Assembly: GCF_014635665.1 (NCBI RefSeq)
Contig: NZ_BMDG01000003.1
Span: 186,001 to 250,000, forward strand
DNA: 64,000 nucleotides
Source: Isoptericola cucumis
Lineage (GTDB): Bacteria > Actinomycetota > Actinomycetes > Actinomycetales > Cellulomonadaceae
Direction of reading: 5' to 3'
In this document: in pieces, positions 1-64,000 of the stretch
How positions within the stretch are numbered: position 1 is the stretch's first letter
Layout of the letters: each line of letters opens with the position of its first letter
Translations under genes and position numbers: made by a program
The notes under the pieces: model-generated
What the model was told of the DNA's origin: nothing
What the model saw: only the letters and a program-made list of their open reading frames with translations
Database searches by the model: none

Positions 1-61
1 CACCCCTTAGCACCGTTCAGACCTGGAGCCTGCCATCAGTACCGAGAAGCGTTCGCCGCTC

Positions 62-613
62 GTGCTCGACACGCACGAGCTCACGCGGCGACCCGGCACG
101 ATGGCGGAGGTCGCGCGAGTGGTCCCCGCCCCGGCGGACCTGGGCACCGTCGTCATCGGCATCCCCGAGGGCGCCGACCTCACGCTGGGCCTGCGTCTGG
201 AGTCCGTGCTCGAGGGCGTGCTCGTGACGGGCGTCGTGCGCGGCACGGCGGTCGGCGAGTGCGTCCGTTGCCTCGACGAGGTCTCGGAGCAGGTGACGGT
301 GCGGATCCAGGAGCTCTTCGCGTATCCTGAGCGCGCCCAGGCGGCCGAGGAGTCCGGTGACGAGGACGCCGAGGACGAGTCGGTGCTGGTCGACGACCAG
401 GCCGACATCGAGCCGGCGGTTCGGGATTCGCTGGTCACTGCACTACCATTTCAACCGCTGTGCCGTCCGGACTGCCCCGGCCTGTGCTCCGTCTGCGGGG
501 CGCGGCTGGCGGACGACCCGGACCACCATCATGACGTTGTCGACCCTCGTTGGTCGGCGCTGCAGACCATGCTCGAGCAGTCGAGCGTGTCCGACGAGAC
601 GAAAGAGAGCTAG
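62..613 (+). CDS. yceD: YceD/DUF177 family 23S rRNA accumulation protein
   Basis: This is a DUF177 (YceD) protein, a family linked to accumulation of large-subunit rRNA and almost always encoded next to rpmF, as here. The N-terminus reads VLDTHELTRRPG, the family signature. There is a central CVRCLD pair and a C-terminal Cys cluster CRPDCPGLCSVCG with the spacing of a metal-binding knuckle. A long acidic stretch lies around residues 95-120. The chosen start is GTG at 62, but the frame is open upstream to a stop at 8-10, and relatives usually carry a few residues before VLDT. The true start may therefore be a little upstream. The gene is followed two bases later by rpmF. Confidence 0.9.
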   Translation: MLDTHELTRRPGTMAEVARVVPAPADLGTVVIGIPEGADLTLGLRLESVLEGVLVTGVVRGTAVGECVRCLDEVSEQVTVRIQELFAYPERAQAAEESGDEDAEDESVLVDDQADIEPAVRDSLVTALPFQPLCRPDCPGLCSVCGARLADDPDHHHDVVDPRWSALQTMLEQSSVSDETKES

Positions 614-615
614 CC

Positions 616-810
616 GTGGCTGTTCCGAAGCGCAAGATGTCGCGCAGCAACACCCGTGCGCGCCGTTCGCAGTGGAAGACCTCCGCGGCGACCCTCACGA
701 CGTGCCCCAGCTGCAAGGGACAGAAGCTGTCCCACGCCGCGTGCCCCACCTGCGGCGCGTACAAGGGCCGCCAGTACGCCGAGGCGCTGCGCACCGAGCA
801 CGCGGGCTGA
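616..810 (+). CDS. rpmF: 50S ribosomal protein L32
   Basis: A 64-residue L32 of the large ribosomal subunit. It starts [20 protein letters not shown], the standard L32 opening, and carries two CxxC pairs (C30/C33 and C43/C46) that form the zinc-binding type of L32. The start is GTG at 616, two bases after the yceD stop; a longer in-frame reading from 550 adds residues not found in the family. The yceD-rpmF-rnc-mutM order is the usual actinobacterial operon. Confidence 0.97.
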
Positions 811-811
811 C

Positions 812-1591
812 ATGTCCGCACGCGGCACCCGGGAACGCCCGGAGCCGACGGCTCTACTCGAGAAGCTCGGGGTCCACCTGGACCCCGAGCTTCTCGTGCT
901 AGCGCTGACGCACCGCTCGTTCGCCCACGAGGCCGGCGGGATCCCCACCAACGAGCGGCTCGAGTTCCTCGGCGACACCGTCCTGGGGCTGGTCGTGACG
1001 GAGGCGCTGTACCGGCGTCATCCCGACCAGCCGGAGGGCGAGCTGGCGAAGATGCGCGCCGCGACCGTGTCGCAGCGCGCCCTCGCCGCGATCGCGCGCC
1101 GCCTCGAGCTCGGCGGCTACGTCCTGCTCGGCAAGGGGGAGCTGCGGACGCGGGGGTTCGAGAAGGACTCGATCCTGTCGGACACCGTGGAGGCGCTGAT
1201 CGGCGCCACCTACCTGTCGCACGGTCTGGAGCCCGCCCGCGAGCTGGTGCACCGTCTCGTCGACACCACGCTCGAGGCCGCGGCGGGCCTCGGCGCCGGC
1301 CTCGACTGGAAGACGTCGCTCCAGGAGGCGGCGGCCGAGCGGGGCTTCGGCGCGCCCGTCTACGAGGTCACCGGCGAGGGCCCGGAGCACGCCCGCGTCT
1401 TCCACGCCCAGGTGCACGTCGGCCCGGTGCTGGGGATCGGCACGGGCTCGGCGAAGAAGCACGCGGAGCAGGCCGCGGCCGAGGAGGCCTACCGGGCGCT
1501 GCAGTCGCTGCCCGGCACGACCTCGGCGGACGAGGCGGTCGAGTCGCCGGCAGACGGGCGGCCCACGGCCGACGACGTCGCCGATGCCTGA
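812..1591 (+). CDS. rnc: Ribonuclease III
   Basis: RNase III cleaves double-stranded RNA during rRNA maturation and mRNA decay. The 259-residue protein has the catalytic signature NERLEFLGD at residues 47-55, with metal-binding E51 and D55, and the second acidic pair D124/E127 in [11 protein letters not shown]-terminal double-stranded RNA-binding domain spans about residues 165-235 and contains [15 protein letters not shown] short acidic tail follows. The ATG at 812 lies one base after the rpmF stop, and the 3' end overlaps mutM by 8 bases, which suggests translational coupling. A longer frame upstream of 812 runs through rpmF and is not real. Confidence 0.97.
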
Positions 1592-2516
1592 GCTGCCCGA
1601 GGTCGAGACCGTCCGGGACGGTCTCGAGAGGCTCGTCGTGGGCGCCGTCGTGCGCGAGGTCGAGGTCTTCCGCGACTACTCGGTGCGCCGGCACGAGGGC
1701 GGTCCGGCAGGGTTCGCCGACCAGCTGCGCGGCCGGCGGCTGGTCGCCGCCGCCCGCCGGGGCAAGTACCTGTGGCTCCCGCTCGCCGGCGAGCGCGCCG
1801 GCGTCGAGGACGCGGCGCTGCTCGCCCACCTGGGCATGTCGGGACAGCTGCTGGTGCGCGACCCGGCGGTCGCGGGGGACTGGGCGCACCCGCACCTGCG
1901 CGTGCGCCTGCATCTCGACGACGCCCCCAGCGGAGCGCGGTACCTCGACTTCGTCGACCAGCGCACGTTCGGGCACCTGTCGGTCACCGACCTCGTCCCG
2001 ACGTCCGACGGCGCGCCCGGCGGCCGGGGGAGCGACCTCGCGGCCGTCCCGGAGCCGGTGGCGCACATCGGCCGTGACCTGCTGGACCCGGCGTTCGACG
2101 CCGCCGCCACGGTCGCCGTGCTCCGTCGTCGTCGCACCGGGATCAAGCGGGCCCTGCTCGACCAGACCGTCACGTCGGGCGTCGGCAACATCTACGCCGA
2201 CGAGGCCCTGTGGCGGGCGCGCCTGCACTACGCGCGGGCCACCGACCGCCTGCGGCCGGTCGAGGTGCGCCGCGCGCTCGAGGCCGCAACCGAGGTCATG
2301 ACGGAGTCCCTGGCCCAGGGCGGCACGAGCTTCGACGACCTGTACGTGAACGTCAACGGCGAGTCCGGCTACTTCGCGCGCGGTCTCGCCGTCTACGGCC
2401 GCGAGGGCGAGCCGTGCCCGCGGTGCGGGACGCCGGTGCGCCGGGACGTGTTCATGAACCGCTCGTCGTTCACCTGCCCCGTCTGCCAGCCGCGGCCCCG
2501 CCAGGGGCGCTGGTAG
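1584..2516 (+). CDS. mutM: Formamidopyrimidine-DNA glycosylase (Fpg/MutM)
   Basis: A base-excision repair glycosylase/AP lyase that removes 8-oxoguanine and formamidopyrimidines. The mature N-terminus [10 protein letters not shown] carries the catalytic Pro2 and Glu3. Family signatures [11 protein letters not shown] and [14 protein letters not shown], the latter in the helix-two-turn-helix region, are intact. The C-terminal zinc finger has C278/C281 and a second CPVC pair. At 310 residues it is slightly longer than the E. coli enzyme because of a Gly/Ala-rich insert near residue 135. It overlaps rnc by 8 bases, a common arrangement in actinobacteria. Confidence 0.96.
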
Positions 2517-2534
2517 CCCGCGTCGACCGGGTGC

Positions 2535-3479
2535 TCAGCGCTCGACGACGTTGCGCAGCCCGGAGGGGCCGTCCGCCAGCCACGCCCGCACCTGCTCGGT
2601 GACGAACCGGGCGGCGCCCTGCGGGCGCCCGCCCGCGACGTGCGGCGTGAGGACGAGGTGCGGCGCGTCCCACAGCGGGGACCCGGCAGGCAGCGGCTCG
2701 GTCTCGGTGACGTCGAGCGCGGCCCCCGCGATCGTGCCCTCGCGCAGCGCCGCGACCAGCGCGCCCTCGTCCACCGTGGCGCCGCGCCCCGCGTTCACGA
2801 AGCGCGCGTGGCGCGGCAGCAGGCCCAGCACCCGCGCGTCGAGCGAGTGCGTCGTGGCGGGCGTCGCGGGCAGCAGCGAGATCAGCAGGTCCGTGGTCGG
2901 CAGGATCTCGTCGAGCTGCGACGACGCGACCACGGGGAACCCGTAGCGCTCGCCCGCCGACGACGCCACCCCGGTCACCTGCGCGCCGAGCGCCGCCAGC
3001 AGCGGCGCGAGCACCGCGGCGATCGACCCGAACCCCCAGACCGTCACGCGGGCACCGTGCAGGGTGAAACGGCCCTCGTCGTTCGCCTGCTCGCGGCCCA
3101 GGTCACGGTCCCAGACGTGGTCCCGCTGCGCGGCGAGCGTCCGGTCCAGCCGGCGCACCGACGCGAGGACCAGCGCCAGCGTGTGCTCGGCCACGGTCGC
3201 GTCGTGCAGGGACCGGCCGGAGGAGATCACGACGTCCGGCGCGAACCCGGACGCGAGTGCCTGGTCGGGCCCGGCGTTGAGCGTCTGCACCCAGCGCAGC
3301 CGGGTGAGCCGGCGTGCCGCGTCGTCCAGCACCCGCTGCGGGCTGGACCAGGTGACCAGCGCGTCGGCGTCGACGTGCTCCTCGGGGATCTCGTCGCGCA
3401 TGACGTAGCGCGCCACCTCCACCCCGGGGACGTCGATCGTGAGGTCGAAGGGCACGTTGCCAGGCGCGAGGATCTTCAC
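2535..3479 (-). CDS. D-2-hydroxyacid dehydrogenase family protein
   Basis: An NAD(P)-dependent D-isomer 2-hydroxyacid dehydrogenase; the substrate cannot be told from sequence. Of the 314 residues, the Rossmann motif VTVWGFGSIAAV lies around residue 145. NAGRGATVDE carries the catalytic-loop Arg, and ETEPL with TPHVAGG supplies the catalytic Glu/His pair near residue 280. I chose GTG at 3479 because VKILAPGNVPFDL is the typical N-terminus; the frame extends further but runs into the divergent promoter. It converges on mutM, 18 bases from that gene's stop, and is divergent from the oxidoreductase that follows. Confidence 0.88.
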   Translation of the reverse strand: MKILAPGNVPFDLTIDVPGVEVARYVMRDEIPEEHVDADALVTWSSPQRVLDDAARRLTRLRWVQTLNAGPDQALASGFAPDVVISSGRSLHDATVAEHTLALVLASVRRLDRTLAAQRDHVWDRDLGREQANDEGRFTLHGARVTVWGFGSIAAVLAPLLAALGAQVTGVASSAGERYGFPVVASSQLDEILPTTDLLISLLPATPATTHSLDARVLGLLPRHARFVNAGRGATVDEGALVAALREGTIAGAALDVTETEPLPAGSPLWDAPHLVLTPHVAGGRPQGAARFVTEQVRAWLADGPSGLRNVVER

Positions 3480-3526
3480 GGCTCGGGACGCTACCAGCGG
3501 CACCGTCGCCGCGGCAGGATGTGCCC

Positions 3527-5185
3527 ATGACGACGACGTCCCCGGCACCGCTCGCCGCCCGCTACGACGCCGTGGTCGTGGGCGGCGGCCACAACGGCCT
3601 CACGGCCGCCGCCTACCTCGCGAGGGCGGGCCGCAGCGTGCTGGTCCTGGAGCGGCTCGACCACGTGGGCGGGGCAGCGGTCTCCGCGCGGGTGTTCCCC
3701 GGCGTCGATGCGCGGCTGTCCCGGTACTCCTACCTGGTGAGCCTGCTGCCGCGCCGGGTGGTCGACGAGCTCGGCCTCCGTCTCACCCTGCGCCGGCGGC
3801 GCTTCTCGTCCTACACCCCGGTCGGCGACGCCGGGCTCCTGGTGGACGCCGGGACCGAGCCGGCGGCCGCGGACGCCACCCGCGCGTCCTTCGCCGCGGT
3901 CGGGGCGCCCGCGGTGGACCACGAGGCCTGGGCGCGGCTGGGCGCGGCGACGGGCCGCCTCGCGCGACGCCTGTTCCCGACGACGACCGAGCCGCTGCTG
4001 TCGCGGTCCGACGCCCGCGCCCTCGTGGACGACGACGAGACGTGGCGCGACGTCGTCGAGCGTCCGCTCGGCGCGATGCTGCGCGACCGGTTCGCCTCGG
4101 ACGTGGTGCGCGGCGTCGTCGCCACGGACGGGCTCATCGGCACCTTCGCGGACCTCGACGACCCGTCGCTCGTGGCGAACCGGTGCTTCCTCTACCACGT
4201 GATCGGCGGCGGGACGGGGGACTGGGACGTGCCCGTAGGCGGGATGGGCGCGGTGTCCGGGGCGCTGCGCGACGCGGCGCTCGCGGCCGGCGCGACCCTC
4301 GTGACCCGCGCGGAGGTGACCGCGGTCGAGCCGGGGGCCGAGGGGTGGGACGCGGAGGTGTCGTGGACCGACGACGACGGACGCCCCCGCGGGGTGCGGG
4401 CCGGGGCGGTGCTGTCCGGGGCGGCGCCCGCGACGCTCGACCGCCTGCTGGTCGCCGGCGGCGGCGCGCCGTCGGGGCGCGCGACCCCGGCGGCGCCCGA
4501 GGGCGCCCAGCTCAAGGTCAACATGCTGCTGCGCCGGCTCCCCAGGCTGCGCGACGGCGTCGACCCGGTCGCCGCCTTCAGCGGCACCTTCCACGTCAAC
4601 GAGTCGTTCAGGCAGCTCCAGGCGGCGCATGCGCAGGCCGCGGCGGGACGGGTCCCCGACCTGCCGCCGTGCGAGATCTACTGCCACTCGCTGAGCGACC
4701 CCTCGATCCTCGGCGCGTCGCTGCGGGAGGCGGGGGCGCACACGCTCACGCTGTTCGGCCTGCACATGCCGGCCCGGCTCTTCCGCGACGACCCGGACCG
4801 CTCGCGGGAGGAGGCCCTGCGCGCGACGCTCGCGTCGCTCGACTCCGTGCTCGCCGAGCCGGTCGCCGACGTCCTGCTGCGCGACCCGGACGGCCGCCCG
4901 TGCCTCGAGGCCCGCACCCCGGTGGACCTGGAGGGCGACGTCGGCCTGCCGGGCGGGCACATCTTCCACCGCGACCTGTCGTGGCCGTGGGCCGCGGACC
5001 CCGGCGCGGACGGAGACGGCGTGCCCGACGGTCTCGACGCCCCGGGGTCGTGGGGCGTCGAGACCGTGCACCCCCGCGTCCTGGTGGCGGGAGCGGGAGC
5101 CCGGCGCGGGGGCGGCGTGAGCGGCATCCCCGGCCGGGCGGCGGCGATCGCCGCGCTGGACGCGCGCCCGGCCGGACGTCGCTAG
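3527..5185 (+). CDS. Phytoene-dehydrogenase-like FAD-dependent oxidoreductase
   Basis: A flavin amine oxidase/CrtI-type oxidoreductase, closest in layout to the PYROXD2-like group. The N-terminal dinucleotide fold DAVVVGGGHNGLTAAAYLA, followed by VLVLERLDHVGGAA, binds FAD. The C-terminus VLVAGAGARRGGGVSG is the second FAD-contact motif of this family. The 552 residues show no signal peptide or membrane span. ATG 3527 is preferred over GTG 3521 because an AGG lies about 9 bases upstream. No carotenoid genes are nearby, so a role in carotenoid synthesis is not supported. The last 4 bases overlap the convergent permease gene. Confidence 0.85.
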   Translation: MTTTSPAPLAARYDAVVVGGGHNGLTAAAYLARAGRSVLVLERLDHVGGAAVSARVFPGVDARLSRYSYLVSLLPRRVVDELGLRLTLRRRRFSSYTPVGDAGLLVDAGTEPAAADATRASFAAVGAPAVDHEAWARLGAATGRLARRLFPTTTEPLLSRSDARALVDDDETWRDVVERPLGAMLRDRFASDVVRGVVATDGLIGTFADLDDPSLVANRCFLYHVIGGGTGDWDVPVGGMGAVSGALRDAALAAGATLVTRAEVTAVEPGAEGWDAEVSWTDDDGRPRGVRAGAVLSGAAPATLDRLLVAGGGAPSGRATPAAPEGAQLKVNMLLRRLPRLRDGVDPVAAFSGTFHVNESFRQLQAAHAQAAAGRVPDLPPCEIYCHSLSDPSILGASLREAGAHTLTLFGLHMPARLFRDDPDRSREEALRATLASLDSVLAEPVADVLLRDPDGRPCLEARTPVDLEGDVGLPGGHIFHRDLSWPWAADPGADGDGVPDGLDAPGSWGVETVHPRVLVAGAGARRGGGVSGIPGRAAAIAALDARPAGRR

Positions 5186-5988
5186 CGGATCTCGACCCGC
5201 AGCAGCCGGCGCACCCCGAGGACGAACGGGAGCACGAGCCACAGCAGCGACGCGGTGCCGAGCTGGGCCCACTGCTCCGCGGTCATCACGTCGCCGTAGA
5301 GCTCGTACTGCGCGGAGGTGAGCTCCACCCACGGCCCGGCGTCCCGGTACCAGTCCAGGCTCGCCGCCAGCGCGCTGGACAAGGACGGGACGACGAGCAC
5401 GAACAGCAAGTAGGCGACGAGTGCGGCGGGCGAGCTGCGCAGCACCACCCCGACGACGAAGCCGACGGCCATGGAGAGCAGGCTGAAGGCCAGCATGCGC
5501 AGGTGCTCGTCGAGGGACATGTCCCACACCGCGTCGACGCCGCCGGTCGCGGCGCCCACGAGGGTGGCCACGACCCCGCACGCGAAGGTGAGGAGCATCG
5601 TCGCGACGGCCACGCCGGCCAGGGGGAGCGCCTTGGCGGCGAGCACCCGCCCGCGCCGGGGGACCAGCGCGAACGTGGTGAGCGCTCCGCGCTGGCTCCA
5701 CTCGCTCGTCACGGCGAGCACCCCGAGCATCGGCATCAGCAGGTGCACGGGGTAGTCGATGCTGTGCACGAAGAACTGGTACGAGAAGCTCTCCGGGCTC
5801 TCCAGGGCGACGAGCAGCGCCGCGGAGCCGACGGCGACGACGGCGACGCTCACCGCCAGCCAGAGTCCCGACCTCGTGTCGAAGATCTTGCGGAGCTCGA
5901 CGCCGGCCAGTCGGCCGAGCGGGACGGGCACGGTCGGCCGGGGCCGGCTCGCGCCCCGCGGCGCGGCGGGGGCGGTGACGGCGGTCAT
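5182..5988 (-). CDS. ABC-2 type transporter permease
   Basis: Membrane subunit of an ABC exporter. The 268 residues contain about six hydrophobic segments: two near residues 45-65 and 85-105, then four between about 120 and 260, with the arrangement of ABC-2 permeases. It starts with an ATGA overlap with the upstream ATPase gene, so the pair is translationally coupled and makes a two-component exporter. The cargo is unknown; such pairs often export drugs or peptides or serve in bacteriocin immunity. Confidence 0.85.
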   Translation of the reverse strand: MTAVTAPAAPRGASRPRPTVPVPLGRLAGVELRKIFDTRSGLWLAVSVAVVAVGSAALLVALESPESFSYQFFVHSIDYPVHLLMPMLGVLAVTSEWSQRGALTTFALVPRRGRVLAAKALPLAGVAVATMLLTFACGVVATLVGAATGGVDAVWDMSLDEHLRMLAFSLLSMAVGFVVGVVLRSSPAALVAYLLFVLVVPSLSSALAASLDWYRDAGPWVELTSAQYELYGDVMTAEQWAQLGTASLLWLVLPFVLGVRRLLRVEIR

Positions 5989-6911
5989 GCTGCCGCTCCG
6001 GTCATGGCGGGGGTGGCGGGGGAGGAGGCGTCGCGCGCGGTGGCGGCCGTGAGCTCGAGGAACATGTCCTCCAGGCCGGCGCCGTCGGAGGCGCGCAGCT
6101 CGGTGACGGGGAGCCCGGCAGCGAACATCACGCGCCCGGCGGTGGCGGGGTCGGCATCGGTGAGGACGGCGTCGCCGGACGGGGTGACCTGGTGGCCGGC
6201 GGCAGCGAGCGCGGCCCCGGCGGCGACGACGTCGTCGGCCCGCACGAGCGTGCCCGCGCCGCGCAGCAGCTCGTCCTTCGTCCCCTGGGCGACGACGCGG
6301 CCGGAGCCGATCATGACGATGTCGTCGGCGATCATCTCGATCTCGGCGAGCAGGTGGCTGGACAGCAGCACGGTGCCGCCGTCGTCGGCGAAGGTGCGCA
6401 GCAGGTCGCGCATCCAGCGGATGCCGGCCGGGTCGAGGCCGTTGGCGGGCTCGTCGAGCACGAGGACGCGGGGGTCGCCGAGGAGCGCGGTGGCGATGCC
6501 GAGACGCTGGCGCATGCCCAGCGAGTAGTCGCGCACGCGGCGCCGGGCCTCTGCCGGGGTGAGGCCGACGAGCTCGAGCGACTCGTCGACGCGGGCGGCC
6601 GGCAGGCCCATCGTGCGCTGGGCGAGCACGAGGGTCTCGCGGCCGGTGCGGCCGCCGTGCTGGGCCGACGCGTCGAGCAGCACCCCGACCTCCAGTCCCG
6701 GGTTCGGCAGGTCGGCGTACCGCGCGCCGAGCACGGTCGCGGACCCGGACGTCGGTGCGGCGAGCCCGGCGAGGACCCGCAGCGTCGTCGACTTCCCGGC
6801 TCCGTTGGGGCCGAGGAAGCCGGTGACGCGGCCGGCCGCCGCGGTGAACGACACCTCGTCCACGGCCGTGAAGGGGCCGTAGCGCTTCGTCAGCGACGTG
6901 ATGGTGATCAT
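5985..6911 (-). CDS. ABC transporter ATP-binding protein
   Basis: ATPase partner of the permease at 5182. It has Walker A GPNGAGKST near residue 38, a signature in YSLGMRQRLG with Leu-Gly in place of the usual Ser-Gly, and Walker B VLVLDEPANGLDP. The 308 residues match the drug-export type (CcmA-like) with an extra C-terminal domain after the nucleotide-binding core. I start at ATG 6911 because MITITSLTKRYGPF is the standard opening; the longer frame runs into cydC. It ends in a 4-base overlap with the permease start. Confidence 0.9.
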   Translation of the reverse strand: MITITSLTKRYGPFTAVDEVSFTAAAGRVTGFLGPNGAGKSTTLRVLAGLAAPTSGSATVLGARYADLPNPGLEVGVLLDASAQHGGRTGRETLVLAQRTMGLPAARVDESLELVGLTPAEARRRVRDYSLGMRQRLGIATALLGDPRVLVLDEPANGLDPAGIRWMRDLLRTFADDGGTVLLSSHLLAEIEMIADDIVMIGSGRVVAQGTKDELLRGAGTLVRADDVVAAGAALAAAGHQVTPSGDAVLTDADPATAGRVMFAAGLPVTELRASDGAGLEDMFLELTAATARDASSPATPAMTGAAA

Positions 6912-6965
6912 GCCCGCGACGCTAGGGCGGCGGGGCACCCGCGCGGATCCGGCATCGCCCCGGTT

Positions 6966-6986
6966 CCGACCCTGAACGGCGGTCGG
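6966..6986 (-). terminator. Possible hairpin after cydC
   Basis: CCGACC (6966-6971) pairs with GGTCGG (6981-6986) around a 9-base loop, directly after the cydC stop in the direction of transcription. No T-tract follows. It could end or attenuate the cyd operon transcript before the ABC exporter pair. Confidence 0.3.
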
Positions 6987-6991
6987 GGTGG

Positions 6992-8812
6992 CTACCCGGC
7001 CGGGTCGGGGTGCGCCGCCTGCTCCTCGGCCTGGTCCTCGGCGCGCTCCTGGGCCTGTTCCTGGGCCGCGGACCACGCGTACCCGGCGTCGCGCGCCAGC
7101 AGCTCGGCGTGGGTGCCGCGCGCCACGACGCGCGCCGGCGCGAGGGCGGCACCGTCGGCGGCGTCGCCCGGCCCGAGCAGGAGGACCTCGTCGGCGACGC
7201 CCAGCGGGGTGAGCCGGTGCGAGGCGACGACGACGGCCCGGCCGGTGGCGCGGGTGCGCTCGGCCAGGGTGCGCACCAGCTCGTCCGCGGTCGTCGCGTC
7301 CAGGTGCTCGGCGGGCTCGTCGACCAGCAGCACCGGTGCCGGGGCGAGCAGCGCGCGGGCGACGAGCAGGCGTCGCCGCTCGCCGCCGGAGACGTCGGCC
7401 CCGTCGGTGCCGAGCAGGGTCTCCAGGCCGTCGGGCAGGCCGGCGAGCCAGGTGTCGAGCCCGACGGCGCCCAGCGCGGTGCGGGCGTCGTCCTCGGAGA
7501 CGTCGGCGCGCGCCACGCGCAGGTTCTCCAGCACGGTGGTGCCGAACAGGTGGCCGTCCTCGGCGACGAAGAGCGCGCCCGTGTCGCGGGCCGGGCCCCG
7601 CACCGAGCCGGCGCGCGGGGGCAGGAGCCCGGCGGCCGTGAGCAGCAGCGTCGTCTTGCCCACGCCCGACGGCCCGGCGACGGCGACGACGGAGCCCGCT
7701 CGCAGGTCGACGTCGACCCCCGCCACGACCGCGCGGTCCGGCCAGCCCGCGGTCGCACCGCGCAGGCTCAGCAGGACGCCGGGCTCCGGGGCCGGCCCCG
7801 CGGCGGGCTCGGGGGCGAGGTCCGGGGCGGGCGCGGCCGCGGGCCCGTCCGGCGTGCCCGGCAGCAGCGCGACGAGGCGCCCGGCGGCCACCCGCGAGCG
7901 CCGCAGCTGGACGGCGGCGGCCGGCAGCGTGGACGTCGCCTCGAACACCGCGAGCGGCGTGAGCACGACGACGGCGAGCTCGACCGGAGCGAGGGTGCCC
8001 GCCGCGACGGCGGGGATGCCGAGCAGGAGCGAGCAGAGCACGGCGAGGGTCTGCGCCCCGGCGTCGATGGCGGCGGACGTCCCCGAGATGCGCGCGCCGT
8101 CGTCGGTGCTGCGGGTGAGGCGGGCGTCGGCGGCGCGCAGCGCACCCAGCCGCTCGGCGGTGCGGCCGGCGACGCGCAGCTGCTGCCCGTCGTCGAGCAG
8201 CTCGAGCGTGCGCGTGGTCACCTCGGCCCGCGCCTGCGCCCCGCGGGCCTCCACCGACGCCGCCGAGCGGGAGGCGAGCCACGGGGCGAGCACCCCCGTC
8301 AGCAGCAGGCAGCCGAGCAGGGTGAGTCCGGCCGCGGGCAGGAAGACGCCGACGAGCACGACGGACCCGAGCCCGACGCAGACGGCGACGCCGGCGGGGA
8401 TCAGCGCGCGCACCACGACGTCGCCGACGGCGTCCACGTCGGCGCCGACGCGGGCGAGCAGGTCGCCGCGCCGCAGCGCGATCACGCGGGTCACGGGGCC
8501 GCGGGCCAGCGCGTCGTAGAGGTTCGCCCGCAGCGCGGCCATGCCTCGCAGCGCGACGTCGTGCGACGCCAGGCGCTCGAGGTAGCGCAGCACGCCGCGC
8601 CCGGTGCCGAAGGCGCGCACGGCCACGACGGCGACCGAGAGCTGCAGCACCGGCGGCATCTGCGACGCGCGGGCGATGAGCCAGGCCGCGGTGGCAGAGA
8701 GGCCCACGGCGAAGCCGAGGGCCAGCGTGCCCAGCGCCACCGCCCGCACGACGCGCGACCAGCGCACCTCCAGCAGCGGCAGCACCCGGCGCAGGGGGTC
8801 GGGGGAGCTCAT
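6992..8812 (-). CDS. cydC: Thiol reductant ABC exporter subunit CydC
   Basis: One half of the CydDC exporter, which moves glutathione/cysteine-type thiols to the outside and is needed for assembly of cytochrome bd oxidase. The 606 residues hold an N-terminal six-helix exporter domain (about 15-300) and a C-terminal ATPase with Walker A AGPSGVGKTT, signature VSGGERRRL and Walker B VLLVDEPAEHLD. A Pro/Ala/Glu-rich linker near residues 325-350 separates them, and the C-terminal tail is rich in Glu/Gln/Ala. It starts in an ATGA overlap with cydD and is the last gene of cydABDC. Confidence 0.93.
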   Translation of the reverse strand: MSSPDPLRRVLPLLEVRWSRVVRAVALGTLALGFAVGLSATAAWLIARASQMPPVLQLSVAVVAVRAFGTGRGVLRYLERLASHDVALRGMAALRANLYDALARGPVTRVIALRRGDLLARVGADVDAVGDVVVRALIPAGVAVCVGLGSVVLVGVFLPAAGLTLLGCLLLTGVLAPWLASRSAASVEARGAQARAEVTTRTLELLDDGQQLRVAGRTAERLGALRAADARLTRSTDDGARISGTSAAIDAGAQTLAVLCSLLLGIPAVAAGTLAPVELAVVVLTPLAVFEATSTLPAAAVQLRRSRVAAGRLVALLPGTPDGPAAAPAPDLAPEPAAGPAPEPGVLLSLRGATAGWPDRAVVAGVDVDLRAGSVVAVAGPSGVGKTTLLLTAAGLLPPRAGSVRGPARDTGALFVAEDGHLFGTTVLENLRVARADVSEDDARTALGAVGLDTWLAGLPDGLETLLGTDGADVSGGERRRLLVARALLAPAPVLLVDEPAEHLDATTADELVRTLAERTRATGRAVVVASHRLTPLGVADEVLLLGPGDAADGAALAPARVVARGTHAELLARDAGYAWSAAQEQAQERAEDQAEEQAAHPDPAG

Positions 8813-10593
8813 GCCGCCACCTGGGGGGTCTCGATCTCGCGGGAGACGACGTCCACGACCTGGTCGGCGAGCGCCAGCAACGACGCGCGGTGGGCGATGA
8901 CGACGACGGTGCGCCCGGCGTCGCGCCAGGCGCGCACGGTGTCGAGCACGGTCTGCTCCCCGCGGGCGTCGAGGTGGGCGGTGGGCTCGTCCAGCAGCAC
9001 CACGGGCGGGGGAGCGGCGCCGCCGTCGGTCCCGTCGTCGTGCGCCGCGCCGTCGAGCAGCGCCGCGGTCAGCGCGACCCGCTGCCGCTGCCCGACGCTC
9101 AGGCCGGTGCCGCCGAGCCCGACCGGAGTGTCCCACCCGGCGGGGAGGTCGGCGACGACGGCGTCCAGGCCGGTCGTGCGGGCGGCCGCGGCGAGCGCGT
9201 CGTCGGTCACCCGGCGGCCGTCGGCCACGACGTGGCGCAGCGGTCCCGGCGCGAGGGTCGGCCGCTGGGGGACCCAGGTGAGCTGTGGCCACCAGGTCTG
9301 CGGGTCGACGTCCGCGAGGTCGACGACGGCGGGGTCCGTGCCCGGGGGCCCGGGAGGTTCGACGAGCACCCGTCCGGAGTCGGGCCGCAGCAGGCCGAGC
9401 AGCACCAGGGCGGTCGTCGACTTGCCGGACCCGCTCGGCCCGCGCAGCGCGACGACGCGGCCGCCGCCGGGCCGTCCGGTGCCCAGCGGGACTCGGACGG
9501 ACAGGTCCGCGGGGGCGGCGAGTCCGCGGTCGCCGGCCCGGACGCTCACGCCGTCCAGCACGAGCGTCGCGCCCGCCAGGGCGGGGGCCGGCAGCGTGCC
9601 CCCGGCGGGCAGGGGCCGCTCGAGGACGTCGAAGGCGCGCTGGGCCGCGGCGAGACCGTCGGTCGACGCGTGGAACTCCGCACCGACGCGGCGCAGCGGC
9701 AGGTAGACCTCGGGGGCGAGCACGAGGACGGCGATCGCGGGGACCAGGTCGATCATCCCCTCCACGAGCCGCAGGCCCACGCCGACGGCAATGATCGCCA
9801 CCGACAGCGTCGTGAGCAGCTCGAGGACCATCCCGGACAGGAAGGCGATGCGCAGCGTGCCCATCGTGGCGCGGCGTGACGCGTCGCCGAGGGCGCGGAC
9901 CCGGGCCCCCGGCCCGATCTCGCGGCCGAAGGCCCGCAGGGTGGGCAGGCCGGCCAGCAGGTCGAGCACCTGGTCCCCGAGCCGCGAGATGGTGCGCAGC
10001 CGGCGTTCGGAGGTTCCCGCGGTCATGACGCCCACGAGCCACATGAACAGCGGGACGAGCGGCAGCGTCACCACGGCGATCACGGCCGACACCCAGTCCA
10101 GCCCGAGCACGACGAGCACGAGCGCCGGCGTCACGATCGCCGTGAGCAGCAGCTGCGGGAGGTAGCGCACCAGGTACGGCTGGAGGTCGTCGAGACCGCG
10201 GGTCGCCAGCGTGGCGGTCGCGGCCGGACCGCCGTCCGACCCGCCGCTCGAGCCGGGGCGGGGCCCGAGCGCCACGGTGTGGGCCACGACCTGCTCCCGC
10301 AGCTCCGCCACGACCTGTGCCGCGGCCTTCTGCGCGTACCGCTCCTGCGCCCAGGCGACGGCGACTCGGACCACGACGACGCCCGCCAGGACGGCCAGCC
10401 ACGGCGCGACGTCGCCGAGCCCGATCGGTGTGCCGGCGCTCCCGGCCGTGACGGCCGGCCCGAGCGCGTGCCCGACGGCGAACGCCTGGACGACGATCGC
10501 CGCGGCCGCGGCGACGCCCAGCCCGGCGGTGAGGACGACGTACCACCGGGCGGCGCGGGCGCGGCGCAGCAGGCGCGGGTCGAGGGGTCTCAC
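8809..10593 (-). CDS. cydD: Thiol reductant ABC exporter subunit CydD
   Basis: Partner of CydC in the heterodimeric thiol exporter. The 594 residues carry six membrane helices in the first 310 residues. The ATPase domain has Walker A GPSGSGKST, a signature reading LSVGQRQRVAL (Val in place of the second Gly of LSGGQ), and Walker B VVLLDEPTAHLD. The gene begins 10 bases after the cydB stop and overlaps cydC by 4 bases, so cydABDC reads as one operon controlled from upstream of cydA. Confidence 0.93.
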   Translation of the reverse strand: MRPLDPRLLRRARAARWYVVLTAGLGVAAAAAIVVQAFAVGHALGPAVTAGSAGTPIGLGDVAPWLAVLAGVVVVRVAVAWAQERYAQKAAAQVVAELREQVVAHTVALGPRPGSSGGSDGGPAATATLATRGLDDLQPYLVRYLPQLLLTAIVTPALVLVVLGLDWVSAVIAVVTLPLVPLFMWLVGVMTAGTSERRLRTISRLGDQVLDLLAGLPTLRAFGREIGPGARVRALGDASRRATMGTLRIAFLSGMVLELLTTLSVAIIAVGVGLRLVEGMIDLVPAIAVLVLAPEVYLPLRRVGAEFHASTDGLAAAQRAFDVLERPLPAGGTLPAPALAGATLVLDGVSVRAGDRGLAAPADLSVRVPLGTGRPGGGRVVALRGPSGSGKSTTALVLLGLLRPDSGRVLVEPPGPPGTDPAVVDLADVDPQTWWPQLTWVPQRPTLAPGPLRHVVADGRRVTDDALAAAARTTGLDAVVADLPAGWDTPVGLGGTGLSVGQRQRVALTAALLDGAAHDDGTDGGAAPPPVVLLDEPTAHLDARGEQTVLDTVRAWRDAGRTVVVIAHRASLLALADQVVDVVSREIETPQVAA

Positions 10594-10603
10594 GGGATGC
10601 AGG

Positions 10604-11653
10604 CTAGAACGCCGCGTCCTTGATCTTCTGCCAGCTCAGCCCCGCGGGCGCGGGGATGTCCTTGGTGGACAGGCGGCGGCGGAAGACCCAGTACGTCCAT
10701 GCCTGGTAGGCGATGACCAGCGGGGTGAGGACCACCGCGACCCACGACATCACCGTGAGCGTGTACGGCGTCGACGCGGCCTCCGCGACGGTCAGCGACT
10801 CGCCCCCGTCCACGGCAGGGATGACGTCGGGGTACATGGAGCCGAAGATCAGCACGACCGCGCTCACGATCGCCACGGCCGAGAGCGTGAACGCGACCCC
10901 TTCGCGGCGCACCCGCGTGGCGGCCACGACGCCGACCAGCGCGAGCGCGGCGACGGCGACCGCCGCCCAGGTCCAGGGGACGGAGTACGCGAGCTGGGCC
11001 CAGACCGCCCACCCGCCGGCCACGAGCAGCGCGGCGACCGCGAGGCCGGACGCGAGGCGCTGGGCGCGGAGCCGGACGTCGCCGTCGGTCTTGAGGGCGA
11101 GGAAGACGCTGCCGTGCAGCAGGAACAGCACGAGGGTCGTGAGGCCGCCGAGCAGCGCGAACGGGTTGAGGAGCGCCCAGAACCCGCCGACGTACTGGTG
11201 ACCGGAGTCGAGGAGCAGCCCGCGCACGAGGTTGCCGAACGCGACGCCCCACATCACCGCCGGGATCCAGGAGCCGGCCTGGATGGCGAGGTCGCAGCGC
11301 CGCACCCACCGGGCGTCGGCGATCTTGCCGCGGTACTCGAACGCGACGCCGCGGGCGACCAGGCCCACGAGGATGATCAGCAGCGGCAGGTAGAAGCCGG
11401 AGAACATCGTGGCGTACCACTCGGGGAACGCCGCGAAGGTGGCGGCGCCGGCGGTGATCAGCCACACCTCGTTGCCGTCCCAGAGCGGGCCGATCGTGTT
11501 GACGAGGACCCGGCGTTCGGTCTCCTTCTGCTCCTTGCTGCCGCGCGGCAGGATCGACAGCAGCATGCCGACGCCGAAGTCGAAGCCCTCGAGCACGAGG
11601 TAGCCGGTCCACATCACGGCGATGATGACGAACCAGAGGATGGTGAGGTCCAC
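10604..11653 (-). CDS. cydB: Cytochrome bd ubiquinol/menaquinol oxidase subunit II
   Basis: Subunit II of the high-affinity cytochrome bd terminal oxidase. The 349 residues form about eight to nine membrane helices and open with the family motif VLEGFDFGVGML near residue 20. An RRVLVNTIGPLWDGNEVWL stretch typical of CydB follows around residue 45. The GTG start at 11653 is backed by an AGGAGAACC ribosome site, and the gene begins 25 bases after cydA. Confidence 0.96.
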   Translation of the reverse strand: MDLTILWFVIIAVMWTGYLVLEGFDFGVGMLLSILPRGSKEQKETERRVLVNTIGPLWDGNEVWLITAGAATFAAFPEWYATMFSGFYLPLLIILVGLVARGVAFEYRGKIADARWVRRCDLAIQAGSWIPAVMWGVAFGNLVRGLLLDSGHQYVGGFWALLNPFALLGGLTTLVLFLLHGSVFLALKTDGDVRLRAQRLASGLAVAALLVAGGWAVWAQLAYSVPWTWAAVAVAALALVGVVAATRVRREGVAFTLSAVAIVSAVVLIFGSMYPDVIPAVDGGESLTVAEAASTPYTLTVMSWVAVVLTPLVIAYQAWTYWVFRRRLSTKDIPAPAGLSWQKIKDAAF

Positions 11654-11678
11654 GGCAGGTTCTCCTGGTCTCGGGCGC

Positions 11679-13184
11679 TCAGTACGCGAAGGACAGCGGT
11701 CGGTCGGCGTCGTCCGGGTCGTCGTCGCGGGCCTCGGGAGACTCGTCGCGCACCGACCCCGGGGCGCCCTCGATCGTGTAGCGGTGCATGAGGCGGTACC
11801 AGACGACCGCCAGCACCGCGTAGATCAGGGTGAGGACGATCATCGAGGTGAGGATCACCCCCGGCGGGACGGCCGTGGACACGCCGCGCTCGGTGAGCAG
11901 CCGGACCTGGTCGATGCCCGTCGGGTTGGGCGCCACCACCCACGGCTGGCGGCCCACCTCCGTGAAGATCCAGCCGAAGGAGCTGGCGGCGAACGGCATC
12001 GGGATCGCGAGGATTCCCAGGCGCGAGAGCCAGACGTTGTCGCTCACCCTGCCCTTGCGCGTGAGCCACAGCGCCGCCAGGGCGAGGGCGACGGAGAACG
12101 CGGCGAAGCCGATCATGAGCCGGAACGACCAGTAGGTGATGGCCAGCGGCGGCGTGTAGGTGACCGCCTCGCCCGAGGCGGTGGTGTCGCCGTACCGCTC
12201 GGTGTACTGCTCCTGGACGTCGTACACGCCCGGCAGGTACGACTCGGGGCCGGAGAAGTGCCCGGTCCCGAGGAAGCTGGTGATTCCGGGGATGGAGATG
12301 AGGTGGTCGACGTCCTCGCACCCGGCGTAGAGGGGCCCGACGGCGAGGATGGAGAACTCGGCGGCCTCGGTGCCCTCGCACAGGGCCTCGGCCGACGACA
12401 TCTTGCCGGGCTGCTGCTCGTACATGAGCTTGCCCTGCAGGTCGCCCGACCAGATGACGCCGATGCCGGAGACGATCATCACCCAGACCCCGAGCCGCAC
12501 GGCGGGCCGGTACACGGTGCGCGCGGTCTCGAGGTGCTCCGGCTTCTTGGACCGGGCCAGGCGCACCATCCACCACGCGGCGATACCGCAGACGAAGGTG
12601 CCTGCGGTGAGGAACGCGGCGGAGATGGTGTGCGGGAAGGCGGCCAGGAGCGTGTTGTTGGTGAGCACGGCCCCGATGTCGACCATCTCGGCCCGCCCGG
12701 TCTCCGGGTTGTAGATCGCTCCCACGGGGTGCTGCATCCACGAGTTGGCCGCGAGGATGAAGAAGGCCGAGAGGTTCGTGGCGATGGCGAACAGCCAGAT
12801 GGAGGCGAGGTGGACCTTCTTGGACACCCGGTCCCAGCCGAAGATCCACAGGCCGATGAAGACGGACTCGACGAAGAACGCGGCGAGCGTCTCCATGGCC
12901 AGCGGGGCACCGAAGACGTCGCCGACGAACCGGGAGTACTCGCTCCAGGCCATCCCGAACTGGAACTCCTGCCAGATGCCGGTCACGACGCCGAGGGCGA
13001 AGTTGATGAGCAGCAGCTTGCCGAAGAACTTCGTCAGCCGCAGCCATCGCTCCTTCTTGGTGACGACCCAGGCCGTCTGCATCCCGGCGACGAGCGGGGC
13101 GAGCCCGATCGTCAGAGGGACGAAGATGAAGTGGTACACGGTGGTGATGGCGAACTGCCACCGTGCCAGGTCGAGAGCGTCCAC
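11679..13184 (-). CDS. cydA: Cytochrome bd oxidase subunit I
   Basis: Subunit I carries the haems and the quinol site of cytochrome bd, which reduces oxygen to water with high affinity. The 501-residue protein begins VDALDLARWQFAITTVYHF with the conserved haem-ligand His near residue 19. It contains the VGRQPWVV motif of the quinol-oxidising region. GTG 13184 is chosen because AGGAGACCCC lies immediately upstream and the homology begins there; the frame stays open further upstream but reads non-homologous residues. It is the first gene of cydABDC, about 130 bases from two Rex-type operators. Confidence 0.96.
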   Translation of the reverse strand: MDALDLARWQFAITTVYHFIFVPLTIGLAPLVAGMQTAWVVTKKERWLRLTKFFGKLLLINFALGVVTGIWQEFQFGMAWSEYSRFVGDVFGAPLAMETLAAFFVESVFIGLWIFGWDRVSKKVHLASIWLFAIATNLSAFFILAANSWMQHPVGAIYNPETGRAEMVDIGAVLTNNTLLAAFPHTISAAFLTAGTFVCGIAAWWMVRLARSKKPEHLETARTVYRPAVRLGVWVMIVSGIGVIWSGDLQGKLMYEQQPGKMSSAEALCEGTEAAEFSILAVGPLYAGCEDVDHLISIPGITSFLGTGHFSGPESYLPGVYDVQEQYTERYGDTTASGEAVTYTPPLAITYWSFRLMIGFAAFSVALALAALWLTRKGRVSDNVWLSRLGILAIPMPFAASSFGWIFTEVGRQPWVVAPNPTGIDQVRLLTERGVSTAVPPGVILTSMIVLTLIYAVLAVVWYRLMHRYTIEGAPGSVRDESPEARDDDPDDADRPLSFAY

Positions 13185-13313
13185 GGGGTCTCCTGGGTTC
13201 TCGGGCGTGGCCGTACCGGCGCTGCACGAGCGCCGCCGACGGCCCGTCCTGCCGACGGTAGGACCGTTTCTCCACCCGCGCACCACCAGGGACATCGTCC
13301 TGACGAGTGCCGC

Positions 13314-13331
13314 TCGTGAAGATGTTCACGA
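13314..13331. promoter_or_regulatory. Rex-type redox operator, site 1 (upstream of cydA)
   Basis: TCGTGAAGATGTTCACGA is a perfect 7-4-7 palindrome that fits the Rex operator pattern TTGTGAA-N4-TTCACAA. Rex senses the NADH/NAD+ ratio and represses respiratory genes including cyd in Streptomyces. The site lies about 130 bases upstream of the cydA start. Confidence 0.75.
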
Positions 13332-13337
13332 TCTTGC

Positions 13338-13355
13338 TCGTGAACGTCTTCACAA
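13338..13355. promoter_or_regulatory. Rex-type redox operator, site 2 (upstream of cydA)
   Basis: TCGTGAACGTCTTCACAA is a second copy of the Rex operator pattern, centred 24 bases from site 1. The paired arrangement suggests cooperative repression of cydABDC. The rest of the 13185-13664 intergenic stretch holds no gene that I can support; its right end carries the rne ribosome site (AGGAG about 10 bases before 13665). Confidence 0.75.
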
Positions 13356-13664
13356 GTCAAACCGGGTCGGCGGCGGCGTGTCGCCGGACGCTCGGGCCAC
13401 GGTGACGTCCCCGGGGTGCGATACTGGACGCGGCCGCCGGGACCACATCCCCGGGCGGCCACGAGCTCGCAGCACTCGCGATCCGCACGCGATGCCGCGG
13501 CCGGGCCCATCAGCCCGCGACCGCAGGCGTCCGCGAAGATCGCCGATGCCGCAGCCGCGACCGAGACTTCCGTCCGGCCGGTGCGCTGAGCAGCGCCGCC
13601 GTCCGACGACGAACAGCCGGCAGCCCGTAGTTGTGGGCGGGCCGCCGGGGCAGGAGCGCACTAC

Positions 13665-16600
13665 GTGACGTCCGACATTCCTACCGGGGCCGAGAACACC
13701 GCCGAGCAGGCGAACGATGCCGCCGGGACGGCTCCCCGCAAGCCCGCACGCCGCCGGGCCACCCGCCCGGCAGCGGCACCCGTGGCGCCCCCGTCGGCGC
13801 CGTCGTCGGCCCCGGCCGGGCTGACCGACATCGTCCTCCCCGAGCGGGCCACGGCTCCCGCCGAGCCGGCCGCCCCCGCCGCCGGGGCGGGGACCCGCTC
13901 CCTCGCGGACATCGTGCTCCCCGAGGGGCCCGGCGACGCCGGCGGCGAGCCGCAGAAGCCGGCCCGCGCCCGCCGCCGTGCCACCCGCGCCGCGTCGACG
14001 CCGTCGCCCGAGCCGGCCGCCGAGCCCACCGCTCCGGCCGAGGGCGAGGCGGAGCTCCGGCGCACGGAGCCGAAGAGCACCGCGACCACCAGCACCGAGC
14101 CCAAGAGCACCCGGTCGAGGAGCGGCCGCGCCAAGGCAGCGACGTCCGAGGCCGCCGCCTCGGGGGACACCACGTCGGAGGACGCCCCCGCCCCGAAGGC
14201 CGAGGCGGCCGAGGAGACCCCCAAGGCCAAGCGCGCGCCCAGGACGCGGGCGGCCAAGACCAAGGCGCCCGCCGCCGAGGCCACGGAGTCCACCACCGAG
14301 CCGTCGACCACCCAGTCGTCCTCCACCGAGGCGCCGACCGAGGCCGCCGCGACCACGGACGCCCCGCCGAAGGCGCGCCGGTCGACCTCGAAGACCACCG
14401 CCGCGAAGACGGGCAAGAAGACCGCGTCCGCGAAGAAGGAGGCGGCCGCGCCGGCCGGGACCGCCGCTCAGGACGCCCCTGCCCAGGACGCCACCGCCGC
14501 GGCGCCGGCGAAGGGCTCCGCGGCGTCCGAGGCCACGGCCTCGACCGCGGCGCGCGCGGGCGGGACCTCGACCCCCCGGCTCGCCACCACCGCGCTGCTC
14601 TTCCAGGCGCCCGACCTGTCCACGTCGCGGCGCTCCCGCCGGGCGCAGGCGCCGGCGGGCCCGCCGCGCCCGCACGACGAGCCCACGTGGGGCGCTCCGG
14701 CGCCCGCCGCGCCGTCCGAGCCCGAGGCCGAGGCCGCGCAGCCGACGGAGCAGCCGCAGCAGGCGGAACCCGCCACCGAGCAGCCCGCGGAGCAGAAGTC
14801 GTCCGGCCGCCCGGCGCGCAAGCGTGCGACCCGCCGGTCCGGCTCGCCGGCTCCGGAGGCCGCCGACGCCGGCGTCGAGGCGCCCCCGGCCGAGAAGCCC
14901 GCGCCCGCGGCCGAGCAGCCCGCACCGGCCGTCGAGCCGGAGGCGCCCGCCGCGCCGACGGAGCTCAGCGAGGACGACGCGGCCGCCGTGCAGGAGATCG
15001 GCGCGATCGAGTCCGAGCTGGTCGCCGAGGGCCTGGAGCTGGTGGACCTCGGCCCCGAGGACCTCGTGGACGACGACGGGGACGAGGACGACATCCGCCC
15101 GCGGCGTCGGCGTCGTCGGGGTGGCCGCGGCCGCCGCGGTGGGCGGCGCGACGACGACGGCTCGCCCGCCGACGACGAGACCGACGGCGAGCACGACGAC
15201 GACACCGAGCAGGACGGCACCGACGGCCGCGCGGACCAGGGCCGCGCGGACCGGGACGGCTCCGGGCGCGACGCCGACGCAGCGGCCGAGGACGACGAGG
15301 ACGCCTCGACCGACGGCACGGAGGGCGGGGACTCGTCCTCGGGCCGTCGTCGCCGCCGTCGTCGCCGGGGCACCCGTGCCGAGCGCGCCGAGCGTGCCGA
15401 GGCGACGACCCGTGGCCGTGGCAGCGACGAGGTCACGGCGCTCAAGGGTTCGACGCGCCTGGAGGCCAAGCGCCAGCGTCGTCGCGAGGGTCGTGACGCC
15501 GGCCGTCGTCGCCAGATCATCACCGAGGCCGAGTTCCTCGCGCGCCGCGAGTCGGTGAGCCGGTCGATGGTCGTGCGCGAGCAGGACGGCCGCACGCAGA
15601 TCGCCGTGCTCGAGGACGGGGTGCTCACGGAGCACTACGTCTCCCAGCAGTCACAGGCGTCGATGGTGGGCAACGTCTACCTCGGCCGGGTGCAGAACGT
15701 GCTGCCCAGCATGGAGGCCGCGTTCGTCGACGTCGGCAAGGGCCGCAACGCCGTGCTCTACGCCGGCGAGGTCAACTGGGACGCCGCCGGGATCGAGGGG
15801 CAGCCCCGCCGCATCGAGGAGGCGCTGAAGTCGGGCGACTCCGTCCTCGTGCAGGTCACGAAGGACCCCATCGGCCACAAGGGCGCCCGTCTGACCTCGC
15901 AGGTCACGCTGGCGGGCCGGTTCCTGGTCTTCGTGCCGGGCGGCGGCATGACCGGCATCAGCCGCAAGCTGCCCGACACCGAGCGCAGCCGTCTGAAGAA
16001 GATCCTGCGCGAGGTCGTGCCGGACGGGGCGGGCGTCATCGTGCGCACCGCCGCCGAGGGCGCCAGCGAGGACGAGCTCCGCGCCGACGTCGAGCGCCTG
16101 CAGGCCCAGTGGTCCGCGATCACCGCGAAGGCCGAGAAGTCGTCGACGTCCGCCCCGGCCCTGCTGCAGGGCGAGCCGGACATGGCGATCCGGGTGGTGC
16201 GCGACATCTTCAACGACGACTTCTCGTCGCTCGTGGTGCAGGGCACCAGCGCGTGGGACGAGATCTCGACGTACGTCTCCGAGCTCGCCCCCGACCTGCG
16301 CGAGCGGGTGTCGAAGTGGACCGAGACGACGGACGTCTTCACGGTGCACCGGGTCGACGAGCAGCTCGCCAAGGGCATGGACCGCAAGGTCTGGCTGCCG
16401 TCGGGCGGCTCGCTGGTCATCGACCGCACCGAGGCGATGACCGTCATCGACGTCAACACCGGCAAGTTCACCGGTGCCGGCGGCACCCTCGAGGAGACCG
16501 TCACCCGCAACAACCTCGAGGCCGCCGAGGAGATCGTGCGGCAGCTGCGGCTGCGGGACATCGGCGGCATCATCGTCATCGACTTCATCGACATGGTGCT

Positions 16601-17273
16601 CGAGTCGAACCGCGACCTGGTGCTGCGGCGCCTGGTCGAGTGCCTGGGCCGGGACCGGACCAAGCACCAGGTGGCCGAGGTGACCTCGCTGGGCCTCGTG
16701 CAGATGACGCGCAAGCGCGTCGGGCAGGGCCTGGTCGAGGCGTTCTCCACGACCTGCGAGCACTGCAAGGGCCGCGGCTTCATCGTCCACGACCACCCGC
16801 TCGAGAAGGGCGGCTCCGGCCCGCAGCCGGCGGCGGAGGAGGCCGGCGACGGCGGTGCGAAGCGCTCGCGACGCAAGCGGTCGGGCACCAAGCAGGCCGA
16901 CGCGCCCGCGGCCGAGTCGCACGCGGACGTCCCGAAGCTCCCGGACGACAAGTCCGAGGCGCGCGAGGCGGTCAAGGCCACCCTCGCGACGATCGCGGCC
17001 GCGGCGGCGCACGCCCACGACCACAAGGACGAGGACGCCGCCCCGTCCGACGACGGGGCAGCGTCCGCGCCGACCCAGCCGACCAAGCCGGAGCTGGTCA
17101 TCGACCTGCCCGAGCGTGCGAAGCCCGAGCCCGAGCCGGTCGATCAGCACCCGGAGCCGGTCGAGCAGGAGCCCGAGGCCACCGGGGCCGCGCCGAAAGC
17201 AGCCGGAACCGAAGAGGTTCCTGAGCAGGGTGCTGGCGAGGCTCCGGACGAGGGACTGACCGCCACGGAGTGA
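13665..17273 (+). CDS. rne: Ribonuclease E/G
   Basis: An endoribonuclease for rRNA maturation and mRNA turnover. The 1202 residues fall into three parts: a disordered Ala/Pro/Lys/Glu-rich N-terminus of roughly 600 residues with an Asp/Arg-rich patch near 460-580, the catalytic core, and an acidic disordered tail from about 1045. The core starts with MVVREQDGRTQIAVLEDG near residue 635 and the S1 segment NVYLGRVQNVLPSMEAAFVD. It has VIDVNTGKFTG and IIVIDFIDM, which supply the magnesium-binding Asp residues. The zinc-link CEHCKGRG is near 1030. An AGGAG precedes the GTG start. It is divergent from cydA. Confidence 0.95.
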   Translation: MTSDIPTGAENTAEQANDAAGTAPRKPARRRATRPAAAPVAPPSAPSSAPAGLTDIVLPERATAPAEPAAPAAGAGTRSLADIVLPEGPGDAGGEPQKPARARRRATRAASTPSPEPAAEPTAPAEGEAELRRTEPKSTATTSTEPKSTRSRSGRAKAATSEAAASGDTTSEDAPAPKAEAAEETPKAKRAPRTRAAKTKAPAAEATESTTEPSTTQSSSTEAPTEAAATTDAPPKARRSTSKTTAAKTGKKTASAKKEAAAPAGTAAQDAPAQDATAAAPAKGSAASEATASTAARAGGTSTPRLATTALLFQAPDLSTSRRSRRAQAPAGPPRPHDEPTWGAPAPAAPSEPEAEAAQPTEQPQQAEPATEQPAEQKSSGRPARKRATRRSGSPAPEAADAGVEAPPAEKPAPAAEQPAPAVEPEAPAAPTELSEDDAAAVQEIGAIESELVAEGLELVDLGPEDLVDDDGDEDDIRPRRRRRRGGRGRRGGRRDDDGSPADDETDGEHDDDTEQDGTDGRADQGRADRDGSGRDADAAAEDDEDASTDGTEGGDSSSGRRRRRRRRGTRAERAERAEATTRGRGSDEVTALKGSTRLEAKRQRRREGRDAGRRRQIITEAEFLARRESVSRSMVVREQDGRTQIAVLEDGVLTEHYVSQQSQASMVGNVYLGRVQNVLPSMEAAFVDVGKGRNAVLYAGEVNWDAAGIEGQPRRIEEALKSGDSVLVQVTKDPIGHKGARLTSQVTLAGRFLVFVPGGGMTGISRKLPDTERSRLKKILREVVPDGAGVIVRTAAEGASEDELRADVERLQAQWSAITAKAEKSSTSAPALLQGEPDMAIRVVRDIFNDDFSSLVVQGTSAWDEISTYVSELAPDLRERVSKWTETTDVFTVHRVDEQLAKGMDRKVWLPSGGSLVIDRTEAMTVIDVNTGKFTGAGGTLEETVTRNNLEAAEEIVRQLRLRDIGGIIVIDFIDMVLESNRDLVLRRLVECLGRDRTKHQVAEVTSLGLVQMTRKRVGQGLVEAFSTTCEHCKGRGFIVHDHPLEKGGSGPQPAAEEAGDGGAKRSRRKRSGTKQADAPAAESHADVPKLPDDKSEAREAVKATLATIAAAAAHAHDHKDEDAAPSDDGAASAPTQPTKPELVIDLPERAKPEPEPVDQHPEPVEQEPEATGAAPKAAGTEEVPEQGAGEAPDEGLTATE

Positions 17274-17285
17274 CGTGACCCGCCA

Positions 17286-17319
17286 CGGCCGCGTCCGACC
17301 TCAGGGTCGGGCGCGGCCG
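17286..17319. terminator. Strong bidirectional hairpin between rne and the hydrolase gene
   Basis: CGGCCGCGTCCGACC (17286-17300) pairs over 15 positions (one G-T wobble) with 17305-17319 around a TCAG loop. It lies 12 bases after the rne stop, and the hydrolase gene on the other strand ends inside it. It is a likely terminator for both. Confidence 0.75.
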
Positions 17320-17981
17320 TCGTCGTCCCCGGCGCCGATCCGCCGGTAGAACTCCCCGATCGTGGTGGAGAACAGCTCGGGCTGCTGGACGTTCCACGGG
17401 TGCCCGGCGCCGGGCACCACCTGCAGCTCGGCGCCGGCGACCTGGGCCGCGAGGAGGCGAGCGGCGGGGAGGTTCGCCGCGTCCCGGCTCCCGCACAGCA
17501 CGAGCGTCGGCACGGCGATCTCGCCGAGCCGGTCGACGACGTCCACGTCGGCGACGCTGCGCAGCACGGCGAGCCAGTCCGGCTTGGTCATCCCCATGCC
17601 GGCGGCGACGCGCCGCGGCAGCGACCGGACGACGACGCGCTGGACCCCCATGAGCATCCGGTTCGGCCGCACCTGGCTGCCCGACAGCACGAGCGACGCG
17701 ACGCGCCCGGGGTGGTCGAGCGCGAGCTGGGTGGCCGTCATCGCGCCGAGCGACAGGCCGCAGACGTGCACGCGGTCGAGGCCGCGCGCGTCGAGCTCGG
17801 CGACCAGCGCGTCGGCCGCGGCGTCGAAGGTGAAGGGCGCCCGCGCCGCGCCGTCGATCCCCGCGATCCGAGGGGCGAGACCGGTGAGCCCGCCGCCGAG
17901 GGAACGCACCTGGGCGTCCCAGGACTCGGGGCCCGCTCCGAGCCCGTGCAGGAAGAGGACGGTCCTGGCGGCGTCGGTCAC
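17301..17981 (-). CDS. Alpha/beta fold hydrolase
   Basis: A 226-residue cytoplasmic alpha/beta hydrolase. It has the oxyanion-region motif LFLHGLGAGPESW near residue 9 and the nucleophile elbow GLSLG with Ser near residue 76. The acid is a likely Asp in CGSRDAAN and the catalytic His is in GAGHPWN near residue 198. The substrate is not predictable; the family includes esterases, lactonases and C-C hydrolases. It starts at GTG 17981, divergent from tdk, and its stop codon lies within the loop of the shared terminator with rne. Confidence 0.85.
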   Translation of the reverse strand: MTDAARTVLFLHGLGAGPESWDAQVRSLGGGLTGLAPRIAGIDGAARAPFTFDAAADALVAELDARGLDRVHVCGLSLGAMTATQLALDHPGRVASLVLSGSQVRPNRMLMGVQRVVVRSLPRRVAAGMGMTKPDWLAVLRSVADVDVVDRLGEIAVPTLVLCGSRDAANLPAARLLAAQVAGAELQVVPGAGHPWNVQQPELFSTTIGEFYRRIGAGDDDGRARP

Positions 17982-18048
17982 GCCGCCACGCTAGCGGGTG
18001 GGTGCGCCGGCCGCCCCGCGTGCCGACGGCCGTGCTTCACTGACGAGC

Positions 18049-18642
18049 ATGGACGAGCCGACCATGGACGAGCCGCGGCGCACCGGCCGGATCGAGGTCG
18101 TCGCCGGACCGATGTTCGCCGGCAAGACGGAGGAGCTCGTGCGCCGCGTGCACCGGGCGCAGATCGCGCGGCGCGAGGTGGTCGTCGTAGCGCACGAGCT
18201 CGACACGCGCAGCGGCGTCGGGCGCGTGGCGTCGCACTCCGGGCTGGAGGTGGCCTCCGCGACGGCGGGCGAGGCCGGGGAGATCCCCGGCCTGGTCGGC
18301 GCAGGCACCGAGCTGCTCGCGGTGGACGAGGCGCAGTTCTTCGGCGCGGAGCTCGTCCCGGTGCTCGTGCGGCTCGCGGACGCGGGGCTGGTCGTCGTGG
18401 TGGCGGGCCTGTCGGTGACGTTCGACGGCCGGCCGTTCTCGCCGCTGCCGGAGCTGATGGCCGTGGCGGAGTCCGTCACCAAGCTCACCGCCGTGTGCAC
18501 GGTGTGCGGGCGCGACGCCGCCTATCACGTGCGGGTCCCGGGGGCGGTGCCCGACGAGGGTGACGCGCTGGTGCCGGTCGCCTCGCACGTGGGCGGCGCG
18601 GAGTCGTACGAGGCGCGCTGCCGGCGGCACCGCTCTCGGTGA
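18049..18642 (+). CDS. tdk: Thymidine kinase
   Basis: Type II thymidine kinase, which phosphorylates thymidine (and deoxyuridine) in salvage. The 197 residues show the P-loop GPMFAGKTEEL near residue 20, the Walker B DEAQFF, the lasso-region GLSVTFDGRPF, and a zinc site formed by CTVC and a C-terminal CRRH. The start at ATG 18049 gives the normal length; a second ATG lies 15 bases later. It converges on the desaturase gene with 28 bases between stops. Confidence 0.92.
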   Translation: MDEPTMDEPRRTGRIEVVAGPMFAGKTEELVRRVHRAQIARREVVVVAHELDTRSGVGRVASHSGLEVASATAGEAGEIPGLVGAGTELLAVDEAQFFGAELVPVLVRLADAGLVVVVAGLSVTFDGRPFSPLPELMAVAESVTKLTAVCTVCGRDAAYHVRVPGAVPDEGDALVPVASHVGGAESYEARCRRHRSR

Positions 18643-18670
18643 CGCCCGACGGCGTGCCGGTGAGATCGCC

Positions 18671-19768
18671 TCAGTAGCCGCGCATCTCGCGCCGCATGGG
18701 GCAGTCGAACGGGTCGCGGGCGGCGAGGCCGACGCGGTTGAGGTACGCGATCACGATGGCGTACGACCGGACCAGGCTCGTCTCCGTGTACGGCAGGTCG
18801 TGGGCGGCGCAGTGCTCGCGCACGAGCACCCGGGCGCGGGCCAGGTGCGGCCGCGGCATGCTCGGGAACAGGTGGTGCTCGATCTGGTGGTTGAGCCCGC
18901 CCATGAGCACGTTCATCGACCAGCCGCCGCGGATGTTGCGGGACGTCAGCACCTGCTTGGACAGGAAGTCGATGCGGCTCCCCTCGGGGATCATCGCCAT
19001 GCCCTTGTGGTTCGGTGCGAACGACGCGCCCATGTAGACGCCGAACACGGCGAGCTGGACGCCGAGGAACGCGAACGCCATGCCCAGCGGCAGCCAGGCG
19101 AACACGACGGCGAGGTAGATGCCGAGCCGCAGCCCGATCGTCACGAGCTCGCGCATGCGGGCGCGACGGTCGTCGCGGGTGCCCTGCAGCAGCGACCGCA
19201 CCGCCGTCACGTGCAGGTTGAGCCCTTCGAGGGTGAGCAGGGGAAAGAACAGCCAGCCCTGGCGGCGGGTGATCGCGCCCAGGAAACCGGTGTGGTCGTG
19301 CGCCGCCTCCTCCGTGAAGGAGATGACCCCCGGCGCGACGTCGGGGTCCTTGCCGACGTGGTTGGGGTTCGCGTGGTGGCGCGTGTGCTTGTTCATCCAC
19401 CAGGAGTAGCTGATGCCGACGACGGCGTTGGCGAGGATGCGCCCCACCCGGTCGTTGACGGGGCCCGACGCGAAGACCTGCCGGTGCGCCGCCTCGTGGG
19501 CGAGGAACGCCAACTGGGTGAAGATCACCCCGAGGGCGCCCGCGACGAGCAGCTGGAACCACGAGTCGCCGAGGAGCACGAACGCCGCCACCGTCCCGCC
19601 GAGCGCCAGGGTCAGCGCGACACCCACGGCCAGGTAGTACCCGTACGCCCGCCGCAGGAGGCCGGCCTCGCGCACCGCGCGGGACAGCGCGCTGTACGAG
19701 CTGGTGTGGGGTGCGGTGGCGATCCGGTCGGCCGGTGAGGGGTTGTCGACGACGGTGGCTGAGGTCAT
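18671..19768 (-). CDS. Membrane fatty acid (acyl-CoA/acyl-lipid) desaturase
   Basis: A membrane di-iron desaturase that adds a double bond to fatty acyl chains. It has all three histidine boxes: HEAAH (near residue 105), HTRHH (near 140) and HQIEHH (near 305). There are four to five membrane segments between residues 45 and 245. The 365-residue reading uses ATG 19768; a longer frame to 19873 runs through the promoter. The exact position of the double bond cannot be told. A near-palindrome upstream (19845-19860) may be its operator. Confidence 0.9.
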   Translation of the reverse strand: MTSATVVDNPSPADRIATAPHTSSYSALSRAVREAGLLRRAYGYYLAVGVALTLALGGTVAAFVLLGDSWFQLLVAGALGVIFTQLAFLAHEAAHRQVFASGPVNDRVGRILANAVVGISYSWWMNKHTRHHANPNHVGKDPDVAPGVISFTEEAAHDHTGFLGAITRRQGWLFFPLLTLEGLNLHVTAVRSLLQGTRDDRRARMRELVTIGLRLGIYLAVVFAWLPLGMAFAFLGVQLAVFGVYMGASFAPNHKGMAMIPEGSRIDFLSKQVLTSRNIRGGWSMNVLMGGLNHQIEHHLFPSMPRPHLARARVLVREHCAAHDLPYTETSLVRSYAIVIAYLNRVGLAARDPFDCPMRREMRGY

Positions 19769-19844
19769 GCGGGCCTCGCAAGGGTCGTGGTCGGCTTCCC
19801 AGCCGGGGAGGTGAGCAGGTGCTCGGTCGTGCGGATGCTTCGAC

Positions 19845-19860
19845 CCTACGGGTGCGTAGG
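19845..19860. promoter_or_regulatory. Inverted repeat upstream of the desaturase gene
   Basis: CCTACGGGTGCGTAGG is a 6-4-6 inverted repeat about 80 bases before the desaturase start, between the desaturase and the inositol-phosphatase-like gene. It looks like a repressor operator (TetR-like size). The cognate regulator is not in the window. Confidence 0.4.
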
Positions 19861-19946
19861 TTGGGTCCGACAAGGGGGACAGCCCCCGACCTGGCCCGGT
19901 GCGGCCCCGGTGCGGCTCGGTGCGGCCGGGCGCGGCGGACGACCGC

Positions 19947-20771
19947 TCAGGCGTCGATCAGCGCCAGGATCCGGTGCGCCGTCGCGGTGTCGGCGGCGGC
20001 GACCAGCCCGCGGCCACCACGGACCGGGCCGCCGTCGAGATCGACGAGCACGCAGCCCGCGGCCTCGCACACCGCGAGGGCGGCGGCGAAGTGCACGCTG
20101 CCGTCGAACGACCCGTCCGTGACGTATGCCGCCTGCTTCCCGGCGGCGACCCACGCGAGCGCAAGCGTCGAGGAGGAGACGCGCACGCCGAACGCCGCGC
20201 GGAAGGCGGGCGACGCGACGAGCCGGGGCCCCACGAGCGCGCCCGAGCCGTCGACGTTCACGGTGACGAGCCTGCTGACCGCCGAGGGCTGCAGCGGCAG
20301 GTCCGGTCCGCCGGCCGGACGGCGCAGCCACGCGCCGGTGCCGTCGGTCCACGACACCTCGCCGGTCTGCGGGTCGGCGACCGCTGCCGCGGTGAACCGT
20401 TCGGACGAGTCCGCCCCCTCGCCCGGGGTTGTGACCCCGAGAGCGACGTTGACGCAGAACGGCGGTGTCCCGGCGGCGAAGTTGAGCGTGCCGCACAACG
20501 GGTCCACGTACCAGCGGCGCCCTGCGTCGAGGGGGCCGGTGCCGCCGAGCTCCTCGCCGAGGATCCTGTCGCGGGGCCGCGCCGCGGAGATCACGCCGCG
20601 GACGGCGCGCTCGCTCGCCAGGTCGGCATCGGTGGCGAAGTCGAGGCCGGACTTGGCCTGCCGCGACAGCGGACCGCCGAAAGCATCCGCCACCTCGGCC
20701 GCGCCGGCCATGGCCGCCCTGACCGCCAGCTCGGCGTCGGACCGGGTGCCGGGGGCGTCGTCGCTGGTCAT
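19947..20771 (-). CDS. Inositol monophosphatase-like protein with altered metal site
   Basis: The 274-residue protein has the fold and motifs of the inositol monophosphatase/CysQ superfamily: GEE at 72-74, WYVDPLCGTLNFAA at 87-100, and a C-terminal VHFAAALAVCEAAGCV segment. The second metal-binding Asp of the DPxDGT motif is Cys93. The Asp of the usual WDxAA motif is His227 (sequence VHFAA). The catalytic metal site therefore differs from classical family members, and either a different metal or a non-phosphatase role is possible. The gene lies between the desaturase and the methyltransferase genes on the same strand. Family placement is sure; activity is not. Confidence 0.8.
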   Translation of the reverse strand: MTSDDAPGTRSDAELAVRAAMAGAAEVADAFGGPLSRQAKSGLDFATDADLASERAVRGVISAARPRDRILGEELGGTGPLDAGRRWYVDPLCGTLNFAAGTPPFCVNVALGVTTPGEGADSSERFTAAAVADPQTGEVSWTDGTGAWLRRPAGGPDLPLQPSAVSRLVTVNVDGSGALVGPRLVASPAFRAAFGVRVSSSTLALAWVAAGKQAAYVTDGSFDGSVHFAAALAVCEAAGCVLVDLDGGPVRGGRGLVAAADTATAHRILALIDA

Positions 20772-20838
20772 GGCGCGATCCTGCCAGACGCCGACCGGCC
20801 ACGACCGGCAGCCAGCCCTCCGGCCCGGCCGGCTCCCG

Positions 20839-21462
20839 TCAGTCCTCGACGAGCGGCACGAACGAGTAGGTCCCGTGCTCGCTGACCAGCACGTGGCCGT
20901 CGGTGTCCCGTTCGACCAGGGTCATCACGTGCCGCACCGGGACCACCATGCGGCCGCCGGGCGCGACCAGGTCCACGAGGGCCTCGGGCATCGTGTCGGC
21001 CGCGGCCGACACCAGCACCCGGTCCCAGCCGCCGGGCCGGGGGACGCCGAGCTCGTCGGGCAGCGAGCGGACCACCCGCGCCCACGGCATCCGGGCGCGG
21101 CGCACGTTCGCCGCCCCCCAGGCGGCGAGGTCGGGGAGCCGCTCGACGCCGAGCACCTCGCCCTCCGGCCCGACCAGGCGGGCCAGGATCGCCGTCGTCC
21201 ACCCCGAGCCGGCGCCGACGTCGAGCACGCTCGCCCCGGCCGGCACCTGCAGCAGGCGCAGCATGGCCGCGACCGTCGAGGGCTGGGAGCACGTCTGTGC
21301 GTGCCCGATCTCGAGCGGGCGGTCCTCGTGCGCCCAGCGCAGCCGGTTGCGGGGCAGGAACCCGCGCCGGTCGACGTCGCGCATCGCTCGCACGACGTCG
21401 TCGGCGCGGCCGCCGCCGGGCTCGCCGGCCGGGGCTCCGTCCTGGTCGGGTCGGGACTCCAT
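20839..21462 (-). CDS. pcm: Protein-L-isoaspartate O-methyltransferase family protein
   Basis: An SAM-dependent methyltransferase of the PCMT family, which starts repair of isoaspartyl residues. The 207 residues include QTCSQPSTVAAML, the PCMT substrate-region motif, and the SAM-binding motif I VLDVGAGSGWTTA near residue 80. Motif II (VERLPDLA) and a C-terminal APGGRMVVPV follow. ATG 21462 is the likely start; the frame continues to 21732 but crosses the rplU promoter. It is divergent from rplU. Some actinobacterial members act on other substrates, so the exact substrate is not certain. Confidence 0.82.
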   Translation of the reverse strand: MESRPDQDGAPAGEPGGGRADDVVRAMRDVDRRGFLPRNRLRWAHEDRPLEIGHAQTCSQPSTVAAMLRLLQVPAGASVLDVGAGSGWTTAILARLVGPEGEVLGVERLPDLAAWGAANVRRARMPWARVVRSLPDELGVPRPGGWDRVLVSAAADTMPEALVDLVAPGGRMVVPVRHVMTLVERDTDGHVLVSEHGTYSFVPLVED

Positions 21463-21542
21463 GGGACCATCGTCACGCGCGCGGCGTCTCCTCACCCGAG
21501 GGGGCGAGTGGGCGACGTCACGGGTCTCGTCGGGCGACGGGT

Positions 21543-21571
21543 TTGTCCCGCCTGGCAGCGTCGCGTAAAGT
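21543..21571 (+). promoter_or_regulatory. Promoter of the rplU-rpmA operon
   Basis: TTGTCC (21543-21548) and TAAAGT (21566-21571) are separated by 17 bases, a good vegetative sigma match in otherwise GC-rich DNA. It would give a leader of about 135 bases before rplU. I see no clear riboswitch or ribosomal-protein binding fold in the leader. Confidence 0.55.
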
Positions 21572-21712
21572 AGGGCGTCGGCGCGCTCTCGGTGCGCCAG
21601 TCCCGCGTGCCCAGGACGCACCGCACTCGACCGCCGCGGCGGAGCGAGTTGCAGACCAAGTCGGTGACGAACGTCGTGCGGCACGCCCAGACCAGAAGAG
21701 ATGAGCAGCAAC

Positions 21713-22021
21713 GTGGTGTACGCGATCGTCAAGGCCGGTGGCCGTCAGGAAAAGGTGTCCGTCGGGGACATCGTCGTCATGGACCGGGTCCAGGCCCAGG
21801 CCGGCGACACGGTGGAGCTGCCCGCGCTGCTGCTGGTGGACGGGGAGAAGGTGACCTCCGACGCCGAGAAGCTCGCGAAGGTCAAGGTCACCGCTGAGGT
21901 CGTGCGGGACGCCAAGGGCCCCAAGATCACGATCCTCAAGTACAAGAACAAGACCGGCTACCGCAAGCGCCAGGGTCACCGTCAGCAGCTGACCCGCCTC
22001 AAGGTCACCGGTATCAAGTGA
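21713..22021 (+). CDS. rplU: 50S ribosomal protein L21
   Basis: L21 of the large subunit, 102 residues from GTG 21713 ([19 protein letters not shown]). That start matches the family N-terminus and normal length. An in-frame ATG at 21701 would add four residues, but its ribosome site (AGAAGAG) would be immediately adjacent. The C-terminus [16 protein letters not shown] is typical. It is followed by rpmA after 72 bases, the standard pairing. Confidence 0.96.
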
Positions 22022-22093
22022 CTTCCCCGCGGCCGACGGTGACGTCGACCGCCTCGGATCCACTTCGTTCTTCGTAGAAAGCAGGACTGACAG

Positions 22094-22351
22094 ATGGCAC
22101 ACAAGAAGGGCGCGAGCTCCTCGCGCAACGGTCGTGACTCGAACTCGCAGCGCCTCGGCGTGAAGCGCTACGGCGGCCAGGTCGTCAAGGCCGGCGAGAT
22201 CATCGTCCGCCAGCGTGGCACGCACTTCCACCCCGGCGACAACGTCGGCCGTGGCGGCGACGACACGCTGTTCGCGCTGACCGCCGGCTCGGTCGCCTTC
22301 GGCACCCGCCGTGGCCGCAAGGTCATCGACATCGTCGCGGCCGAGGTCTGA
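22094..22351 (+). CDS. rpmA: 50S ribosomal protein L27
   Basis: An 85-residue L27 located near the peptidyl transferase centre. It starts [20 protein letters not shown], with the conserved N-terminal tail that reaches the tRNA site, and contains [20 protein letters not shown]. There is no N-terminal extension of the cleaved Firmicutes type. It is cotranscribed with rplU and ends before a strong terminator. Confidence 0.97.
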
Positions 22352-22372
22352 GCCTCGTCGTAACCTCCCGCA

Positions 22373-22407
22373 CGAGAGGGGCGCACCGGTGCGGTGCGCC
22401 CCTCTCG
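22373..22407 (+). terminator. Terminator after rpmA
   Basis: CGAGAGGGGCGCACC (22373-22387) pairs perfectly with 22393-22407 around a GGTGC loop, 22 bases after the rpmA stop. A 15-bp stem without a T-run is usual for actinobacterial terminators. It separates the ribosomal genes from obgE. Confidence 0.8.
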
Positions 22408-22460
22408 CGTGTTCCGTCCCGTCAGGGACCACCCCCGCGCAGTCCTGAGAGGATCTGACC

Positions 22461-23978
22461 ATGGCCAGCTTCGTCGATCGCGTGGTGCTGCACGCCTCAG
22501 GTGGTGACGGCGGGCACGGTGTCGCATCGATCCGCCGCGAGAAGTTCAAGCCGCTCGCCGGCCCCGACGGGGGCAACGGCGGCGACGGGGGCACCGTCCG
22601 GCTCGTCGTCGACCCGCAGACGACCACGCTGCTGGAGTACCACCACTCGCCCCACCGGCACGCCACCAACGGCACGCAGGGCATGGGCGACGACCGCGAC
22701 GGCGCCAACGGGCCCGACCTCGTGCTGCGCGTCCCGGACGGGACCGTGGTCAAGGACACCGACGGCACCGTGCTCGCGGACCTCGTCGGGGCCGGCGCCG
22801 AGTACGTCGTGGCACACGGCGGGCGCGGCGGCCTGGGCAACCGTGCCCTGTCGTCCCCGAAGCGCAAGGCCCCGGGCTTCGCGCTGCTGGGCGAGCCCGG
22901 CGAGCAGGCCGACGTCGTGCTCGAGGTCAAGACGATCGCGGACGTCGCGCTCGTCGGCTACCCGAGCGCCGGCAAGTCGTCGCTGGTCGCCGCCGTCTCG
23001 GCCGCGCGACCCAAGATCGCCGACTACCCGTTCACGACGCTCGTGCCCAACCTGGGCGTCGTGCAGGCGGGCGACTCGCGCTTCACCGTGGCCGACGTGC
23101 CGGGCCTCATCCCGGGCGCCAGCGAGGGCCGCGGGCTCGGGCTGGAGTTCCTGCGCCACATCGAGCGCACCGCCGTCATCGTGCACGTGCTGGACTGCGC
23201 GACCCTCGAGCCGGGCCGCGACCCCGTCAGCGACCTCGACGTCATCGAGGCCGAGCTCGCCGCCTACTCACAGGACCCGGGCATCTCGGGCGGGCGCGTG
23301 CCGCTCGCCGAGCGGCCCCGGCTGGTGGTGCTCAACAAGATCGACGTGCCGGAGGCGCGCGAGCTCGCGGACCTCGTGAAGCCCGACCTGGAGGCGCGCG
23401 GCCTGCAGGTCTTCGAGATCTCGACGGCCAGCCACGAGGGCCTGCGCCCGCTGACGTTCGCGCTCGCCGAGCTCGTCGAGCGCGCGCGGGCGGCCGCGCC
23501 CGCACCCGAGCCGGAGCGCATCGTGCTGCGGCCGCGAGCCGTCGACGAGGCGGGCTTCACCGTCACCGCGAAGCGGGACCACGAGGGCACCTACTACGAG
23601 GTGCGCGGCTCCAAGCCGGAACGCTGGGTGCGCCAGACCGACTTCAACAACGACGAGGCCGTCGGCTTCCTCGCGGACCGGCTCGCCAAGCTCGGCGTGG
23701 AGGACCGGCTCTTCAAGGCCGGCGCCGTCGCGGGCGACGAGGTGCGGATCGGCGACCCGCGCAACGCCGTCGTCTTCGACTGGGAGCCCACCCTGATCAC
23801 GGGGCCCGAGCTCCTCGGCGCGCGCGGCACGGACCTCCGGTTCGACGAGAGCTCGCGGCCCACGCGCGCCGCCAAGCGGCGCGAGTTCACCGAGCGCATG
23901 GACGCCAAGTCCGAGGCGCGCCGCGAGCTGTGGACCGAGCGCGAGTCCGGGCACTGGACCGACCCCGACGAAGACTGA
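22461..23978 (+). CDS. obgE: GTPase Obg/CgtA
   Basis: An essential GTPase in 50S ribosome assembly and stress control. The 505 residues show a glycine-rich Obg fold (1-158, with GGNGGDGG). The G domain has [10 protein letters not shown] (G1), the switch region [21 protein letters not shown] (G3) and NKID (G4). An OCT domain spans about 345-425, and a charged tail ends the protein. A GAGAGGA ribosome site lies 8 bases before the ATG. Its placement after rpmA and before proB is conserved in actinobacteria. Confidence 0.97.
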
Positions 23979-23999
23979 CCGGCGCGGGATGATGTGGGG

Positions 24000-25127
24000 G
24001 TGAACGCCGCCACCTCCCGCGCCAGTCTCCCGGGCGCGCGCCGCGTCGTCGTCAAGATCGGCTCGTCCTCGCTGACGGGGCCGGACGGTCACCTCGACCT
24101 CGACGCGCTGCGCGCGCTGGTCGACGTGCTCGCCGAGCGGGTCGCCGCGGGCGGCCAGGTCGTCCTGGTCACGTCGGGGGCGATCTCGGCGGGCATCGGG
24201 CCGCTCGGCCTGACGCACCGCCCGCGCGACCTCGCGACCATGCAGGCCGCGGCCATGATCGGCCAGAGCCAGCTCGTGGCCCGCTACACCGAGGCCTTCG
24301 CCGTCCACGGCCTGCGGGTGGGCCAGGTGCTGCTGACGGCGGAGGACACGGTGCGCCGGTGGCGCTACCGCAACGCGCAGCGCTCCCTCGAGCGCCTGCT
24401 CGCGCTCGGCGTCGTGCCGGTCGTCAACGAGAACGACGCCGTCACCACCGACGAGCTCAAGTTCGGGGACAACGACCGGCTCGCGGCCCTCGTCTCGCAC
24501 CTGGTGCGGGCGGACGCGCTCGTGCTCCTCACCGACGTGGACGGCCTGCACGACGCGCCCCCGTCCCGCCCCGGCGCCCGCCGGATCCCGCACGTGTCCC
24601 GCCTGGACGAGGTCGCCGGCGTCGAGGTGACGGCCCGTGGCAGCTCGGTGGGCACCGGGGGGATGGTCACCAAGCTCGAGTCGGTGCGCATCGCGACGGG
24701 GGCGGGCGTGCCCGCCGTGCTCACGGCCGCGCCGCAGGCCCGCGCCGCCCTCGCCGGCGACGACGTGGGCACCTTCTTCGCGGCCACCGGGCGGCGGACG
24801 TCGGCGCGCCGGCTCTGGATCGCGCACGCCGCCCGCTCCCGCGGCCGGCTGCACCTGGACGACGGCGCGGCGCGGGCGGTGCTCGGGGGGCGGGCGTCGC
24901 TGCTGCCCGCAGGCGTGACCCGGGTCGAGGGCGCGTTCGACGCGGGCGACACGGTCGAGCTGGTCGCCCCGGGCGGCGCGGTCGTGGCGCGGGGGCTTGT
25001 CGCGTTCGACTCCAGGGAGCTGCCGGGGCTGCTCGGCCGGTCGACCTACGACCTGCGCGCCGAGCGGGGGGAGGGGTACGACCGGGAGGTCGTGCACCGC
25101 GACGACCTCGTGCTCGAGCACCGCTGA
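24000..25127 (+). CDS. proB: Glutamate 5-kinase
   Basis: The first enzyme of proline synthesis; it phosphorylates glutamate with ATP. It has the amino-acid-kinase motif VVVKIGSSSLTG, the substrate-binding segment VVNENDAVTTDE, and GTGGMVTK. A C-terminal PUA domain spans about 285-370. Two GTG starts are possible (23994 and 24000); I use 24000, giving 375 residues. It lies 21 bases after obgE and 75 bases before proA. Confidence 0.95.
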   Translation: MNAATSRASLPGARRVVVKIGSSSLTGPDGHLDLDALRALVDVLAERVAAGGQVVLVTSGAISAGIGPLGLTHRPRDLATMQAAAMIGQSQLVARYTEAFAVHGLRVGQVLLTAEDTVRRWRYRNAQRSLERLLALGVVPVVNENDAVTTDELKFGDNDRLAALVSHLVRADALVLLTDVDGLHDAPPSRPGARRIPHVSRLDEVAGVEVTARGSSVGTGGMVTKLESVRIATGAGVPAVLTAAPQARAALAGDDVGTFFAATGRRTSARRLWIAHAARSRGRLHLDDGAARAVLGGRASLLPAGVTRVEGAFDAGDTVELVAPGGAVVARGLVAFDSRELPGLLGRSTYDLRAERGEGYDREVVHRDDLVLEHR

Positions 25128-25202
25128 GGCCCGCCGCCGCGCACCGTCCCTCCAGGTGAGAGGGGCCTGCCGCCGCGCGCCGCAGCGTCGTACCCTCGGG
25201 GG

Positions 25203-26513
25203 ATGACGACGACCCTCACCGAGGACCAGACCTCCGGCGCGGGCGGCCTGGACGTCACGGCCGCCGTGCACGACGTCGCCCGCCGTGCCCAGGTCGCGTC
25301 GCGCGCGCTGGCGACGGCGACGCGGTCCACCAAGGACGCCGCCCTGCACGCGATCGCCGACGCGCTCGTCGCGTCGTCCGCCGCGATCGTCGAGGCCAAC
25401 GCCGAGGACGTCGCCCGCGGCCGCGAGCGCGGGCTGAGCGACGGCCTGCTGGACCGGCTCGCGCTCACCCCGGGACGGGTCGGGGGGATCGCGGACGCGC
25501 TGCGCGAGCTCGCCGGGCTGCCGGACCCGGTGGGGGAGGTGGTGCGCGGGCAGACGCTGCCCAACGGCCTGCGGCTGCGCCAGCTGCGCGTGCCGATGGG
25601 CGTGGTCGGGATGATCTACGAGGCCCGGCCGAACGTCACGGTCGACGCCGCGGGCCTCGCGCTGAAGTCGGGCAACGCCGTGATCCTGCGTGGCGGGAGC
25701 GCCGCGGCGTCGTCGAACGCCGTCGTCGTGGACACCCTGCGGGGCGCGCTCGAGGGCCAGGGGCTGCCGGCCGACCTCGTGCAGACCATCGACGCGTACG
25801 GTCGCGAGGGCGGTGTCGCGCTCATGCGGGCGCGTGGGCTGGTCGACGTGCTCGTCCCGCGCGGCGGGGCCGACCTGATCCGCACCGTCGTGGAGTCCTC
25901 GACGGTGCCGGTCATCGAGACGGGCGTGGGCAACGTGCACGTGTACGTCGACGCCACCGCGGACGTCGCGGACGCCACCCGGATCGTCCTGAACGCCAAG
26001 ACCCAGCGCGTCGGGGTCTGCAACGCGGCCGAGACGCTGCTGGTGCACGCCGACGCCGCGCCGGCGTTCCTGCCGGACGCCCTCGCGGCGCTCGCCGAGG
26101 CCGGCGTGCTGCTGCACGCCGACGAGCGGGCGGCGGCGCTCGCGCCCTCCGGCGCCCGGGTCGTGCCGGCGACGGACGCCGACTGGGCGACGGAGTACCT
26201 CGCCCTCGAGCTCGCCGTCCGCGTGGTGGACTCGCTCGACGAGGCGATCGACCACATCCGCACCTGGTCGTCGGGCCACACCGAGGCGATCCTCACCCGT
26301 GACCTCACGGCCTCCGAGCGGTTCGTGGCGGAGGTGGACTCGGCCGCCGTGATGGTCAACGCCTCGACCCGGTTCACCGACGGCGGGCAGCTGGGGCTCG
26401 GCGCGGAGATCGGCATCTCCACCCAGAAGCTGCACGCGCGAGGGCCGATGGGGCTCGCGGAGCTCACCACCACCAAGTGGGTCGTGACGGGCGACGGGCA
26501 CGTGCGGCCCTGA
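25203..26513 (+). CDS. proA: Glutamate-5-semialdehyde dehydrogenase (gamma-glutamyl phosphate reductase)
   Basis: The second proline-synthesis enzyme, which reduces glutamyl-5-phosphate to the semialdehyde with NADPH. The 436 residues are of normal length. Motifs include [20 protein letters not shown], the signature [15 protein letters not shown] with the catalytic Cys near residue 275, and the C-terminal [18 protein letters not shown]. It follows proB on the same strand, so ProB and ProA probably act as a complex that channels the labile phosphate. Confidence 0.96.
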
Positions 26514-26576
26514 CGTACGCGCGTGAGAGACTGACCACCGACCACACCGCTTCACGCATGACGCACAGGAGGAACC

Positions 26577-26729
26577 GTGCTGCACACCGCCGTCCAGGTC
26601 GCCCAGGAGGCCGCCGAGCACAGCGCCGGGGGGATCCCGCCGGTCGTCCTCGGCGCCCTCGCCTTCGGTGGGCTCGTCGCCGCGCTCCTGGTGACGTACG
26701 CCTTCCGCAACGTCAACAACCGCCACTGA
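26577..26729 (+). CDS. Small single-span membrane protein (50 aa)
   Basis: A short gene between proA and nadD. A strong ribosome site AGGAGG (26567-26572) sits 4 bases before GTG 26577. The product has an amphipathic N-terminus [19 protein letters not shown] and one membrane segment, [20 protein letters not shown]. It ends in the polar tail [10 protein letters not shown]. Similar tiny membrane proteins occur at this position in related actinobacteria as far as I recall, but no function is known to me. The ribosome site, the clean hydrophobic span and the tight spacing to nadD support it as a gene. Confidence 0.75.
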
Positions 26730-26748
26730 CGGCCACCGTACGGCCAGA

Positions 26749-27366
26749 GTGAGCCACGCGCCTGACGGTCAGCGACGCCCACGCCTGGGGGTGATGGGCG
26801 GCACGTTCGACCCGATCCACCACGGTCACCTCGTCGCCGCCTCCGAGGCGGCGGCGCTTCTCGGCCTCGACGAGGTCGTCTTCGTCCCGACGGGCAAGCC
26901 GACGTTCAAGCAGGACCAGCACGTGTCGGCGGCCGAGCACCGCTACCTCATGACGGTGATCGCGACGGCCTCCAACCCGCGCTTCACCGTGAGCCGGGTG
27001 GACATCGACCGGCCGGGTCTCACCTACACCGTCGACACGCTGCGCGACCTGCACGGCGCGCGCCCGGACGCCGACCTGTACTTCATCAGCGGCGCGGACG
27101 CCATCGAGCAGATCCTCACCTGGAAGGATGCCGCGGAGCTGTGGAAGATGGCACACTTCGTGGCTGTCACGCGGCCGGGGCACCAGCTCACGGTTGACGG
27201 ACTGCCGACGGACGGGGTGACCACGCTCGAGGTCCCCGCGCTCGCCATCTCGTCCAGCGACTGTCGCCGACGGGCGCAGGCAGGTCAGCCGGTGTGGTAC
27301 CTGGTGCCGGACGGCGTGGTCCAGTACATCGCCAAGCACGGTCTGTATCGAGGTCTCGATGAGTGA
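26749..27366 (+). CDS. nadD: Nicotinate-nucleotide adenylyltransferase
   Basis: It makes deamido-NAD from nicotinate mononucleotide and ATP. The nucleotidyltransferase signature [12 protein letters not shown] lies near residue 17. [14 protein letters not shown] and the C-terminal [14 protein letters not shown] (ISSTxxR-type) complete the active site. The 205 residues start at GTG 26749, 19 bases after the small membrane protein. It overlaps the next gene by 8 bases, indicating translational coupling. Confidence 0.95.
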
Positions 27367-28564
27367 CAACAACCCGTCCCGCCCGCTGACGCGTCGTGAG
27401 ATCCGTGAGCGTGAGCAGGCGGCCGCCGCCCGGCTCGGGGGAGACGGCCAGAGCGCCGCTCCCGCCCCGCACCACGCCCCGGCACCGGCACCGGCGCCCG
27501 CGCCGTCGCGGGCGCAGGGCTCGTACGGGGCCCCGAGCGGGTACTCCGGCGGCTACCGACCGGACGCGCGCCCGGCCCCGGCGCCGGCACCCGCTCCGCA
27601 GGCGGCGCCGCCGTCGCGCCGGTCGATGCGCGACCAGGCACAGCCGGCGGCCCCGGGCTACCCGACCTCCGCTCCGGTGGTGCGGCCGCCGTCCTCGTCG
27701 GGCGGTATGCGTGGTCTCGACGAGACCGGGCGCCTCACGCCCATCCAGCGCACGTCGGAGCAGACCGGCGTCCGCAGCGCGCGGCCGGCCGCCGCGAGCG
27801 CCCCCTCCGACTCCGGTCACGCCGCCCCGGGCTGGCGCACCCAGGGTGCCGGTGCGCCGGCGCCGCAGGCCTCGCGCCCCGCCCCGGCCTCGGTGCCGCC
27901 GTCCGCACGCCCGTCGCAGCCCTCCGCGCGGGCGGGCTCCGCCGCACCGGCGCCGGCCCCGTCGGCGGCGGCCGCCACGCAGGCGCCCGACGCCGGCGCC
28001 CCGCCGCGCCGCTCCCCGTTCGAGTCGCCCCGCTCCTCGTCCTCGCCGTTCGGCAGCACCGGCTCGGCCCCGACCGGCCTGAGTGCGGGAGCGGGCCTGG
28101 CCGGCCTCGGCGCGGGCACGGCCGCGGCGTCCTCGTCGACGGCGAGCGCTGCGCCCGCGGCCACGTCGTCGTCCGCCCCGGCGCTGCCCTGGGCGAGCCC
28201 CGTCGGCGACCGGCCGACCTCCGTCGCCCCGGCGGCGGTGCCGCCTGCCGGGTCGGGGGAGCAGTCCCGCGCCGCCGCGTCGCCGTTCGACGCCCTCGTG
28301 GGGGCGGAGCAGCCCGTGCGGGCTCGTGCCGCCGCCCCGCAGGAGGACGACGAGGACGACGAGGACTGGGACGAGCCCGAGGCGTCGTACACCTGGCTGC
28401 ACTACATCGTGCTCGTCGTGGTCGCGTTCGTCCTCGGCCTGCTGCTGTGGAAGCTGCTGCTCGAGGGGCCCGACCAGTCGTTCACCACGGACGCGGCACC
28501 GGCCGCGCCGGTCTCTCTCGACGTCCGGTCCTCGGGTGTCGCACTTCCCGAAGGAGCTGCATGA
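27359..28564 (+). CDS. Pro/Ala-rich single-pass membrane protein, unknown function
   Basis: A 401-residue protein I cannot name. It opens with [20 protein letters not shown], a charged helix seen at the start of other actinobacterial membrane proteins. About 300 residues of low-complexity Pro/Ala/Ser follow, then an acidic patch ([13 protein letters not shown]). One membrane helix, [19 protein letters not shown], lies near residues 350-370, and about 30 polar residues end the protein. Topology would place the long disordered part in the cytoplasm. It overlaps both nadD (8 bases) and rsfS (4 bases), so it is firmly part of this operon. Confidence 0.8.
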
Positions 28565-29007
28565 CCGCCACCGACCGTGCCGTGGGGCTGGCGGTCGCGG
28601 CCGCCCGCGCCGCCTCGGACCGCAAGGCCCAGGAGATCATCGCCCTCGACGTGAGCGAGCAGCTCGTCCTCACGGACGTCTTCCTCATCGCGTCCGGTAC
28701 CAACGAGCGCCAGGTCTCCGCGATCGTGGACGCCGTCGAGGAGGCGATGTTCCGCGAGGGGGTCAAGGCGATCCGCCGCGAGGGCAAGGCGCAGGCGCGC
28801 TGGGTGCTGCTCGACTTCGGCGACGTGGTGGTGCACGTGCAGCACGCGGAGGACCGCGTCTACTACGCGCTCGAGCGGCTCTGGAAGGACTGCCCCGCCG
28901 TCGACCTGCCCGAGGACGCCCGCGGTGGCTCCGGCGAGGCGGCCGCGGCCGAGTACGGCGGCGGGACGCCGGACGGCACGATCCGGCTCGCCGGCGACGA
29001 CCTGTGA
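28561..29007 (+). CDS. rsfS: Ribosome silencing factor RsfS
   Basis: Binds L14 on the 50S subunit and blocks subunit joining when nutrients are short. The 148 residues contain the DUF143 core: AQEIIALDVSEQLVLTDVFL, the ASGTNERQVSAIVDAV segment, and the end motif WVLLDFGDVVVHV followed by YYALERLWKD. ATG 28561 overlaps the previous stop (ATGA). A Gly-rich tail follows the domain. The nadD-rsfS-phosphatase order is conserved in actinobacteria. Confidence 0.95.
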   Translation: MTATDRAVGLAVAAARAASDRKAQEIIALDVSEQLVLTDVFLIASGTNERQVSAIVDAVEEAMFREGVKAIRREGKAQARWVLLDFGDVVVHVQHAEDRVYYALERLWKDCPAVDLPEDARGGSGEAAAAEYGGGTPDGTIRLAGDDL

Positions 29008-29693
29008 CAGCAGGCACCGTCGTCCTGCTGCGGCACGCCCGGACCGCCTACAACGCGTCGCTGCGGCTGCAGGGCCAGATCGACATCCCGCTCGACGAGG
29101 TCGGGCGCTGGCAGGCGACCGAGGGTGGCGCGGCGCTGGCCTCGTCCCATCGGGCCACCCGGGTCGTGTCCTCCGACCTCGGCCGGGCGCTCGACACGGC
29201 CGCCGCGTACGCGGACGCCCTGGGCGGCGTGCCCGTGACCACCGACGCACGGCTGCGCGAGCGGGCCTTCGGCGAGTGGGAAGGGCTGACGGGCGAGGAG
29301 ATCTCCGCCGGCTGGCCGGAGGAGTACGTCGCGTGGCGGCGCGGCGCCGACCCGGTGGGCGCCGGTGCGGAGACGAAGACGGCCGTCGCGGCCCGGACGG
29401 CCGCCGCCGTCCAGGAGCACGCCGACGACCTTCCCGACGACGCGACCCTCGTGGTCGTCTCGCACGGCGCCGCCATCTCGCTGGCCGTGACCGCGCTGCT
29501 CGGGCTCGACGCGGCCACGTGGCGCGGGCTCGTCGGGATGCACAACGTGCACTGGTCGCACCTGCACCGCGCGGGCGAGGGTGCCGTGCCGGCCTGGCGG
29601 CTCGTGGCCCACAACGTGGGCGCCGGCTACCCGCTGGACCAGTGGCAGGCAGGGCCCGACTGGAATTTGGAACCTGGCGCGAAGTCTGTCTAA
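29004..29693 (+). CDS. Histidine phosphatase family protein (phosphoglycerate-mutase-like)
   Basis: A 229-residue broad-specificity phosphatase of the histidine phosphatase superfamily. The catalytic motif reads LLRHARTAYN near residue 9, with Ala where most members have Gly (RHG). The second catalytic His is in VVSHGAAIS near residue 155, and the donor Glu is in RAFGEWEGL. The start GTG 29004 overlaps the rsfS stop. The phosphorylated substrate is unknown; relatives next to rsfS are often annotated as phosphoglycerate mutase without proof. Confidence 0.85.
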   Translation: MTAGTVVLLRHARTAYNASLRLQGQIDIPLDEVGRWQATEGGAALASSHRATRVVSSDLGRALDTAAAYADALGGVPVTTDARLRERAFGEWEGLTGEEISAGWPEEYVAWRRGADPVGAGAETKTAVAARTAAAVQEHADDLPDDATLVVVSHGAAISLAVTALLGLDAATWRGLVGMHNVHWSHLHRAGEGAVPAWRLVAHNVGAGYPLDQWQAGPDWNLEPGAKSV

Positions 29694-29696
29694 GAT
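29667..29696 (+). promoter_or_regulatory. Probable tRNA-Ala promoter
   Basis: TTGGAA (29667-29672) and TAAGAT (29691-29696) with an 18-base spacer stand out as an AT-rich patch. The -10 overlaps the phosphatase stop codon, about 90 bases before the tRNA. Confidence 0.5.
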
Positions 29697-29784
29697 ATCG
29701 ACGTTCCCGCGGGGGTCTCACCCGCAGGAACACACCGGATCAGACGAATCGTACGGCTCGTGCCGCCGCGAGGGTCAGGTTCTC

Positions 29785-29857
29785 GGGGCTGTGGCGCAGC
29801 TGGTAGCGCACCTGCATGGCATGCAGGGGGTCAGGGGTTCGAGTCCCCTCAGCTCCA
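29785..29857 (+). tRNA. tRNA-Ala (anticodon GGC)
   Basis: A 73-base cloverleaf. The acceptor stem GGGGCTG pairs with CAGCTCC (one G-T), the D arm is GCGC/GCGC, the anticodon stem is CCTGC/GCAGG with loop ATGGCAT (anticodon GGC, alanine GCC codons), and the T arm is AGGGG-TTCGAGT-CCCCT. The discriminator base is A. The genome encodes CCG after it rather than CCA, so the CCA end must be added by the CCA enzyme. Confidence 0.95.
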
Positions 29858-29869
29858 CCGAGCAAGACC

Positions 29870-29903
29870 ACGAAGGCCCCCGTCCTCAGACGGGGGCCTT
29901 CGT
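29870..29903. terminator. Bidirectional terminator between tRNA-Ala and the acetyltransferase gene
   Basis: ACGAAGGCCCCCGTC (29870-29884) pairs perfectly with 29889-29903 around a CTCA loop. It ends the tRNA transcript and, on the other strand, lies 3 bases past the acetyltransferase stop. Confidence 0.8.
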
Positions 29904-29906
29904 GCG

Positions 29907-30482
29907 TCAGAGCCGGTCGAACGGCGCCGCGTAGGCGAACCGGCCCGTGAGCCCGTCGTCCCACGCGCTCAGCGCACGCGCCTGGAAGTAGTCGCCCCAC
30001 GCCGGGTCGGGCGCATCGATCCCGAGCGTGCCGGCGGGCACGAACCCGAACCGCGAGTAGTACGCCGGGTCGCCCAGCAGGACCACCACCGGCTCGCCCA
30101 TGGCGTCGGCCGCCCCGAGCAGCGCGTGCATCAGGGCTGATCCGGTACCGAGGCGCTGGTGCGAGGGGTGGACGCTGAGCGGCCCGAGACCGAGCGCCGG
30201 CCGCCCGGCGAGGAGCCCGCGGGAGGCCACCACGTGCCCGACGACCGTGGGGCCGGCGGTGTCGGAGGTGTCGGAGCCGGCGGGGCCGGGGGCGGACTCG
30301 GCGACGAGCGACAGCTCGGGCACCCACCCGGGGTCGTCCCGCAGCCACCCGACCAGCGTGGCCTCACCGGGCGCACCGTCGGGATCGACCGGCGCCGCGG
30401 AGTGCGGGACCTCTCGGAAGGCGGCCGTGGTGACGGCCCGGATCGCCGGGGCGTCGGACGGGTGCTCGCGTCGGATCAGCAT
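29907..30482 (-). CDS. GNAT family N-acetyltransferase
   Basis: A 191-residue GNAT acetyltransferase of the YhbS-like group. The start MLIRREHPSDAPAIRAVT is typical. The acetyl-CoA pocket is formed by LGPLSVHPSHQRLGTGSALM near residue 110, and VVLLGDPAYYSRFGF is the usual later motif. The substrate is unknown. ATG 30482 is chosen over a longer frame reaching 30698, which runs into the thiamine leader region. It is divergent from ykoE. Confidence 0.88.
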   Translation of the reverse strand: MLIRREHPSDAPAIRAVTTAAFREVPHSAAPVDPDGAPGEATLVGWLRDDPGWVPELSLVAESAPGPAGSDTSDTAGPTVVGHVVASRGLLAGRPALGLGPLSVHPSHQRLGTGSALMHALLGAADAMGEPVVVLLGDPAYYSRFGFVPAGTLGIDAPDPAWGDYFQARALSAWDDGLTGRFAYAAPFDRL

Positions 30483-30613
30483 CCCGGCAGTCTCGGGAGA
30501 TGTCCGCCGCCCTGCAAGACCTTTACGGTGCCCACGTGCCGGACCGCTCGTGCGGACCGCGCCGGGTCCCCTACGCTCGGACCGGCAGCCCGTGCGGCTG
30601 CGACATCTGAAGA

Positions 30614-30711
30614 CACCCATGACAGGGGAGCGCCGTCGAAGGGGCGCTGAGAGTGCGGGCACCAGCCGCAGACCCTTGGAACCTGCTCCGGTTAGCACCG
30701 GCGAAGGGAGT
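30614..30711 (+). ncRNA. TPP (thi-box) riboswitch upstream of ykoE
   Basis: All conserved thi-box segments are present in order: CAGGGGAGC (30623-30631), GCTGAGAG (30646-30653), GACCCTT (30671-30677), GGAACCTG (30678-30685), CCGGTTAGCACCGG (30688-30701) and CGAAGGGAG (30702-30710). The 3' P1 strand GAAGGGAG is also the ribosome site of ykoE, 9 bases before its ATG. Thiamine pyrophosphate binding should therefore block translation directly. Confidence 0.93.
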
Positions 30712-30719
30712 TACCTGGA

Positions 30720-31358
30720 ATGTCCGTGCTCAACGCACCCCGGCGGGCCCTCGGGGGCCTGCGGTACCGCACCGTCGACCTGGTCACGGTCGCGATGCTC
30801 GGCGTCGCCGTCGGCGTCGTCTTCTGGGGCTGGACCCAGCTCTACCACCTGGTCAGCGCCGGGCTGGCGGTCGCCTTCCCGCCCGCGACGGGGCTCCTGG
30901 GCGGCGGGTGGCTGCTCGGCGGGGTCCTCGGTGGCCTCGTCGTGCGCAAGCCCGGCGCGGCGGTCCTCACCGAGGTCGTCGCGGCCTCCGTGGAGGCGTT
31001 GCTCGGCACCGGCTGGGGCTTCTCCGCGGTGGTGTCCGGCGTCGTGCAGGGCCTCGGCGCCGAGCTGGTGCTCGCCCTGCTGCTCTACCGGCGCTTCGGC
31101 ACCGTCGTCGCCGTCCTGGCGGGGACGGCGGCCGGGGCGGCCGGCGCCGTGTACGAGTGGTTCGCCTACTACCCCGACTGGGCCTGGGGCTTCCGGCTGG
31201 CCTACCTGGGCTGCTTCGCGCTCTCCGGCGCGGTGCTCGCCGGCCTCGGGGGAGCGGCGCTCGTGCGCGCCCTCGCGCGCACCGGCGTGCTCGACGCGTT
31301 CGGGCCGGGCCGCGAGCTCGCCGACCGCGAGCAGCCCGCGCCCGCCGCACGCGCCTGA
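30720..31358 (+). CDS. ykoE: ECF transporter S component for thiamine/HMP (YkoE family)
   Basis: The substrate-binding membrane subunit of an energy-coupling-factor importer for thiamine or its precursor hydroxymethylpyrimidine. The 212 residues form about six membrane helices between residues 17 and 195. RYRTVDLVTVAMLGVAVGV and the AFPPATGLLGGGWLLGG segment are YkoE-like. The TPP riboswitch directly upstream strongly supports the vitamin B1 role. The stop is followed after 5 bases by the ATPase gene. Confidence 0.92.
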   Translation: MSVLNAPRRALGGLRYRTVDLVTVAMLGVAVGVVFWGWTQLYHLVSAGLAVAFPPATGLLGGGWLLGGVLGGLVVRKPGAAVLTEVVAASVEALLGTGWGFSAVVSGVVQGLGAELVLALLLYRRFGTVVAVLAGTAAGAAGAVYEWFAYYPDWAWGFRLAYLGCFALSGAVLAGLGGAALVRALARTGVLDAFGPGRELADREQPAPAARA

Positions 31359-31363
31359 CCGGC

Positions 31364-32824
31364 GTGACGGGCACGAGCGGCGCGCCCCGGGCGCGCCTGA
31401 GCGGGCTGTGCTGGCGTCCCGTGGGCCGACGCCGGCCCGTCCTCGACGGCCTGGACCTCGCGGTCGCGCCGGGAGAGCGGGTCGGCATCGTCGGGCCGAG
31501 CGGCGCCGGCAAGTCGACGATCCTGCACGCCCTGGCCGGCGTGCTCGGCGACCCGCTGCCGGGGGAGCTGACCGGGACGGTCCACGTCGACGGGGTCGTC
31601 GGCCTGGTGATGCAGGACCCGGGGGCGGCCGTCGTCGCCGGCCGGATCGGGCGGGACGTCGCGTTCGGCCCGGAGAACGCCGCGCTGCCGCGCGACGAGA
31701 TCTGGCGCCGCACCCGCGACGCGGTGTCGCGGGTCGGGCTGGCCTACCCGCTCGACCGGCCCACCGGGGCGCTGTCGGGCGGCGAGCTGCAGCGCCTCGC
31801 CCTGGCCGGGGCGCTGGCCTGCGAGCCGGGGCTGCTGCTGCTCGACGAGCCGACGTCGATGCTCGACCCGGACGCGGCCGCCGTCGTCCGGCGAGCGGTC
31901 GTCGACGCCGTCACGACCACGAGCACGTCCCTCGTGGTCGTCGACCACCACCTCGGCCCGTGGCTGGACCACCTGCACCGGGTGGTCGTCCTGGGGGCCG
32001 ACGGGACGGTCACGCACGACGTCGATCCCGCCGTGCTGCGCGGAGACCGGCGCACGGGCCCGGCCGCCGAGCTGGTGCGCGCGGGCGTCTGGCTGCCCGG
32101 CGCCCCGGTGCCCGAGCCGCTCGACGTCCCGGCGCGGCTCGTGGCGCCGGACGGCCCCGGCCCGGCGATCGACCTCGACGGGCTGGGCGTCGACGTGACC
32201 GTCCGAGGGCTGCGGGGACGCGTCACCACCCGCGCCCTCGACGGCGTCGTCGCCCGCCTGCCGGCGAGCCGCACGACCGCCGTCACCGGCCCGTCCGGCT
32301 CGGGGAAGTCGACGCTGGTCGCGACGCTCGCCGGGCACCTGCGCCCCGCGCGCGGGCACGTCTCGGGGCTGCCCGGGCGGGTGCGCTCGCGCCCGCTCGC
32401 CCGGGCCGTCGGATGGGTGCCGCAGCACCCCGAGCACGGCCTGCTCACCCACCGTGTCGCCGACGAGGTCGCGGCCACCGGGCGACGCCTGGGGGTCGCC
32501 GTCGACGTCGACGAGCTGCTCGGACTGCTGCGCCTGGACCACCTCGCGGACGCCAACCCCTACCGGCTGTCCGGCGGGGAGAAGCGGCGCCTGGCGCTCG
32601 CGGCCGCGCTGGCGCACCGTCCCGGCCTGGTGCTCCTCGACGAGCCGACGGTGGGCCAGGACCGGCACACGTGGGCGGCGGTCGCGGGGTGGTTCGGGGC
32701 GGCCGCCCGGCACGGGGCGACCGCCGTCGTCAGCACCCACGACCCGCACCTGGTCGACCTCGCCGACCACCGGCTCGACCTCGGTGCCCGGCCGGCCGCC
32801 GTGGCGGGGACGGTGACCGCGTGA
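31364..32824 (+). CDS. ykoD: ECF transporter double ATPase (YkoD family)
   Basis: A fused pair of ABC ATPases that powers the YkoEDC importer. The first domain (about 5-235) has GPSGAGKST, LSGGELQRLAL and LLLLDEPTSMLD. The second (about 265-480) has GPSGSGKST, LSGGEKRRLAL and LVLLDEPTVGQD. Both sites look intact. The 486 residues start at GTG 31364, and the stop overlaps the next gene by 4 bases. Confidence 0.92.
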   Translation: MTGTSGAPRARLSGLCWRPVGRRRPVLDGLDLAVAPGERVGIVGPSGAGKSTILHALAGVLGDPLPGELTGTVHVDGVVGLVMQDPGAAVVAGRIGRDVAFGPENAALPRDEIWRRTRDAVSRVGLAYPLDRPTGALSGGELQRLALAGALACEPGLLLLDEPTSMLDPDAAAVVRRAVVDAVTTTSTSLVVVDHHLGPWLDHLHRVVVLGADGTVTHDVDPAVLRGDRRTGPAAELVRAGVWLPGAPVPEPLDVPARLVAPDGPGPAIDLDGLGVDVTVRGLRGRVTTRALDGVVARLPASRTTAVTGPSGSGKSTLVATLAGHLRPARGHVSGLPGRVRSRPLARAVGWVPQHPEHGLLTHRVADEVAATGRRLGVAVDVDELLGLLRLDHLADANPYRLSGGEKRRLALAAALAHRPGLVLLDEPTVGQDRHTWAAVAGWFGAAARHGATAVVSTHDPHLVDLADHRLDLGARPAAVAGTVTA

Positions 32825-33519
32825 CCGGCGTGCTCGGGCGGGCCAACCCGCTCGTGCTCGTCGCCCTCGGGCTCGGTGGCCTGGTCGGCTCGCTCGCCGT
32901 GCGGGACGTCACGACGGGGGTCGTGACGCTCGGCGCCTACCTCGCGGCCGGGACGCTGCTCCTGCCGAGGGGCGCCGGCCCGGCGGCGCGCTACCTCACG
33001 GTCGTGGTGGGCGGCCTGTCGGTGGCGTGGTCCGCGTGGTTGCTGGGCGGCCACGACCTCGCCGTCGCGCTCGTGGCTGGCCTGCGCGTCGCCGTCCTCG
33101 CCCTGCCCGGGGTCGCGGTGGCGCCGCTCGTCGACCCGAGCGCGCTCGCCGACCAGCTCGGCCAGCGGCTCCGGCTGCCGGCGCGGTTCGTCGTGGGCGT
33201 GGCCGCCGCGCTGCACCGGTTCGAGAGCCTCGGGCAGGTCTGGGAGCAGGCCGACCGTGCCCGCCGGTCGCGCGGCTTCGGTCCCGGGCCGGGCCCTCTC
33301 GAGCGCGGCCGGCACGCCGCGTCGGTGACGTTCGCGGTGCTGGTGGCGACGCTGCGCGACGCCACCTCGATGGCCGTCGCCATGGACGCCCGGGGTTTCG
33401 CCGGCGCGCACGCCAGGACCTGGGCCGAGCCCGCCCCCTGGACCCGGCTCGACGGCGGGGTGCTCGCGCTGGGCGTCGTCGGGACGGTGCTGCCGTACGC
33501 CCTCGCGGTCCTGGTCTGA
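32821..33519 (+). CDS. ykoC: ECF transporter T component (YkoC family)
   Basis: The transmembrane coupling subunit that links the ATPases with YkoE. The 232 residues have five or so membrane helices and two short charged coupling segments, RARRSRGFG near residue 152 and AMDARGF near residue 190, the Ala-Arg-Gly type contacts of EcfT proteins. It starts at GTG 32821, overlapping the ykoD stop, and is the last gene of the riboswitch-controlled operon. Confidence 0.9.
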   Translation: MTGVLGRANPLVLVALGLGGLVGSLAVRDVTTGVVTLGAYLAAGTLLLPRGAGPAARYLTVVVGGLSVAWSAWLLGGHDLAVALVAGLRVAVLALPGVAVAPLVDPSALADQLGQRLRLPARFVVGVAAALHRFESLGQVWEQADRARRSRGFGPGPGPLERGRHAASVTFAVLVATLRDATSMAVAMDARGFAGAHARTWAEPAPWTRLDGGVLALGVVGTVLPYALAVLV

Positions 33520-33581
33520 CGGCCCGACCGCGGGCCGGGACCCGGCGACGGCGCTCCGTCGCGGTGCGGTAGGAAGGAGGC

Positions 33582-34820
33582 GTGCCGTCGTCCGCGCCCC
33601 TGTTCCCGCTCCGCAGCGTCGTCCTGGGGGCGTTCCTCCCGACGCTCGTCCTGGAGATCGGCATCGGCGCGATGCTGCCGGTCGTGGCGGTCTCCGCCAC
33701 CGGTCGCGGTGCGAGCCTCACGGTCGCGGGCCTCGTCGCCGCGCTGCTGCCGATCGGCAAGATCGCCTTCGACCTGCCCGCGGGGGCCCTCGCCCAGCGG
33801 TTCGGCGACCGGGCGGCCATGCTGCTCGCCGGGTCGGTCGCCGTCGCCGCGTTCGCGACCGTCGCGCTCACGACGACCCTCTGGGGCCTCGCGGCCGGCG
33901 TGCTCACGCTGGGCGCCGCGAACGCGGTCTTCAACCTGGCGCGGCAGGCCTACCTCACGGAGATCACCCCGCCGCTGCGGCGGGCTCGCGTCCTGTCGAC
34001 GCTCGCGGGCGTGCACCGGATCGGGCTGTTCGTCGGCCCGTTCGCCGGTGCCGCGGTCATCGCCGCCACGTCGCTGCGCGGGGCGTTCTGGCTCGGGACG
34101 GGCTCCGCCCTGGTGGCCGTGCTCGTGCTCGCAGTCGTCCGCCCGGAGCCCCGCGACGACGCGCGCGAGACCGGCCCCGCGCCGCCGCGCGGCGCCGTGC
34201 CGCGCGCCTCGATCCGCCAGGTGGCGCGGAACCACCGCCGGCTCTTCGCGACCCTCGGGGTGGCGATCCTGCTCGTCAGCGCCGTCCGGGGTGCGCGGCA
34301 GACCGTGATCCCGCTGTGGGGCGAGCACCTGGGCCTCGACGCCGAGGTCACGTCCCTGATCTTCGGCGTCTCGGGGGCGCTCGACATGCTGCTGTTCTAC
34401 CCGGCCGGCAAGGTCATGGACCGCTACGGGCGGCTGTGGGTCGCGGTGCCGTCCATGCTCACGATGGCGGCCGCCCTCGCCCTGCTGCCGGCAGCCGGCA
34501 CCGTCGCGGGCGTCACCGCGGTGGCGGCGCTCCTCGGCGTCGGCAACGGCATGGGCTCGGGCATCGTCATGACGCTCGGGGCCGACGTGGCGCCGGCCGA
34601 GACGCGGCAGACGTTCCTCAGCGTCTGGCGGCTCTTCCAGGACACCGGCGACGCCCTGGGACCGCTGGTGCTGTCGGCCGGGGCCGCGCTCGGCTCGCTC
34701 GCGGCCGGGGTGTGGGCCGCCGCCGCCCTCGGGGCGGGCTCCGCCGGCGCCCTGGCGCGCTGGGTGCCGCGCTACTCACCCCTCGCGAACCTCGTGCGGC
34801 GCGGGCGCGGTTCCGGCTGA
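33582..34820 (+). CDS. MFS transporter
   Basis: A 412-residue major facilitator with about 12 membrane helices in two halves and a central cytoplasmic loop near residues 185-215. The motif GALAQRFGDRAAML after helix 2 is the MFS A-type loop, and GKVMDRYGRLW repeats it in the second half. A strong ribosome site GGAAGGAGG precedes GTG 33582. The cargo is unknown; drug or metabolite efflux is most likely. It converges on the beta-lactamase gene. Confidence 0.88.
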   Translation: MPSSAPLFPLRSVVLGAFLPTLVLEIGIGAMLPVVAVSATGRGASLTVAGLVAALLPIGKIAFDLPAGALAQRFGDRAAMLLAGSVAVAAFATVALTTTLWGLAAGVLTLGAANAVFNLARQAYLTEITPPLRRARVLSTLAGVHRIGLFVGPFAGAAVIAATSLRGAFWLGTGSALVAVLVLAVVRPEPRDDARETGPAPPRGAVPRASIRQVARNHRRLFATLGVAILLVSAVRGARQTVIPLWGEHLGLDAEVTSLIFGVSGALDMLLFYPAGKVMDRYGRLWVAVPSMLTMAAALALLPAAGTVAGVTAVAALLGVGNGMGSGIVMTLGADVAPAETRQTFLSVWRLFQDTGDALGPLVLSAGAALGSLAAGVWAAAALGAGSAGALARWVPRYSPLANLVRRGRGSG

Positions 34821-34850
34821 CGAAGGCGGCCCCGGAGTCGGCGGGCGCCG

Positions 34851-35825
34851 TCAGGCCGGGCCGGGGAGCGTGTCGACCACGACCTTCGTCGCCTCGGCCA
34901 GGAGCTCGCCGTCCCCCGCCGCGTCCGCGTCGTCGTGCGAGCTCATCACCACGACGACCCAGGGTGCACGGCCGGGCGGGCGCACGACGGCGACGTCGTT
35001 GCGGGTGCCGTAGGTGGCGGAACCGGACTTGTCCCCGACCTCCCAGCCCCGGGGCACGCCGGCGCGGACGAGGTCGTAGCCGGTGGCGCTGTCCGCGAGG
35101 TCCTCGTCGAGCAGGTCGCGATCCCGGGGCTCGAGCACGTCGCCCAGCGCGTAGCGACGGAAGCTGTCGGCCAGCGCGCGCGGGGTGCTCGTGTCGCGGA
35201 CCTCGCCGGGCCGCCAGTCGTTGAGCTCGGGCTCGATGCGGTCGAGCGAGGTCACGTGGTCGCCCAGGTCGGCGAGCCGGTCGTCGACGGCACCGGGGCC
35301 GCCGACGAGGTCGAGCAGGAGGTTGACGGCGGTGTTGTCGCTCATGGTGAGGGCGGCGTCGATCAGCTGTCGCACGGTCATGCCGTGCCCGACGTACAGC
35401 TCCGTCACCGGCGAGTGGGAGACGAGGTCGTCCTCGGACCAGCGGACGCGACGCTCCAGCTCGTCGTCCGTGTACCGCTCGAGGACCAGGCCGGCCACGA
35501 AGACCTTCATGGTCGAGGCGACGGCGAAGCGTTCGTCGGCCCGGTAGTCGACGCGCTGACCGGTGCCGGTGTCGATCGCGACGACGCCGAGGCGTGCGTC
35601 GTGGTCTCTCTCGAGCGCGGCCAGCCGGCGGGCGGCGTGGTCGTGGAGCCCGGACGGCTCGTGGGGCGCGGCGGCCGGGTCGGAGGCCGCGGTGGCCCGG
35701 GCGCCGGGGGCGTGAGCGCCCGCCGGCTGTGCCGGGCCGGGTGCCGGGCCGAGGGCCGTACCGAGGACGGTCACCAGGACGGTGGCGGCTCCCAGGGCGT
35801 GCAGACGACGTCTCGTTCGAGTCAT
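34851..35825 (-). CDS. bla: Class A beta-lactamase
   Basis: A secreted serine beta-lactamase. After a signal peptide (about 1-44, Ala-rich) come all class A elements: STMK (Ser104, Lys107), SDN (Ser162-Asn164), EPELN (Glu198, Asn202) and the KSG triad (Lys266-Gly268). The 324-residue length is slightly long because of a Pro/Ala/His-rich linker after the signal. The start ATG overlaps the stop of the upstream quinone reductase gene (ATGA), so the two are translated together. Chromosomal class A enzymes are common in actinobacteria, and the spectrum cannot be predicted. Confidence 0.93.
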   Translation of the reverse strand: MTRTRRRLHALGAATVLVTVLGTALGPAPGPAQPAGAHAPGARATAASDPAAAPHEPSGLHDHAARRLAALERDHDARLGVVAIDTGTGQRVDYRADERFAVASTMKVFVAGLVLERYTDDELERRVRWSEDDLVSHSPVTELYVGHGMTVRQLIDAALTMSDNTAVNLLLDLVGGPGAVDDRLADLGDHVTSLDRIEPELNDWRPGEVRDTSTPRALADSFRRYALGDVLEPRDRDLLDEDLADSATGYDLVRAGVPRGWEVGDKSGSATYGTRNDVAVVRPPGRAPWVVVVMSSHDDADAAGDGELLAEATKVVVDTLPGPA

Positions 35826-36655
35826 GCGGACAGCGTGTCGCAGCGACCCGGTCGGCGCACGTGCGCCCCGAGCCCGGACGCACCGGGGGCGACGTCCGCC
35901 CGCAGCTCGCCGCGGGTGTCGTAGTCCCCGCCGTCCTGGCGGCGGTAGGGCACGAACGGTCCGGTGGGCAGCGTGAGCAGCCGCTCGCGCAGGGTCTTCG
36001 CCGCCTGCTCGTAGCCCTCGTCGTCGAGCCGGTTCGCGCCGCGGACCGCGACCGGCTCGGCGACCTGCATGCCCGTGTACCAGAAGGTGCCGTGCAGCAG
36101 GGGGAACAGGACCTCGGTGAGGTCGCCGTGCAGCCCGCGGGGCCCCAGCCCGGTGCCGGCGCCCACCGTGACGACCGCGAGCGCCCGGCGTCCGGCCAGT
36201 CCGCCGTCCCCGTACCGGCGGGTGCGCCCGGTCCGCGGGTCGCGGACCCCGTAGGCGTAGCCCTGGACGAAGACCCGGTCGAGCCAGCCCTTCATGATCG
36301 CCGGCACCCCGTGCCACCAGAGCGGGAACTGCAGGACGACGGTGTCCGCCCACGCGAGTTTGTCGTGCTCGGCGCGGACGTCGGCGGCGAGCGTCCCGGA
36401 GCGCAGCGCGCGCTCCGAGGCCGCGGCGACGTCGAGCCGGTCGCCGGCAGGCCGGTCCGCGCTGGCCGGGCCGGCCGGGCCGTCGACGGCGGCGCCGAAG
36501 TCGGCGGCGGTCACCACCGGGTTCCAGCCCATCGCGTACAGGTCGGACTCGACCACCTCGTGCCCGCCCGCCCGCAGCGCACGGACGCCGTCGTCGCGCA
36601 GCCGTCCCGTCAGCGACCGGGGTTCCGGGTGGGCCAGCACCCACAGCACCTTCAT
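35822..36655 (-). CDS. NAD(P)H dehydrogenase (quinone), flavodoxin-like
   Basis: A flavodoxin-fold oxidoreductase of the NQO1/KefF/MdaB group that probably reduces quinones with two electrons. The start MKVLWVLAHPEPRSLTGRL is the FMN/FAD phosphate-loop region. VVLQFPLWWHGVPAIMKGWLD near residue 105 is the hallmark motif, and VTVGAGTG follows. The 277 residues start at ATG 36655, divergent from an AraC/GlxA-type regulator, and overlap the beta-lactamase start by 4 bases. An insert with low complexity lies near residues 58-85. Confidence 0.9.
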   Translation of the reverse strand: MKVLWVLAHPEPRSLTGRLRDDGVRALRAGGHEVVESDLYAMGWNPVVTAADFGAAVDGPAGPASADRPAGDRLDVAAASERALRSGTLAADVRAEHDKLAWADTVVLQFPLWWHGVPAIMKGWLDRVFVQGYAYGVRDPRTGRTRRYGDGGLAGRRALAVVTVGAGTGLGPRGLHGDLTEVLFPLLHGTFWYTGMQVAEPVAVRGANRLDDEGYEQAAKTLRERLLTLPTGPFVPYRRQDGGDYDTRGELRADVAPGASGLGAHVRRPGRCDTLSA

Positions 36656-36781
36656 CGTCGGCTCCTCGTCTCGTCGTGCTCCCGCCGCGGACCTGTCCGC
36701 AGCCGGCCCACGACCCAGGCTGTCGGGCCGGGCGCACCATCGGCCAGTGGCCGGTGGGCCATGATGTGCAAGGATCGAGCC

Positions 36782-37819
36782 ATGACCACGGCTCCGCGAC
36801 GGCACCGTGTCGCCGTCCTCGTGCGCAGCGGCGTGATGCCGCTCGAGCTCGGCGCCGTCCACCAGCTCTTCGGCGTGGCCCGCGACGCGGACGGCCGCCG
36901 CCTGTACGACGTGCGCACCTGCGCGGCGCGGCCGGGCCCGGTGCGCACGGACGCGGACTTCGGCCTGGACGTGCCGCACGGGCTCGCGGCGCTCGCGAGC
37001 GCGGACACGGTCGTCGTGCCGGCCTCGCACGAGCTGGACGAGTCGACCGACGAGGCGACCGACCGGACACCGGACGAGGCCCCGCCCGGCGAGGAACGCC
37101 TGCTGGCCGGCGTGCGGCCGGACGCCCGCATCGCGTCGATCTGCACGGGCGCCTTCGTGCTGGCCCGTGCCGGGCTGCTCGACGGGCGGCGCGCCACCAC
37201 CCACTGGCTGTCCGCGGAGCGGTTCCGGCGTGCGTTCCCGCGCGTGCGGCTCGACCCGGACGTGCTGTTCACGCAGGACGGGCGGATCTTCACCTCCGCG
37301 GGCGAGGCCGCGGGCATCGACCTGTGCCTGCACCTCATCCGCTCCGACCACGGGGCGGCCGTCGCGAACGACGTCGCGCGCCGCACGGTCGTGCCGCCGT
37401 TCCGCGAGGGCGGGCAGGCGCAGTACGTCGACGTCCCCGTGCCCGAGCCGGCCGGGGAGCACACGGGCGCGGCGCGGGCGTGGGCGCTGGAGAACCTGCA
37501 CGAACCGCTGACCCTGGAGCGCCTCGCGCGCCGCGCGGCGATGAGCACGCGGACGTTCACCCGCCGGTTCCGGCAGGAGGTCGGCCTCTCGCCGGGCGCC
37601 TGGCTCGCGCAGCAGCGCCTCGTCCGGGCCCGTGACCTGTTGGAACGCACCGACCTGCCCGTCGACGCGGTCGCCCGTCGCGCGGGGTTCGGGACCGGGG
37701 CGTCGCTGCGCCAGCACTTCGCGCGCACCCTGGGCGTGTCGCCCGCCGGGTACCGCGCGACGTTCGGGCCCGGCACACGACACCAGAAAGTTACGAGGCC
37801 TCACCCGCGAGTTCCTTGA
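36782..37819 (+). CDS. GlxA-type AraC family transcriptional regulator
   Basis: The 345-residue regulator joins an N-terminal DJ-1/PfpI (class I glutamine amidotransferase-like) domain, residues 10-190, with a C-terminal AraC DNA-binding domain, about 235-335. ASICTGAFVLARAGLL in the first domain carries the nucleophile-position Cys. The two helix-turn-helix units are TLERLARRAAMSTRTFTRRF and VARRAGFGTGASLRQHF. An AAGGA lies before ATG 36782. It may control the divergent quinone reductase-bla pair, the downstream ectoine-like operon, or both. Confidence 0.88.
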   Translation: MTTAPRRHRVAVLVRSGVMPLELGAVHQLFGVARDADGRRLYDVRTCAARPGPVRTDADFGLDVPHGLAALASADTVVVPASHELDESTDEATDRTPDEAPPGEERLLAGVRPDARIASICTGAFVLARAGLLDGRRATTHWLSAERFRRAFPRVRLDPDVLFTQDGRIFTSAGEAAGIDLCLHLIRSDHGAAVANDVARRTVVPPFREGGQAQYVDVPVPEPAGEHTGAARAWALENLHEPLTLERLARRAAMSTRTFTRRFRQEVGLSPGAWLAQQRLVRARDLLERTDLPVDAVARRAGFGTGASLRQHFARTLGVSPAGYRATFGPGTRHQKVTRPHPRVP

Positions 37820-37851
37820 CGGGGCCCGGTCCGGGCACCTACATCTTGGAG

Positions 37852-39099
37852 ATGGAGGTCTTCGAGAAGTGGGAATCAGAGATCCGCGGCTACAGCCGGA
37901 CCTACCCCACGGTGTTCGCGTCGGCGTCGAACGCGCGCCAGGTGGACGAGGGCGGGCGTAGCTACATCGACTTCTTCGCGGGGGCCGGGGTGCTCAACTT
38001 CGGGCACAACAACCCGCGCATGAAACGCGCCATGATCGAGTTCCTCGAGGCCGACGGCGTCGCGCACAGCCTCGACATGGCGACCACGACCAAGCGCGAC
38101 TTCATCTCGTCGTTCGTGTCCACCGTGCTCGAGCCCCGCGGCATGACGATGAAGCTGCAGTTCATGGGGCCCACCGGCACCAACGCGGTCGAGGCCGCCC
38201 TGAAGCTCGCGCGGCGGGTCACCGGGCGGCGCGAGGTGGTCGCGTTCACCCACGGCTTCCACGGCATGACCCTCGGGTCGCTCGCTCTCACGGGCAACGA
38301 CGCCTTCCGGAGGGCCGCGGGCGTCCCGCTGGAGCACGTGCACCGCCTCCCGTTCGAGACGGCGCCCGGCGGCGGCCTGCCGTCGCTCGACGCGTACCGC
38401 GCGCAGCTCGAGGACGTCTCGAGCGGGCTGCGCCCGCCCGCCGCCTTCGTCGTCGAGACCATCCAGGCCGAGGGCGGGGTCAACGTCGCCGGTGCCGAGT
38501 GGCTGCAGGCCGTGCAGCAGCTCGCGCACGACGTCGGCGCGCTGTTCGTCATCGACGAGATCCAGGTCGGGTGCGGGCGCACCGGCAGCTACTTCAGCTT
38601 CGACGGCATGGGCCTCGACCCCGACATCGTCTGCCTGGCGAAGGGCATCGGCGGGTACGGCACCCCGCTCGCGATGAACCTCAACCGTCCCGAGCTGGAC
38701 GCGCAGTGGGCGCCCGGCGAGCACACCGGGACGTTCCGGGGCCAGGGGCTGTCGTTCGTCGCCGGGCGCGAGGCGCTGACCTACTTCGCCGACGACACGC
38801 TGATGACCGACGTCCGGGCCAAGGGCGCGCGGATCGAGGCCGCCCTGCGGGGCATCGCCGACGCGCACCCGGGGCGCGGGTTCGAGGCGCGGGGCCGCGG
38901 CATGATCCAGGGCCTCGACGTCGTCGACGGCGCGCTGGCCAAGGCGATCACCCAGGAGTGCTTCGCCCGCGGCCTGCTCATCGGCCCGTGCGGCAGCGGC
39001 GGCCGCGTGCTCAAGGCGATCCCGCCGCTCACGATTCCCGACGCCGACCTGACCGAGGGCCTGGAGATCCTCGCGGAGGCGGTGCGTAGCTCGCTCTAG
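37852..39099 (+). CDS. Diaminobutyrate-2-oxoglutarate transaminase-like (EctB/DoeD family)
   Basis: A PLP-dependent class III aminotransferase close to EctB/DoeD. The N-terminus MEVFEKWESEIRGYSRTYP and segments YIDFFAGAGVLNFGHNNP, QFMGPTGTNAVEAALKLARR and GEHTGTFRGQGLSFV match diaminobutyrate transaminases. The PLP lysine is in LAKGIGGYG near residue 264, and the Asp in VIDEIQVGCGRTG binds the cofactor. I use ATG 37852 by homology, giving 415 residues; the frame opens at a TTG at 37816. No ectA or ectC follows. Instead a DoeA-like hydrolase and a dehydrogenase do, which suggests a catabolic role converting diaminobutyrate to aspartate semialdehyde. Confidence 0.85.
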   Translation: MEVFEKWESEIRGYSRTYPTVFASASNARQVDEGGRSYIDFFAGAGVLNFGHNNPRMKRAMIEFLEADGVAHSLDMATTTKRDFISSFVSTVLEPRGMTMKLQFMGPTGTNAVEAALKLARRVTGRREVVAFTHGFHGMTLGSLALTGNDAFRRAAGVPLEHVHRLPFETAPGGGLPSLDAYRAQLEDVSSGLRPPAAFVVETIQAEGGVNVAGAEWLQAVQQLAHDVGALFVIDEIQVGCGRTGSYFSFDGMGLDPDIVCLAKGIGGYGTPLAMNLNRPELDAQWAPGEHTGTFRGQGLSFVAGREALTYFADDTLMTDVRAKGARIEAALRGIADAHPGRGFEARGRGMIQGLDVVDGALAKAITQECFARGLLIGPCGSGGRVLKAIPPLTIPDADLTEGLEILAEAVRSSL

Positions 39100-39138
39100 C
39101 GACCCCGACCGGGGGCGATCAGCAGAAGGAGGCCGGCC

Positions 39139-40371
39139 ATGCGGCAGCGCGACGACATGACGTTCCCGTTCGAGGAGTACAGCAGGCGTCTGGGCGACCT
39201 GCGCCGCCGCATGGCGGACCGGTTGCTGGACGCGGTGGTCATCACCGACCCCGAGAACCTCATGTACCTGACGGACTACCAGACCACCGGGTACTCGTTC
39301 TTCCAGGCGCTCGTGGTCCCGCTCGAGGACGAGCCGTTCATGATCACGCGCGCGATGGAGGAGTCCAACGTCCACGCCCGCACCTGGGTCGAGCTCACCC
39401 GGCCCTACCCGGACACCGGTGACGCGATCCAGAGCCTCATGCAGTCGCTGCGCGAGTTCGGGCTGCACACCAAGGACGTGGGCTACGAGCGCAACAGCTA
39501 CTACTTCCCGGCCTACCACCAGGACTACATCCACAGCGCGTTCCGTGAGGGGCGGCTGCTGGACTGCTTCGGGATCGTCGAGGAGGGGCGGGTCACCAAG
39601 TCGCCCGCCGAGATCGACATCATGCGCAAGGCCGCCCGCGCGACCGAGGTCGGCATGCAGGCCGGGATCGAGGCGAGCGCCGCGGGCGTGACCGAGAACG
39701 AGATCGCCGCCGAGATCAGTGCCGCCATGTTCCGGGCGGGCGGGGAGTTCCCCGCCGTCATGCCCTACGTGACGTCCGGGCCGCGGTCCATGATCGGCCA
39801 CGCCACGTGGGAGGGCCGCGTCGTGCAGCCCGGGGAGCACGTGTTCCTGGAGGTGGGCGGCTGCTTCCGGCGCTACCACACGGCGATGATGCGCACCATC
39901 GTGCTCGACGACCTGTCCCGCTCGATGATCGTGGCCCAGGAGCGCATGAAGCTGGCGCTCGCCGAGGTCGAGGCCGCCATCCGCCCCGGCCTGACCGTCT
40001 CGGACGCGGACAACATCGTGCGGGGCATCATCACCGACAACGGGGTCCAGGGGCAGCTCATCACCCGCTCCGGCTACTCGATCGGCATCGCCTTCCCGCC
40101 GAGCTGGGACGAGGGCTACATCCTGAGCCTCAACCAGGGGAACCCGGCGATCCTGCGCGAGGGCATGACGTTCCACATCATCCCGTGGATGTGGGGCGTC
40201 GACGGCGACAAGACGGTGGGGATCTCCGACACCATCCACGTCACCGCCGACGGCTGCGAGTCGTTCTTCACCCTGGACCAGGACTTCACGCGCAAGCCGC
40301 AGCACGCGGCCGAGCGCGCGCCCGACGACCTCGAGGACGAGCCCACGCCCATCCGCCCCGAGGTCGCCTGA
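39139..40371 (+). CDS. doeA: M24 family ectoine hydrolase-like protein (DoeA/EutD type)
   Basis: A pita-bread (M24/creatinase) fold protein of 410 residues. The start MTFPFEEYSRRLGDLRRRMA and TDPENLMYLTDYQTTGYSF fit the DoeA/EutD family, which opens the ectoine ring to N-acetyl-diaminobutyrate. The Asp metal ligands of aminopeptidases are absent: LEVGG stands where D-x-G is usual, and YHTAMMRT lacks the second Asp. This is as in creatinase and ectoine hydrolases, which work without metal. A strong AAGGAGG precedes ATG 39139. The neighbours (DABA transaminase, semialdehyde dehydrogenase) support the call; other M24 amidinohydrolase substrates remain possible. Confidence 0.78.
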   Translation: MRQRDDMTFPFEEYSRRLGDLRRRMADRLLDAVVITDPENLMYLTDYQTTGYSFFQALVVPLEDEPFMITRAMEESNVHARTWVELTRPYPDTGDAIQSLMQSLREFGLHTKDVGYERNSYYFPAYHQDYIHSAFREGRLLDCFGIVEEGRVTKSPAEIDIMRKAARATEVGMQAGIEASAAGVTENEIAAEISAAMFRAGGEFPAVMPYVTSGPRSMIGHATWEGRVVQPGEHVFLEVGGCFRRYHTAMMRTIVLDDLSRSMIVAQERMKLALAEVEAAIRPGLTVSDADNIVRGIITDNGVQGQLITRSGYSIGIAFPPSWDEGYILSLNQGNPAILREGMTFHIIPWMWGVDGDKTVGISDTIHVTADGCESFFTLDQDFTRKPQHAAERAPDDLEDEPTPIRPEVA

Positions 40372-40424
40372 CCCCGCGGCACCGACCTGACGACATGACG
40401 ACCTGACGACCCGAGGAGGTGCAC

Positions 40425-41807
40425 GTGCTGACCGTGACCGATCCGAGCACCGGCATGGTGGTCCGCGAGCTGCCCGCCGCGAGCCCCGCCGAGGTGGAGG
40501 CCACCCTGTCCGCCGCGGAACAGGCCCGCGGGCCGTGGGTGGCGCGCGGCGTCGCCGGCAGGGCCGAGGTCCTGCACGCCGTCGCCGCCCACCTGCGCGC
40601 GCACGTCGACGAGCTCGCCCCCCTGATGACGCTGGAGATGGGCAAGCCGGTCAAGGAGGCCCGGGGCGAGGTCGAGAAGGCGGCGTGGTGCGCCGAGCAC
40701 TACGCCGAGCACGCGGCGGCGTACCTGGCCGACGAGGTCATCGCCTCGGACGCGACCCGCAGCTACGTGCAGCACCTGCCGCTCGGCACCGTGCTCGGCA
40801 TCCTGCCGTGGAACGCGCCGTTCTGGCTGGCGCTGCGGTTCGCCGCCCCGGCGCTGATGGCGGGCAACACGTGCGTGCTGAAGCACGACCCGCACGTGCC
40901 GGGCTGCGCGGCGGCGATCGAGGAGGTCTTCGCCCGCGTGCTGGAGCAGGCAGGGGCGCCCGCGGGCGTGTTCGGCAGCCTGCCCATCGAGACGCCGGCG
41001 GTCGCCGACGTCATCCGCGACCGCCGGGTGCAGGCGGTGTCGTTCACGGGGTCGTCGCGCGGCGGCAGCGCCGTCGCGTCCGTCGCCGCGGGGGAGATCA
41101 AGCCCGCCGTCCTGGAGCTCGGCGGCTCGGACCCGTGCATCGTCCTGGCCGACGCGGACCTCGACGCCGCGGCCGACACCATCGCCCTGTCCCGGATCAT
41201 CAACGCCGGGCAGTCCTGCATCGCGGCCAAGCGGATCATCGTCGAGGACGCGGTCTACGAGCCGATGGTCGCGCGCCTCACCGAGCGCCTCGCGGCGCTG
41301 AAGGTGGGCGACCCGAACGACCCGGCGACCGACGTCGGCCCGATCGCCCGCGCCGACCTGCGGGACAACCTGCACCGGCAGGTGACCGAGACGGTGGCCG
41401 CGGGCGCGCGGCTCCTGCTCGGCGGCGAGCTCCCGGAGGGGCCGGGGTTCTTCTACCCGCCGACGCTGCTGGCCGACGTCACCGACGAGATGACGGCCGC
41501 GTGCGAGGAGACGTTCGGCCCGGTGCTCGCGGTGATGCGGGCGGCCGACGCCGACGAGGCGCTCGCGACGGCCAACGGCACCGAGTACGGGCTCGCCGCG
41601 AGCGTCTGGACGACCGCCGAGCGCGGGGAGGCGATGGCCCGGGAGATCGCCGCGGGCCAGGTGTCGGTGAACGGCATCGTGAAGACCGACCCGCGCCTGC
41701 CCTCCGGGGGGATCAAGCGGTCCGGGTACGGGCGCGAGCTGGGCCCGCACGGCATCAAGGAGTTCGTCAACGCCCAGCAGGTCTGGGTCGGCCCCAAGCG
41801 GGGGTGA
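40425..41807 (+). CDS. NAD(P)-dependent semialdehyde dehydrogenase (succinate/aspartate semialdehyde; DoeC-like)
   Basis: An aldehyde dehydrogenase of the succinate-semialdehyde type, 460 residues. Motifs include ILPWNAPFWLALR, the cofactor-binding VSFTGSSRGGS, LELGGSDPCIVL with the general-base Glu, and NAGQSCIAAKR with the catalytic Cys near residue 265. GAGGAGG lies 5 bases before GTG 40425. In ectoine breakdown the matching step, DoeC, oxidises aspartate semialdehyde to aspartate. The gene is last in the operon and ends at a hairpin. Confidence 0.85.
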   Translation: MLTVTDPSTGMVVRELPAASPAEVEATLSAAEQARGPWVARGVAGRAEVLHAVAAHLRAHVDELAPLMTLEMGKPVKEARGEVEKAAWCAEHYAEHAAAYLADEVIASDATRSYVQHLPLGTVLGILPWNAPFWLALRFAAPALMAGNTCVLKHDPHVPGCAAAIEEVFARVLEQAGAPAGVFGSLPIETPAVADVIRDRRVQAVSFTGSSRGGSAVASVAAGEIKPAVLELGGSDPCIVLADADLDAAADTIALSRIINAGQSCIAAKRIIVEDAVYEPMVARLTERLAALKVGDPNDPATDVGPIARADLRDNLHRQVTETVAAGARLLLGGELPEGPGFFYPPTLLADVTDEMTAACEETFGPVLAVMRAADADEALATANGTEYGLAASVWTTAERGEAMAREIAAGQVSVNGIVKTDPRLPSGGIKRSGYGRELGPHGIKEFVNAQQVWVGPKRG

Positions 41808-41810
41808 CGA

Positions 41811-41830
41811 CGGGCGGCGGGTGCCGCCCG
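41811..41830. terminator. Hairpin between the dehydrogenase gene and the LacI gene
   Basis: CGGGCGGC (41811-41818) pairs with GCCGCCCG (41823-41830) around GGGT, in the 30 bases between two converging stop codons. Confidence 0.5.
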
Positions 41831-41837
41831 GCTGCCG

Positions 41838-42836
41838 TCAGCCCCGCGGCGCCGTGGAGGACCGCTCGACGAGGCGCGGGAGCACCACCTCGGGCTCGTG
41901 CACCGTCTCGGGGTCGGTGACCAGCGCGAGCACGTGCTCGACGGCGCGCCGCCCCATGTCGCGGAACGGCTGGCGCACGGTGGTCAGCGGGGGAGCGGCG
42001 TAGGGGGCGAGCGCGATGTCGTCCATCCCGACGACGGACACGTCCTCGGGCACGCGACGCCCGAGCTCGGCCAGGGCCCGGATCACGCCGAACGCCATCT
42101 CGTCGCTGGCGACGAACACCGCGGTGACCTCCGGCATGCGGCCGAGGATGGTCCCGTTGCGGTGCCCGGACGCGGGGGTCCAGTCGCCGTACAGCACGGG
42201 CGGGACGAGGCGGCCGGCGTCCTCGAGGGCGGCGCGCCAGCCGGAGGTGCGGCCCATCGCGTCGTTCCACGTGTCGGGCCCGGCCACGTGCCACACCGTG
42301 TCGTGGCCGAGGCCCAGGAGGTGGTCGGTGGCGACGCGCCCCGCCTCGACCTGGTCGACGGCGACGACCTCCGTCGCGGACGAGCGCATGCCGTCGACGA
42401 CGACGGTCGGCAGGTCGTGGGTGAGGTCGCCGAGAGAGACGTCCTCGCGGACCGGCACCGCGAGGACGAGCCCGTCGACGCCCTGGTCCATGAGCCGCTC
42501 GACGGCGGTGGCGATCGCGTCGAGCGACAGCGACGGGGTGGTCGCCGTCGACACGAAGTAGCCGCTCGCGCGGGCCGCGGTCTGGATGCCGAGCAGGATC
42601 GCGGAGGCGGAGTAGAAGTCGGTCTCGTGCGTGACCACGCCGATGGTGCGGCTGCGGCCGGTGACGAGGGCGCGCGCGAGCCGGTTGCGGCGGTAGCCGG
42701 TCTGCTCGACGGCGGCCCGGACCCTGGCGCGGGTGGCCGCGCCCACGTTCGGGTGGTCGGAGAGCACGCGGGACACGGTCTGCGCGGAGACGCCGGCGAC
42801 GCGCGCCACGTCGCTCATCGACGATGCCCTGGACAC
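41838..42836 (-). CDS. LacI family transcriptional regulator (O-glycan locus)
   Basis: A 332-residue LacI/GalR repressor. The helix-turn-helix SMSDVARVAGVSAQTVSRVL lies near the N-terminus, followed by the hinge helix NRLARALVTGRS. The periplasmic-binding-like sensor domain spans about 65-325. A clear ribosome site (AGGAGGTGACCC) precedes GTG 42836. It is divergent from the sugar-binding protein gene, so the ABC importer-GH35 operon is its likely target. A 15-base palindrome in the shared intergenic region is a candidate operator. Confidence 0.9.
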   Translation of the reverse strand: MSRASSMSDVARVAGVSAQTVSRVLSDHPNVGAATRARVRAAVEQTGYRRNRLARALVTGRSRTIGVVTHETDFYSASAILLGIQTAARASGYFVSTATTPSLSLDAIATAVERLMDQGVDGLVLAVPVREDVSLGDLTHDLPTVVVDGMRSSATEVVAVDQVEAGRVATDHLLGLGHDTVWHVAGPDTWNDAMGRTSGWRAALEDAGRLVPPVLYGDWTPASGHRNGTILGRMPEVTAVFVASDEMAFGVIRALAELGRRVPEDVSVVGMDDIALAPYAAPPLTTVRQPFRDMGRRAVEHVLALVTDPETVHEPEVVLPRLVERSSTAPRG

Positions 42837-42883
42837 GGGTCACCTCCTGGTTCGTCGCCCGGTGCGGCCGGCTCGCCGCGACC

Positions 42884-42898
42884 GTGCATCGGATGCAC
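42884..42898. promoter_or_regulatory. Candidate LacI operator
   Basis: GTGCATCGGATGCAC is a perfect 7-1-7 palindrome between the divergent LacI gene (start 42836) and the sugar-binding protein gene (start 43073). Confidence 0.5.
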
Positions 42899-42979
42899 CT
42901 TACCGCCCGGGATGGTGACGATCACATGATGGTGTGCCACGGATCGCCACGATGGCCGTGGATCTGGCGACCACGGGGC

Positions 42980-43009
42980 TTGTTATGGATATCAACTCGT
43001 GTCTAGAGT
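42980..43009 (+). promoter_or_regulatory. Probable promoter of the sugar ABC importer operon
   Basis: TTGTTA (42980-42985) and TAGAGT (43004-43009) with an 18-base spacer lie in an AT-rich patch about 65 bases before the binding-protein start. Confidence 0.45.
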
Positions 43010-43072
43010 GTGCGCCATCCCCGCGGCGTCGGCGCCGCTCCTCAGCACAGAGTGGTCAGAAGGAGTTCGACA

Positions 43073-44392
43073 ATGAAGCGTTCGACGGTGCGCGTCCCCG
43101 TCCGTGCGACCGGAGCGGCGTGCGTCGCCGCCCTCGCGGCGGTGGGCCTGACCGCCTGCGGGTCCCCGGCCGAGGGAGGTTCGTCCGCCGGTGGCGACGG
43201 CGGTCCCGTCGAGATCGAGGTGTGGACCTGGGCCCAGGGGTACGACAAGGCCGCGGAGGCGTTCAACGCCGCCCACGACGACGTGCAGGTGACGTACACG
43301 GAGATCGAGCCCGGAGCCAAGGGCGGCTACGACAAGATCCGCAACGCCATCAAGGCGGGTAGCGCGCCCTGCCTCGCACAGGTCGGCTACGAGACGATGC
43401 CCAGCTTCGCCTCCGAGGGCAACCTGCTCGACGTCACCGAGTTCGCCGCGGCGGACGCCGACGCCTACGCGCCGGCGGGCTGGTCCGGCGTGACGGTGGG
43501 CGACCGCGTCTACGCCGCGCCGCAGGACCAGGGCCCGATGGTCCTGTTCTACAACAAGGACGTGTTCGCCGAGCACGGCATCGAGGTCCCCACCACCTGG
43601 GACGAGTACCGCGCCGCGGGCGAGAAGCTCAAGGAGGCGGGCGTCGCGCTCACCGGGACCTACGAGGACTTCGACTACACGGGCTTCGCCTGGCAGGCGG
43701 GCGCGCCCTGGTACGCCGTGGCCGACGGGCAGTGGTCGATCACGAACGACTCGCCCGAGAACCAGGAGGTCGCCGCCTACTGGCAGGGGCTCGTCGACGA
43801 CGGCCTCGTCGGCGCCGGCATCTGGAGCGACGAGTGGGCCGCGGGCCTGTCGGACGGCAGCATCGCGACGATCGCGGGAGCCGCCTGGTTCAAGGGCATC
43901 CTCAAGGACTCGGCCGCCGGCGCCGCGGGCCGGTGGGCCGTCGCGCCGTTGCCGACCTGGGAGGCGGGCGAGACCGTGACGGGCAACGTCGGAGGCAGCG
44001 GCACGGCGGTCCTGGCCGGCTGCGAGAACCCCGAGGCCGCGTGGGAGGTCGCGCACTTCATGTCGACGGACCCCACCGCCGTGGACGCCGTCATCGAGGG
44101 CGCGGGCATCCTGCCGGCGTCGGTCGAGGGGCTGAAGTCCGACCTGCTGACGCAGGGCGACGACTACTTCGGCGGGCAGGTCGTGGACGAGGTCGCGATC
44201 GCCGCCTCCGCGGACGTCGCCGAAGGGTGGGTGTGGGGGCCCGGCGTCTCGACGCTCATCGACACCTTCGCGGCCGACATGAAGAAGGCCTACGACCAGC
44301 AGGGCACCGCCACCGTCGCGGACGCCCTGACGAGCTCCCGGACCGCGGCCGTCGACGGTCTGGCCAAGCAGGGCATCACCGTCGGCGAATGA
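43073..44392 (+). CDS. Sugar ABC transporter substrate-binding lipoprotein
   Basis: A family 1 extracellular solute-binding protein, 439 residues, anchored as a lipoprotein. The signal peptide ends in lipobox LTAC with Cys29. The mature protein begins with a Gly/Ser-rich linker and VEIEVWTWAQGYDKAAEAF. The ribosome site AAGGAG precedes ATG 43073. It is followed by two permease genes with 4-base overlaps and then by GH35 and GH101 enzymes. This context points to uptake of a galactosyl-GalNAc disaccharide released outside the cell; that ligand is inference. Confidence 0.9.
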   Translation: MKRSTVRVPVRATGAACVAALAAVGLTACGSPAEGGSSAGGDGGPVEIEVWTWAQGYDKAAEAFNAAHDDVQVTYTEIEPGAKGGYDKIRNAIKAGSAPCLAQVGYETMPSFASEGNLLDVTEFAAADADAYAPAGWSGVTVGDRVYAAPQDQGPMVLFYNKDVFAEHGIEVPTTWDEYRAAGEKLKEAGVALTGTYEDFDYTGFAWQAGAPWYAVADGQWSITNDSPENQEVAAYWQGLVDDGLVGAGIWSDEWAAGLSDGSIATIAGAAWFKGILKDSAAGAAGRWAVAPLPTWEAGETVTGNVGGSGTAVLAGCENPEAAWEVAHFMSTDPTAVDAVIEGAGILPASVEGLKSDLLTQGDDYFGGQVVDEVAIAASADVAEGWVWGPGVSTLIDTFAADMKKAYDQQGTATVADALTSSRTAAVDGLAKQGITVGE

Positions 44393-45345
44393 CCTCCGTG
44401 ACCTCCTCGACCCCCGTCCTCACGCCCGCCGGCCGGCGCGACTCCCGCGCCGCCCGGAGGGCCCCCGGCCGGCCCCGCACCGCCCGGTACGCGCTGTGGT
44501 TCGTCGCCCCCTTCGTGGTGCTGTTCGTCGGCGTGTACGTCGCGCCCATCTGCTACGCGATCTACCAGAGCCTGTTCCGCATCGAGCGCGACCCGCTCGG
44601 CCTGACCCCGCCCACGGAGGTCCTCGACCCGCTGTTCAACTACGCCGCGGTCCTCCAGGACGCCGCGTTCGTGGCGTCGCTGGGGCGCGTGCTGCTGTTC
44701 GGCGCGGTCCAGGTGCCGCTCATGCTCGGGTTCGCCCTCGCGCTGGCGCTGCTCATCGACTCCGCCTCGGCGCGCGGCAAGGGCTTCTTCCGGCTGGCGA
44801 GCTTCGCGCCGTACGCGGTGCCGACGGTCGTGTCGGCGCTCATGTGGTCGTTCCTCTATTCGCCGACGAACAGCCCGATCAACCGGCTGCTCGAGCCCGC
44901 GGGGATCACGGTGGACTTCCTCGGCGCCGACCTCACGCTCTGGTCGGTCGCGAACGTCGTGACCTGGGGGTGGACCGGCTACAACATGATCATCATCTAC
45001 GCCGCGCTGCAGGGGATCCCGGGCGAGGTGCTGGAGGCCGCCAGGCTCGACGGCGCGTCCCCGTGGCGCACCGCGTGGCACGTCAAGGTGCCGCTCGTGC
45101 GGCCGGCGATCCTGCTGACCGCGGTGTTCTCGATCATCGGCTCGGCGCAGCTCTACAACGAGCCCTTCGTGCTGTCGTCGAGCACGGGGACCATCGGCCC
45201 GCAGTACACGCCCCTCATGGCGGCGCAGTCGTCGATCACCGCCGCCAACTACCCGTACGCCGCCGCCCAGTCCGTGGTGCTCGCCCTCGGCGTCGCGGTG
45301 CTGTCCGTCCTCTTCTTCCGCCTCACCTCCCGGAGGTCCTCGTGA
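44389..45345 (+). CDS. Sugar ABC transporter permease (MalF/UgpA type)
   Basis: A membrane subunit of 318 residues with six helices and the cytoplasmic ATPase-contact loop EAARLDGASPWRTAWHVKVP near residue 220. It opens with an Arg-rich cytoplasmic tail. The ATG overlaps the binding-protein stop and its own stop overlaps the next permease, so the three are coupled. No ATPase gene follows; a shared MsiK-type ATPase elsewhere is the usual actinobacterial solution. Confidence 0.93.
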   Translation: MTSVTSSTPVLTPAGRRDSRAARRAPGRPRTARYALWFVAPFVVLFVGVYVAPICYAIYQSLFRIERDPLGLTPPTEVLDPLFNYAAVLQDAAFVASLGRVLLFGAVQVPLMLGFALALALLIDSASARGKGFFRLASFAPYAVPTVVSALMWSFLYSPTNSPINRLLEPAGITVDFLGADLTLWSVANVVTWGWTGYNMIIIYAALQGIPGEVLEAARLDGASPWRTAWHVKVPLVRPAILLTAVFSIIGSAQLYNEPFVLSSSTGTIGPQYTPLMAAQSSITAANYPYAAAQSVVLALGVAVLSVLFFRLTSRRSS

Positions 45346-46295
45346 GCGCCGCCGCGCCCGCCCTCGCCGATGCCGGCGCCCGACCCGACGGAGCGGCGCC
45401 CGGCGCGCCGGCCGGCGGGGGCCCGCGCCGCGCGGTCCGGCCCCGCCGCGACACGGTGGAGTCGACCGTCGGGAGCCGCGTGCTCGTCACCGGGGTCCTG
45501 GTGCTGACGAGCGTCTACTTCCTGCTCCCGCTGTGGTGGCTGCTGGTGGCGGCGACGAAGGACGCCGGCCACACGTTCGCCGGCAGCCCGCTGTGGTTCA
45601 GCCACTTCGACCTGTTCGGCAACATCGCCGACCTGTTCGCGTACAAGGGCGGCATCTTCGCGCTGTGGCTCGGCAACGCCGGCCTGTACTCGATCGTGGG
45701 CGCCGGGGTCGGCACCCTGGTCGCGGCGGCCACCGGGTACGCCGTCGCCAAGTACGAGTTCCCCGGGCGGCGCACGCTCTTCGCGGTCGTGCTGGGGGCG
45801 GTGCTCGTGCCCAAGGTGCTCTTCACGCTGCCACTGTTCCTCATGTTCTCGCAGGTCGGCATCGTGAACACGTATCTCGCGGTGCTGCTGCCGAGCATCG
45901 TCAGCCCGTTCGGCGTCTACCTCGCCCGCATCTTCGCGGCGTCCTCGGTGCCCGACGAGGTGATCGAGGCGGCGCGGCTGGACGGCGCGAACGAGGGGCG
46001 GATCTTCTTCCGGGTGAGCCTGCGGATGATGTCGCCGGCGCTCGTGACCATCTTCCTCTTCCAGTTCGTCGAGATCTGGAACAACTTCCTGCTGCCCTCG
46101 CAGGTGCTGATCGACGAGCAGCTCAAGCCCGTCACGGTCGGGCTCGTCTCCTGGAACGCGCTGGTGCAGTCCGGCCAGATCGAGCGGCACATGGTGCTCG
46201 TCGGCGCGTTCGTCGCCGTCGTGCCGCTGATCGTCGCGTTCCTGTCGCTGCAGCGCTTCTGGCGCTCGGGCCTGGCGACGGGGGCGGTCAAGTGA
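45342..46295 (+). CDS. Sugar ABC transporter permease (MalG/UgpE type)
   Basis: The second permease subunit, 317 residues, with six helices and the coupling loop EAARLDGANEGRIFFRVSLR near residue 210. A 45-residue Pro/Ala/Arg-rich cytoplasmic start precedes the first helix. GTG 45342 overlaps the upstream stop and the gene overlaps the GH35 start by 4 bases, placing importer and glycosidase in one transcript. Confidence 0.93.
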   Translation: MSAAAPALADAGARPDGAAPGAPAGGGPRRAVRPRRDTVESTVGSRVLVTGVLVLTSVYFLLPLWWLLVAATKDAGHTFAGSPLWFSHFDLFGNIADLFAYKGGIFALWLGNAGLYSIVGAGVGTLVAAATGYAVAKYEFPGRRTLFAVVLGAVLVPKVLFTLPLFLMFSQVGIVNTYLAVLLPSIVSPFGVYLARIFAASSVPDEVIEAARLDGANEGRIFFRVSLRMMSPALVTIFLFQFVEIWNNFLLPSQVLIDEQLKPVTVGLVSWNALVQSGQIERHMVLVGAFVAVVPLIVAFLSLQRFWRSGLATGAVK

Positions 46296-48103
46296 CGGCC
46301 GCGCCGACGCTCGGCGCGGCGGGCACGACGCTCCTGCGCCGCGGCGTCCCGCACCGGGTCCTGTCCGGCTCGGTGCACTACTTCCGCGTCCACCCCGACC
46401 TGTGGCCCGACCGGCTGCGGCGCGTGCGGGCGATGGGGCTCAACACGATCGACACGTACGTCCCGTGGAACTGGCACGAGCCGGAGCCGGGCCGCTTCGA
46501 CCTCGCCGGCGACCGCGACCTCGAGCGCTTCCTGCGCCTGGTGGGCGAGCTCGGCATGGACGCCGTCGTGCGGCCAGGGCCGTACATCTGCGCCGAGTGG
46601 TCGAACGGCGGGCTGCCCGCCTGGCTCACGGCGACGCCGGGCATCGCGCTGCGCACGAGCGACCCGGCGTTCACCGCCCCGGTGGCGCGCTGGTTCGACG
46701 AGCTCGTCCCGCGCCTCGCGGCGCTGCAGGCGAACCGCGGCGGACCGGTCGTCGCGGTCCAGGTGGAGAACGAGTACGGCAGCTACGGCGAGGACCACGC
46801 CTACATGGCCTGGGTCGAGCGCGCGCTCGCCGAGCGCGGCATCGACGAGCTCGTCTTCACCGCCGACGGACCCACCGACCTCATGCTCGACGGCGGGACG
46901 GTCCCGGGCGTGCTCGCCGCGGCGACGCTGGGCTCCCGGCCGGGCCCGGCCCGCGACCTGCTCGCCGCGCGGCGCCCGCCCGGCGAGCCGTTCCTCGTCG
47001 CCGAGCTGTGGAACGGCTGGTTCGACCACTGGGGCGAGGCGCACCACACCCGCGACCCGCAGGACGCCGCCCGCACGGTGCGCGAGGTCCTCGACCTCGG
47101 CGGCTCCGTCAGCCTGTACATGGCGCACGGCGGGTCGAACCCCGGTCTGTGGGCGGGCGCGAACCACGACGGCGACGTGCTGCAGCCCACCGTGACGAGC
47201 TACGACAGCGACGCGCCGGTGGCGGAGGACGGCACCGTCACCGCGAAGTTCCACGCCCTGCGGGAGGTCTTCGCCCCGTACCGGTCCGCCCACCTGCCGG
47301 CCGACGCGCTCGACGAGGGGTGGACGGCCCCGCGCCGGCGCCTGGCACCCCGCACGCTGCCGACCGTCCACCGGGCGGCCGTGCCCGCGCTCCGCGAGCT
47401 GGCGGGCGCGGGGGAGCGCAGCCCGCGGTCCCGCACCTTCGAGGACCTCGGCCTGGACGCGGGGCTCGTGCTGCACCGCGCGACGACCCGGCTGCCGGCG
47501 GGGGAGTCGGTGCTCAGCGTGCTCGGCCTGCACGACCGCGCCGTGGTGCACGTCGACGGCGTCCCGGTCGGCACCCTGGAGCGACGCACGGCGCACGAGG
47601 GCCTCGTCGTCGTCGGCACCGGGGCCGAGGTGGAGCTCGAGCTGGTGGTGGAGCACCTCGGCCGGGTGAACTACGGCCCGCGCCTCGGCGAGCCCAAGGG
47701 CCTCGTCGGCGACGTCCTCGTGGGCCGCCGCATCGTGCACGACTGGGAGTCCCGGCCGGTCCCGCTCGACCACATCTCCCCGGACGCCCTGTGGGCCGCG
47801 GCCGACGGGCCCGTCACCGGCGGCCGCGCCGTCGTCGCCCGCGCGACGCTCGACGTCGACGAGCCGGCCGACACGTACCTCGCGCTGCCCGGCTGGGCCA
47901 AGGGCTTCGTGTGGGTGAACGACGTGCTGCTCGGTCGCTACTGGGAGGTCGGCCCGCAACGCACCCTCTACGTCCCCGCGCCGCTGCTGCGGCCCGGTGC
48001 CAACACCCTCACGGTGCTCGAGCAGCACCGCGGGGGCACCGACCTCGAGCTGCTCGCCGAGCCCGACCTGGGCCCGGCCGAGGAGTACGTCGAGGAGCTC
48101 TGA
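46292..48103 (+). CDS. GH35 beta-galactosidase (intracellular)
   Basis: A glycoside hydrolase family 35 enzyme of 603 residues. The barrel opens with SGSVHYFRVHPDLWPDRLRR and NTIDTYVPWNWHEPEPG. The acid/base is Glu161 in VENEYGSYG, and the nucleophile is Glu238 in VAELWNGWFDHWG. C-terminal beta domains follow from about residue 340. There is no signal peptide, so it acts in the cytoplasm on imported sugar. With the importer upstream and GH101 downstream, the probable substrate is Gal-beta-1,3-GalNAc, giving galactose and GalNAc. Other beta-galactosides are possible. Confidence 0.9.
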   Translation: MTAAPTLGAAGTTLLRRGVPHRVLSGSVHYFRVHPDLWPDRLRRVRAMGLNTIDTYVPWNWHEPEPGRFDLAGDRDLERFLRLVGELGMDAVVRPGPYICAEWSNGGLPAWLTATPGIALRTSDPAFTAPVARWFDELVPRLAALQANRGGPVVAVQVENEYGSYGEDHAYMAWVERALAERGIDELVFTADGPTDLMLDGGTVPGVLAAATLGSRPGPARDLLAARRPPGEPFLVAELWNGWFDHWGEAHHTRDPQDAARTVREVLDLGGSVSLYMAHGGSNPGLWAGANHDGDVLQPTVTSYDSDAPVAEDGTVTAKFHALREVFAPYRSAHLPADALDEGWTAPRRRLAPRTLPTVHRAAVPALRELAGAGERSPRSRTFEDLGLDAGLVLHRATTRLPAGESVLSVLGLHDRAVVHVDGVPVGTLERRTAHEGLVVVGTGAEVELELVVEHLGRVNYGPRLGEPKGLVGDVLVGRRIVHDWESRPVPLDHISPDALWAAADGPVTGGRAVVARATLDVDEPADTYLALPGWAKGFVWVNDVLLGRYWEVGPQRTLYVPAPLLRPGANTLTVLEQHRGGTDLELLAEPDLGPAEEYVEEL

Positions 48104-48137
48104 CCAGCAGTTCCGCACGCACAGCACGGACCGCCAC

Positions 48138-48159
48138 GGCGGGTCGTCGTCGACCCGCC
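48138..48159 (+). other. Intergenic hairpin between GH35 and GH101 genes
   Basis: GGCGGGTCG (48138-48146) pairs perfectly with CGACCCGCC (48151-48159) around TCGT, 34 bases after GH35 and just before the GH101 ribosome site (GAAGGAG, 48165-48171). It may be a partial terminator, an mRNA 3'-end stabiliser or a translation control element. Confidence 0.45.
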
Positions 48160-48178
48160 CGATCGAAGGAGATCTCGC

Positions 48179-51100
48179 ATGGCACGACGATCCGTCCGTC
48201 CGCGCACCGCGCGCAGCGCCGTGGCCCTCGCCACGGCGCTCGCGGCGGGATGCGCCGGCCTCTCGGTGGCCCCGGCGGCTGCCGCGGGCCCCGACCCCCA
48301 CATAGCGACCGGCACGACGACCGGCACGACCGGCGCCGCGGCCGACGTCGCCACCGCGGCCGACCCGCTCACCCTGCGCTCGGCCGCGCTCGAGGTGCGC
48401 GTCGCCGACGACTTCCCCCGCGTCCTGAGCTACACGGACCGGGCCAGCGGGGCGACCCTGACCGGCAGCACCCGCCCGGTGACCTCGGTGACCATCGACG
48501 GGACGGCGCACGACGTCGCCGTCGCGCGCACCGGGTCCACCGCCGACACCGCGACGTACGGGCTGACGTTCCCCGACCTGCCGGGCGTGCGCATCGACGC
48601 CGCGCTGCGCGTGGCCGGCCAGCAGGTGCGCTTCGAGGTCACGAAGATCGTCGACACGGCCGACCACCGAGTCGGCACCCTCGAGATCCCCGGTCACGAC
48701 CTGCTCACCGTCTCCTCGTCGGACGCCGGGGCCACGGTGGCCAGCGCGATCATCTCGCCGGACCGTGGCAGCACCGGCGACACGTTCGAGAAGGTCACGG
48801 CGGACACGGCACCCGACGCGAAGCCCGTCGGCTCCGCCTACGCGATCGTCAGCGCGGGCGGCCTCGCGGCGTCCGTCGTCACCAACAGCGTCTACGACGA
48901 GGCGCAGGGCAGGGCGACGCGGGAGGGCAACCGCGTGCAGCGGCAGGCCTTCGCCGACGGCGACGTGAAGAGGGTCGGGGTGTGGTCCGGCGCCTGGACC
49001 TATCGCGCGAAAGGCTCGACCGTCACCGAGGAGCTGCCGTCGGCCACAGTCGTCGTAACGGGGGACGCCAACGACGACGGCGCCACCGACTGGCAGGACG
49101 GCGCGATCGCCTACCGTGACGCCGCGCCGAAGGCGCAGGGCGCCGACCAGGTGCCCGACCGGGTCGTCACGCACATCCCGTTCAACTTCGCGTCGCAGGC
49201 CACGCACCCGTTCCTGCGCACGCTCGACGACGTCAAGCGCATCTCGCTGGCCACCGACGGCCTCGGCCAGATGGCGCTCCTGAAGGGCTACGGCTCGGAG
49301 GGCCACGACTCGGCCCACCCCGACTACGGCGGCCACTACAACGAGCGCGCCGGCGGCCTGGCGGACATGCGCCGGCTCCTGGCGTCGGGCGGCGACTGGA
49401 ACGCCGACTTCGGCGTGCACATCAACGCCACCGAGGCGTACGCCAACGCGCACGCGTTCTCCGAGGAGCTGGTCGACCCCGACTCCGAGGGCTGGAACTG
49501 GCTCGGGCAGTCGTACTACATGGACCAGCGCCGCGACATCACCAGCGGTGACCTCGCGTCGCGGATCGGCCGGCTCGCGGACGAGACCGGCGGCGACCTC
49601 GACATGCTGTACGTCGACGTCTACTACAACTTCGGCTGGCAGGCGCGGGCGCTCGCGGACGCCGCGAAGGACTCCGGCTTCGAGCTCGCGACCGAGTGGT
49701 CGGACAAGTTCGAGGCGGACTCGCTGTGGAGCCACTGGTCGGCCGACGAGAACTACGGCGGCGCGTCGAACAAGGGGCTGAACTCGCAGATCGTGCGGTT
49801 CATCCGCAACGCGGAGAAGGACACCTGGAACCCGCACCCGCTGCTCGGCAACGCCCGCATCGTCGAGTGGGAGGGCTGGACCGGCCAGGTGGACTGGAAC
49901 GCCTTCTACGAGAACGTCTGGGCGAACAACGTCACCACCAAGTTCCTCCAGCACCACGAGATCCAGCGCTGGGACGACGAGGAGATCGCCTTCTCGGACG
50001 GCGTGACGGCGCGCGGCACCAGCGCGGCGGACCGGGAGATCCTCGTCGGGGACGCGGTCGTCGCGCGCGGCGACACCTACCTGCTGCCCTGGGGTGCGGG
50101 CGACGCGCCGGGCGCGGAGGGCAAGGTCGCGGAGGGCGACAAGCTGTACCACTACAACCCGGACGGCGGGTCGACCACGTGGACCCTGCCGGGCGAGCTG
50201 GCCGGCGCCTCCGGGCTGAGCCTCTACCGCCTCACCGACACCGGCCGCGAGAAGGTCGGCGTCGTGCCGGTCACGGGTGGCGAGGTGACGGTCGAGGCCG
50301 AGGCGGGGCAGCCGTACGTGCTCTTCCCGGACGTCCCCGGCAACGCGTTCCGCGCCCCGGGGGCGAAGCAGGTCGGCTGGGGCGAGGGCACTCCCGTCAC
50401 CAACCCCGGTTTCGACGCCGGCGACCTGGCCGCCTACGACACCACCGGTGCCGTGACGCGCGAGCGGCTCAGCAACGGCCAGCACGTCGCGCAGCTGGGC
50501 GCCGGCCCTGCGGCCCTGTCGCAGCGGCTCGGCGAGCTCGAGCCGGGCACGTACGCGGCGAGCGCCTGGGTCGAGGTCCAGCCGGGCGCGTCCCGCCCCA
50601 CGACGCTGGAGGTCTCCGGCCCGGGCCGGGCGGTCCGCGGCGCGTCGGTCGACCTGGAGCGCTCGACGGCTCGCAACGAGGTGGCGGCCGACGACAAGCA
50701 CAGCCGCTACTACCAGCGCGTGCAGGTCGTGTTCGACGTCGTGGACACGACGCGCCCGACGTTCACCGTGCGGGCGGGCGAGGGCGATGCCGTCGTCCGG
50801 CTCGACGACCTGCGGGTCGTGACCACGAAGCGCGCGCAGGCCCCGGACGCCGACGGCGACGTGGTCGCCTTCGACGACTTCGAGTCCGTCCCGCAGGGCT
50901 GGGGGCCGTTCGTCAAGGGTGACGCCGGCGGCGTCACCGACCCGCGCACGCACCTGGCGGAGCGGAACGCGCCGTACACGCAGGCCGGCTGGAACGACAA
51001 GCTGGTCGACGACGTCATCGACGGCGAGTGGTCGCTCAAGGCGCACGAGGAGAACCGCGGCCTGGTGTACCGGACGACGCCGGCCACGGTGCGGTTCGAG

Positions 51101-52177
51101 CCCGGCCACGCGTACCGCGTCTCCTTCGACCACCAGTCGGGTCGCGGCGGCCACTACTCATGGGTGACCGGGTACGACTCGGTCGCGACCGGGAAGCCGG
51201 AGAGCGTCGAGACCCGCAGCACGCCGCTCGGCGAGCAGCGCGAGACGGCGACCTTCACCGAGGAGGTCGTGGCCTCGGCCTGCGGCGACACCTGGGTCGG
51301 GCTGCGCAAGGCGACCGGCGGCGGGAACGAGGCGGACCTCGTCCTCGACAACTTCCTCGTGACCGATCTCGGCGTCGCGGACGAGGTGCCGGCGTGCGCG
51401 TCGCTCGACGTCGAGCCCTCGACGGCGTCCCTGGAGCCCGACGTCGCGAACACCGTGACGACCACGCTGCAGGTCTTCGAGCCGGCCGACGTCGCCGACG
51501 TCTCCGTCGGGCTCGACGTCCCCGAGGGCTGGGAGGTCACCGCCACCGACGCCGCGGAGGCCGGGTCGCTGCCGAGCGGCGGCGAGCTCGTCACGACGTG
51601 GGAGGTCACGCCGCGCGGCGACGTCACCACCGACGCGTACCGGCTGACGGCCGCCGCGACGTACACCACCACGGCGGACCCGGTCGGCCCGCGCACGGTC
51701 GAGGCGCGCTCGGACGTGCACGTCGTGGTGCCGCCCGCGGCAGGAGAGCACTGGGCGAGCGACCTGCCGTTCGTGGAGACGACGAACGGCTGGGGCCCTG
51801 TGGAGCGCGACCTGTCGAACGGCGAGCAGGGGCAGGGCGACGGCACGCCCCTCAGCCTGCGCGGCACGGTGCACGACAAGGGCATCGGGGTGCACGCGCC
51901 GTCGAGCGTCCGGCTCTTCCTCGGGGAGCGGTGCGCGACGTTCACCGCGACCGTGGGGGTCGACGACGTGCAGTCCCGCGGCTCCGTGGCGTTCGAGGTG
52001 CTCGGCGACGGCACGTCGCTCGCGAGCACGCCCGTGCTGCGCGGCGGCGGCGCGACGGAGGACCTCGCGGTCGACGTCGGCGGCGTGCGCTACCTCGACC
52101 TGGTGGTGACCGACGGCGGTGACGGCGTCGGCAACGACCACGCCGACTGGGCGAGCGCGAAGCTGTCCTGCGGCTGA
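48179..52177 (+). CDS. Secreted GH101 endo-alpha-N-acetylgalactosaminidase, multidomain
   Basis: A 1332-residue secreted enzyme of glycoside hydrolase family 101, which releases Gal-beta-1,3-GalNAc (core 1) from Ser/Thr of mucin-type glycoproteins. Order of parts: signal peptide (about 1-41), N-terminal beta-rich domain (60-310), catalytic barrel (about 325-640), C-terminal beta domain, two jelly-roll modules (about 740-890 and 895-1070), a NEW3-like domain (1080-1190) and an NPCBM module (1192-1332, with FVETTNGWGPVERDLSNGE). Likely nucleophile is Asp480 in MLYVDVYYN and acid/base Glu506 in LATEWSDKFE. VVTHIPFNFASQATHPFL is GH101-like. There is no cell-wall anchor, so it is probably released. 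Confidence 0.88.
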   Translation: MARRSVRPRTARSAVALATALAAGCAGLSVAPAAAAGPDPHIATGTTTGTTGAAADVATAADPLTLRSAALEVRVADDFPRVLSYTDRASGATLTGSTRPVTSVTIDGTAHDVAVARTGSTADTATYGLTFPDLPGVRIDAALRVAGQQVRFEVTKIVDTADHRVGTLEIPGHDLLTVSSSDAGATVASAIISPDRGSTGDTFEKVTADTAPDAKPVGSAYAIVSAGGLAASVVTNSVYDEAQGRATREGNRVQRQAFADGDVKRVGVWSGAWTYRAKGSTVTEELPSATVVVTGDANDDGATDWQDGAIAYRDAAPKAQGADQVPDRVVTHIPFNFASQATHPFLRTLDDVKRISLATDGLGQMALLKGYGSEGHDSAHPDYGGHYNERAGGLADMRRLLASGGDWNADFGVHINATEAYANAHAFSEELVDPDSEGWNWLGQSYYMDQRRDITSGDLASRIGRLADETGGDLDMLYVDVYYNFGWQARALADAAKDSGFELATEWSDKFEADSLWSHWSADENYGGASNKGLNSQIVRFIRNAEKDTWNPHPLLGNARIVEWEGWTGQVDWNAFYENVWANNVTTKFLQHHEIQRWDDEEIAFSDGVTARGTSAADREILVGDAVVARGDTYLLPWGAGDAPGAEGKVAEGDKLYHYNPDGGSTTWTLPGELAGASGLSLYRLTDTGREKVGVVPVTGGEVTVEAEAGQPYVLFPDVPGNAFRAPGAKQVGWGEGTPVTNPGFDAGDLAAYDTTGAVTRERLSNGQHVAQLGAGPAALSQRLGELEPGTYAASAWVEVQPGASRPTTLEVSGPGRAVRGASVDLERSTARNEVAADDKHSRYYQRVQVVFDVVDTTRPTFTVRAGEGDAVVRLDDLRVVTTKRAQAPDADGDVVAFDDFESVPQGWGPFVKGDAGGVTDPRTHLAERNAPYTQAGWNDKLVDDVIDGEWSLKAHEENRGLVYRTTPATVRFEPGHAYRVSFDHQSGRGGHYSWVTGYDSVATGKPESVETRSTPLGEQRETATFTEEVVASACGDTWVGLRKATGGGNEADLVLDNFLVTDLGVADEVPACASLDVEPSTASLEPDVANTVTTTLQVFEPADVADVSVGLDVPEGWEVTATDAAEAGSLPSGGELVTTWEVTPRGDVTTDAYRLTAAATYTTTADPVGPRTVEARSDVHVVVPPAAGEHWASDLPFVETTNGWGPVERDLSNGEQGQGDGTPLSLRGTVHDKGIGVHAPSSVRLFLGERCATFTATVGVDDVQSRGSVAFEVLGDGTSLASTPVLRGGGATEDLAVDVGGVRYLDLVVTDGGDGVGNDHADWASAKLSCG

Positions 52178-52207
52178 GCCGCCGCGGGACGTGGACGCCC
52201 GGTGCGG

Positions 52208-52435
52208 TCAGGCCTCGGCCGGCCGCATCGGGCGTCCCGTCTCCAGCAGGGGCTTGAGGTCGGCCAGGGCGGAGACCCGGCCCCCGGTGTACTTGTCGAT
52301 CCACCGGTCGTGGACCAGCCGGATCGGCACCGGGTTGAGGTGGTGCAGGGTCCGTCGGCCCTGCTTGCGGGTGACGACGAGCCCGGCGTCCGCGAGCCCC
52401 CGCAGGTGCTTCATCACGCCGAACCGAGAGGTGCC
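52208..52435 (-). pseudogene. Truncated ArsR-type regulator remnant
   Basis: Reading leftwards from 52432, the frame gives TSRFGVMKHLRGLADAGLVV and later HHLNPVPIRLVHDRWIDKY, the recognition helix, wing and C-terminus of an ArsR repressor of the kind paired with SRPBCC proteins. The first helices, about 40 residues, are missing. The open frame continues to 52504 but encodes unrelated residues, and no partner gene is present. The break near 52435 coincides with the start of the regulatory region of the next operon. This looks like a leftover from a rearrangement rather than a working gene, though a re-started short protein cannot be excluded. Confidence 0.7.
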
Positions 52436-52568
52436 CGCAGGGTCACATGTCGATGACGACGATCCCGCGTGCAGTAGTGACCGTTCCCTGGGCCAAACAA
52501 TCATTTTCGCTCACTTCTATGGTTGGATGTGCAGGAGACGGACCACCGAGACCTTGGCGAGGAGAACG

Positions 52569-53483
52569 ATGACCCAGGCAGCATCGACGGGACGTGTCCC
52601 GGGCGCGGACATGGCGGCAGAGCTGGCGTCCCAGCCCGAGACGTGGGAGCGCGCCGCAGGCCTTGCGGCCGCCGGGGGAGCGGCCCCGGCGGCGGGCGCG
52701 CGCGTCGCCGTGATCGGCTGCGGCACCTCGTGGTTCATGGCGCAGTCGTACGCGGTCGCTCGTGAGGCCTCGGGCCAGGGCGAGACCGACGCGTTCACGG
52801 CGTCCGAGGCCTTCGTCGACCGCGGCTACGACGCGGTCGTGGCGATCACCCGGTCGGGGACCACGACCGAGGTGCTCGAGCTCGTCGAGCACCTGCGCGG
52901 CCGGGTGCGCACCCTGGGGATCGTCGGCGACGAGGGCTCGCCGTTCGTCGACATGGTCGACGAGGTGGTCGCGCTGCCCTTCGCCGACGAGCGATCCGTG
53001 GTCCAGACCCGGTTCGCCACCACGGCGCTGGCCTACCTGCGGGCCACCCTCGGTCATGACCTCGCGCCCGCCGTCGCGGACGCTCGTGCCGCCCTCGTCG
53101 AGCCCCTGGCCGACGTGCTGGTGGACGCCGAGCAGCACACGTTCCTCGGCGCCGGGTGGACCGTCGGCCTGGCGCACGAGGCGGCGCTGAAGATGCGCGA
53201 GTCGTCCCAGTCGTGGACCGAGTCGTACCCCGCGATGGAGTACCGCCACGGGCCGATCGCGATCGCCGCGCCCGGGCGCGTGACCTGGGCCTTCGGCGAG
53301 ATGCCCGCCGGGATCGACCGCGACACCGCGGCGACGGGCGCGCACTTCGAGCACCGCACGGCCGACCCCCTCGCCGAGCTGGCGCGGGTGCACGCGGTCG
53401 CCCTGGAGCGGGCGCGGCGCCGGGGCCTCGACCCCGACCAGCCGCGCAACCTCACCCGCTCCGTCGTGCTCGAGGACTCGTGA
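52569..53483 (+). CDS. SIS-domain sugar-phosphate isomerase/deaminase (AgaS/NagB-II-like)
   Basis: A 304-residue protein with two SIS (sugar isomerase) domains. VAVIGCGTSWFMAQSYAVARE and VVAITRSGTTTEVLEL in the first domain are the phosphosugar-binding loops of the GlmS/AgaS type. FLGAGWTVGLAHEAALKMRE and AMEYRHGPIAI in the second match the catalytic Glu/His region. Likely role: convert galactosamine-6-P to tagatose-6-P and ammonia. GAGGAG precedes ATG 52569. It starts a four-gene operon with kinases and aldolase, all overlapping. A glucosamine-6-P deaminase activity is the main alternative. Confidence 0.85.
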   Translation: MTQAASTGRVPGADMAAELASQPETWERAAGLAAAGGAAPAAGARVAVIGCGTSWFMAQSYAVAREASGQGETDAFTASEAFVDRGYDAVVAITRSGTTTEVLELVEHLRGRVRTLGIVGDEGSPFVDMVDEVVALPFADERSVVQTRFATTALAYLRATLGHDLAPAVADARAALVEPLADVLVDAEQHTFLGAGWTVGLAHEAALKMRESSQSWTESYPAMEYRHGPIAIAAPGRVTWAFGEMPAGIDRDTAATGAHFEHRTADPLAELARVHAVALERARRRGLDPDQPRNLTRSVVLEDS

Positions 53484-54451
53484 CCGGCGACGTGTCGCCG
53501 TCGGCCGGGCCCTCCCTCGGGCCGGGGCCGGCGGTCCTCGCCGTCGACGTCGGCGGCACGGACACGAAGTCCGCGCTCGTCGACGAGGCCGGCGTCGTCC
53601 GCGAGATCCTGCGGCGCCCCACCCCGCACGACGGCGCCCGCACGGGCGAGCGCGTGGTCGACGAGGCCGTCGAGGTCGCCGCCGAGCTGCGCGCACGGCA
53701 CCCCGACGTGGTCCCGGCGGCCGTCGGCATGGTCGTGCCGGGCGTCGTCGACGACGAGCGCGGCGTCGGCGTGTGGTCCGAGAACCTCGGCTGGCGGGAC
53801 ATGCCCTTCGCCGACGTGGCCACCGCGCGGCTCGGCGTCCCGGTGTCGCTCGGCCACGACGTCGCCGCCGCGGGCTGGGCCGAGTACCAGCTGGGTGCCG
53901 CCGCCGGGTACCGCGACGCGCTCGTCGTGACTCTGGGGACGGGGATCGCCGCCGCCGTGCTGCTCGACGGGCGGCCGTACCGCGGGGGCGGCCTCGCGGG
54001 CGAGATCGGCCATGCGCGCGTCGCCGACGGTCCCGACTGCGTCTGCGGGGGACGCGGCTGCCTGGAGGCCGTCGCCTCCGCGGCGGCGATCGCCCGCCGC
54101 TACACCGCGGCCACCGGCCGGCCGGCCGCCGGGTCGCGCGAGGTCCTCGCCGCGGCCGACGCCGGCGACCGGGACGCGCAGACGGTGCGGGACGAGGCGT
54201 TCGACGCGCTCGCCTTGGGCCTGTCGCACGCCGTCGCGCTGCTCGCGCCCCAGGTGATCGTCCTCGGCGGCGGCCTCTCCCACGCGGGGGAGGCGCTCCT
54301 GGCGCCGCTGGGCCGGCGCCTGGACGACCTGCTGACGTTCCACCGCCGCCCCGTCCTGCTGCGCGCCCGCCTCGGCGGCGACGCCGGGGTCCTGGGCGCC
54401 GCCCTGCGGGCCCGGTCCGCGGTCGGCGGCGCGCCCGGAGGGGCCCCATGA
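53480..54451 (+). CDS. ROK family sugar kinase (candidate GalNAc kinase)
   Basis: A 323-residue ROK kinase. It has the phosphate loop VLAVDVGGTDTKSALV near residue 21, the catalytic Asp in LGHDVAAAGWAEY, and the second phosphate loop TLGTGIAAAVLLDG. The zinc motif is GEIGHARV followed by CVCGGRGCLEA. Both sides overlap neighbours by 4 bases. The context with an AgaS-like enzyme, tagatose-type kinase and aldolase suggests phosphorylation of GalNAc at C6 (the AgaK role). GlcNAc, glucose or another N-acetylhexosamine cannot be excluded from sequence. Confidence 0.82.
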   Translation: MTGDVSPSAGPSLGPGPAVLAVDVGGTDTKSALVDEAGVVREILRRPTPHDGARTGERVVDEAVEVAAELRARHPDVVPAAVGMVVPGVVDDERGVGVWSENLGWRDMPFADVATARLGVPVSLGHDVAAAGWAEYQLGAAAGYRDALVVTLGTGIAAAVLLDGRPYRGGGLAGEIGHARVADGPDCVCGGRGCLEAVASAAAIARRYTAATGRPAAGSREVLAAADAGDRDAQTVRDEAFDALALGLSHAVALLAPQVIVLGGGLSHAGEALLAPLGRRLDDLLTFHRRPVLLRARLGGDAGVLGAALRARSAVGGAPGGAP

Positions 54452-55491
54452 TCCTCACGGTCACCCCGAACCCGGCGATCGACGTCACCTACGAGGTGGA
54501 CGCCCTGGCGCCCGGCGCCTCGTTGCGCGTCGAGACGCCGGTCGCGCGTGCCGGGGGCAAGGGCGTCAACGTGGCCCGCGTGCTGCGTCAGGTCGGCCTC
54601 GACGCGCTGGCGGTCGTGACCGCGGGCGGGTCGTCCGGCGACGACCTGGTGGCCGACCTCGTGGCGTCCGGCCTGCCGCACCGCGTGGTGCGGACCGGGG
54701 CCCCGACGCGGCGCAGCGTCGCGATCGTCGACCGCGCCGCCGGCGACACCACCATCCTCAACGAGCGCGGCGGCCCGCTCGCCGCGCCCGAGGCGGCGGC
54801 GCTGCTCCGGGCCGTGGCCGACGGCCTCGGCGCCGGAGGCCTCGGCACCGGAAGCCTCGGCACCGGAAGCCTCGGCACCGGAAGCCCTGGTCGGCCGTCG
54901 TGCCTCGTCGTGTCCGGCAGCCTGCCGCCCGGCGCGCCCGAGTCGCTCGACGCCGACCTCGTCCGGGCGGCCCACGACGCGGGCGTCCCGGCGATCGTCG
55001 ACGCCGTCGGCCCGGCGCTGCTGGCCGCGTGCGCCGCGGGCGCCGACCTGGTCAAGCCCAACCGGGAGGAGCTGGCGGCCACCACCGGCGCCACCGACCC
55101 GGTGGCCGGGGCGCGTGCGCTGCTCGACGCGGGGGCCCGGCGGGTCGTCGTGACGCTCGGTGCCGAGGGGATGCTCGCCGTGGACGCCGCCCGCCCGGGC
55201 GACGTCACGCGCGCCCGGCTGCCGCGCACGCTGCGGGGCAACCCCACGGGGGCGGGCGACGCGGCCGTGGCCGCGGCCGCCGTGTCACTCGCCGGGCACG
55301 GGCCGGCCGCCCTGGACGACCTGCTGCGGCGCGCCGTGGCGTGGTCCGCGGCGGCCGTGCTCGCGCCGCTCGCCGGCGAGCTGGACCCGGGCCACCGCGA
55401 GCTCGAGCGCGACGTCGTCCTCACCCACCAGCCGGCCGGCCCTCCGGCCGGCAGCCCCGACCCGACGAGCACGGAGTCCCGATGCCACTGA
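54448..55491 (+). CDS. PfkB-family phosphosugar kinase (candidate tagatose-6-phosphate kinase)
   Basis: A 1-phosphofructokinase/tagatose-6-phosphate kinase family enzyme, 347 residues. MILTVTPNPAIDVTYEVDAL, the GGKGVNVARVL motif near residue 32, VKPNREEL and GNPTGAGDA with the catalytic Asp are all present. The context with AgaS and a class II aldolase favours tagatose-6-P as substrate. Residues 127-146 are four copies of a five-residue unit (LGAGG then LGTGS three times) encoded by 15-base tandem repeats. The start overlaps the ROK gene and the end overlaps the aldolase. Confidence 0.85.
   Translation: MILTVTPNPAIDVTYEVDALAPGASLRVETPVARAGGKGVNVARVLRQVGLDALAVVTAGGSSGDDLVADLVASGLPHRVVRTGAPTRRSVAIVDRAAGDTTILNERGGPLAAPEAAALLRAVADGLGAGGLGTGSLGTGSLGTGSPGRPSCLVVSGSLPPGAPESLDADLVRAAHDAGVPAIVDAVGPALLAACAAGADLVKPNREELAATTGATDPVAGARALLDAGARRVVVTLGAEGMLAVDAARPGDVTRARLPRTLRGNPTGAGDAAVAAAAVSLAGHGPAALDDLLRRAVAWSAAAVLAPLAGELDPGHRELERDVVLTHQPAGPPAGSPDPTSTESRCH
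54826..54885 (+). repeat. 15-bp tandem repeat, four copies, inside the PfkB kinase gene
   Basis: CTCGGCACCGGAAGC occurs three times exactly (54841-54885), preceded by a copy with two changes (54826-54840). The unit is a multiple of three, so copy-number change would keep the frame and only lengthen a surface loop. Confidence 0.9.
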
Positions 55492-56318
55492 CCCGCACCG
55501 CCGACGTCCTCACCGCCGCCGCCACCGCAGGCCGGGGGGTGGGAGCCTTCAACGTCATCCACCTCGAGACCGCCGAGGCGCTCGTCGCCGCGGCGGAGGA
55601 GACGGGGCTGCCCGTCGTCCTGCAGGTCTCGGAGAACTGCGTGACGTACCATGGCGCGCTCGACCCGCTGGCGATGGCGTGCCTGGAGCTCGCGCACTCC
55701 TCGGCCGCCGACGTCGCCGTGCACCTGGACCACGCCGAGGACGAGGACCTCGCCCGCGCCGCGGTCGACCTCGGCCTCGGGTCGGTGATGTTCGACGGTT
55801 CGACGCTCGAGTACGACCGGAACGTCGCCGCCACCGCGCGGGTCGTTCAGTACGCGCACGCCGCGCAGGTCGTCGTCGAGGCGGAGCTCGGCCGGATCGG
55901 CGGCAAGGACGGTGCGCACGCGCCGGGCGTGCGCACCGACCCCGCCGAGGCGGTCCGGTTCGTCGCGGAGACGGGCGTGGACTCCCTCGCCGTGGCCGTC
56001 GGCTCCTCGCACGCGATGACGGAGCGCACCGCCACGCTGGACCTCGAGCTGATCGCGGCCCTGCGCGACGCGCTCGACGTGCCGCTGGTGCTGCACGGGT
56101 CGTCCGGCGTGCCCGACGACGTGCTCGCGGCGGCCGTCCGGGCGGGGATGACGAAGATCAACGTGTCGACCCAGCTCAACAAGCACTTCACCGCGGCGGT
56201 GCGCGGCTACCTGGACGCCCACCCCGACGTCGTCGACTCCCGCAAGTACGTGCGGGCCGGCCGGGACGCCGTCACCGCGGAGGCCGCCCGACTGCTGAGG
56301 CTCTTCGCCGGGGAGTGA
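55482..56318 (+). CDS. Class II fructose/tagatose-bisphosphate aldolase (GatY/KbaY-like)
   Basis: A zinc aldolase that splits ketose-1,6-bisphosphate into DHAP and glyceraldehyde-3-P. The 278 residues include GVGAFNVIHLETAEALVAAA, VHLDHAEDEDLARAAVDLG with the catalytic Asp and zinc His, VVVEAELGRIGGKDG, and a zinc His with phosphate loop in LVLHGSSGVPDDV. KINVSTQLN completes the site. The length fits the GatY/KbaY subgroup better than the longer FbaA type. As last gene after a PfkB kinase it is the likely tagatose-1,6-bisphosphate aldolase. Confidence 0.88.
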   Translation: MPLTRTADVLTAAATAGRGVGAFNVIHLETAEALVAAAEETGLPVVLQVSENCVTYHGALDPLAMACLELAHSSAADVAVHLDHAEDEDLARAAVDLGLGSVMFDGSTLEYDRNVAATARVVQYAHAAQVVVEAELGRIGGKDGAHAPGVRTDPAEAVRFVAETGVDSLAVAVGSSHAMTERTATLDLELIAALRDALDVPLVLHGSSGVPDDVLAAAVRAGMTKINVSTQLNKHFTAAVRGYLDAHPDVVDSRKYVRAGRDAVTAEAARLLRLFAGE

Positions 56319-56330
56319 GCCGCCGGTCGC

Positions 56331-56350
56331 GCGACCCGCTGTGGGGTCGT
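56331..56350. terminator. Possible bidirectional hairpin after the aldolase gene
   Basis: CGACCC (56332-56337) pairs with GGGTCG (56344-56349) with a six-base loop. It lies between the converging aldolase and cupin genes, touching the cupin stop. Confidence 0.4.
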
Positions 56351-56694
56351 CACGGGGTTGTCGTCACGGGGTTGTCGACGCCCGTCACGGTGGTGAGGAG
56401 GAAGACCGCGTCGGTGAGCGCGAGCACCGCGTGCCGGTGGTGCGTGAGCACGCGCAGCTCGCCGGCGGACACCTCCTCGTCGCCCGCCAGGGCGGTCACC
56501 CGCAGCCGGCCGTGCAGCACCAGGATCGAGGCGGCCGGCGGCGAGTTGTGCTCGCCGAGCTCGACCCCCTCCGCGAGCGCCAGCACGGTCTGGCGCAGCG
56601 GGCCGTCGTGCACGAGGATCTCGGCGCTGCGGCCGTTCTCCGCGGTGCGGGCGGTCGCGAGGTGGGTCTCGGTGAGCTGGTCGAGGTCGGGCAT
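56350..56694 (-). CDS. Small cupin-domain protein
   Basis: A 114-residue single-cupin protein. The barrel core reads LRQTVLALAEGVELGEHNSP, then ILVLHGRLRVTALAGDEEVSAGEL and HHRHAVLALTDAVFLLT. The first cupin motif keeps only part of the usual metal ligands (the segment LGEHNSP has one His), and the second has three His near residue 87. Function unknown; it resembles small cupins thought to sense or bind a ligand. It is on the strand opposite to the aldolase operon, just before the HAD gene. Confidence 0.7.
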   Translation of the reverse strand: MPDLDQLTETHLATARTAENGRSAEILVHDGPLRQTVLALAEGVELGEHNSPPAASILVLHGRLRVTALAGDEEVSAGELRVLTHHRHAVLALTDAVFLLTTVTGVDNPVTTTP

Positions 56695-56715
56695 CGTCGC
56701 TCCCTCGTCAGGGTC

Positions 56716-57552
56716 TCAGGCGGTCTCCCCGGCGATGCTAGCCGTGCCGAGCAGCCCGAGGCGCTCGAACGCGCGCGCCACGCCGCCGCCGGCCGGTCCG
56801 GGGACCACGAGGTCGGCCTCCGCGAGGAGCGGCGCCGGTGCCGCCTCGACCGCCACCGCGGTGCCCGCGTAGGCCAGCATCTCCAGGTCGTTGTGCCCGT
56901 CGCCGACGGCGACGACGTCGGCCCGGTCGAGGCCGAGGTGGTCCACGACCGCCTCGATCCCGACGGCCTTGTGGACGTGTGCCAGGTGGATCTCGCCCGC
57001 CGTGTCGCCCGCGTCCAGCGCGTACGAGCTGGGCAGCACGCCGATCTCGGGCCCGAAGAGCCCCCGCAGCGTCGCGATCGGCACGCGCGCGCCGAAGTAG
57101 CTGATCTTGGCGAACCGGACGGCGGCCAGGTCGCCCGGCATCCGCAGGATGTCGAGGATCTCGCGCGGCGCGGCCGAGCCCCGCGCGGCGAGCCGGTCGT
57201 CGACGCCGACGGGCCCGTACACCGCCTCCGGCGCCTCGAGCAGGTAGGCGACGTCGTGCTCGTCGAGCACGTGCCGCACCCGGGTGGCCAGGTCGTCGGG
57301 GAACCGCACGTCCGCGACGACCTGGCCGCCCAGGCTCACGTACGCCCCGGCGGAGGCGACGATCCCGTCGAAGCCCGCCGCCAGCAGCGGGTCGGGGAGC
57401 ATCGACACGGGCCGGCCCGTGCACAGCAGCACCCGGTGCCCGGCCGCCCGGGCGGCGCGCACCGCGTCGGCGTGCACCTCGGGTACCGTCCCGTGGTCGG
57501 CGTACGTGCCGTCCACGTCCAGGAAGATCGTCCGCGTCCTCGAACCAGTCAC
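56716..57552 (-). CDS. HAD superfamily (Cof-type) sugar-phosphate phosphatase
   Basis: A 278-residue Cof-subfamily HAD hydrolase. The nucleophile motif FLDVDGTYADHG is near residue 10, motif II is VLLCTGRP, the cap domain lies between about 85 and 190, and motif IV is VVAVGDGHNDLEML. Typical substrates are sugar phosphates or FMN-type compounds. The GTG start at 57552 leaves about 100 bases to the fucose isomerase stop on the same strand. Confidence 0.87.
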   Translation of the reverse strand: MTGSRTRTIFLDVDGTYADHGTVPEVHADAVRAARAAGHRVLLCTGRPVSMLPDPLLAAGFDGIVASAGAYVSLGGQVVADVRFPDDLATRVRHVLDEHDVAYLLEAPEAVYGPVGVDDRLAARGSAAPREILDILRMPGDLAAVRFAKISYFGARVPIATLRGLFGPEIGVLPSSYALDAGDTAGEIHLAHVHKAVGIEAVVDHLGLDRADVVAVGDGHNDLEMLAYAGTAVAVEAAPAPLLAEADLVVPGPAGGGVARAFERLGLLGTASIAGETA

Positions 57553-57649
57553 GTGCGCCAGACCTCCAGAGCTTCGACGGCGCGGGAGGGCCAGCCTAGC
57601 CGTGACCGGCGGGCGTCTCCGCCGCCGGTCGGCCGGCGGTCGCCCGGCG

Positions 57650-59299
57650 TCAGCCGGCGAGCGACGTCTCCCCGCACAGGTGCACGGGCATCCCGAGCCG
57701 GTGGAACAGGGCGGCCTTCGCCTCGAGCGCGCGGTCGGCGGTCGCGGCGTCGGGGGCGTAGGCCACGTTGAGGTGGTTCGCCTTGTGCCGCGCCATGAAC
57801 TGGTCGCGCGAGACGCCGTGCAGCACGGCGTGCATGATCGGCCACTCCGGGTTGGTCGCCTCCTTGCGGCGCGTGGTCTCGGCGGCCGGCAGCGCGACGG
57901 CGGAGCCGCGGCCGAGGTCGACCTGGAGGCGACCGTCGGCGAGGTACACGCGGGACCACACGATCTCGCCCGGCCGGGAGACGCCGTTGAGGGTCGAGCC
58001 GCCCGCCGGGAAGAACACCGGGTCCTGGCGCCACCCCTCGGCGCCCGCGTAGCCGCCCTCGAGGTGCGAGGCCGGGACGGAGCCGGAGATCTCGAAGACC
58101 CACACGAAGCGCCCGTCGTAGTCCTCGCCCCAGCGCACGTCGTGCAGGGTGGTCGCGGGGTCCAGGCCCATCGCCTTCCACAGCCGGTGGGTCACCAGCG
58201 CGTCGACCGCCACGCCCTCGTCGGCCTCGTTGAAGTGCGGGAACGCCTGCCCGTCCCACAGGACGCGCGCGCCGTCGCGCGAGCGGACCGGCGGACGCTG
58301 CACGTTGTTCATCAGGCCCTCGGCCAGGTCGGACGCGGGGGAGAGGTCCTTGAGGCCCTGCTGGTACTGGATGCCCACCGCGTCGAGGCCGAAGTCGTCG
58401 GCGATGCGCAGCGCGGCGATGTACATCTTGTGCTGCCAGCGCAGCTGGGCGGCCGTGAGCTCGGTGGCCTCGTCGGTGCCGAGCCGGAACGTCATGCCCG
58501 CGTCCTCGAGCCACGCCTGCACCTCGTCGGCCTCGGCGTCGGGCACGCGCTGCATCTCGGCCCACAGCGCGGACTGCGACAGGCGCTCCTTGTAGATGCC
58601 GATCCCGTTGAGGAGCTCGTCGTCGAAGATCGCGTTGTACATGCCCATGCAGCCCTCGTCGAAGACGCCGATGATGGCCTTCTCCGTGAGCAGCTGGGCG
58701 GCCAGCGCCTCGCCGAGCCCGGTCTCCGGGGTGGCCGGCAGCTCCGGCAGCGGGTGCACGTGGGACGCGTCGTGCGTGATGGTGCCGGTGGCCAGCCACT
58801 CGCCGATCGCGTCGGCGAACCAGGCGTCGGTGCCGTCGACGGTCCAGACCGTCGAGTAGTCCTTGCCCATCTTGGTCAGGCCGGCGTTGAGCCCGAGCAG
58901 GCCCACGAGGCCGGGCCAGTCGGCGGCGAAGTTCGCCGCGGTGAGGATCGGGCCGCGGTGGGTGCGCAGCCCGGCGAGCACGTGATGGCTGTACTGCCAG
59001 ACCGCCTCGGCCACGACCAGCGGCGCCTCCGGCGGGATGCCGCGGAAGACCTCGAGCCCCATGCGCTGGCTGCTGATGAACCCGTGCCCGGTGGCGGGGT
59101 CGACGTCGTTGGCGCGCACCACCTTCCGGCCGTGGGCCGCGAACGCGTCGGTGAGGATGCGCTCCAGGCCGACCTGGGTGGACCAGCCCGCCGCGTTCGC
59201 GGACTCGCGCAGGTCGCCCGACGCGACGAGGTAGACGGTGTTCTCCGGCGCGGCGGGCGGGTCGGTGACGGTGGGGACGGCGTAGGCGTGGCTGGTCAC
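57650..59299 (-). CDS. fucI: L-fucose/D-arabinose isomerase (FucI family)
   Basis: An aldose-ketose isomerase of the FucI family, 549 residues (E. coli FucI is about 590). The segment IQYQQGLKDLSPASDLAEG followed by LMNNVQRPPV matches the FucI active site; the Asp in ASDLAEG and the preceding Glu/metal region are kept. ARHKANHLNVAY near the C-terminus carries the conserved His. Family members convert L-fucose to L-fuculose and D-arabinose to D-ribulose. AAGGAG precedes the GTG start, which overlaps the kinase stop by 4 bases. The neighbouring GH172 gene favours D-arabinose; no fucosidase is seen. Confidence 0.9.
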   Translation of the reverse strand: MTSHAYAVPTVTDPPAAPENTVYLVASGDLRESANAAGWSTQVGLERILTDAFAAHGRKVVRANDVDPATGHGFISSQRMGLEVFRGIPPEAPLVVAEAVWQYSHHVLAGLRTHRGPILTAANFAADWPGLVGLLGLNAGLTKMGKDYSTVWTVDGTDAWFADAIGEWLATGTITHDASHVHPLPELPATPETGLGEALAAQLLTEKAIIGVFDEGCMGMYNAIFDDELLNGIGIYKERLSQSALWAEMQRVPDAEADEVQAWLEDAGMTFRLGTDEATELTAAQLRWQHKMYIAALRIADDFGLDAVGIQYQQGLKDLSPASDLAEGLMNNVQRPPVRSRDGARVLWDGQAFPHFNEADEGVAVDALVTHRLWKAMGLDPATTLHDVRWGEDYDGRFVWVFEISGSVPASHLEGGYAGAEGWRQDPVFFPAGGSTLNGVSRPGEIVWSRVYLADGRLQVDLGRGSAVALPAAETTRRKEATNPEWPIMHAVLHGVSRDQFMARHKANHLNVAYAPDAATADRALEAKAALFHRLGMPVHLCGETSLAG

Positions 59300-60810
59300 G
59301 GGTGTGCTCCTTCGGGGCGTCGGTGGTGGGCCGGCCGGGGCCGGGCCAGGGCGTGCACGACCTCGCGGCTCGCCGGGTAGAGGTCGCGGTAGAGGTCGTA
59401 GAGCTCGTCGTAGCGGGCGCGCCGGTCGGGGTCGGGCTCGACGGCGGCGGCGGGCGGGTTCCAGGCGGCGACTTCCGCCCGGCCGCCGGTCTCGGGGACG
59501 AGGCCGGCGGCGAGCGCGGCGGCGCCGTAGCTCGCCCCGACGGTGTGGGTCGGCACCACCTGGGGCAGCCCGGTGACGTCGGAGACGATCTGCGTCCACA
59601 GCCCGCCCCGCGTCCCCCCGCCCACGGCGACGACGCGCTCGATCGTGGCGCCCGCGTCGCGCATGGCCTCGACGTTGTGCCGGACGCCGAACGCCGTGGC
59701 CTCGAGCGCGGCCCGGTACAGGTCGCCGCGGGTGTGGCTCAGGGTGAGGCCGGCGACGACACCACGGGCGTCGGGGTCCTGCACCGGGGTGCGCTCGCCG
59801 GCGAAGTACGGCAGCACCAGCAGCCCGTTCGCGCCCGGTCCCGAGCGCGTCGCCTCCGCGAGGAGCGTGGGATAGTCGGCCCCGGTGAGGTCGCGCAGCC
59901 ACGACGTGATCGCGCCCGACGTGGCCATGCCGCCTGCCAGGTTGTGCGTCCCGGGGTACGCGCCGACGGTGCCCCACATCGTCTCGCTGCGCAGCGGCTC
60001 GGCCACGGTGGCCACGAGGAACATCGTGGTCCCGTACATGAGCATGAGGTCCCCGACGTTCTGGGCGTCGACGCTCACGGCCTCCGACCAGGCGTCGATC
60101 GTCCCGGTGATCACGGGCGTGCCGGCCGGTACGCCGGGGATCGCCTCCCGCGTCACGCCCGCGGCCTCGCCGGGCCAGCGCAGCTCCGGCAGCTCCAGGC
60201 CGGGCGCGACGAGCCCGGCCCAGCGGTCGTGCCAGCGGTGGGCCCGCGGGTCGTAGAGGGGGGTCGCCTGGGACGCCGAGTGGTGGTCGAGCACGTAGGC
60301 GCCGGTGAGCCGGAAGGCGAGGAACGACGCCGGCATGAACAGGTGCCGGGCCCGGGCGTAGACGTCGGGCTCGTGGTCGCGGACCCAGGCGATCTTCGGG
60401 CCCGCGGCCTGCGACGACAGGGCCGACCCGCAGGTCTCGAGGACGGTGCGCCTGCCGAGCGCGGCGTCGAGCGCCTCGACCTGCGCCGTCGCCCGCGTGT
60501 CCACGCCGTAGAGGATCGCCGGGCGCAGGGGCGTCCCGGGGTCGTCGGTGAGCAGGACGCAGGGTCCCATGCCCGAGACGCCGAGGGCGGCGACCTGCGT
60601 GCCCGGGCCCAGGCCGGAGGTGAGCTCGGCGGTGATGTCGAGGAGCTCGGTCCACCAGGTCTCGGCGTCCATCTCCACGTGGCCGGGGGCGGGACGGCTG
60701 ACGTCGTGGGTCCGCACGGCGGTGCGGAGGATGGCGCCGTCGGGACCGACGAGCACGCCCTTGCTGCTCGAGGTGCCGATGTCGACGCCGAGGAAGGCGC
60801 GGTCTGGCAT
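59296..60810 (-). CDS. FGGY family carbohydrate kinase (candidate ribulokinase/fuculokinase)
   Basis: A 504-residue FGGY kinase. The N-terminal ATPase fold opens with FLGVDIGTSSSKGVL. The second half has GTIDAWSEAVSVDAQNVGDL, GTTMFLVATV and VVAVGGGTRGGLWTQIVSDV, the FGGY signature region. It probably phosphorylates the ketose made by the FucI-type isomerase: D-ribulose or L-fuculose. ATG 60810 is used; GTG 60819 is also possible. An operator-like palindrome lies 16 bases upstream. It overlaps the isomerase by 4 bases. Confidence 0.87.
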   Translation of the reverse strand: MPDRAFLGVDIGTSSSKGVLVGPDGAILRTAVRTHDVSRPAPGHVEMDAETWWTELLDITAELTSGLGPGTQVAALGVSGMGPCVLLTDDPGTPLRPAILYGVDTRATAQVEALDAALGRRTVLETCGSALSSQAAGPKIAWVRDHEPDVYARARHLFMPASFLAFRLTGAYVLDHHSASQATPLYDPRAHRWHDRWAGLVAPGLELPELRWPGEAAGVTREAIPGVPAGTPVITGTIDAWSEAVSVDAQNVGDLMLMYGTTMFLVATVAEPLRSETMWGTVGAYPGTHNLAGGMATSGAITSWLRDLTGADYPTLLAEATRSGPGANGLLVLPYFAGERTPVQDPDARGVVAGLTLSHTRGDLYRAALEATAFGVRHNVEAMRDAGATIERVVAVGGGTRGGLWTQIVSDVTGLPQVVPTHTVGASYGAAALAAGLVPETGGRAEVAAWNPPAAAVEPDPDRRARYDELYDLYRDLYPASREVVHALARPRPAHHRRPEGAHP

Positions 60811-60825
60811 GACGGTCACTGTGGC

Positions 60826-60839
60826 AGAAATCGATTACA
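60826..60839. promoter_or_regulatory. LacI operator before the kinase-isomerase operon
   Basis: AGAAATCGATTACA matches 12 of 14 positions of the perfect palindrome TGTAATCGATTACA found before the GH172 gene (61975). It sits between the LacI gene and the FGGY kinase start. Confidence 0.65.
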
Positions 60840-60857
60840 GCCGCAAGCGTCCTCCCG

Positions 60858-60879
60858 CACCCGCAGCACCCCGCGGGTG
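60858..60879 (-). terminator. Possible terminator of the LacI gene
   Basis: CACCCGC (60858-60864) pairs with GCGGGTG (60873-60879) over an 8-base loop, about 30 bases after the LacI stop on the minus strand. Confidence 0.35.
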
Positions 60880-60909
60880 TGCGGATAGGCGTGCGGGCCG
60901 GCGTGCCGG

Positions 60910-61887
60910 TCAGGAAGGGGAGGCGCCCAGCAGCACCGGCCGCGAGGGCTGGACCACGCGCTGCGCCGGCCCTGCCTCGCCCCGGATGCGCGACACGAGC
61001 AGGCGCGCGGCGGTGAGGCCCATCTCGCGCGGGTGCAGCCGCAGCAGGAACGTGTCGTCGATGTGCGACGTCGCGAACGGGAGGTCGCCGATGATGCCCA
61101 GCTGCGCGCGCGGGCCGCGCTCGGCCGAGAGCATCCGCAGGGCGCCCACGCCGACGAGGTTGTTCGTCGCCAGCACGGCGTCCGGCGGCTCGGCGGCGGC
61201 CAGCAGCCGCGTCATCGCGGCCTCCCCGCCGTCGACGCGGTAGTTGGCGTGCACGAGGAGGTCGTCCGGGGCGGGCAGGCCGGCCGCCGTCAGCGCCGCG
61301 CGCCAGCCGTCCGCCCGGGCCTCGGCCGTGGGCGTCTCGCGCGGGCCGGTGACGCACGCGATGCGCCGGTGGCCCCGGTCCAGGAGCGCCTGGGTCGCGC
61401 GGCGCCCGAGGTCCTCGTTGTCGAAGAGGACCTGGTCGACGTCGTCGGCCACGGCACGGTCGACGACCACCACCGCACGGTGGCGCTCGGTGAGGCGGGC
61501 CAGGAACCCCGACGGGCCGGCCGGGGCCACGATCACCCCGGCCATGTTCTCGTCGTCGGCGATCCGCAGGTAGTGCTCCTGGGTCTCGACGTCCTCGTCG
61601 GTGTTGCACAGCACCACGGAGAGCCCCGCCGTGCGGGCCACGTCCTCGACGCCGCGGGCGAGGGAGGTGAAGAACGGGTTCTCGATGTCGGGCAGCACGA
61701 GGGCGATGAGCTCCGAGTGCTGGCGCCGCAGCGAGCGGGCCGTGCGGTTGGGGGTGTACCCGAGCTCGGTGACCGCGCGGCGCACCGCGGCCGCGAGGTC
61801 GGGGCTCACCGTCTTGTCGTTGAGCACGCGGGACACGGTCGCCGTCGAGACGCCCGCCAGCGCCGCGACGTCCTTGATCCTCGTCAT
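60910..61887 (-). CDS. LacI family transcriptional regulator (isomerase/GH172 regulon)
   Basis: A 325-residue LacI/GalR repressor starting MTRIKDVAALAGVSTATVSR, with a canonical helix-turn-helix, hinge helix NRTARSLRRQ and a sugar-sensor domain (ALVLPDIENPFFTSLARGVE and onward). It stands between the kinase-isomerase operon and the divergent GH172 gene. The 14-base palindrome TGTAATCGATTACA occurs before both. LacI proteins usually bind palindromes with a central CG, as here, so this protein is the likely reader. Confidence 0.92.
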   Translation of the reverse strand: MTRIKDVAALAGVSTATVSRVLNDKTVSPDLAAAVRRAVTELGYTPNRTARSLRRQHSELIALVLPDIENPFFTSLARGVEDVARTAGLSVVLCNTDEDVETQEHYLRIADDENMAGVIVAPAGPSGFLARLTERHRAVVVVDRAVADDVDQVLFDNEDLGRRATQALLDRGHRRIACVTGPRETPTAEARADGWRAALTAAGLPAPDDLLVHANYRVDGGEAAMTRLLAAAEPPDAVLATNNLVGVGALRMLSAERGPRAQLGIIGDLPFATSHIDDTFLLRLHPREMGLTAARLLVSRIRGEAGPAQRVVQPSRPVLLGASPS

Positions 61888-61941
61888 CTCGCCCCTTCTG
61901 GTGACCTGAGCACACCTTATGGCAGGGGGCCGCGCGGGGGG

Positions 61942-61970
61942 TTGACACCCCCGAGGGTGACTTCTACGAT
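61942..61970 (+). promoter_or_regulatory. Sigma-70-type promoter of the GH172 operon
   Basis: TTGACA (61942-61947) and TACGAT (61965-61970) with a 17-base spacer are a near-consensus vegetative promoter. The operator follows 4 bases later, over the expected transcription start. Confidence 0.75.
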
Positions 61971-61974
61971 CCCC

Positions 61975-61988
61975 TGTAATCGATTACA
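61975..61988. promoter_or_regulatory. LacI operator before the GH172 gene
   Basis: TGTAATCGATTACA is a perfect 14-base palindrome with central CG, placed at the predicted start point of the promoter at 61942-61970. A close copy lies at 60826-60839. Confidence 0.8.
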
Positions 61989-62125
61989 CCCTAGCGCACG
62001 CGGCCCACCACCGGCGCCGCGTGGCGCGCTCAGCCATGCCCGCTCAGCCCGGACGGTTCGACGACGACGCCGTCGGTCCGACGGCGTCCCCGGCCCGCCC
62101 ACGTCCCTGTCGAAGGAGACACGAC

Positions 62126-63226
62126 ATGTTCCGCACCGACGTCGCCGCACTGCGGTCGGTCGCCACCCGATCCATCAGCCCGGAGAACTTCACCGGCCGC
62201 AAGGGCGGCGGCGGGCGCGCCGTCGAGGGCACCGGCGCCGGGCCCGCCCGCGACCTGGGCCAGGGCTGGAAGGTGTCGCCGAGCGTCGAGATCCCCGCCG
62301 GGGCGACGTTCGACCTGGCGCAGATCGAGGGCCCCGGCCGGATCACCCACGTCTGGCTCACCACCCACACCGACCACTGGCGCTCGCTGCTGCTGCGCGC
62401 CTTCTGGGACGGCGCGTCCGAGCCCGCCGTCGAGGTGCCCGTCGGCGACTTCTTCGGCCAGGGATGGGGCGAGTTCGCCCAGCTCAGCTCGTCGATGGTC
62501 GCCGTCAACCCGCAGGGCGGGTTCAACAGCTACTGGCCGATGCCGTTCCGCGAGGCCGCGCACCTGACCGTCGAGAACCTGGGCACCGAGACCGCGGTCG
62601 TCTACTACCAGGTGACCTACGAGACCGGTACCGGGGCGGCGGGGGACGACGCCGGCTACCTGCACGCGCAGTGGCGGCGCAGCAACCCGCTGCCCGACGC
62701 CGTCACCCACCCGATCCTCACCGGCGTCGAGGGGCACGGCCACTACGTCGGCACCTACCTGGCCTGGGGCGTGAACAGCTCCGGCTGGTGGGGCGAGGGG
62801 GAGATGAAGTTCTACCTCGACGGCGACCTCGGCACGGAGCGCGGTGCGGACGGAGGCGAGGACGGCGGGTTCCCGACCATCTGCGGCACCGGCACCGAGG
62901 ACTACTTCGGCGGCGCGTGGAACTTCGACGTCCCGGGCGCCGGATACACGGCGTTCACCACGCCGTACCTCGGTCTGCACCAGGTGCTGCGGCCCGACGG
63001 CCTCTACCGCTCCCAGCAGCGGTTCGGCATGTACCGCTGGCACGTCGCCGACCCGATCCACTTCGCCGAGGACCTGAGCGTCGAGGTCCAGGCCCTGGGC
63101 TGGCGCTCGGGGCACCGCTACCTGCCGCTGCACGACGACATCGCGTCGACCGCGTTCTTCTACCTCGACCGCCCGACCGCACAGCGCCCCGAGACCCCGG
63201 GCGCCGACGCGCTCGAGGTGCTCTGA
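62126..63226 (+). CDS. GH172 family glycoside hydrolase (DUF2961)
   Basis: A DUF2961/GH172 protein of 366 residues. Characterised members include alpha-D-fructofuranosidases acting on difructose anhydride and exo-alpha-D-arabinofuranosidases acting on D-arabinan. Family features include the N-terminal NFTGRKGGGGRAVEG and GPGRITHVWLTT. GTGTEDYFGGAWNF holds the conserved Glu258 expected to be catalytic, and YRWHVADPIHFAEDLSV is a late family segment. There is no signal peptide, so it is probably cytoplasmic and cleaves imported oligosaccharides. AAGGAG lies 7 bases before ATG 62126. The next gene is a sugar-binding lipoprotein 17 bases on. Confidence 0.87.
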   Translation: MFRTDVAALRSVATRSISPENFTGRKGGGGRAVEGTGAGPARDLGQGWKVSPSVEIPAGATFDLAQIEGPGRITHVWLTTHTDHWRSLLLRAFWDGASEPAVEVPVGDFFGQGWGEFAQLSSSMVAVNPQGGFNSYWPMPFREAAHLTVENLGTETAVVYYQVTYETGTGAAGDDAGYLHAQWRRSNPLPDAVTHPILTGVEGHGHYVGTYLAWGVNSSGWWGEGEMKFYLDGDLGTERGADGGEDGGFPTICGTGTEDYFGGAWNFDVPGAGYTAFTTPYLGLHQVLRPDGLYRSQQRFGMYRWHVADPIHFAEDLSVEVQALGWRSGHRYLPLHDDIASTAFFYLDRPTAQRPETPGADALEVL

Positions 63227-63243
63227 GCGACGACGGAGGCCCC

Positions 63244-64000
63244 ATGAGCACGTCGAACAGCCCCGTGCGCCGCGGCTCGCCCGCCGCCGCGCACCTCACC
63301 CGCCGCGACATGCTGCGGCTCGGCGCCGCCGGTGCGGGCACGCTCGCGGCGGCCTGGGCGGTGGCCGGGTGCACGCCGTCGGCCTCGGCCCGGTCCGCGC
63401 CGCTGCAGTTCTGGCAGCAGTACGCGCCGGCGCCGCAGCAGGACCCGAACCTCGTCGCCCAGAGCCAGTGGTTCCTGGACAACGTGGACCGGTGGGCCAA
63501 GGCCGGCGAGCGACCGGTGGACATGGTCTACATCCCGGCCTACACCGACCCGACGAACACCCGGCTGACCACGGCGTTCGCGTCCGGCGACGGGCCCGAC
63601 CTCTTCCTCATCTCGCCCGGCGACTTCCTGCGGTACTACAACGGCGGGGTCCTGACGGACCTCACGCCCTACCTCACCCAGGAGGCGATCGACGACTTCT
63701 ACCCGGAGGCGCTCGCCACCCGCACGGTCGACGGCAAGATCTACGGCCTGCCGATGGAACAGGAGCCGCTCGCGATCTTCTACGACGTCCCCGCCTTCGA
63801 GGAGGCCGGGCTGTCCGAGGGGGACCTGCCGACCACCTGGGAGGAGATGCTCGAGCTCGGCCGACGGCTCAGCGGCGGCCAGCGCACCGGGCTGGTGCTC
63901 GACACCACCCCCAGCTACTACCAGAACTTCACGTTCTACCCGTGGGTCTGGCAGGGCGGCGGCGACGTCGTCGACCCGCGCACGCAGCAGGCGACCTTCG
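63244..64000 (+). CDS. Tat-exported sugar ABC transporter substrate-binding lipoprotein (partial)
   Basis: The 5' part of a family 1 solute-binding protein; about 252 residues are present and the window ends in frame. The signal carries a twin arginine (Arg20-Arg21, TRRDMLRLGAAG) and a lipobox ending AVAGC with Cys43, so it is Tat-exported and lipid-anchored. The mature part, PLQFWQQYAPAP and GDGPDLFLISPGDFLRYYNGG, is typical of sugar-binding proteins. GGAGG precedes ATG 63244. It follows GH172 and probably begins the matching importer. Confidence 0.88.
   Translation, partial: MSTSNSPVRRGSPAAAHLTRRDMLRLGAAGAGTLAAAWAVAGCTPSASARSAPLQFWQQYAPAPQQDPNLVAQSQWFLDNVDRWAKAGERPVDMVYIPAYTDPTNTRLTTAFASGDGPDLFLISPGDFLRYYNGGVLTDLTPYLTQEAIDDFYPEALATRTVDGKIYGLPMEQEPLAIFYDVPAFEEAGLSEGDLPTTWEEMLELGRRLSGGQRTGLVLDTTPSYYQNFTFYPWVWQGGGDVVDPRTQQATF

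What the first reader, a model, noticed from the sequence alone, without database searches (positions are those of the whole stretch)
41838..56318. A near-complete mucin core-1 O-glycan utilisation locus using GH35 hydrolysis instead of a phosphorylase
Seen: a secreted GH101 enzyme, an ABC importer, a signal-less GH35 beta-galactosidase, and a four-gene operon of AgaS-like SIS protein, ROK kinase, PfkB kinase and class II aldolase. Known: GH101 releases Gal-beta-1,3-GalNAc; bifidobacteria split it inside the cell with the GH112 phosphorylase. Inferred: here GH35 hydrolyses the disaccharide and GalNAc enters a tagatose pathway (GalNAc-6-P, tagatose-6-P, tagatose-1,6-bisphosphate). I know of no description of this combined layout.
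Basis: partly seen in the sequence, partly recalled or inferred. Interest (0 to 1): 0.78.

Follow-up and report, generated by a model that had tools for sequence, protein, structure and literature searches.

The report
Bacterial operons for eating mucin sugars
Two neighbouring gene sets in this bacterium look built to cut the Gal-GalNAc sugar off mucin-type proteins, import it, split it and feed the GalNAc half into central metabolism; the recipe is known from streptococci and lactobacilli, but this version uses a different importer, kinase and isomerase.

Summary
In detail: LacI, three ABC genes, signal-less GH35, secreted GH101, then SIS-ROK-PfkB-aldolase, within 41838-56318. GH101 keeps both catalytic acids; GH35 is closest to 4mad (BgaC); the binding protein lies near bifidobacterial galactoside binders. 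The SIS operon is tied to GalNAc by relatives that carry with it an AgaR-like regulator, sometimes a NagA or a GH31 alpha-N-acetylgalactosaminidase-like gene, and by co-occurrence with GH101 (11 of 11 GH101 genomes of 200 in the family; 5 of 5 of 396 in the phylum), although the two operons lie within 20 kb in only 1 of 14 relatives.

Corrections. (1) Two transcription units, not one locus: the LacI operator lies only before the GH101 operon; another motif lies before SIS. (3) The SIS protein fails the AgaS family test; it is nearest to GlmD/NagB-II deaminases. (4) GH35 feeding an AgaS/tagatose route is already described in streptococci and Lactobacillus casei. What remains new is an ABC/ROK-kinase variant with an unassigned isomerase in actinobacteria. 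No activity was measured; the GH112 search lacked a positive control.

The parts
41838..42836 (-). LacI-family regulator of the GH101 operon
   Evidence: LacI-type NCBIfam hits, none over its cut-off; solved relatives include lac repressor; beside GH35-GH101 in 9 of 15 GH101 genomes examined
42979..42996 (+). LacI operator candidate, GTTGTkATnnATATCAAC type
   Evidence: at the same place in 8 of 8 aligned loci; window site has 1 mismatch, next best other site in the window 4; in G467 (L101), not used for the pattern, the best site (3 mismatches) lies between LacI and SBP
43073..44392 (+). ABC solute-binding lipoprotein
   Evidence: PF01547; PDB: 6q5g/6h0h 179/178 bits, galacto-N-biose/lacto-N-biose binding protein 2z8d 151 bits
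44389..45345 (+). ABC permease 1
   Evidence: PF00528
45342..46295 (+). ABC permease 2
   Evidence: PF00528
46292..48103 (+). GH35 beta-galactosidase, BgaC-like, no signal peptide seen
   Evidence: PF01301 360 bits; best PDB 4mad 491 bits, next 8fa5 400, 4e8c 385; E161, E238, W240, W243, Y461 present
48179..52177 (+). secreted GH101 endo-alpha-N-acetylgalactosaminidase
   Evidence: PF12905, PF18080, PF17451, PF17974, NPCBM and NPCBM_assoc over cut-off, PF21466 below; aligned to EngBF structures over both catalytic acids, here D480 and E506
52199..52430 (-). broken ArsR-like gene between the two operons (approximate limits)
   Evidence: minus-strand frames; family named by eye only
52505..52514 (+). 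TTTCGCTCAC motif in the SIS promoter, AgaR-type operator candidate
   Evidence: 4 exact hits in 62 sequences (1.28 Mb), 0.9 expected by composition; all 4 lie before SIS (3) or before the SBP gene after GH101 in G072 (1)
52569..53483 (+). SIS protein, proposed GalN-6-P deaminase/isomerase (not AgaS family)
   Evidence: PF01380; profile and fold nearest to GlcN-6-P deaminases; TIGR02815 not reported and absent elsewhere in the genome
53480..54451 (+). ROK kinase, proposed GalNAc 6-kinase
   Evidence: PF00480; nearest solved: glucokinase 137 bits, N-acetylmannosamine kinase 82 bits
54448..55491 (+). PfkB kinase, proposed tagatose-6-P kinase
   Evidence: TIGR03168 219.7 bits, cut-off 216.4; lacC 103 bits, cut-off 410; solved relatives: 6-phosphofructokinase 2 106 bits, tagatose-6-P kinase 98 bits
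55482..56318 (+). class II aldolase, GatY/KbaY or FbaA type
   Evidence: PF01116 283 bits; best NCBIfam GatY 237 bits, below its cut-off 383; solved: a fructose-bisphosphate aldolase 181 bits, AgaY 1gvf 177 bits

Best explanation
Two operons together make a pathway for core-1 mucin-type O-glycans. Secreted GH101 frees Gal-beta-1,3-GalNAc; the ABC system (with an ATPase from elsewhere) imports it; cytoplasmic GH35 hydrolyses it to galactose (to the Leloir pathway; a GalK is present) and GalNAc. The ROK kinase makes GalNAc-6-P, a NagA encoded on another contig deacetylates it, the SIS enzyme deaminates and isomerises GalN-6-P to tagatose-6-P, PfkB makes tagatose-1,6-bisphosphate and the class II aldolase cleaves it. 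The first operon is controlled by the adjacent LacI protein; the second by an AgaR-type regulator whose gene is no longer beside it. Shown by sequence: gene identities, conserved order, catalytic residues, operator conservation, co-occurrence. Inferred: every substrate, every reaction, which protein binds which motif, induction.
For: GH101 domains and catalytic residues. GH35 nearest to 4mad. SBP near the GNB/LNB binding protein. Order LacI-SBP-P1-P2-GH35-GH101 in 8 of 15 GH101 genomes, GH35 next before GH101 in 9 of 15. GH101 genomes have the SIS ortholog: 11 of 11 against 28 of 189 others in the family, 5 of 5 against 24 of 391 in the phylum, 2 of 2 against 0 of 16 in the genus. AgaR-like gene near SIS in 34 of 37 other SIS loci fetched, NagA homolog in 3, GH31 homolog in 3; the GH31 of one is nearest to GH31 alpha-N-acetylgalactosaminidase. 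Motif TTTCGCTCAC shared by SIS promoters and the SBP gene after GH101 in G072; the 114-aa piece of that SBP is 59% identical to an SBP beside SIS in G456. LacI operator also found in a genome not used to define it. GalK and NagA-like in the genome.
Against: The operons are within 20 kb in only 1 of 14 relatives (G142); on one contig but 0.7 Mb or more apart in 6; on different contigs in 7. SIS occurs in 28 family genomes without GH101, so it is not specific to core-1. No LacI operator before SIS. The SBP scores higher with 6q5g/6h0h than with the GNB binder. NagA scores 200.7 bits, under its cut-off of 225.65. The AgaR model is only second best for the G072 regulator and under its cut-off. PfkB and aldolase score about as well with fructose-phosphate enzymes as with tagatose ones. 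Of 8 named GH101 loci, 7 show no GH35 and none shows SIS nearby. Genomes are related, so the Fisher values overstate independence.
Confidence: 0.72

Rival explanations
1. Accidental neighbours: the LacI-ABC-GH35-GH101 operon feeds core-1 sugar into a different GalNAc route (for example an N-acetylhexosamine 1-kinase, not searched for), and the SIS operon serves another amino sugar (free GalN, or GlcN).
For: Operons apart in 13 of 14 relatives; different promoter motifs; broken gene at the junction; no deacetylase in the locus; SIS fold nearest to GlcN-6-P deaminases.
Against: One-way co-occurrence of GH101 with SIS; AgaR-like, NagA and GH31 genes beside SIS in relatives; shared motif and transporter type in G072 and G456.
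Confidence: 0.2
2. Plant galactoside locus: SBP and GH35 act on beta-galacto-oligosaccharides of arabinogalactan, and GH101 is a passenger.
For: SBP best matches 6q5g/6h0h, recalled to be beta-1,6-galactobiose binders; GH35 is a broad family (recalled).
Against: GH101 is the last gene of the conserved operon in 8 of 15 GH101 genomes; GH35 is nearest to 4mad, recalled as beta-1,3-specific BgaC.
Confidence: 0.06

Closest known systems
Streptococcal aga regulon: bgaC-gadVWEF-agaS-galM in S. pneumoniae; agaS, agaAY and bgaC-gadVWEF in S. suis (PMC5018945 and PMC4694137, passages read)
   Same: GH35 beta-galactosidase with a sugar importer and a GalN-6-P deaminase/isomerase; repressor named AgaR; GalNAc-induced; deacetylase may lie outside the operon
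   Different: PTS import with phosphorylation instead of ABC import and ROK kinase; AgaS; the pneumococcal AgaR is a GntR-family protein, here a DeoR-type one; no GH101 in the operon described
Lactobacillus casei gnb operon (PMC6109692, passages read)
   Same: Intracellular GH35 GnbG splitting Gal-beta-1,3-GalNAc, with deacetylase and isomerising deaminase genes
   Different: PTS; GnbG has low activity on the unphosphorylated disaccharide; the review says GNB must be released by others
Bifidobacterial LNB/GNB pathway (PMC6109692, passages read)
   Same: Secreted GH101, ABC importer with GNB-binding protein
   Different: Phosphorylase and N-acetylhexosamine 1-kinase instead of GH35 and the tagatose route
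Shewanella Aga pathway with permease AgaP and kinase AgaK (PMC2996990, passages read; Leyn 2012 recalled, not held)
   Same: Non-PTS import plus a dedicated GalNAc kinase
   Different: Permease; no GH101/GH35 named in the passages; families of its kinase and isomerase not compared here

Membership tests
GH101 | Pfam GH101 catalytic domain above cut-off | tested here: met
   PF12905 405.8 bits, cut-off 25
GH101 | catalytic Asp nucleophile and Glu acid/base (EngBF D789/E822, numbers recalled) | tested here: met
   D480 and E506 align, placed
GH101 | release of core-1 disaccharide | not testable with these tools
   needs enzyme assay
GH35, BgaC-type beta-1,3-galactosidase | GH35 domain | tested here: met
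   PF01301 360 bits
GH35, BgaC-type beta-1,3-galactosidase | beta-1,3 specificity residues (Trp/Trp/Tyr, recalled from pneumococcal BgaC) | tested here: inconclusive
   W240, W243, Y461 present and identical in 4mad; their role is recalled and specificity was not assayed
AgaS (TIGR02815) | score above curated cut-off 529.2 bits | tested here: not met
   not reported for the SIS protein at E 0.001; best in genome 23.2 bits, at another place, while 1 of 14 control genomes is over the cut-off
AgaS-type function | GalN-6-P to tagatose-6-P and ammonia | not testable with these tools
   context only
Bifidobacterial GNB pathway | GH112 phosphorylase | tested here: inconclusive
   no PF09508 match in the genome nor in 396 phylum genomes, but no control rang
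Streptococcal aga / L. casei gnb operon | PTS in the cluster | tested here: not met
   ABC permeases and SBP instead
GalNAc tagatose pathway | deacetylase with the isomerase genes | tested here: not met
   none in the locus; one NagA-like gene on contig C7, below cut-off; NagA homolog beside SIS in 3 of 37 other loci, L072, L115, L122

The most novel reading that the evidence does not exclude
The SIS protein belongs to a separate family of GalN-6-P deaminase/isomerases, not orthologous to AgaS, that with a ROK GalNAc kinase and an AgaR-type regulator forms the actinobacterial GalNAc pathway, and in GH101-bearing actinobacteria it is fed by an ABC/GH35 core-1 disaccharide operon.
Probability: 0.6. 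Interest if true: 0.5.

Novelty: new variant of a known kind. Interest (0 to 1): 0.42.

Why it matters
It would add actinobacteria of a family not discussed for it in the papers seen here to the users of mucin-type O-glycans, and name a candidate enzyme for a step that annotation misses because the known AgaS model does not match. It gives a clean test: one enzyme, one substrate (GalN-6-P).

Tried and rejected
Single regulon under LacI: rejected, no LacI operator before SIS. SIS as AgaS: rejected by TIGR02815. GH31 alpha-GalNAcase elsewhere in the window's genome: only the C-terminal part of the query matches. AgaR elsewhere: the nearest homolog is 52% identical and its upstream 160 bases lack the motif. 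Integration at tRNA-Ala: the match to the G072 chromosome stops at the tRNA end (29859) and resumes at 52560, but no 12- or 14-mer of the tRNA was found elsewhere in the window, so no island is claimed. GH112 absence: no positive control, left open. VIA-align: library not available.
Full report
The window is a stretch of a 4.46-Mb genome (G000, 29 contigs, unnamed), 74.8% GC.

GH101. Six domains pass their Pfam cut-offs and PF21466 (domain 5) falls short. The protein aligns to EngBF and SpGH101 structures, with D480 and E506 at the places of the two catalytic acids (EngBF residue numbers are recalled). GH101 is rare: 11 of 200 genomes sampled in the family and 5 of 396 in the phylum over cut-off, own genome included in both, plus one phylum match below cut-off.

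GH35 and importer. GH35 shows no signal peptide by eye and is closest to 4mad (491 bits), ahead of all others (400 or less). I recall 4mad as Bacillus circulans BgaC, specific for beta-1,3 galactosides. The SBP's best solved relatives are 6q5g/6h0h (179/178 bits) and the galacto-N-biose/lacto-N-biose binding protein 2z8d (151 bits), so galactoside binding is likely and the exact linkage open.

Conservation of the first operon. I examined 15 GH101 genomes: 11 of the family (own, G072, G012, G015, six of genus g23, G142) and four more of the phylum over cut-off (G467, G306, G370, G533). LacI-SBP-P1-P2-GH35-GH101 is found in 8 of 15 (own, six g23, and G467 of another family), GH35 directly before GH101 in 9 of 15 (also G072, which lacks the ABC genes there); in G533 LacI and GH35 follow GH101; 5 of 15 (G142, G012, G015, G306, G370) show no GH35 in the stretch fetched, which for G142 holds only 4 kb on one side. 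Of 8 named loci from another collection, 7 have no GH35 beside GH101 by tblastn and one has a 30% match; none has SIS. A palindromic site is conserved before the first gene in 8 of 8 aligned loci; in the window it occurs at 42979, one mismatch from the pattern, the next best other site having four. In G467, which was not used for the pattern, the best site (three mismatches) lies between LacI and SBP; in G533 the best (four mismatches) lies just before GH101, a level also reached by chance elsewhere.

The second operon. SIS orthologs (E 1e-70 or better) occur in 39 of 200 family genomes and, at 1e-30, in 29 of 396 phylum genomes. All 11 and all 5 GH101 genomes are among them (Fisher 4e-9 and 1.5e-6; own genome in both sets; not corrected for kinship). 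Within the genus, 2 of 2 GH101 genomes have it against 0 of 16 others (p 0.0065; an earlier count used 15 by mistake). GH101 and SIS lie within 20 kb in 1 of 14 relatives (G142), 0.7 Mb or more apart on one contig in 6, on different contigs of the assembly in 7. I fetched 37 other SIS loci: 29 of the 38 other family genomes and 8 of the 28 other phylum genomes, mostly the best-scoring. An AgaR-like DeoR regulator lies near SIS in 34 of 37, a NagA homolog in 3 (L072, L115, L122) and a GH31 homolog in 3 (L061, L064, L078). The GH31 of L061, the only one compared, is closest to entries named GH31 alpha-N-acetylgalactosaminidase (428-431 bits against 184 for the next). The L061 regulator scores 183 bits with a haloarchaeal GlpR model (cut-off 300) and 175 with AgaR (cut-off 260), so 'AgaR-like' is a family resemblance. 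A second type of SIS locus has a ribokinase-like kinase in 9 of 9 (L080, L082-L089; L081 is cut short) and a GH4 enzyme in 8 of 9, by clustering with one scanned member of each; ROK was not found in these. SIS is thus used beyond core-1.

SIS identity. It fails AgaS: TIGR02815 is not reported for it, and the genome's best match to that model is 23 bits elsewhere. A profile of 20 orthologs matches GlcN-6-P deaminase structures first (131 bits) and the structures named tagatose-6-phosphate ketose/aldose isomerase weakly (38-55 bits). The AlphaFold model (pLDDT 88.9) is nearest to GlcN-6-P deaminases. An amino-sugar-6-phosphate deaminase/isomerase is well supported; GalN-6-P as substrate rests on context.

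Regulation. TTTCGCTCAC was sought in 62 of the fetched sequences (short loci left out): 4 hits, 0.9 expected, namely before SIS in the window, in G072 and in G074 (L084), and before the SBP gene that follows GH101 in G072. Only 3 of 38 SIS loci have this exact motif. The 114-aa piece of that SBP (the contig ends there) is 59% identical to an SBP beside the SIS operon of G456. The AgaR gene next to SIS in G072 has no counterpart in the window; the nearest homolog in the genome is 52% identical, on contig C2.

Missing steps. The genome has one NagA-like gene (200.7 bits, cut-off 225.65) on contig C7, beside a GH42 enzyme and an ABC system related to the GH101 one, and a GalK over cut-off. E. coli NagA can replace AgaA (PMC12118421, passage read). 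The ABC ATPase was not searched for; GH112 gave no match, without a positive control.

Literature. GH35 with an AgaS-type route is described in streptococci (PMC5018945, PMC4694137) and L. casei (PMC6109692), a GalNAc kinase with a permease in Shewanella (PMC2996990), mucin pathways of gut bacteria in PMC5583593; in all of these passages found by term were read. By title and abstract start, searches listed no paper on this actinobacterial arrangement; only open-licence papers are held, and I read none whole.

Verdict: a real, conserved and probably correctly read pathway, assembled from two operons; a new variant of a known kind.

Noticed in passing
window 54824-54886: In-frame 15-bp tandem repeat (4.2 copies, 95% match) inside the PfkB gene, coding Gly-Leu-Gly-Thr-Gly-Ser-like units.
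   Followed up: no
window 37852-41807: Ectoine degradation-like genes beside the locus: ectoine hydrolase (764 bits, over cut-off), diaminobutyrate transaminase, aldehyde dehydrogenase; the hydrolase and the dehydrogenase also lie beside GH35-GH101 in G072.
   Followed up: partly
window 57650-61887: Fucose-isomerase-like protein (Pfam hit below cut-off), FGGY kinase and second LacI next to the SIS operon; a DUF2961 protein follows on the other strand.
   Followed up: no
window 29859 to 52560: Stretch absent at the matching place of the G072 chromosome, where an ISL3 transposase and a sulfatase lie between tRNA-Ala and AgaR-SIS; parts of it match a separate 21.9-kb contig of G072.
   Followed up: partly
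L090:9936-17631 (G000 contig C7): NagA-like gene next to a GH42 beta-galactosidase and an ABC system and LacI related to those of the GH101 operon (31-48% identity): a possible second amino-sugar galactoside locus.
   Followed up: no
L019:7592-16069 (Nonomuraea endophytica): Two GH101 genes close together.
   Followed up: no
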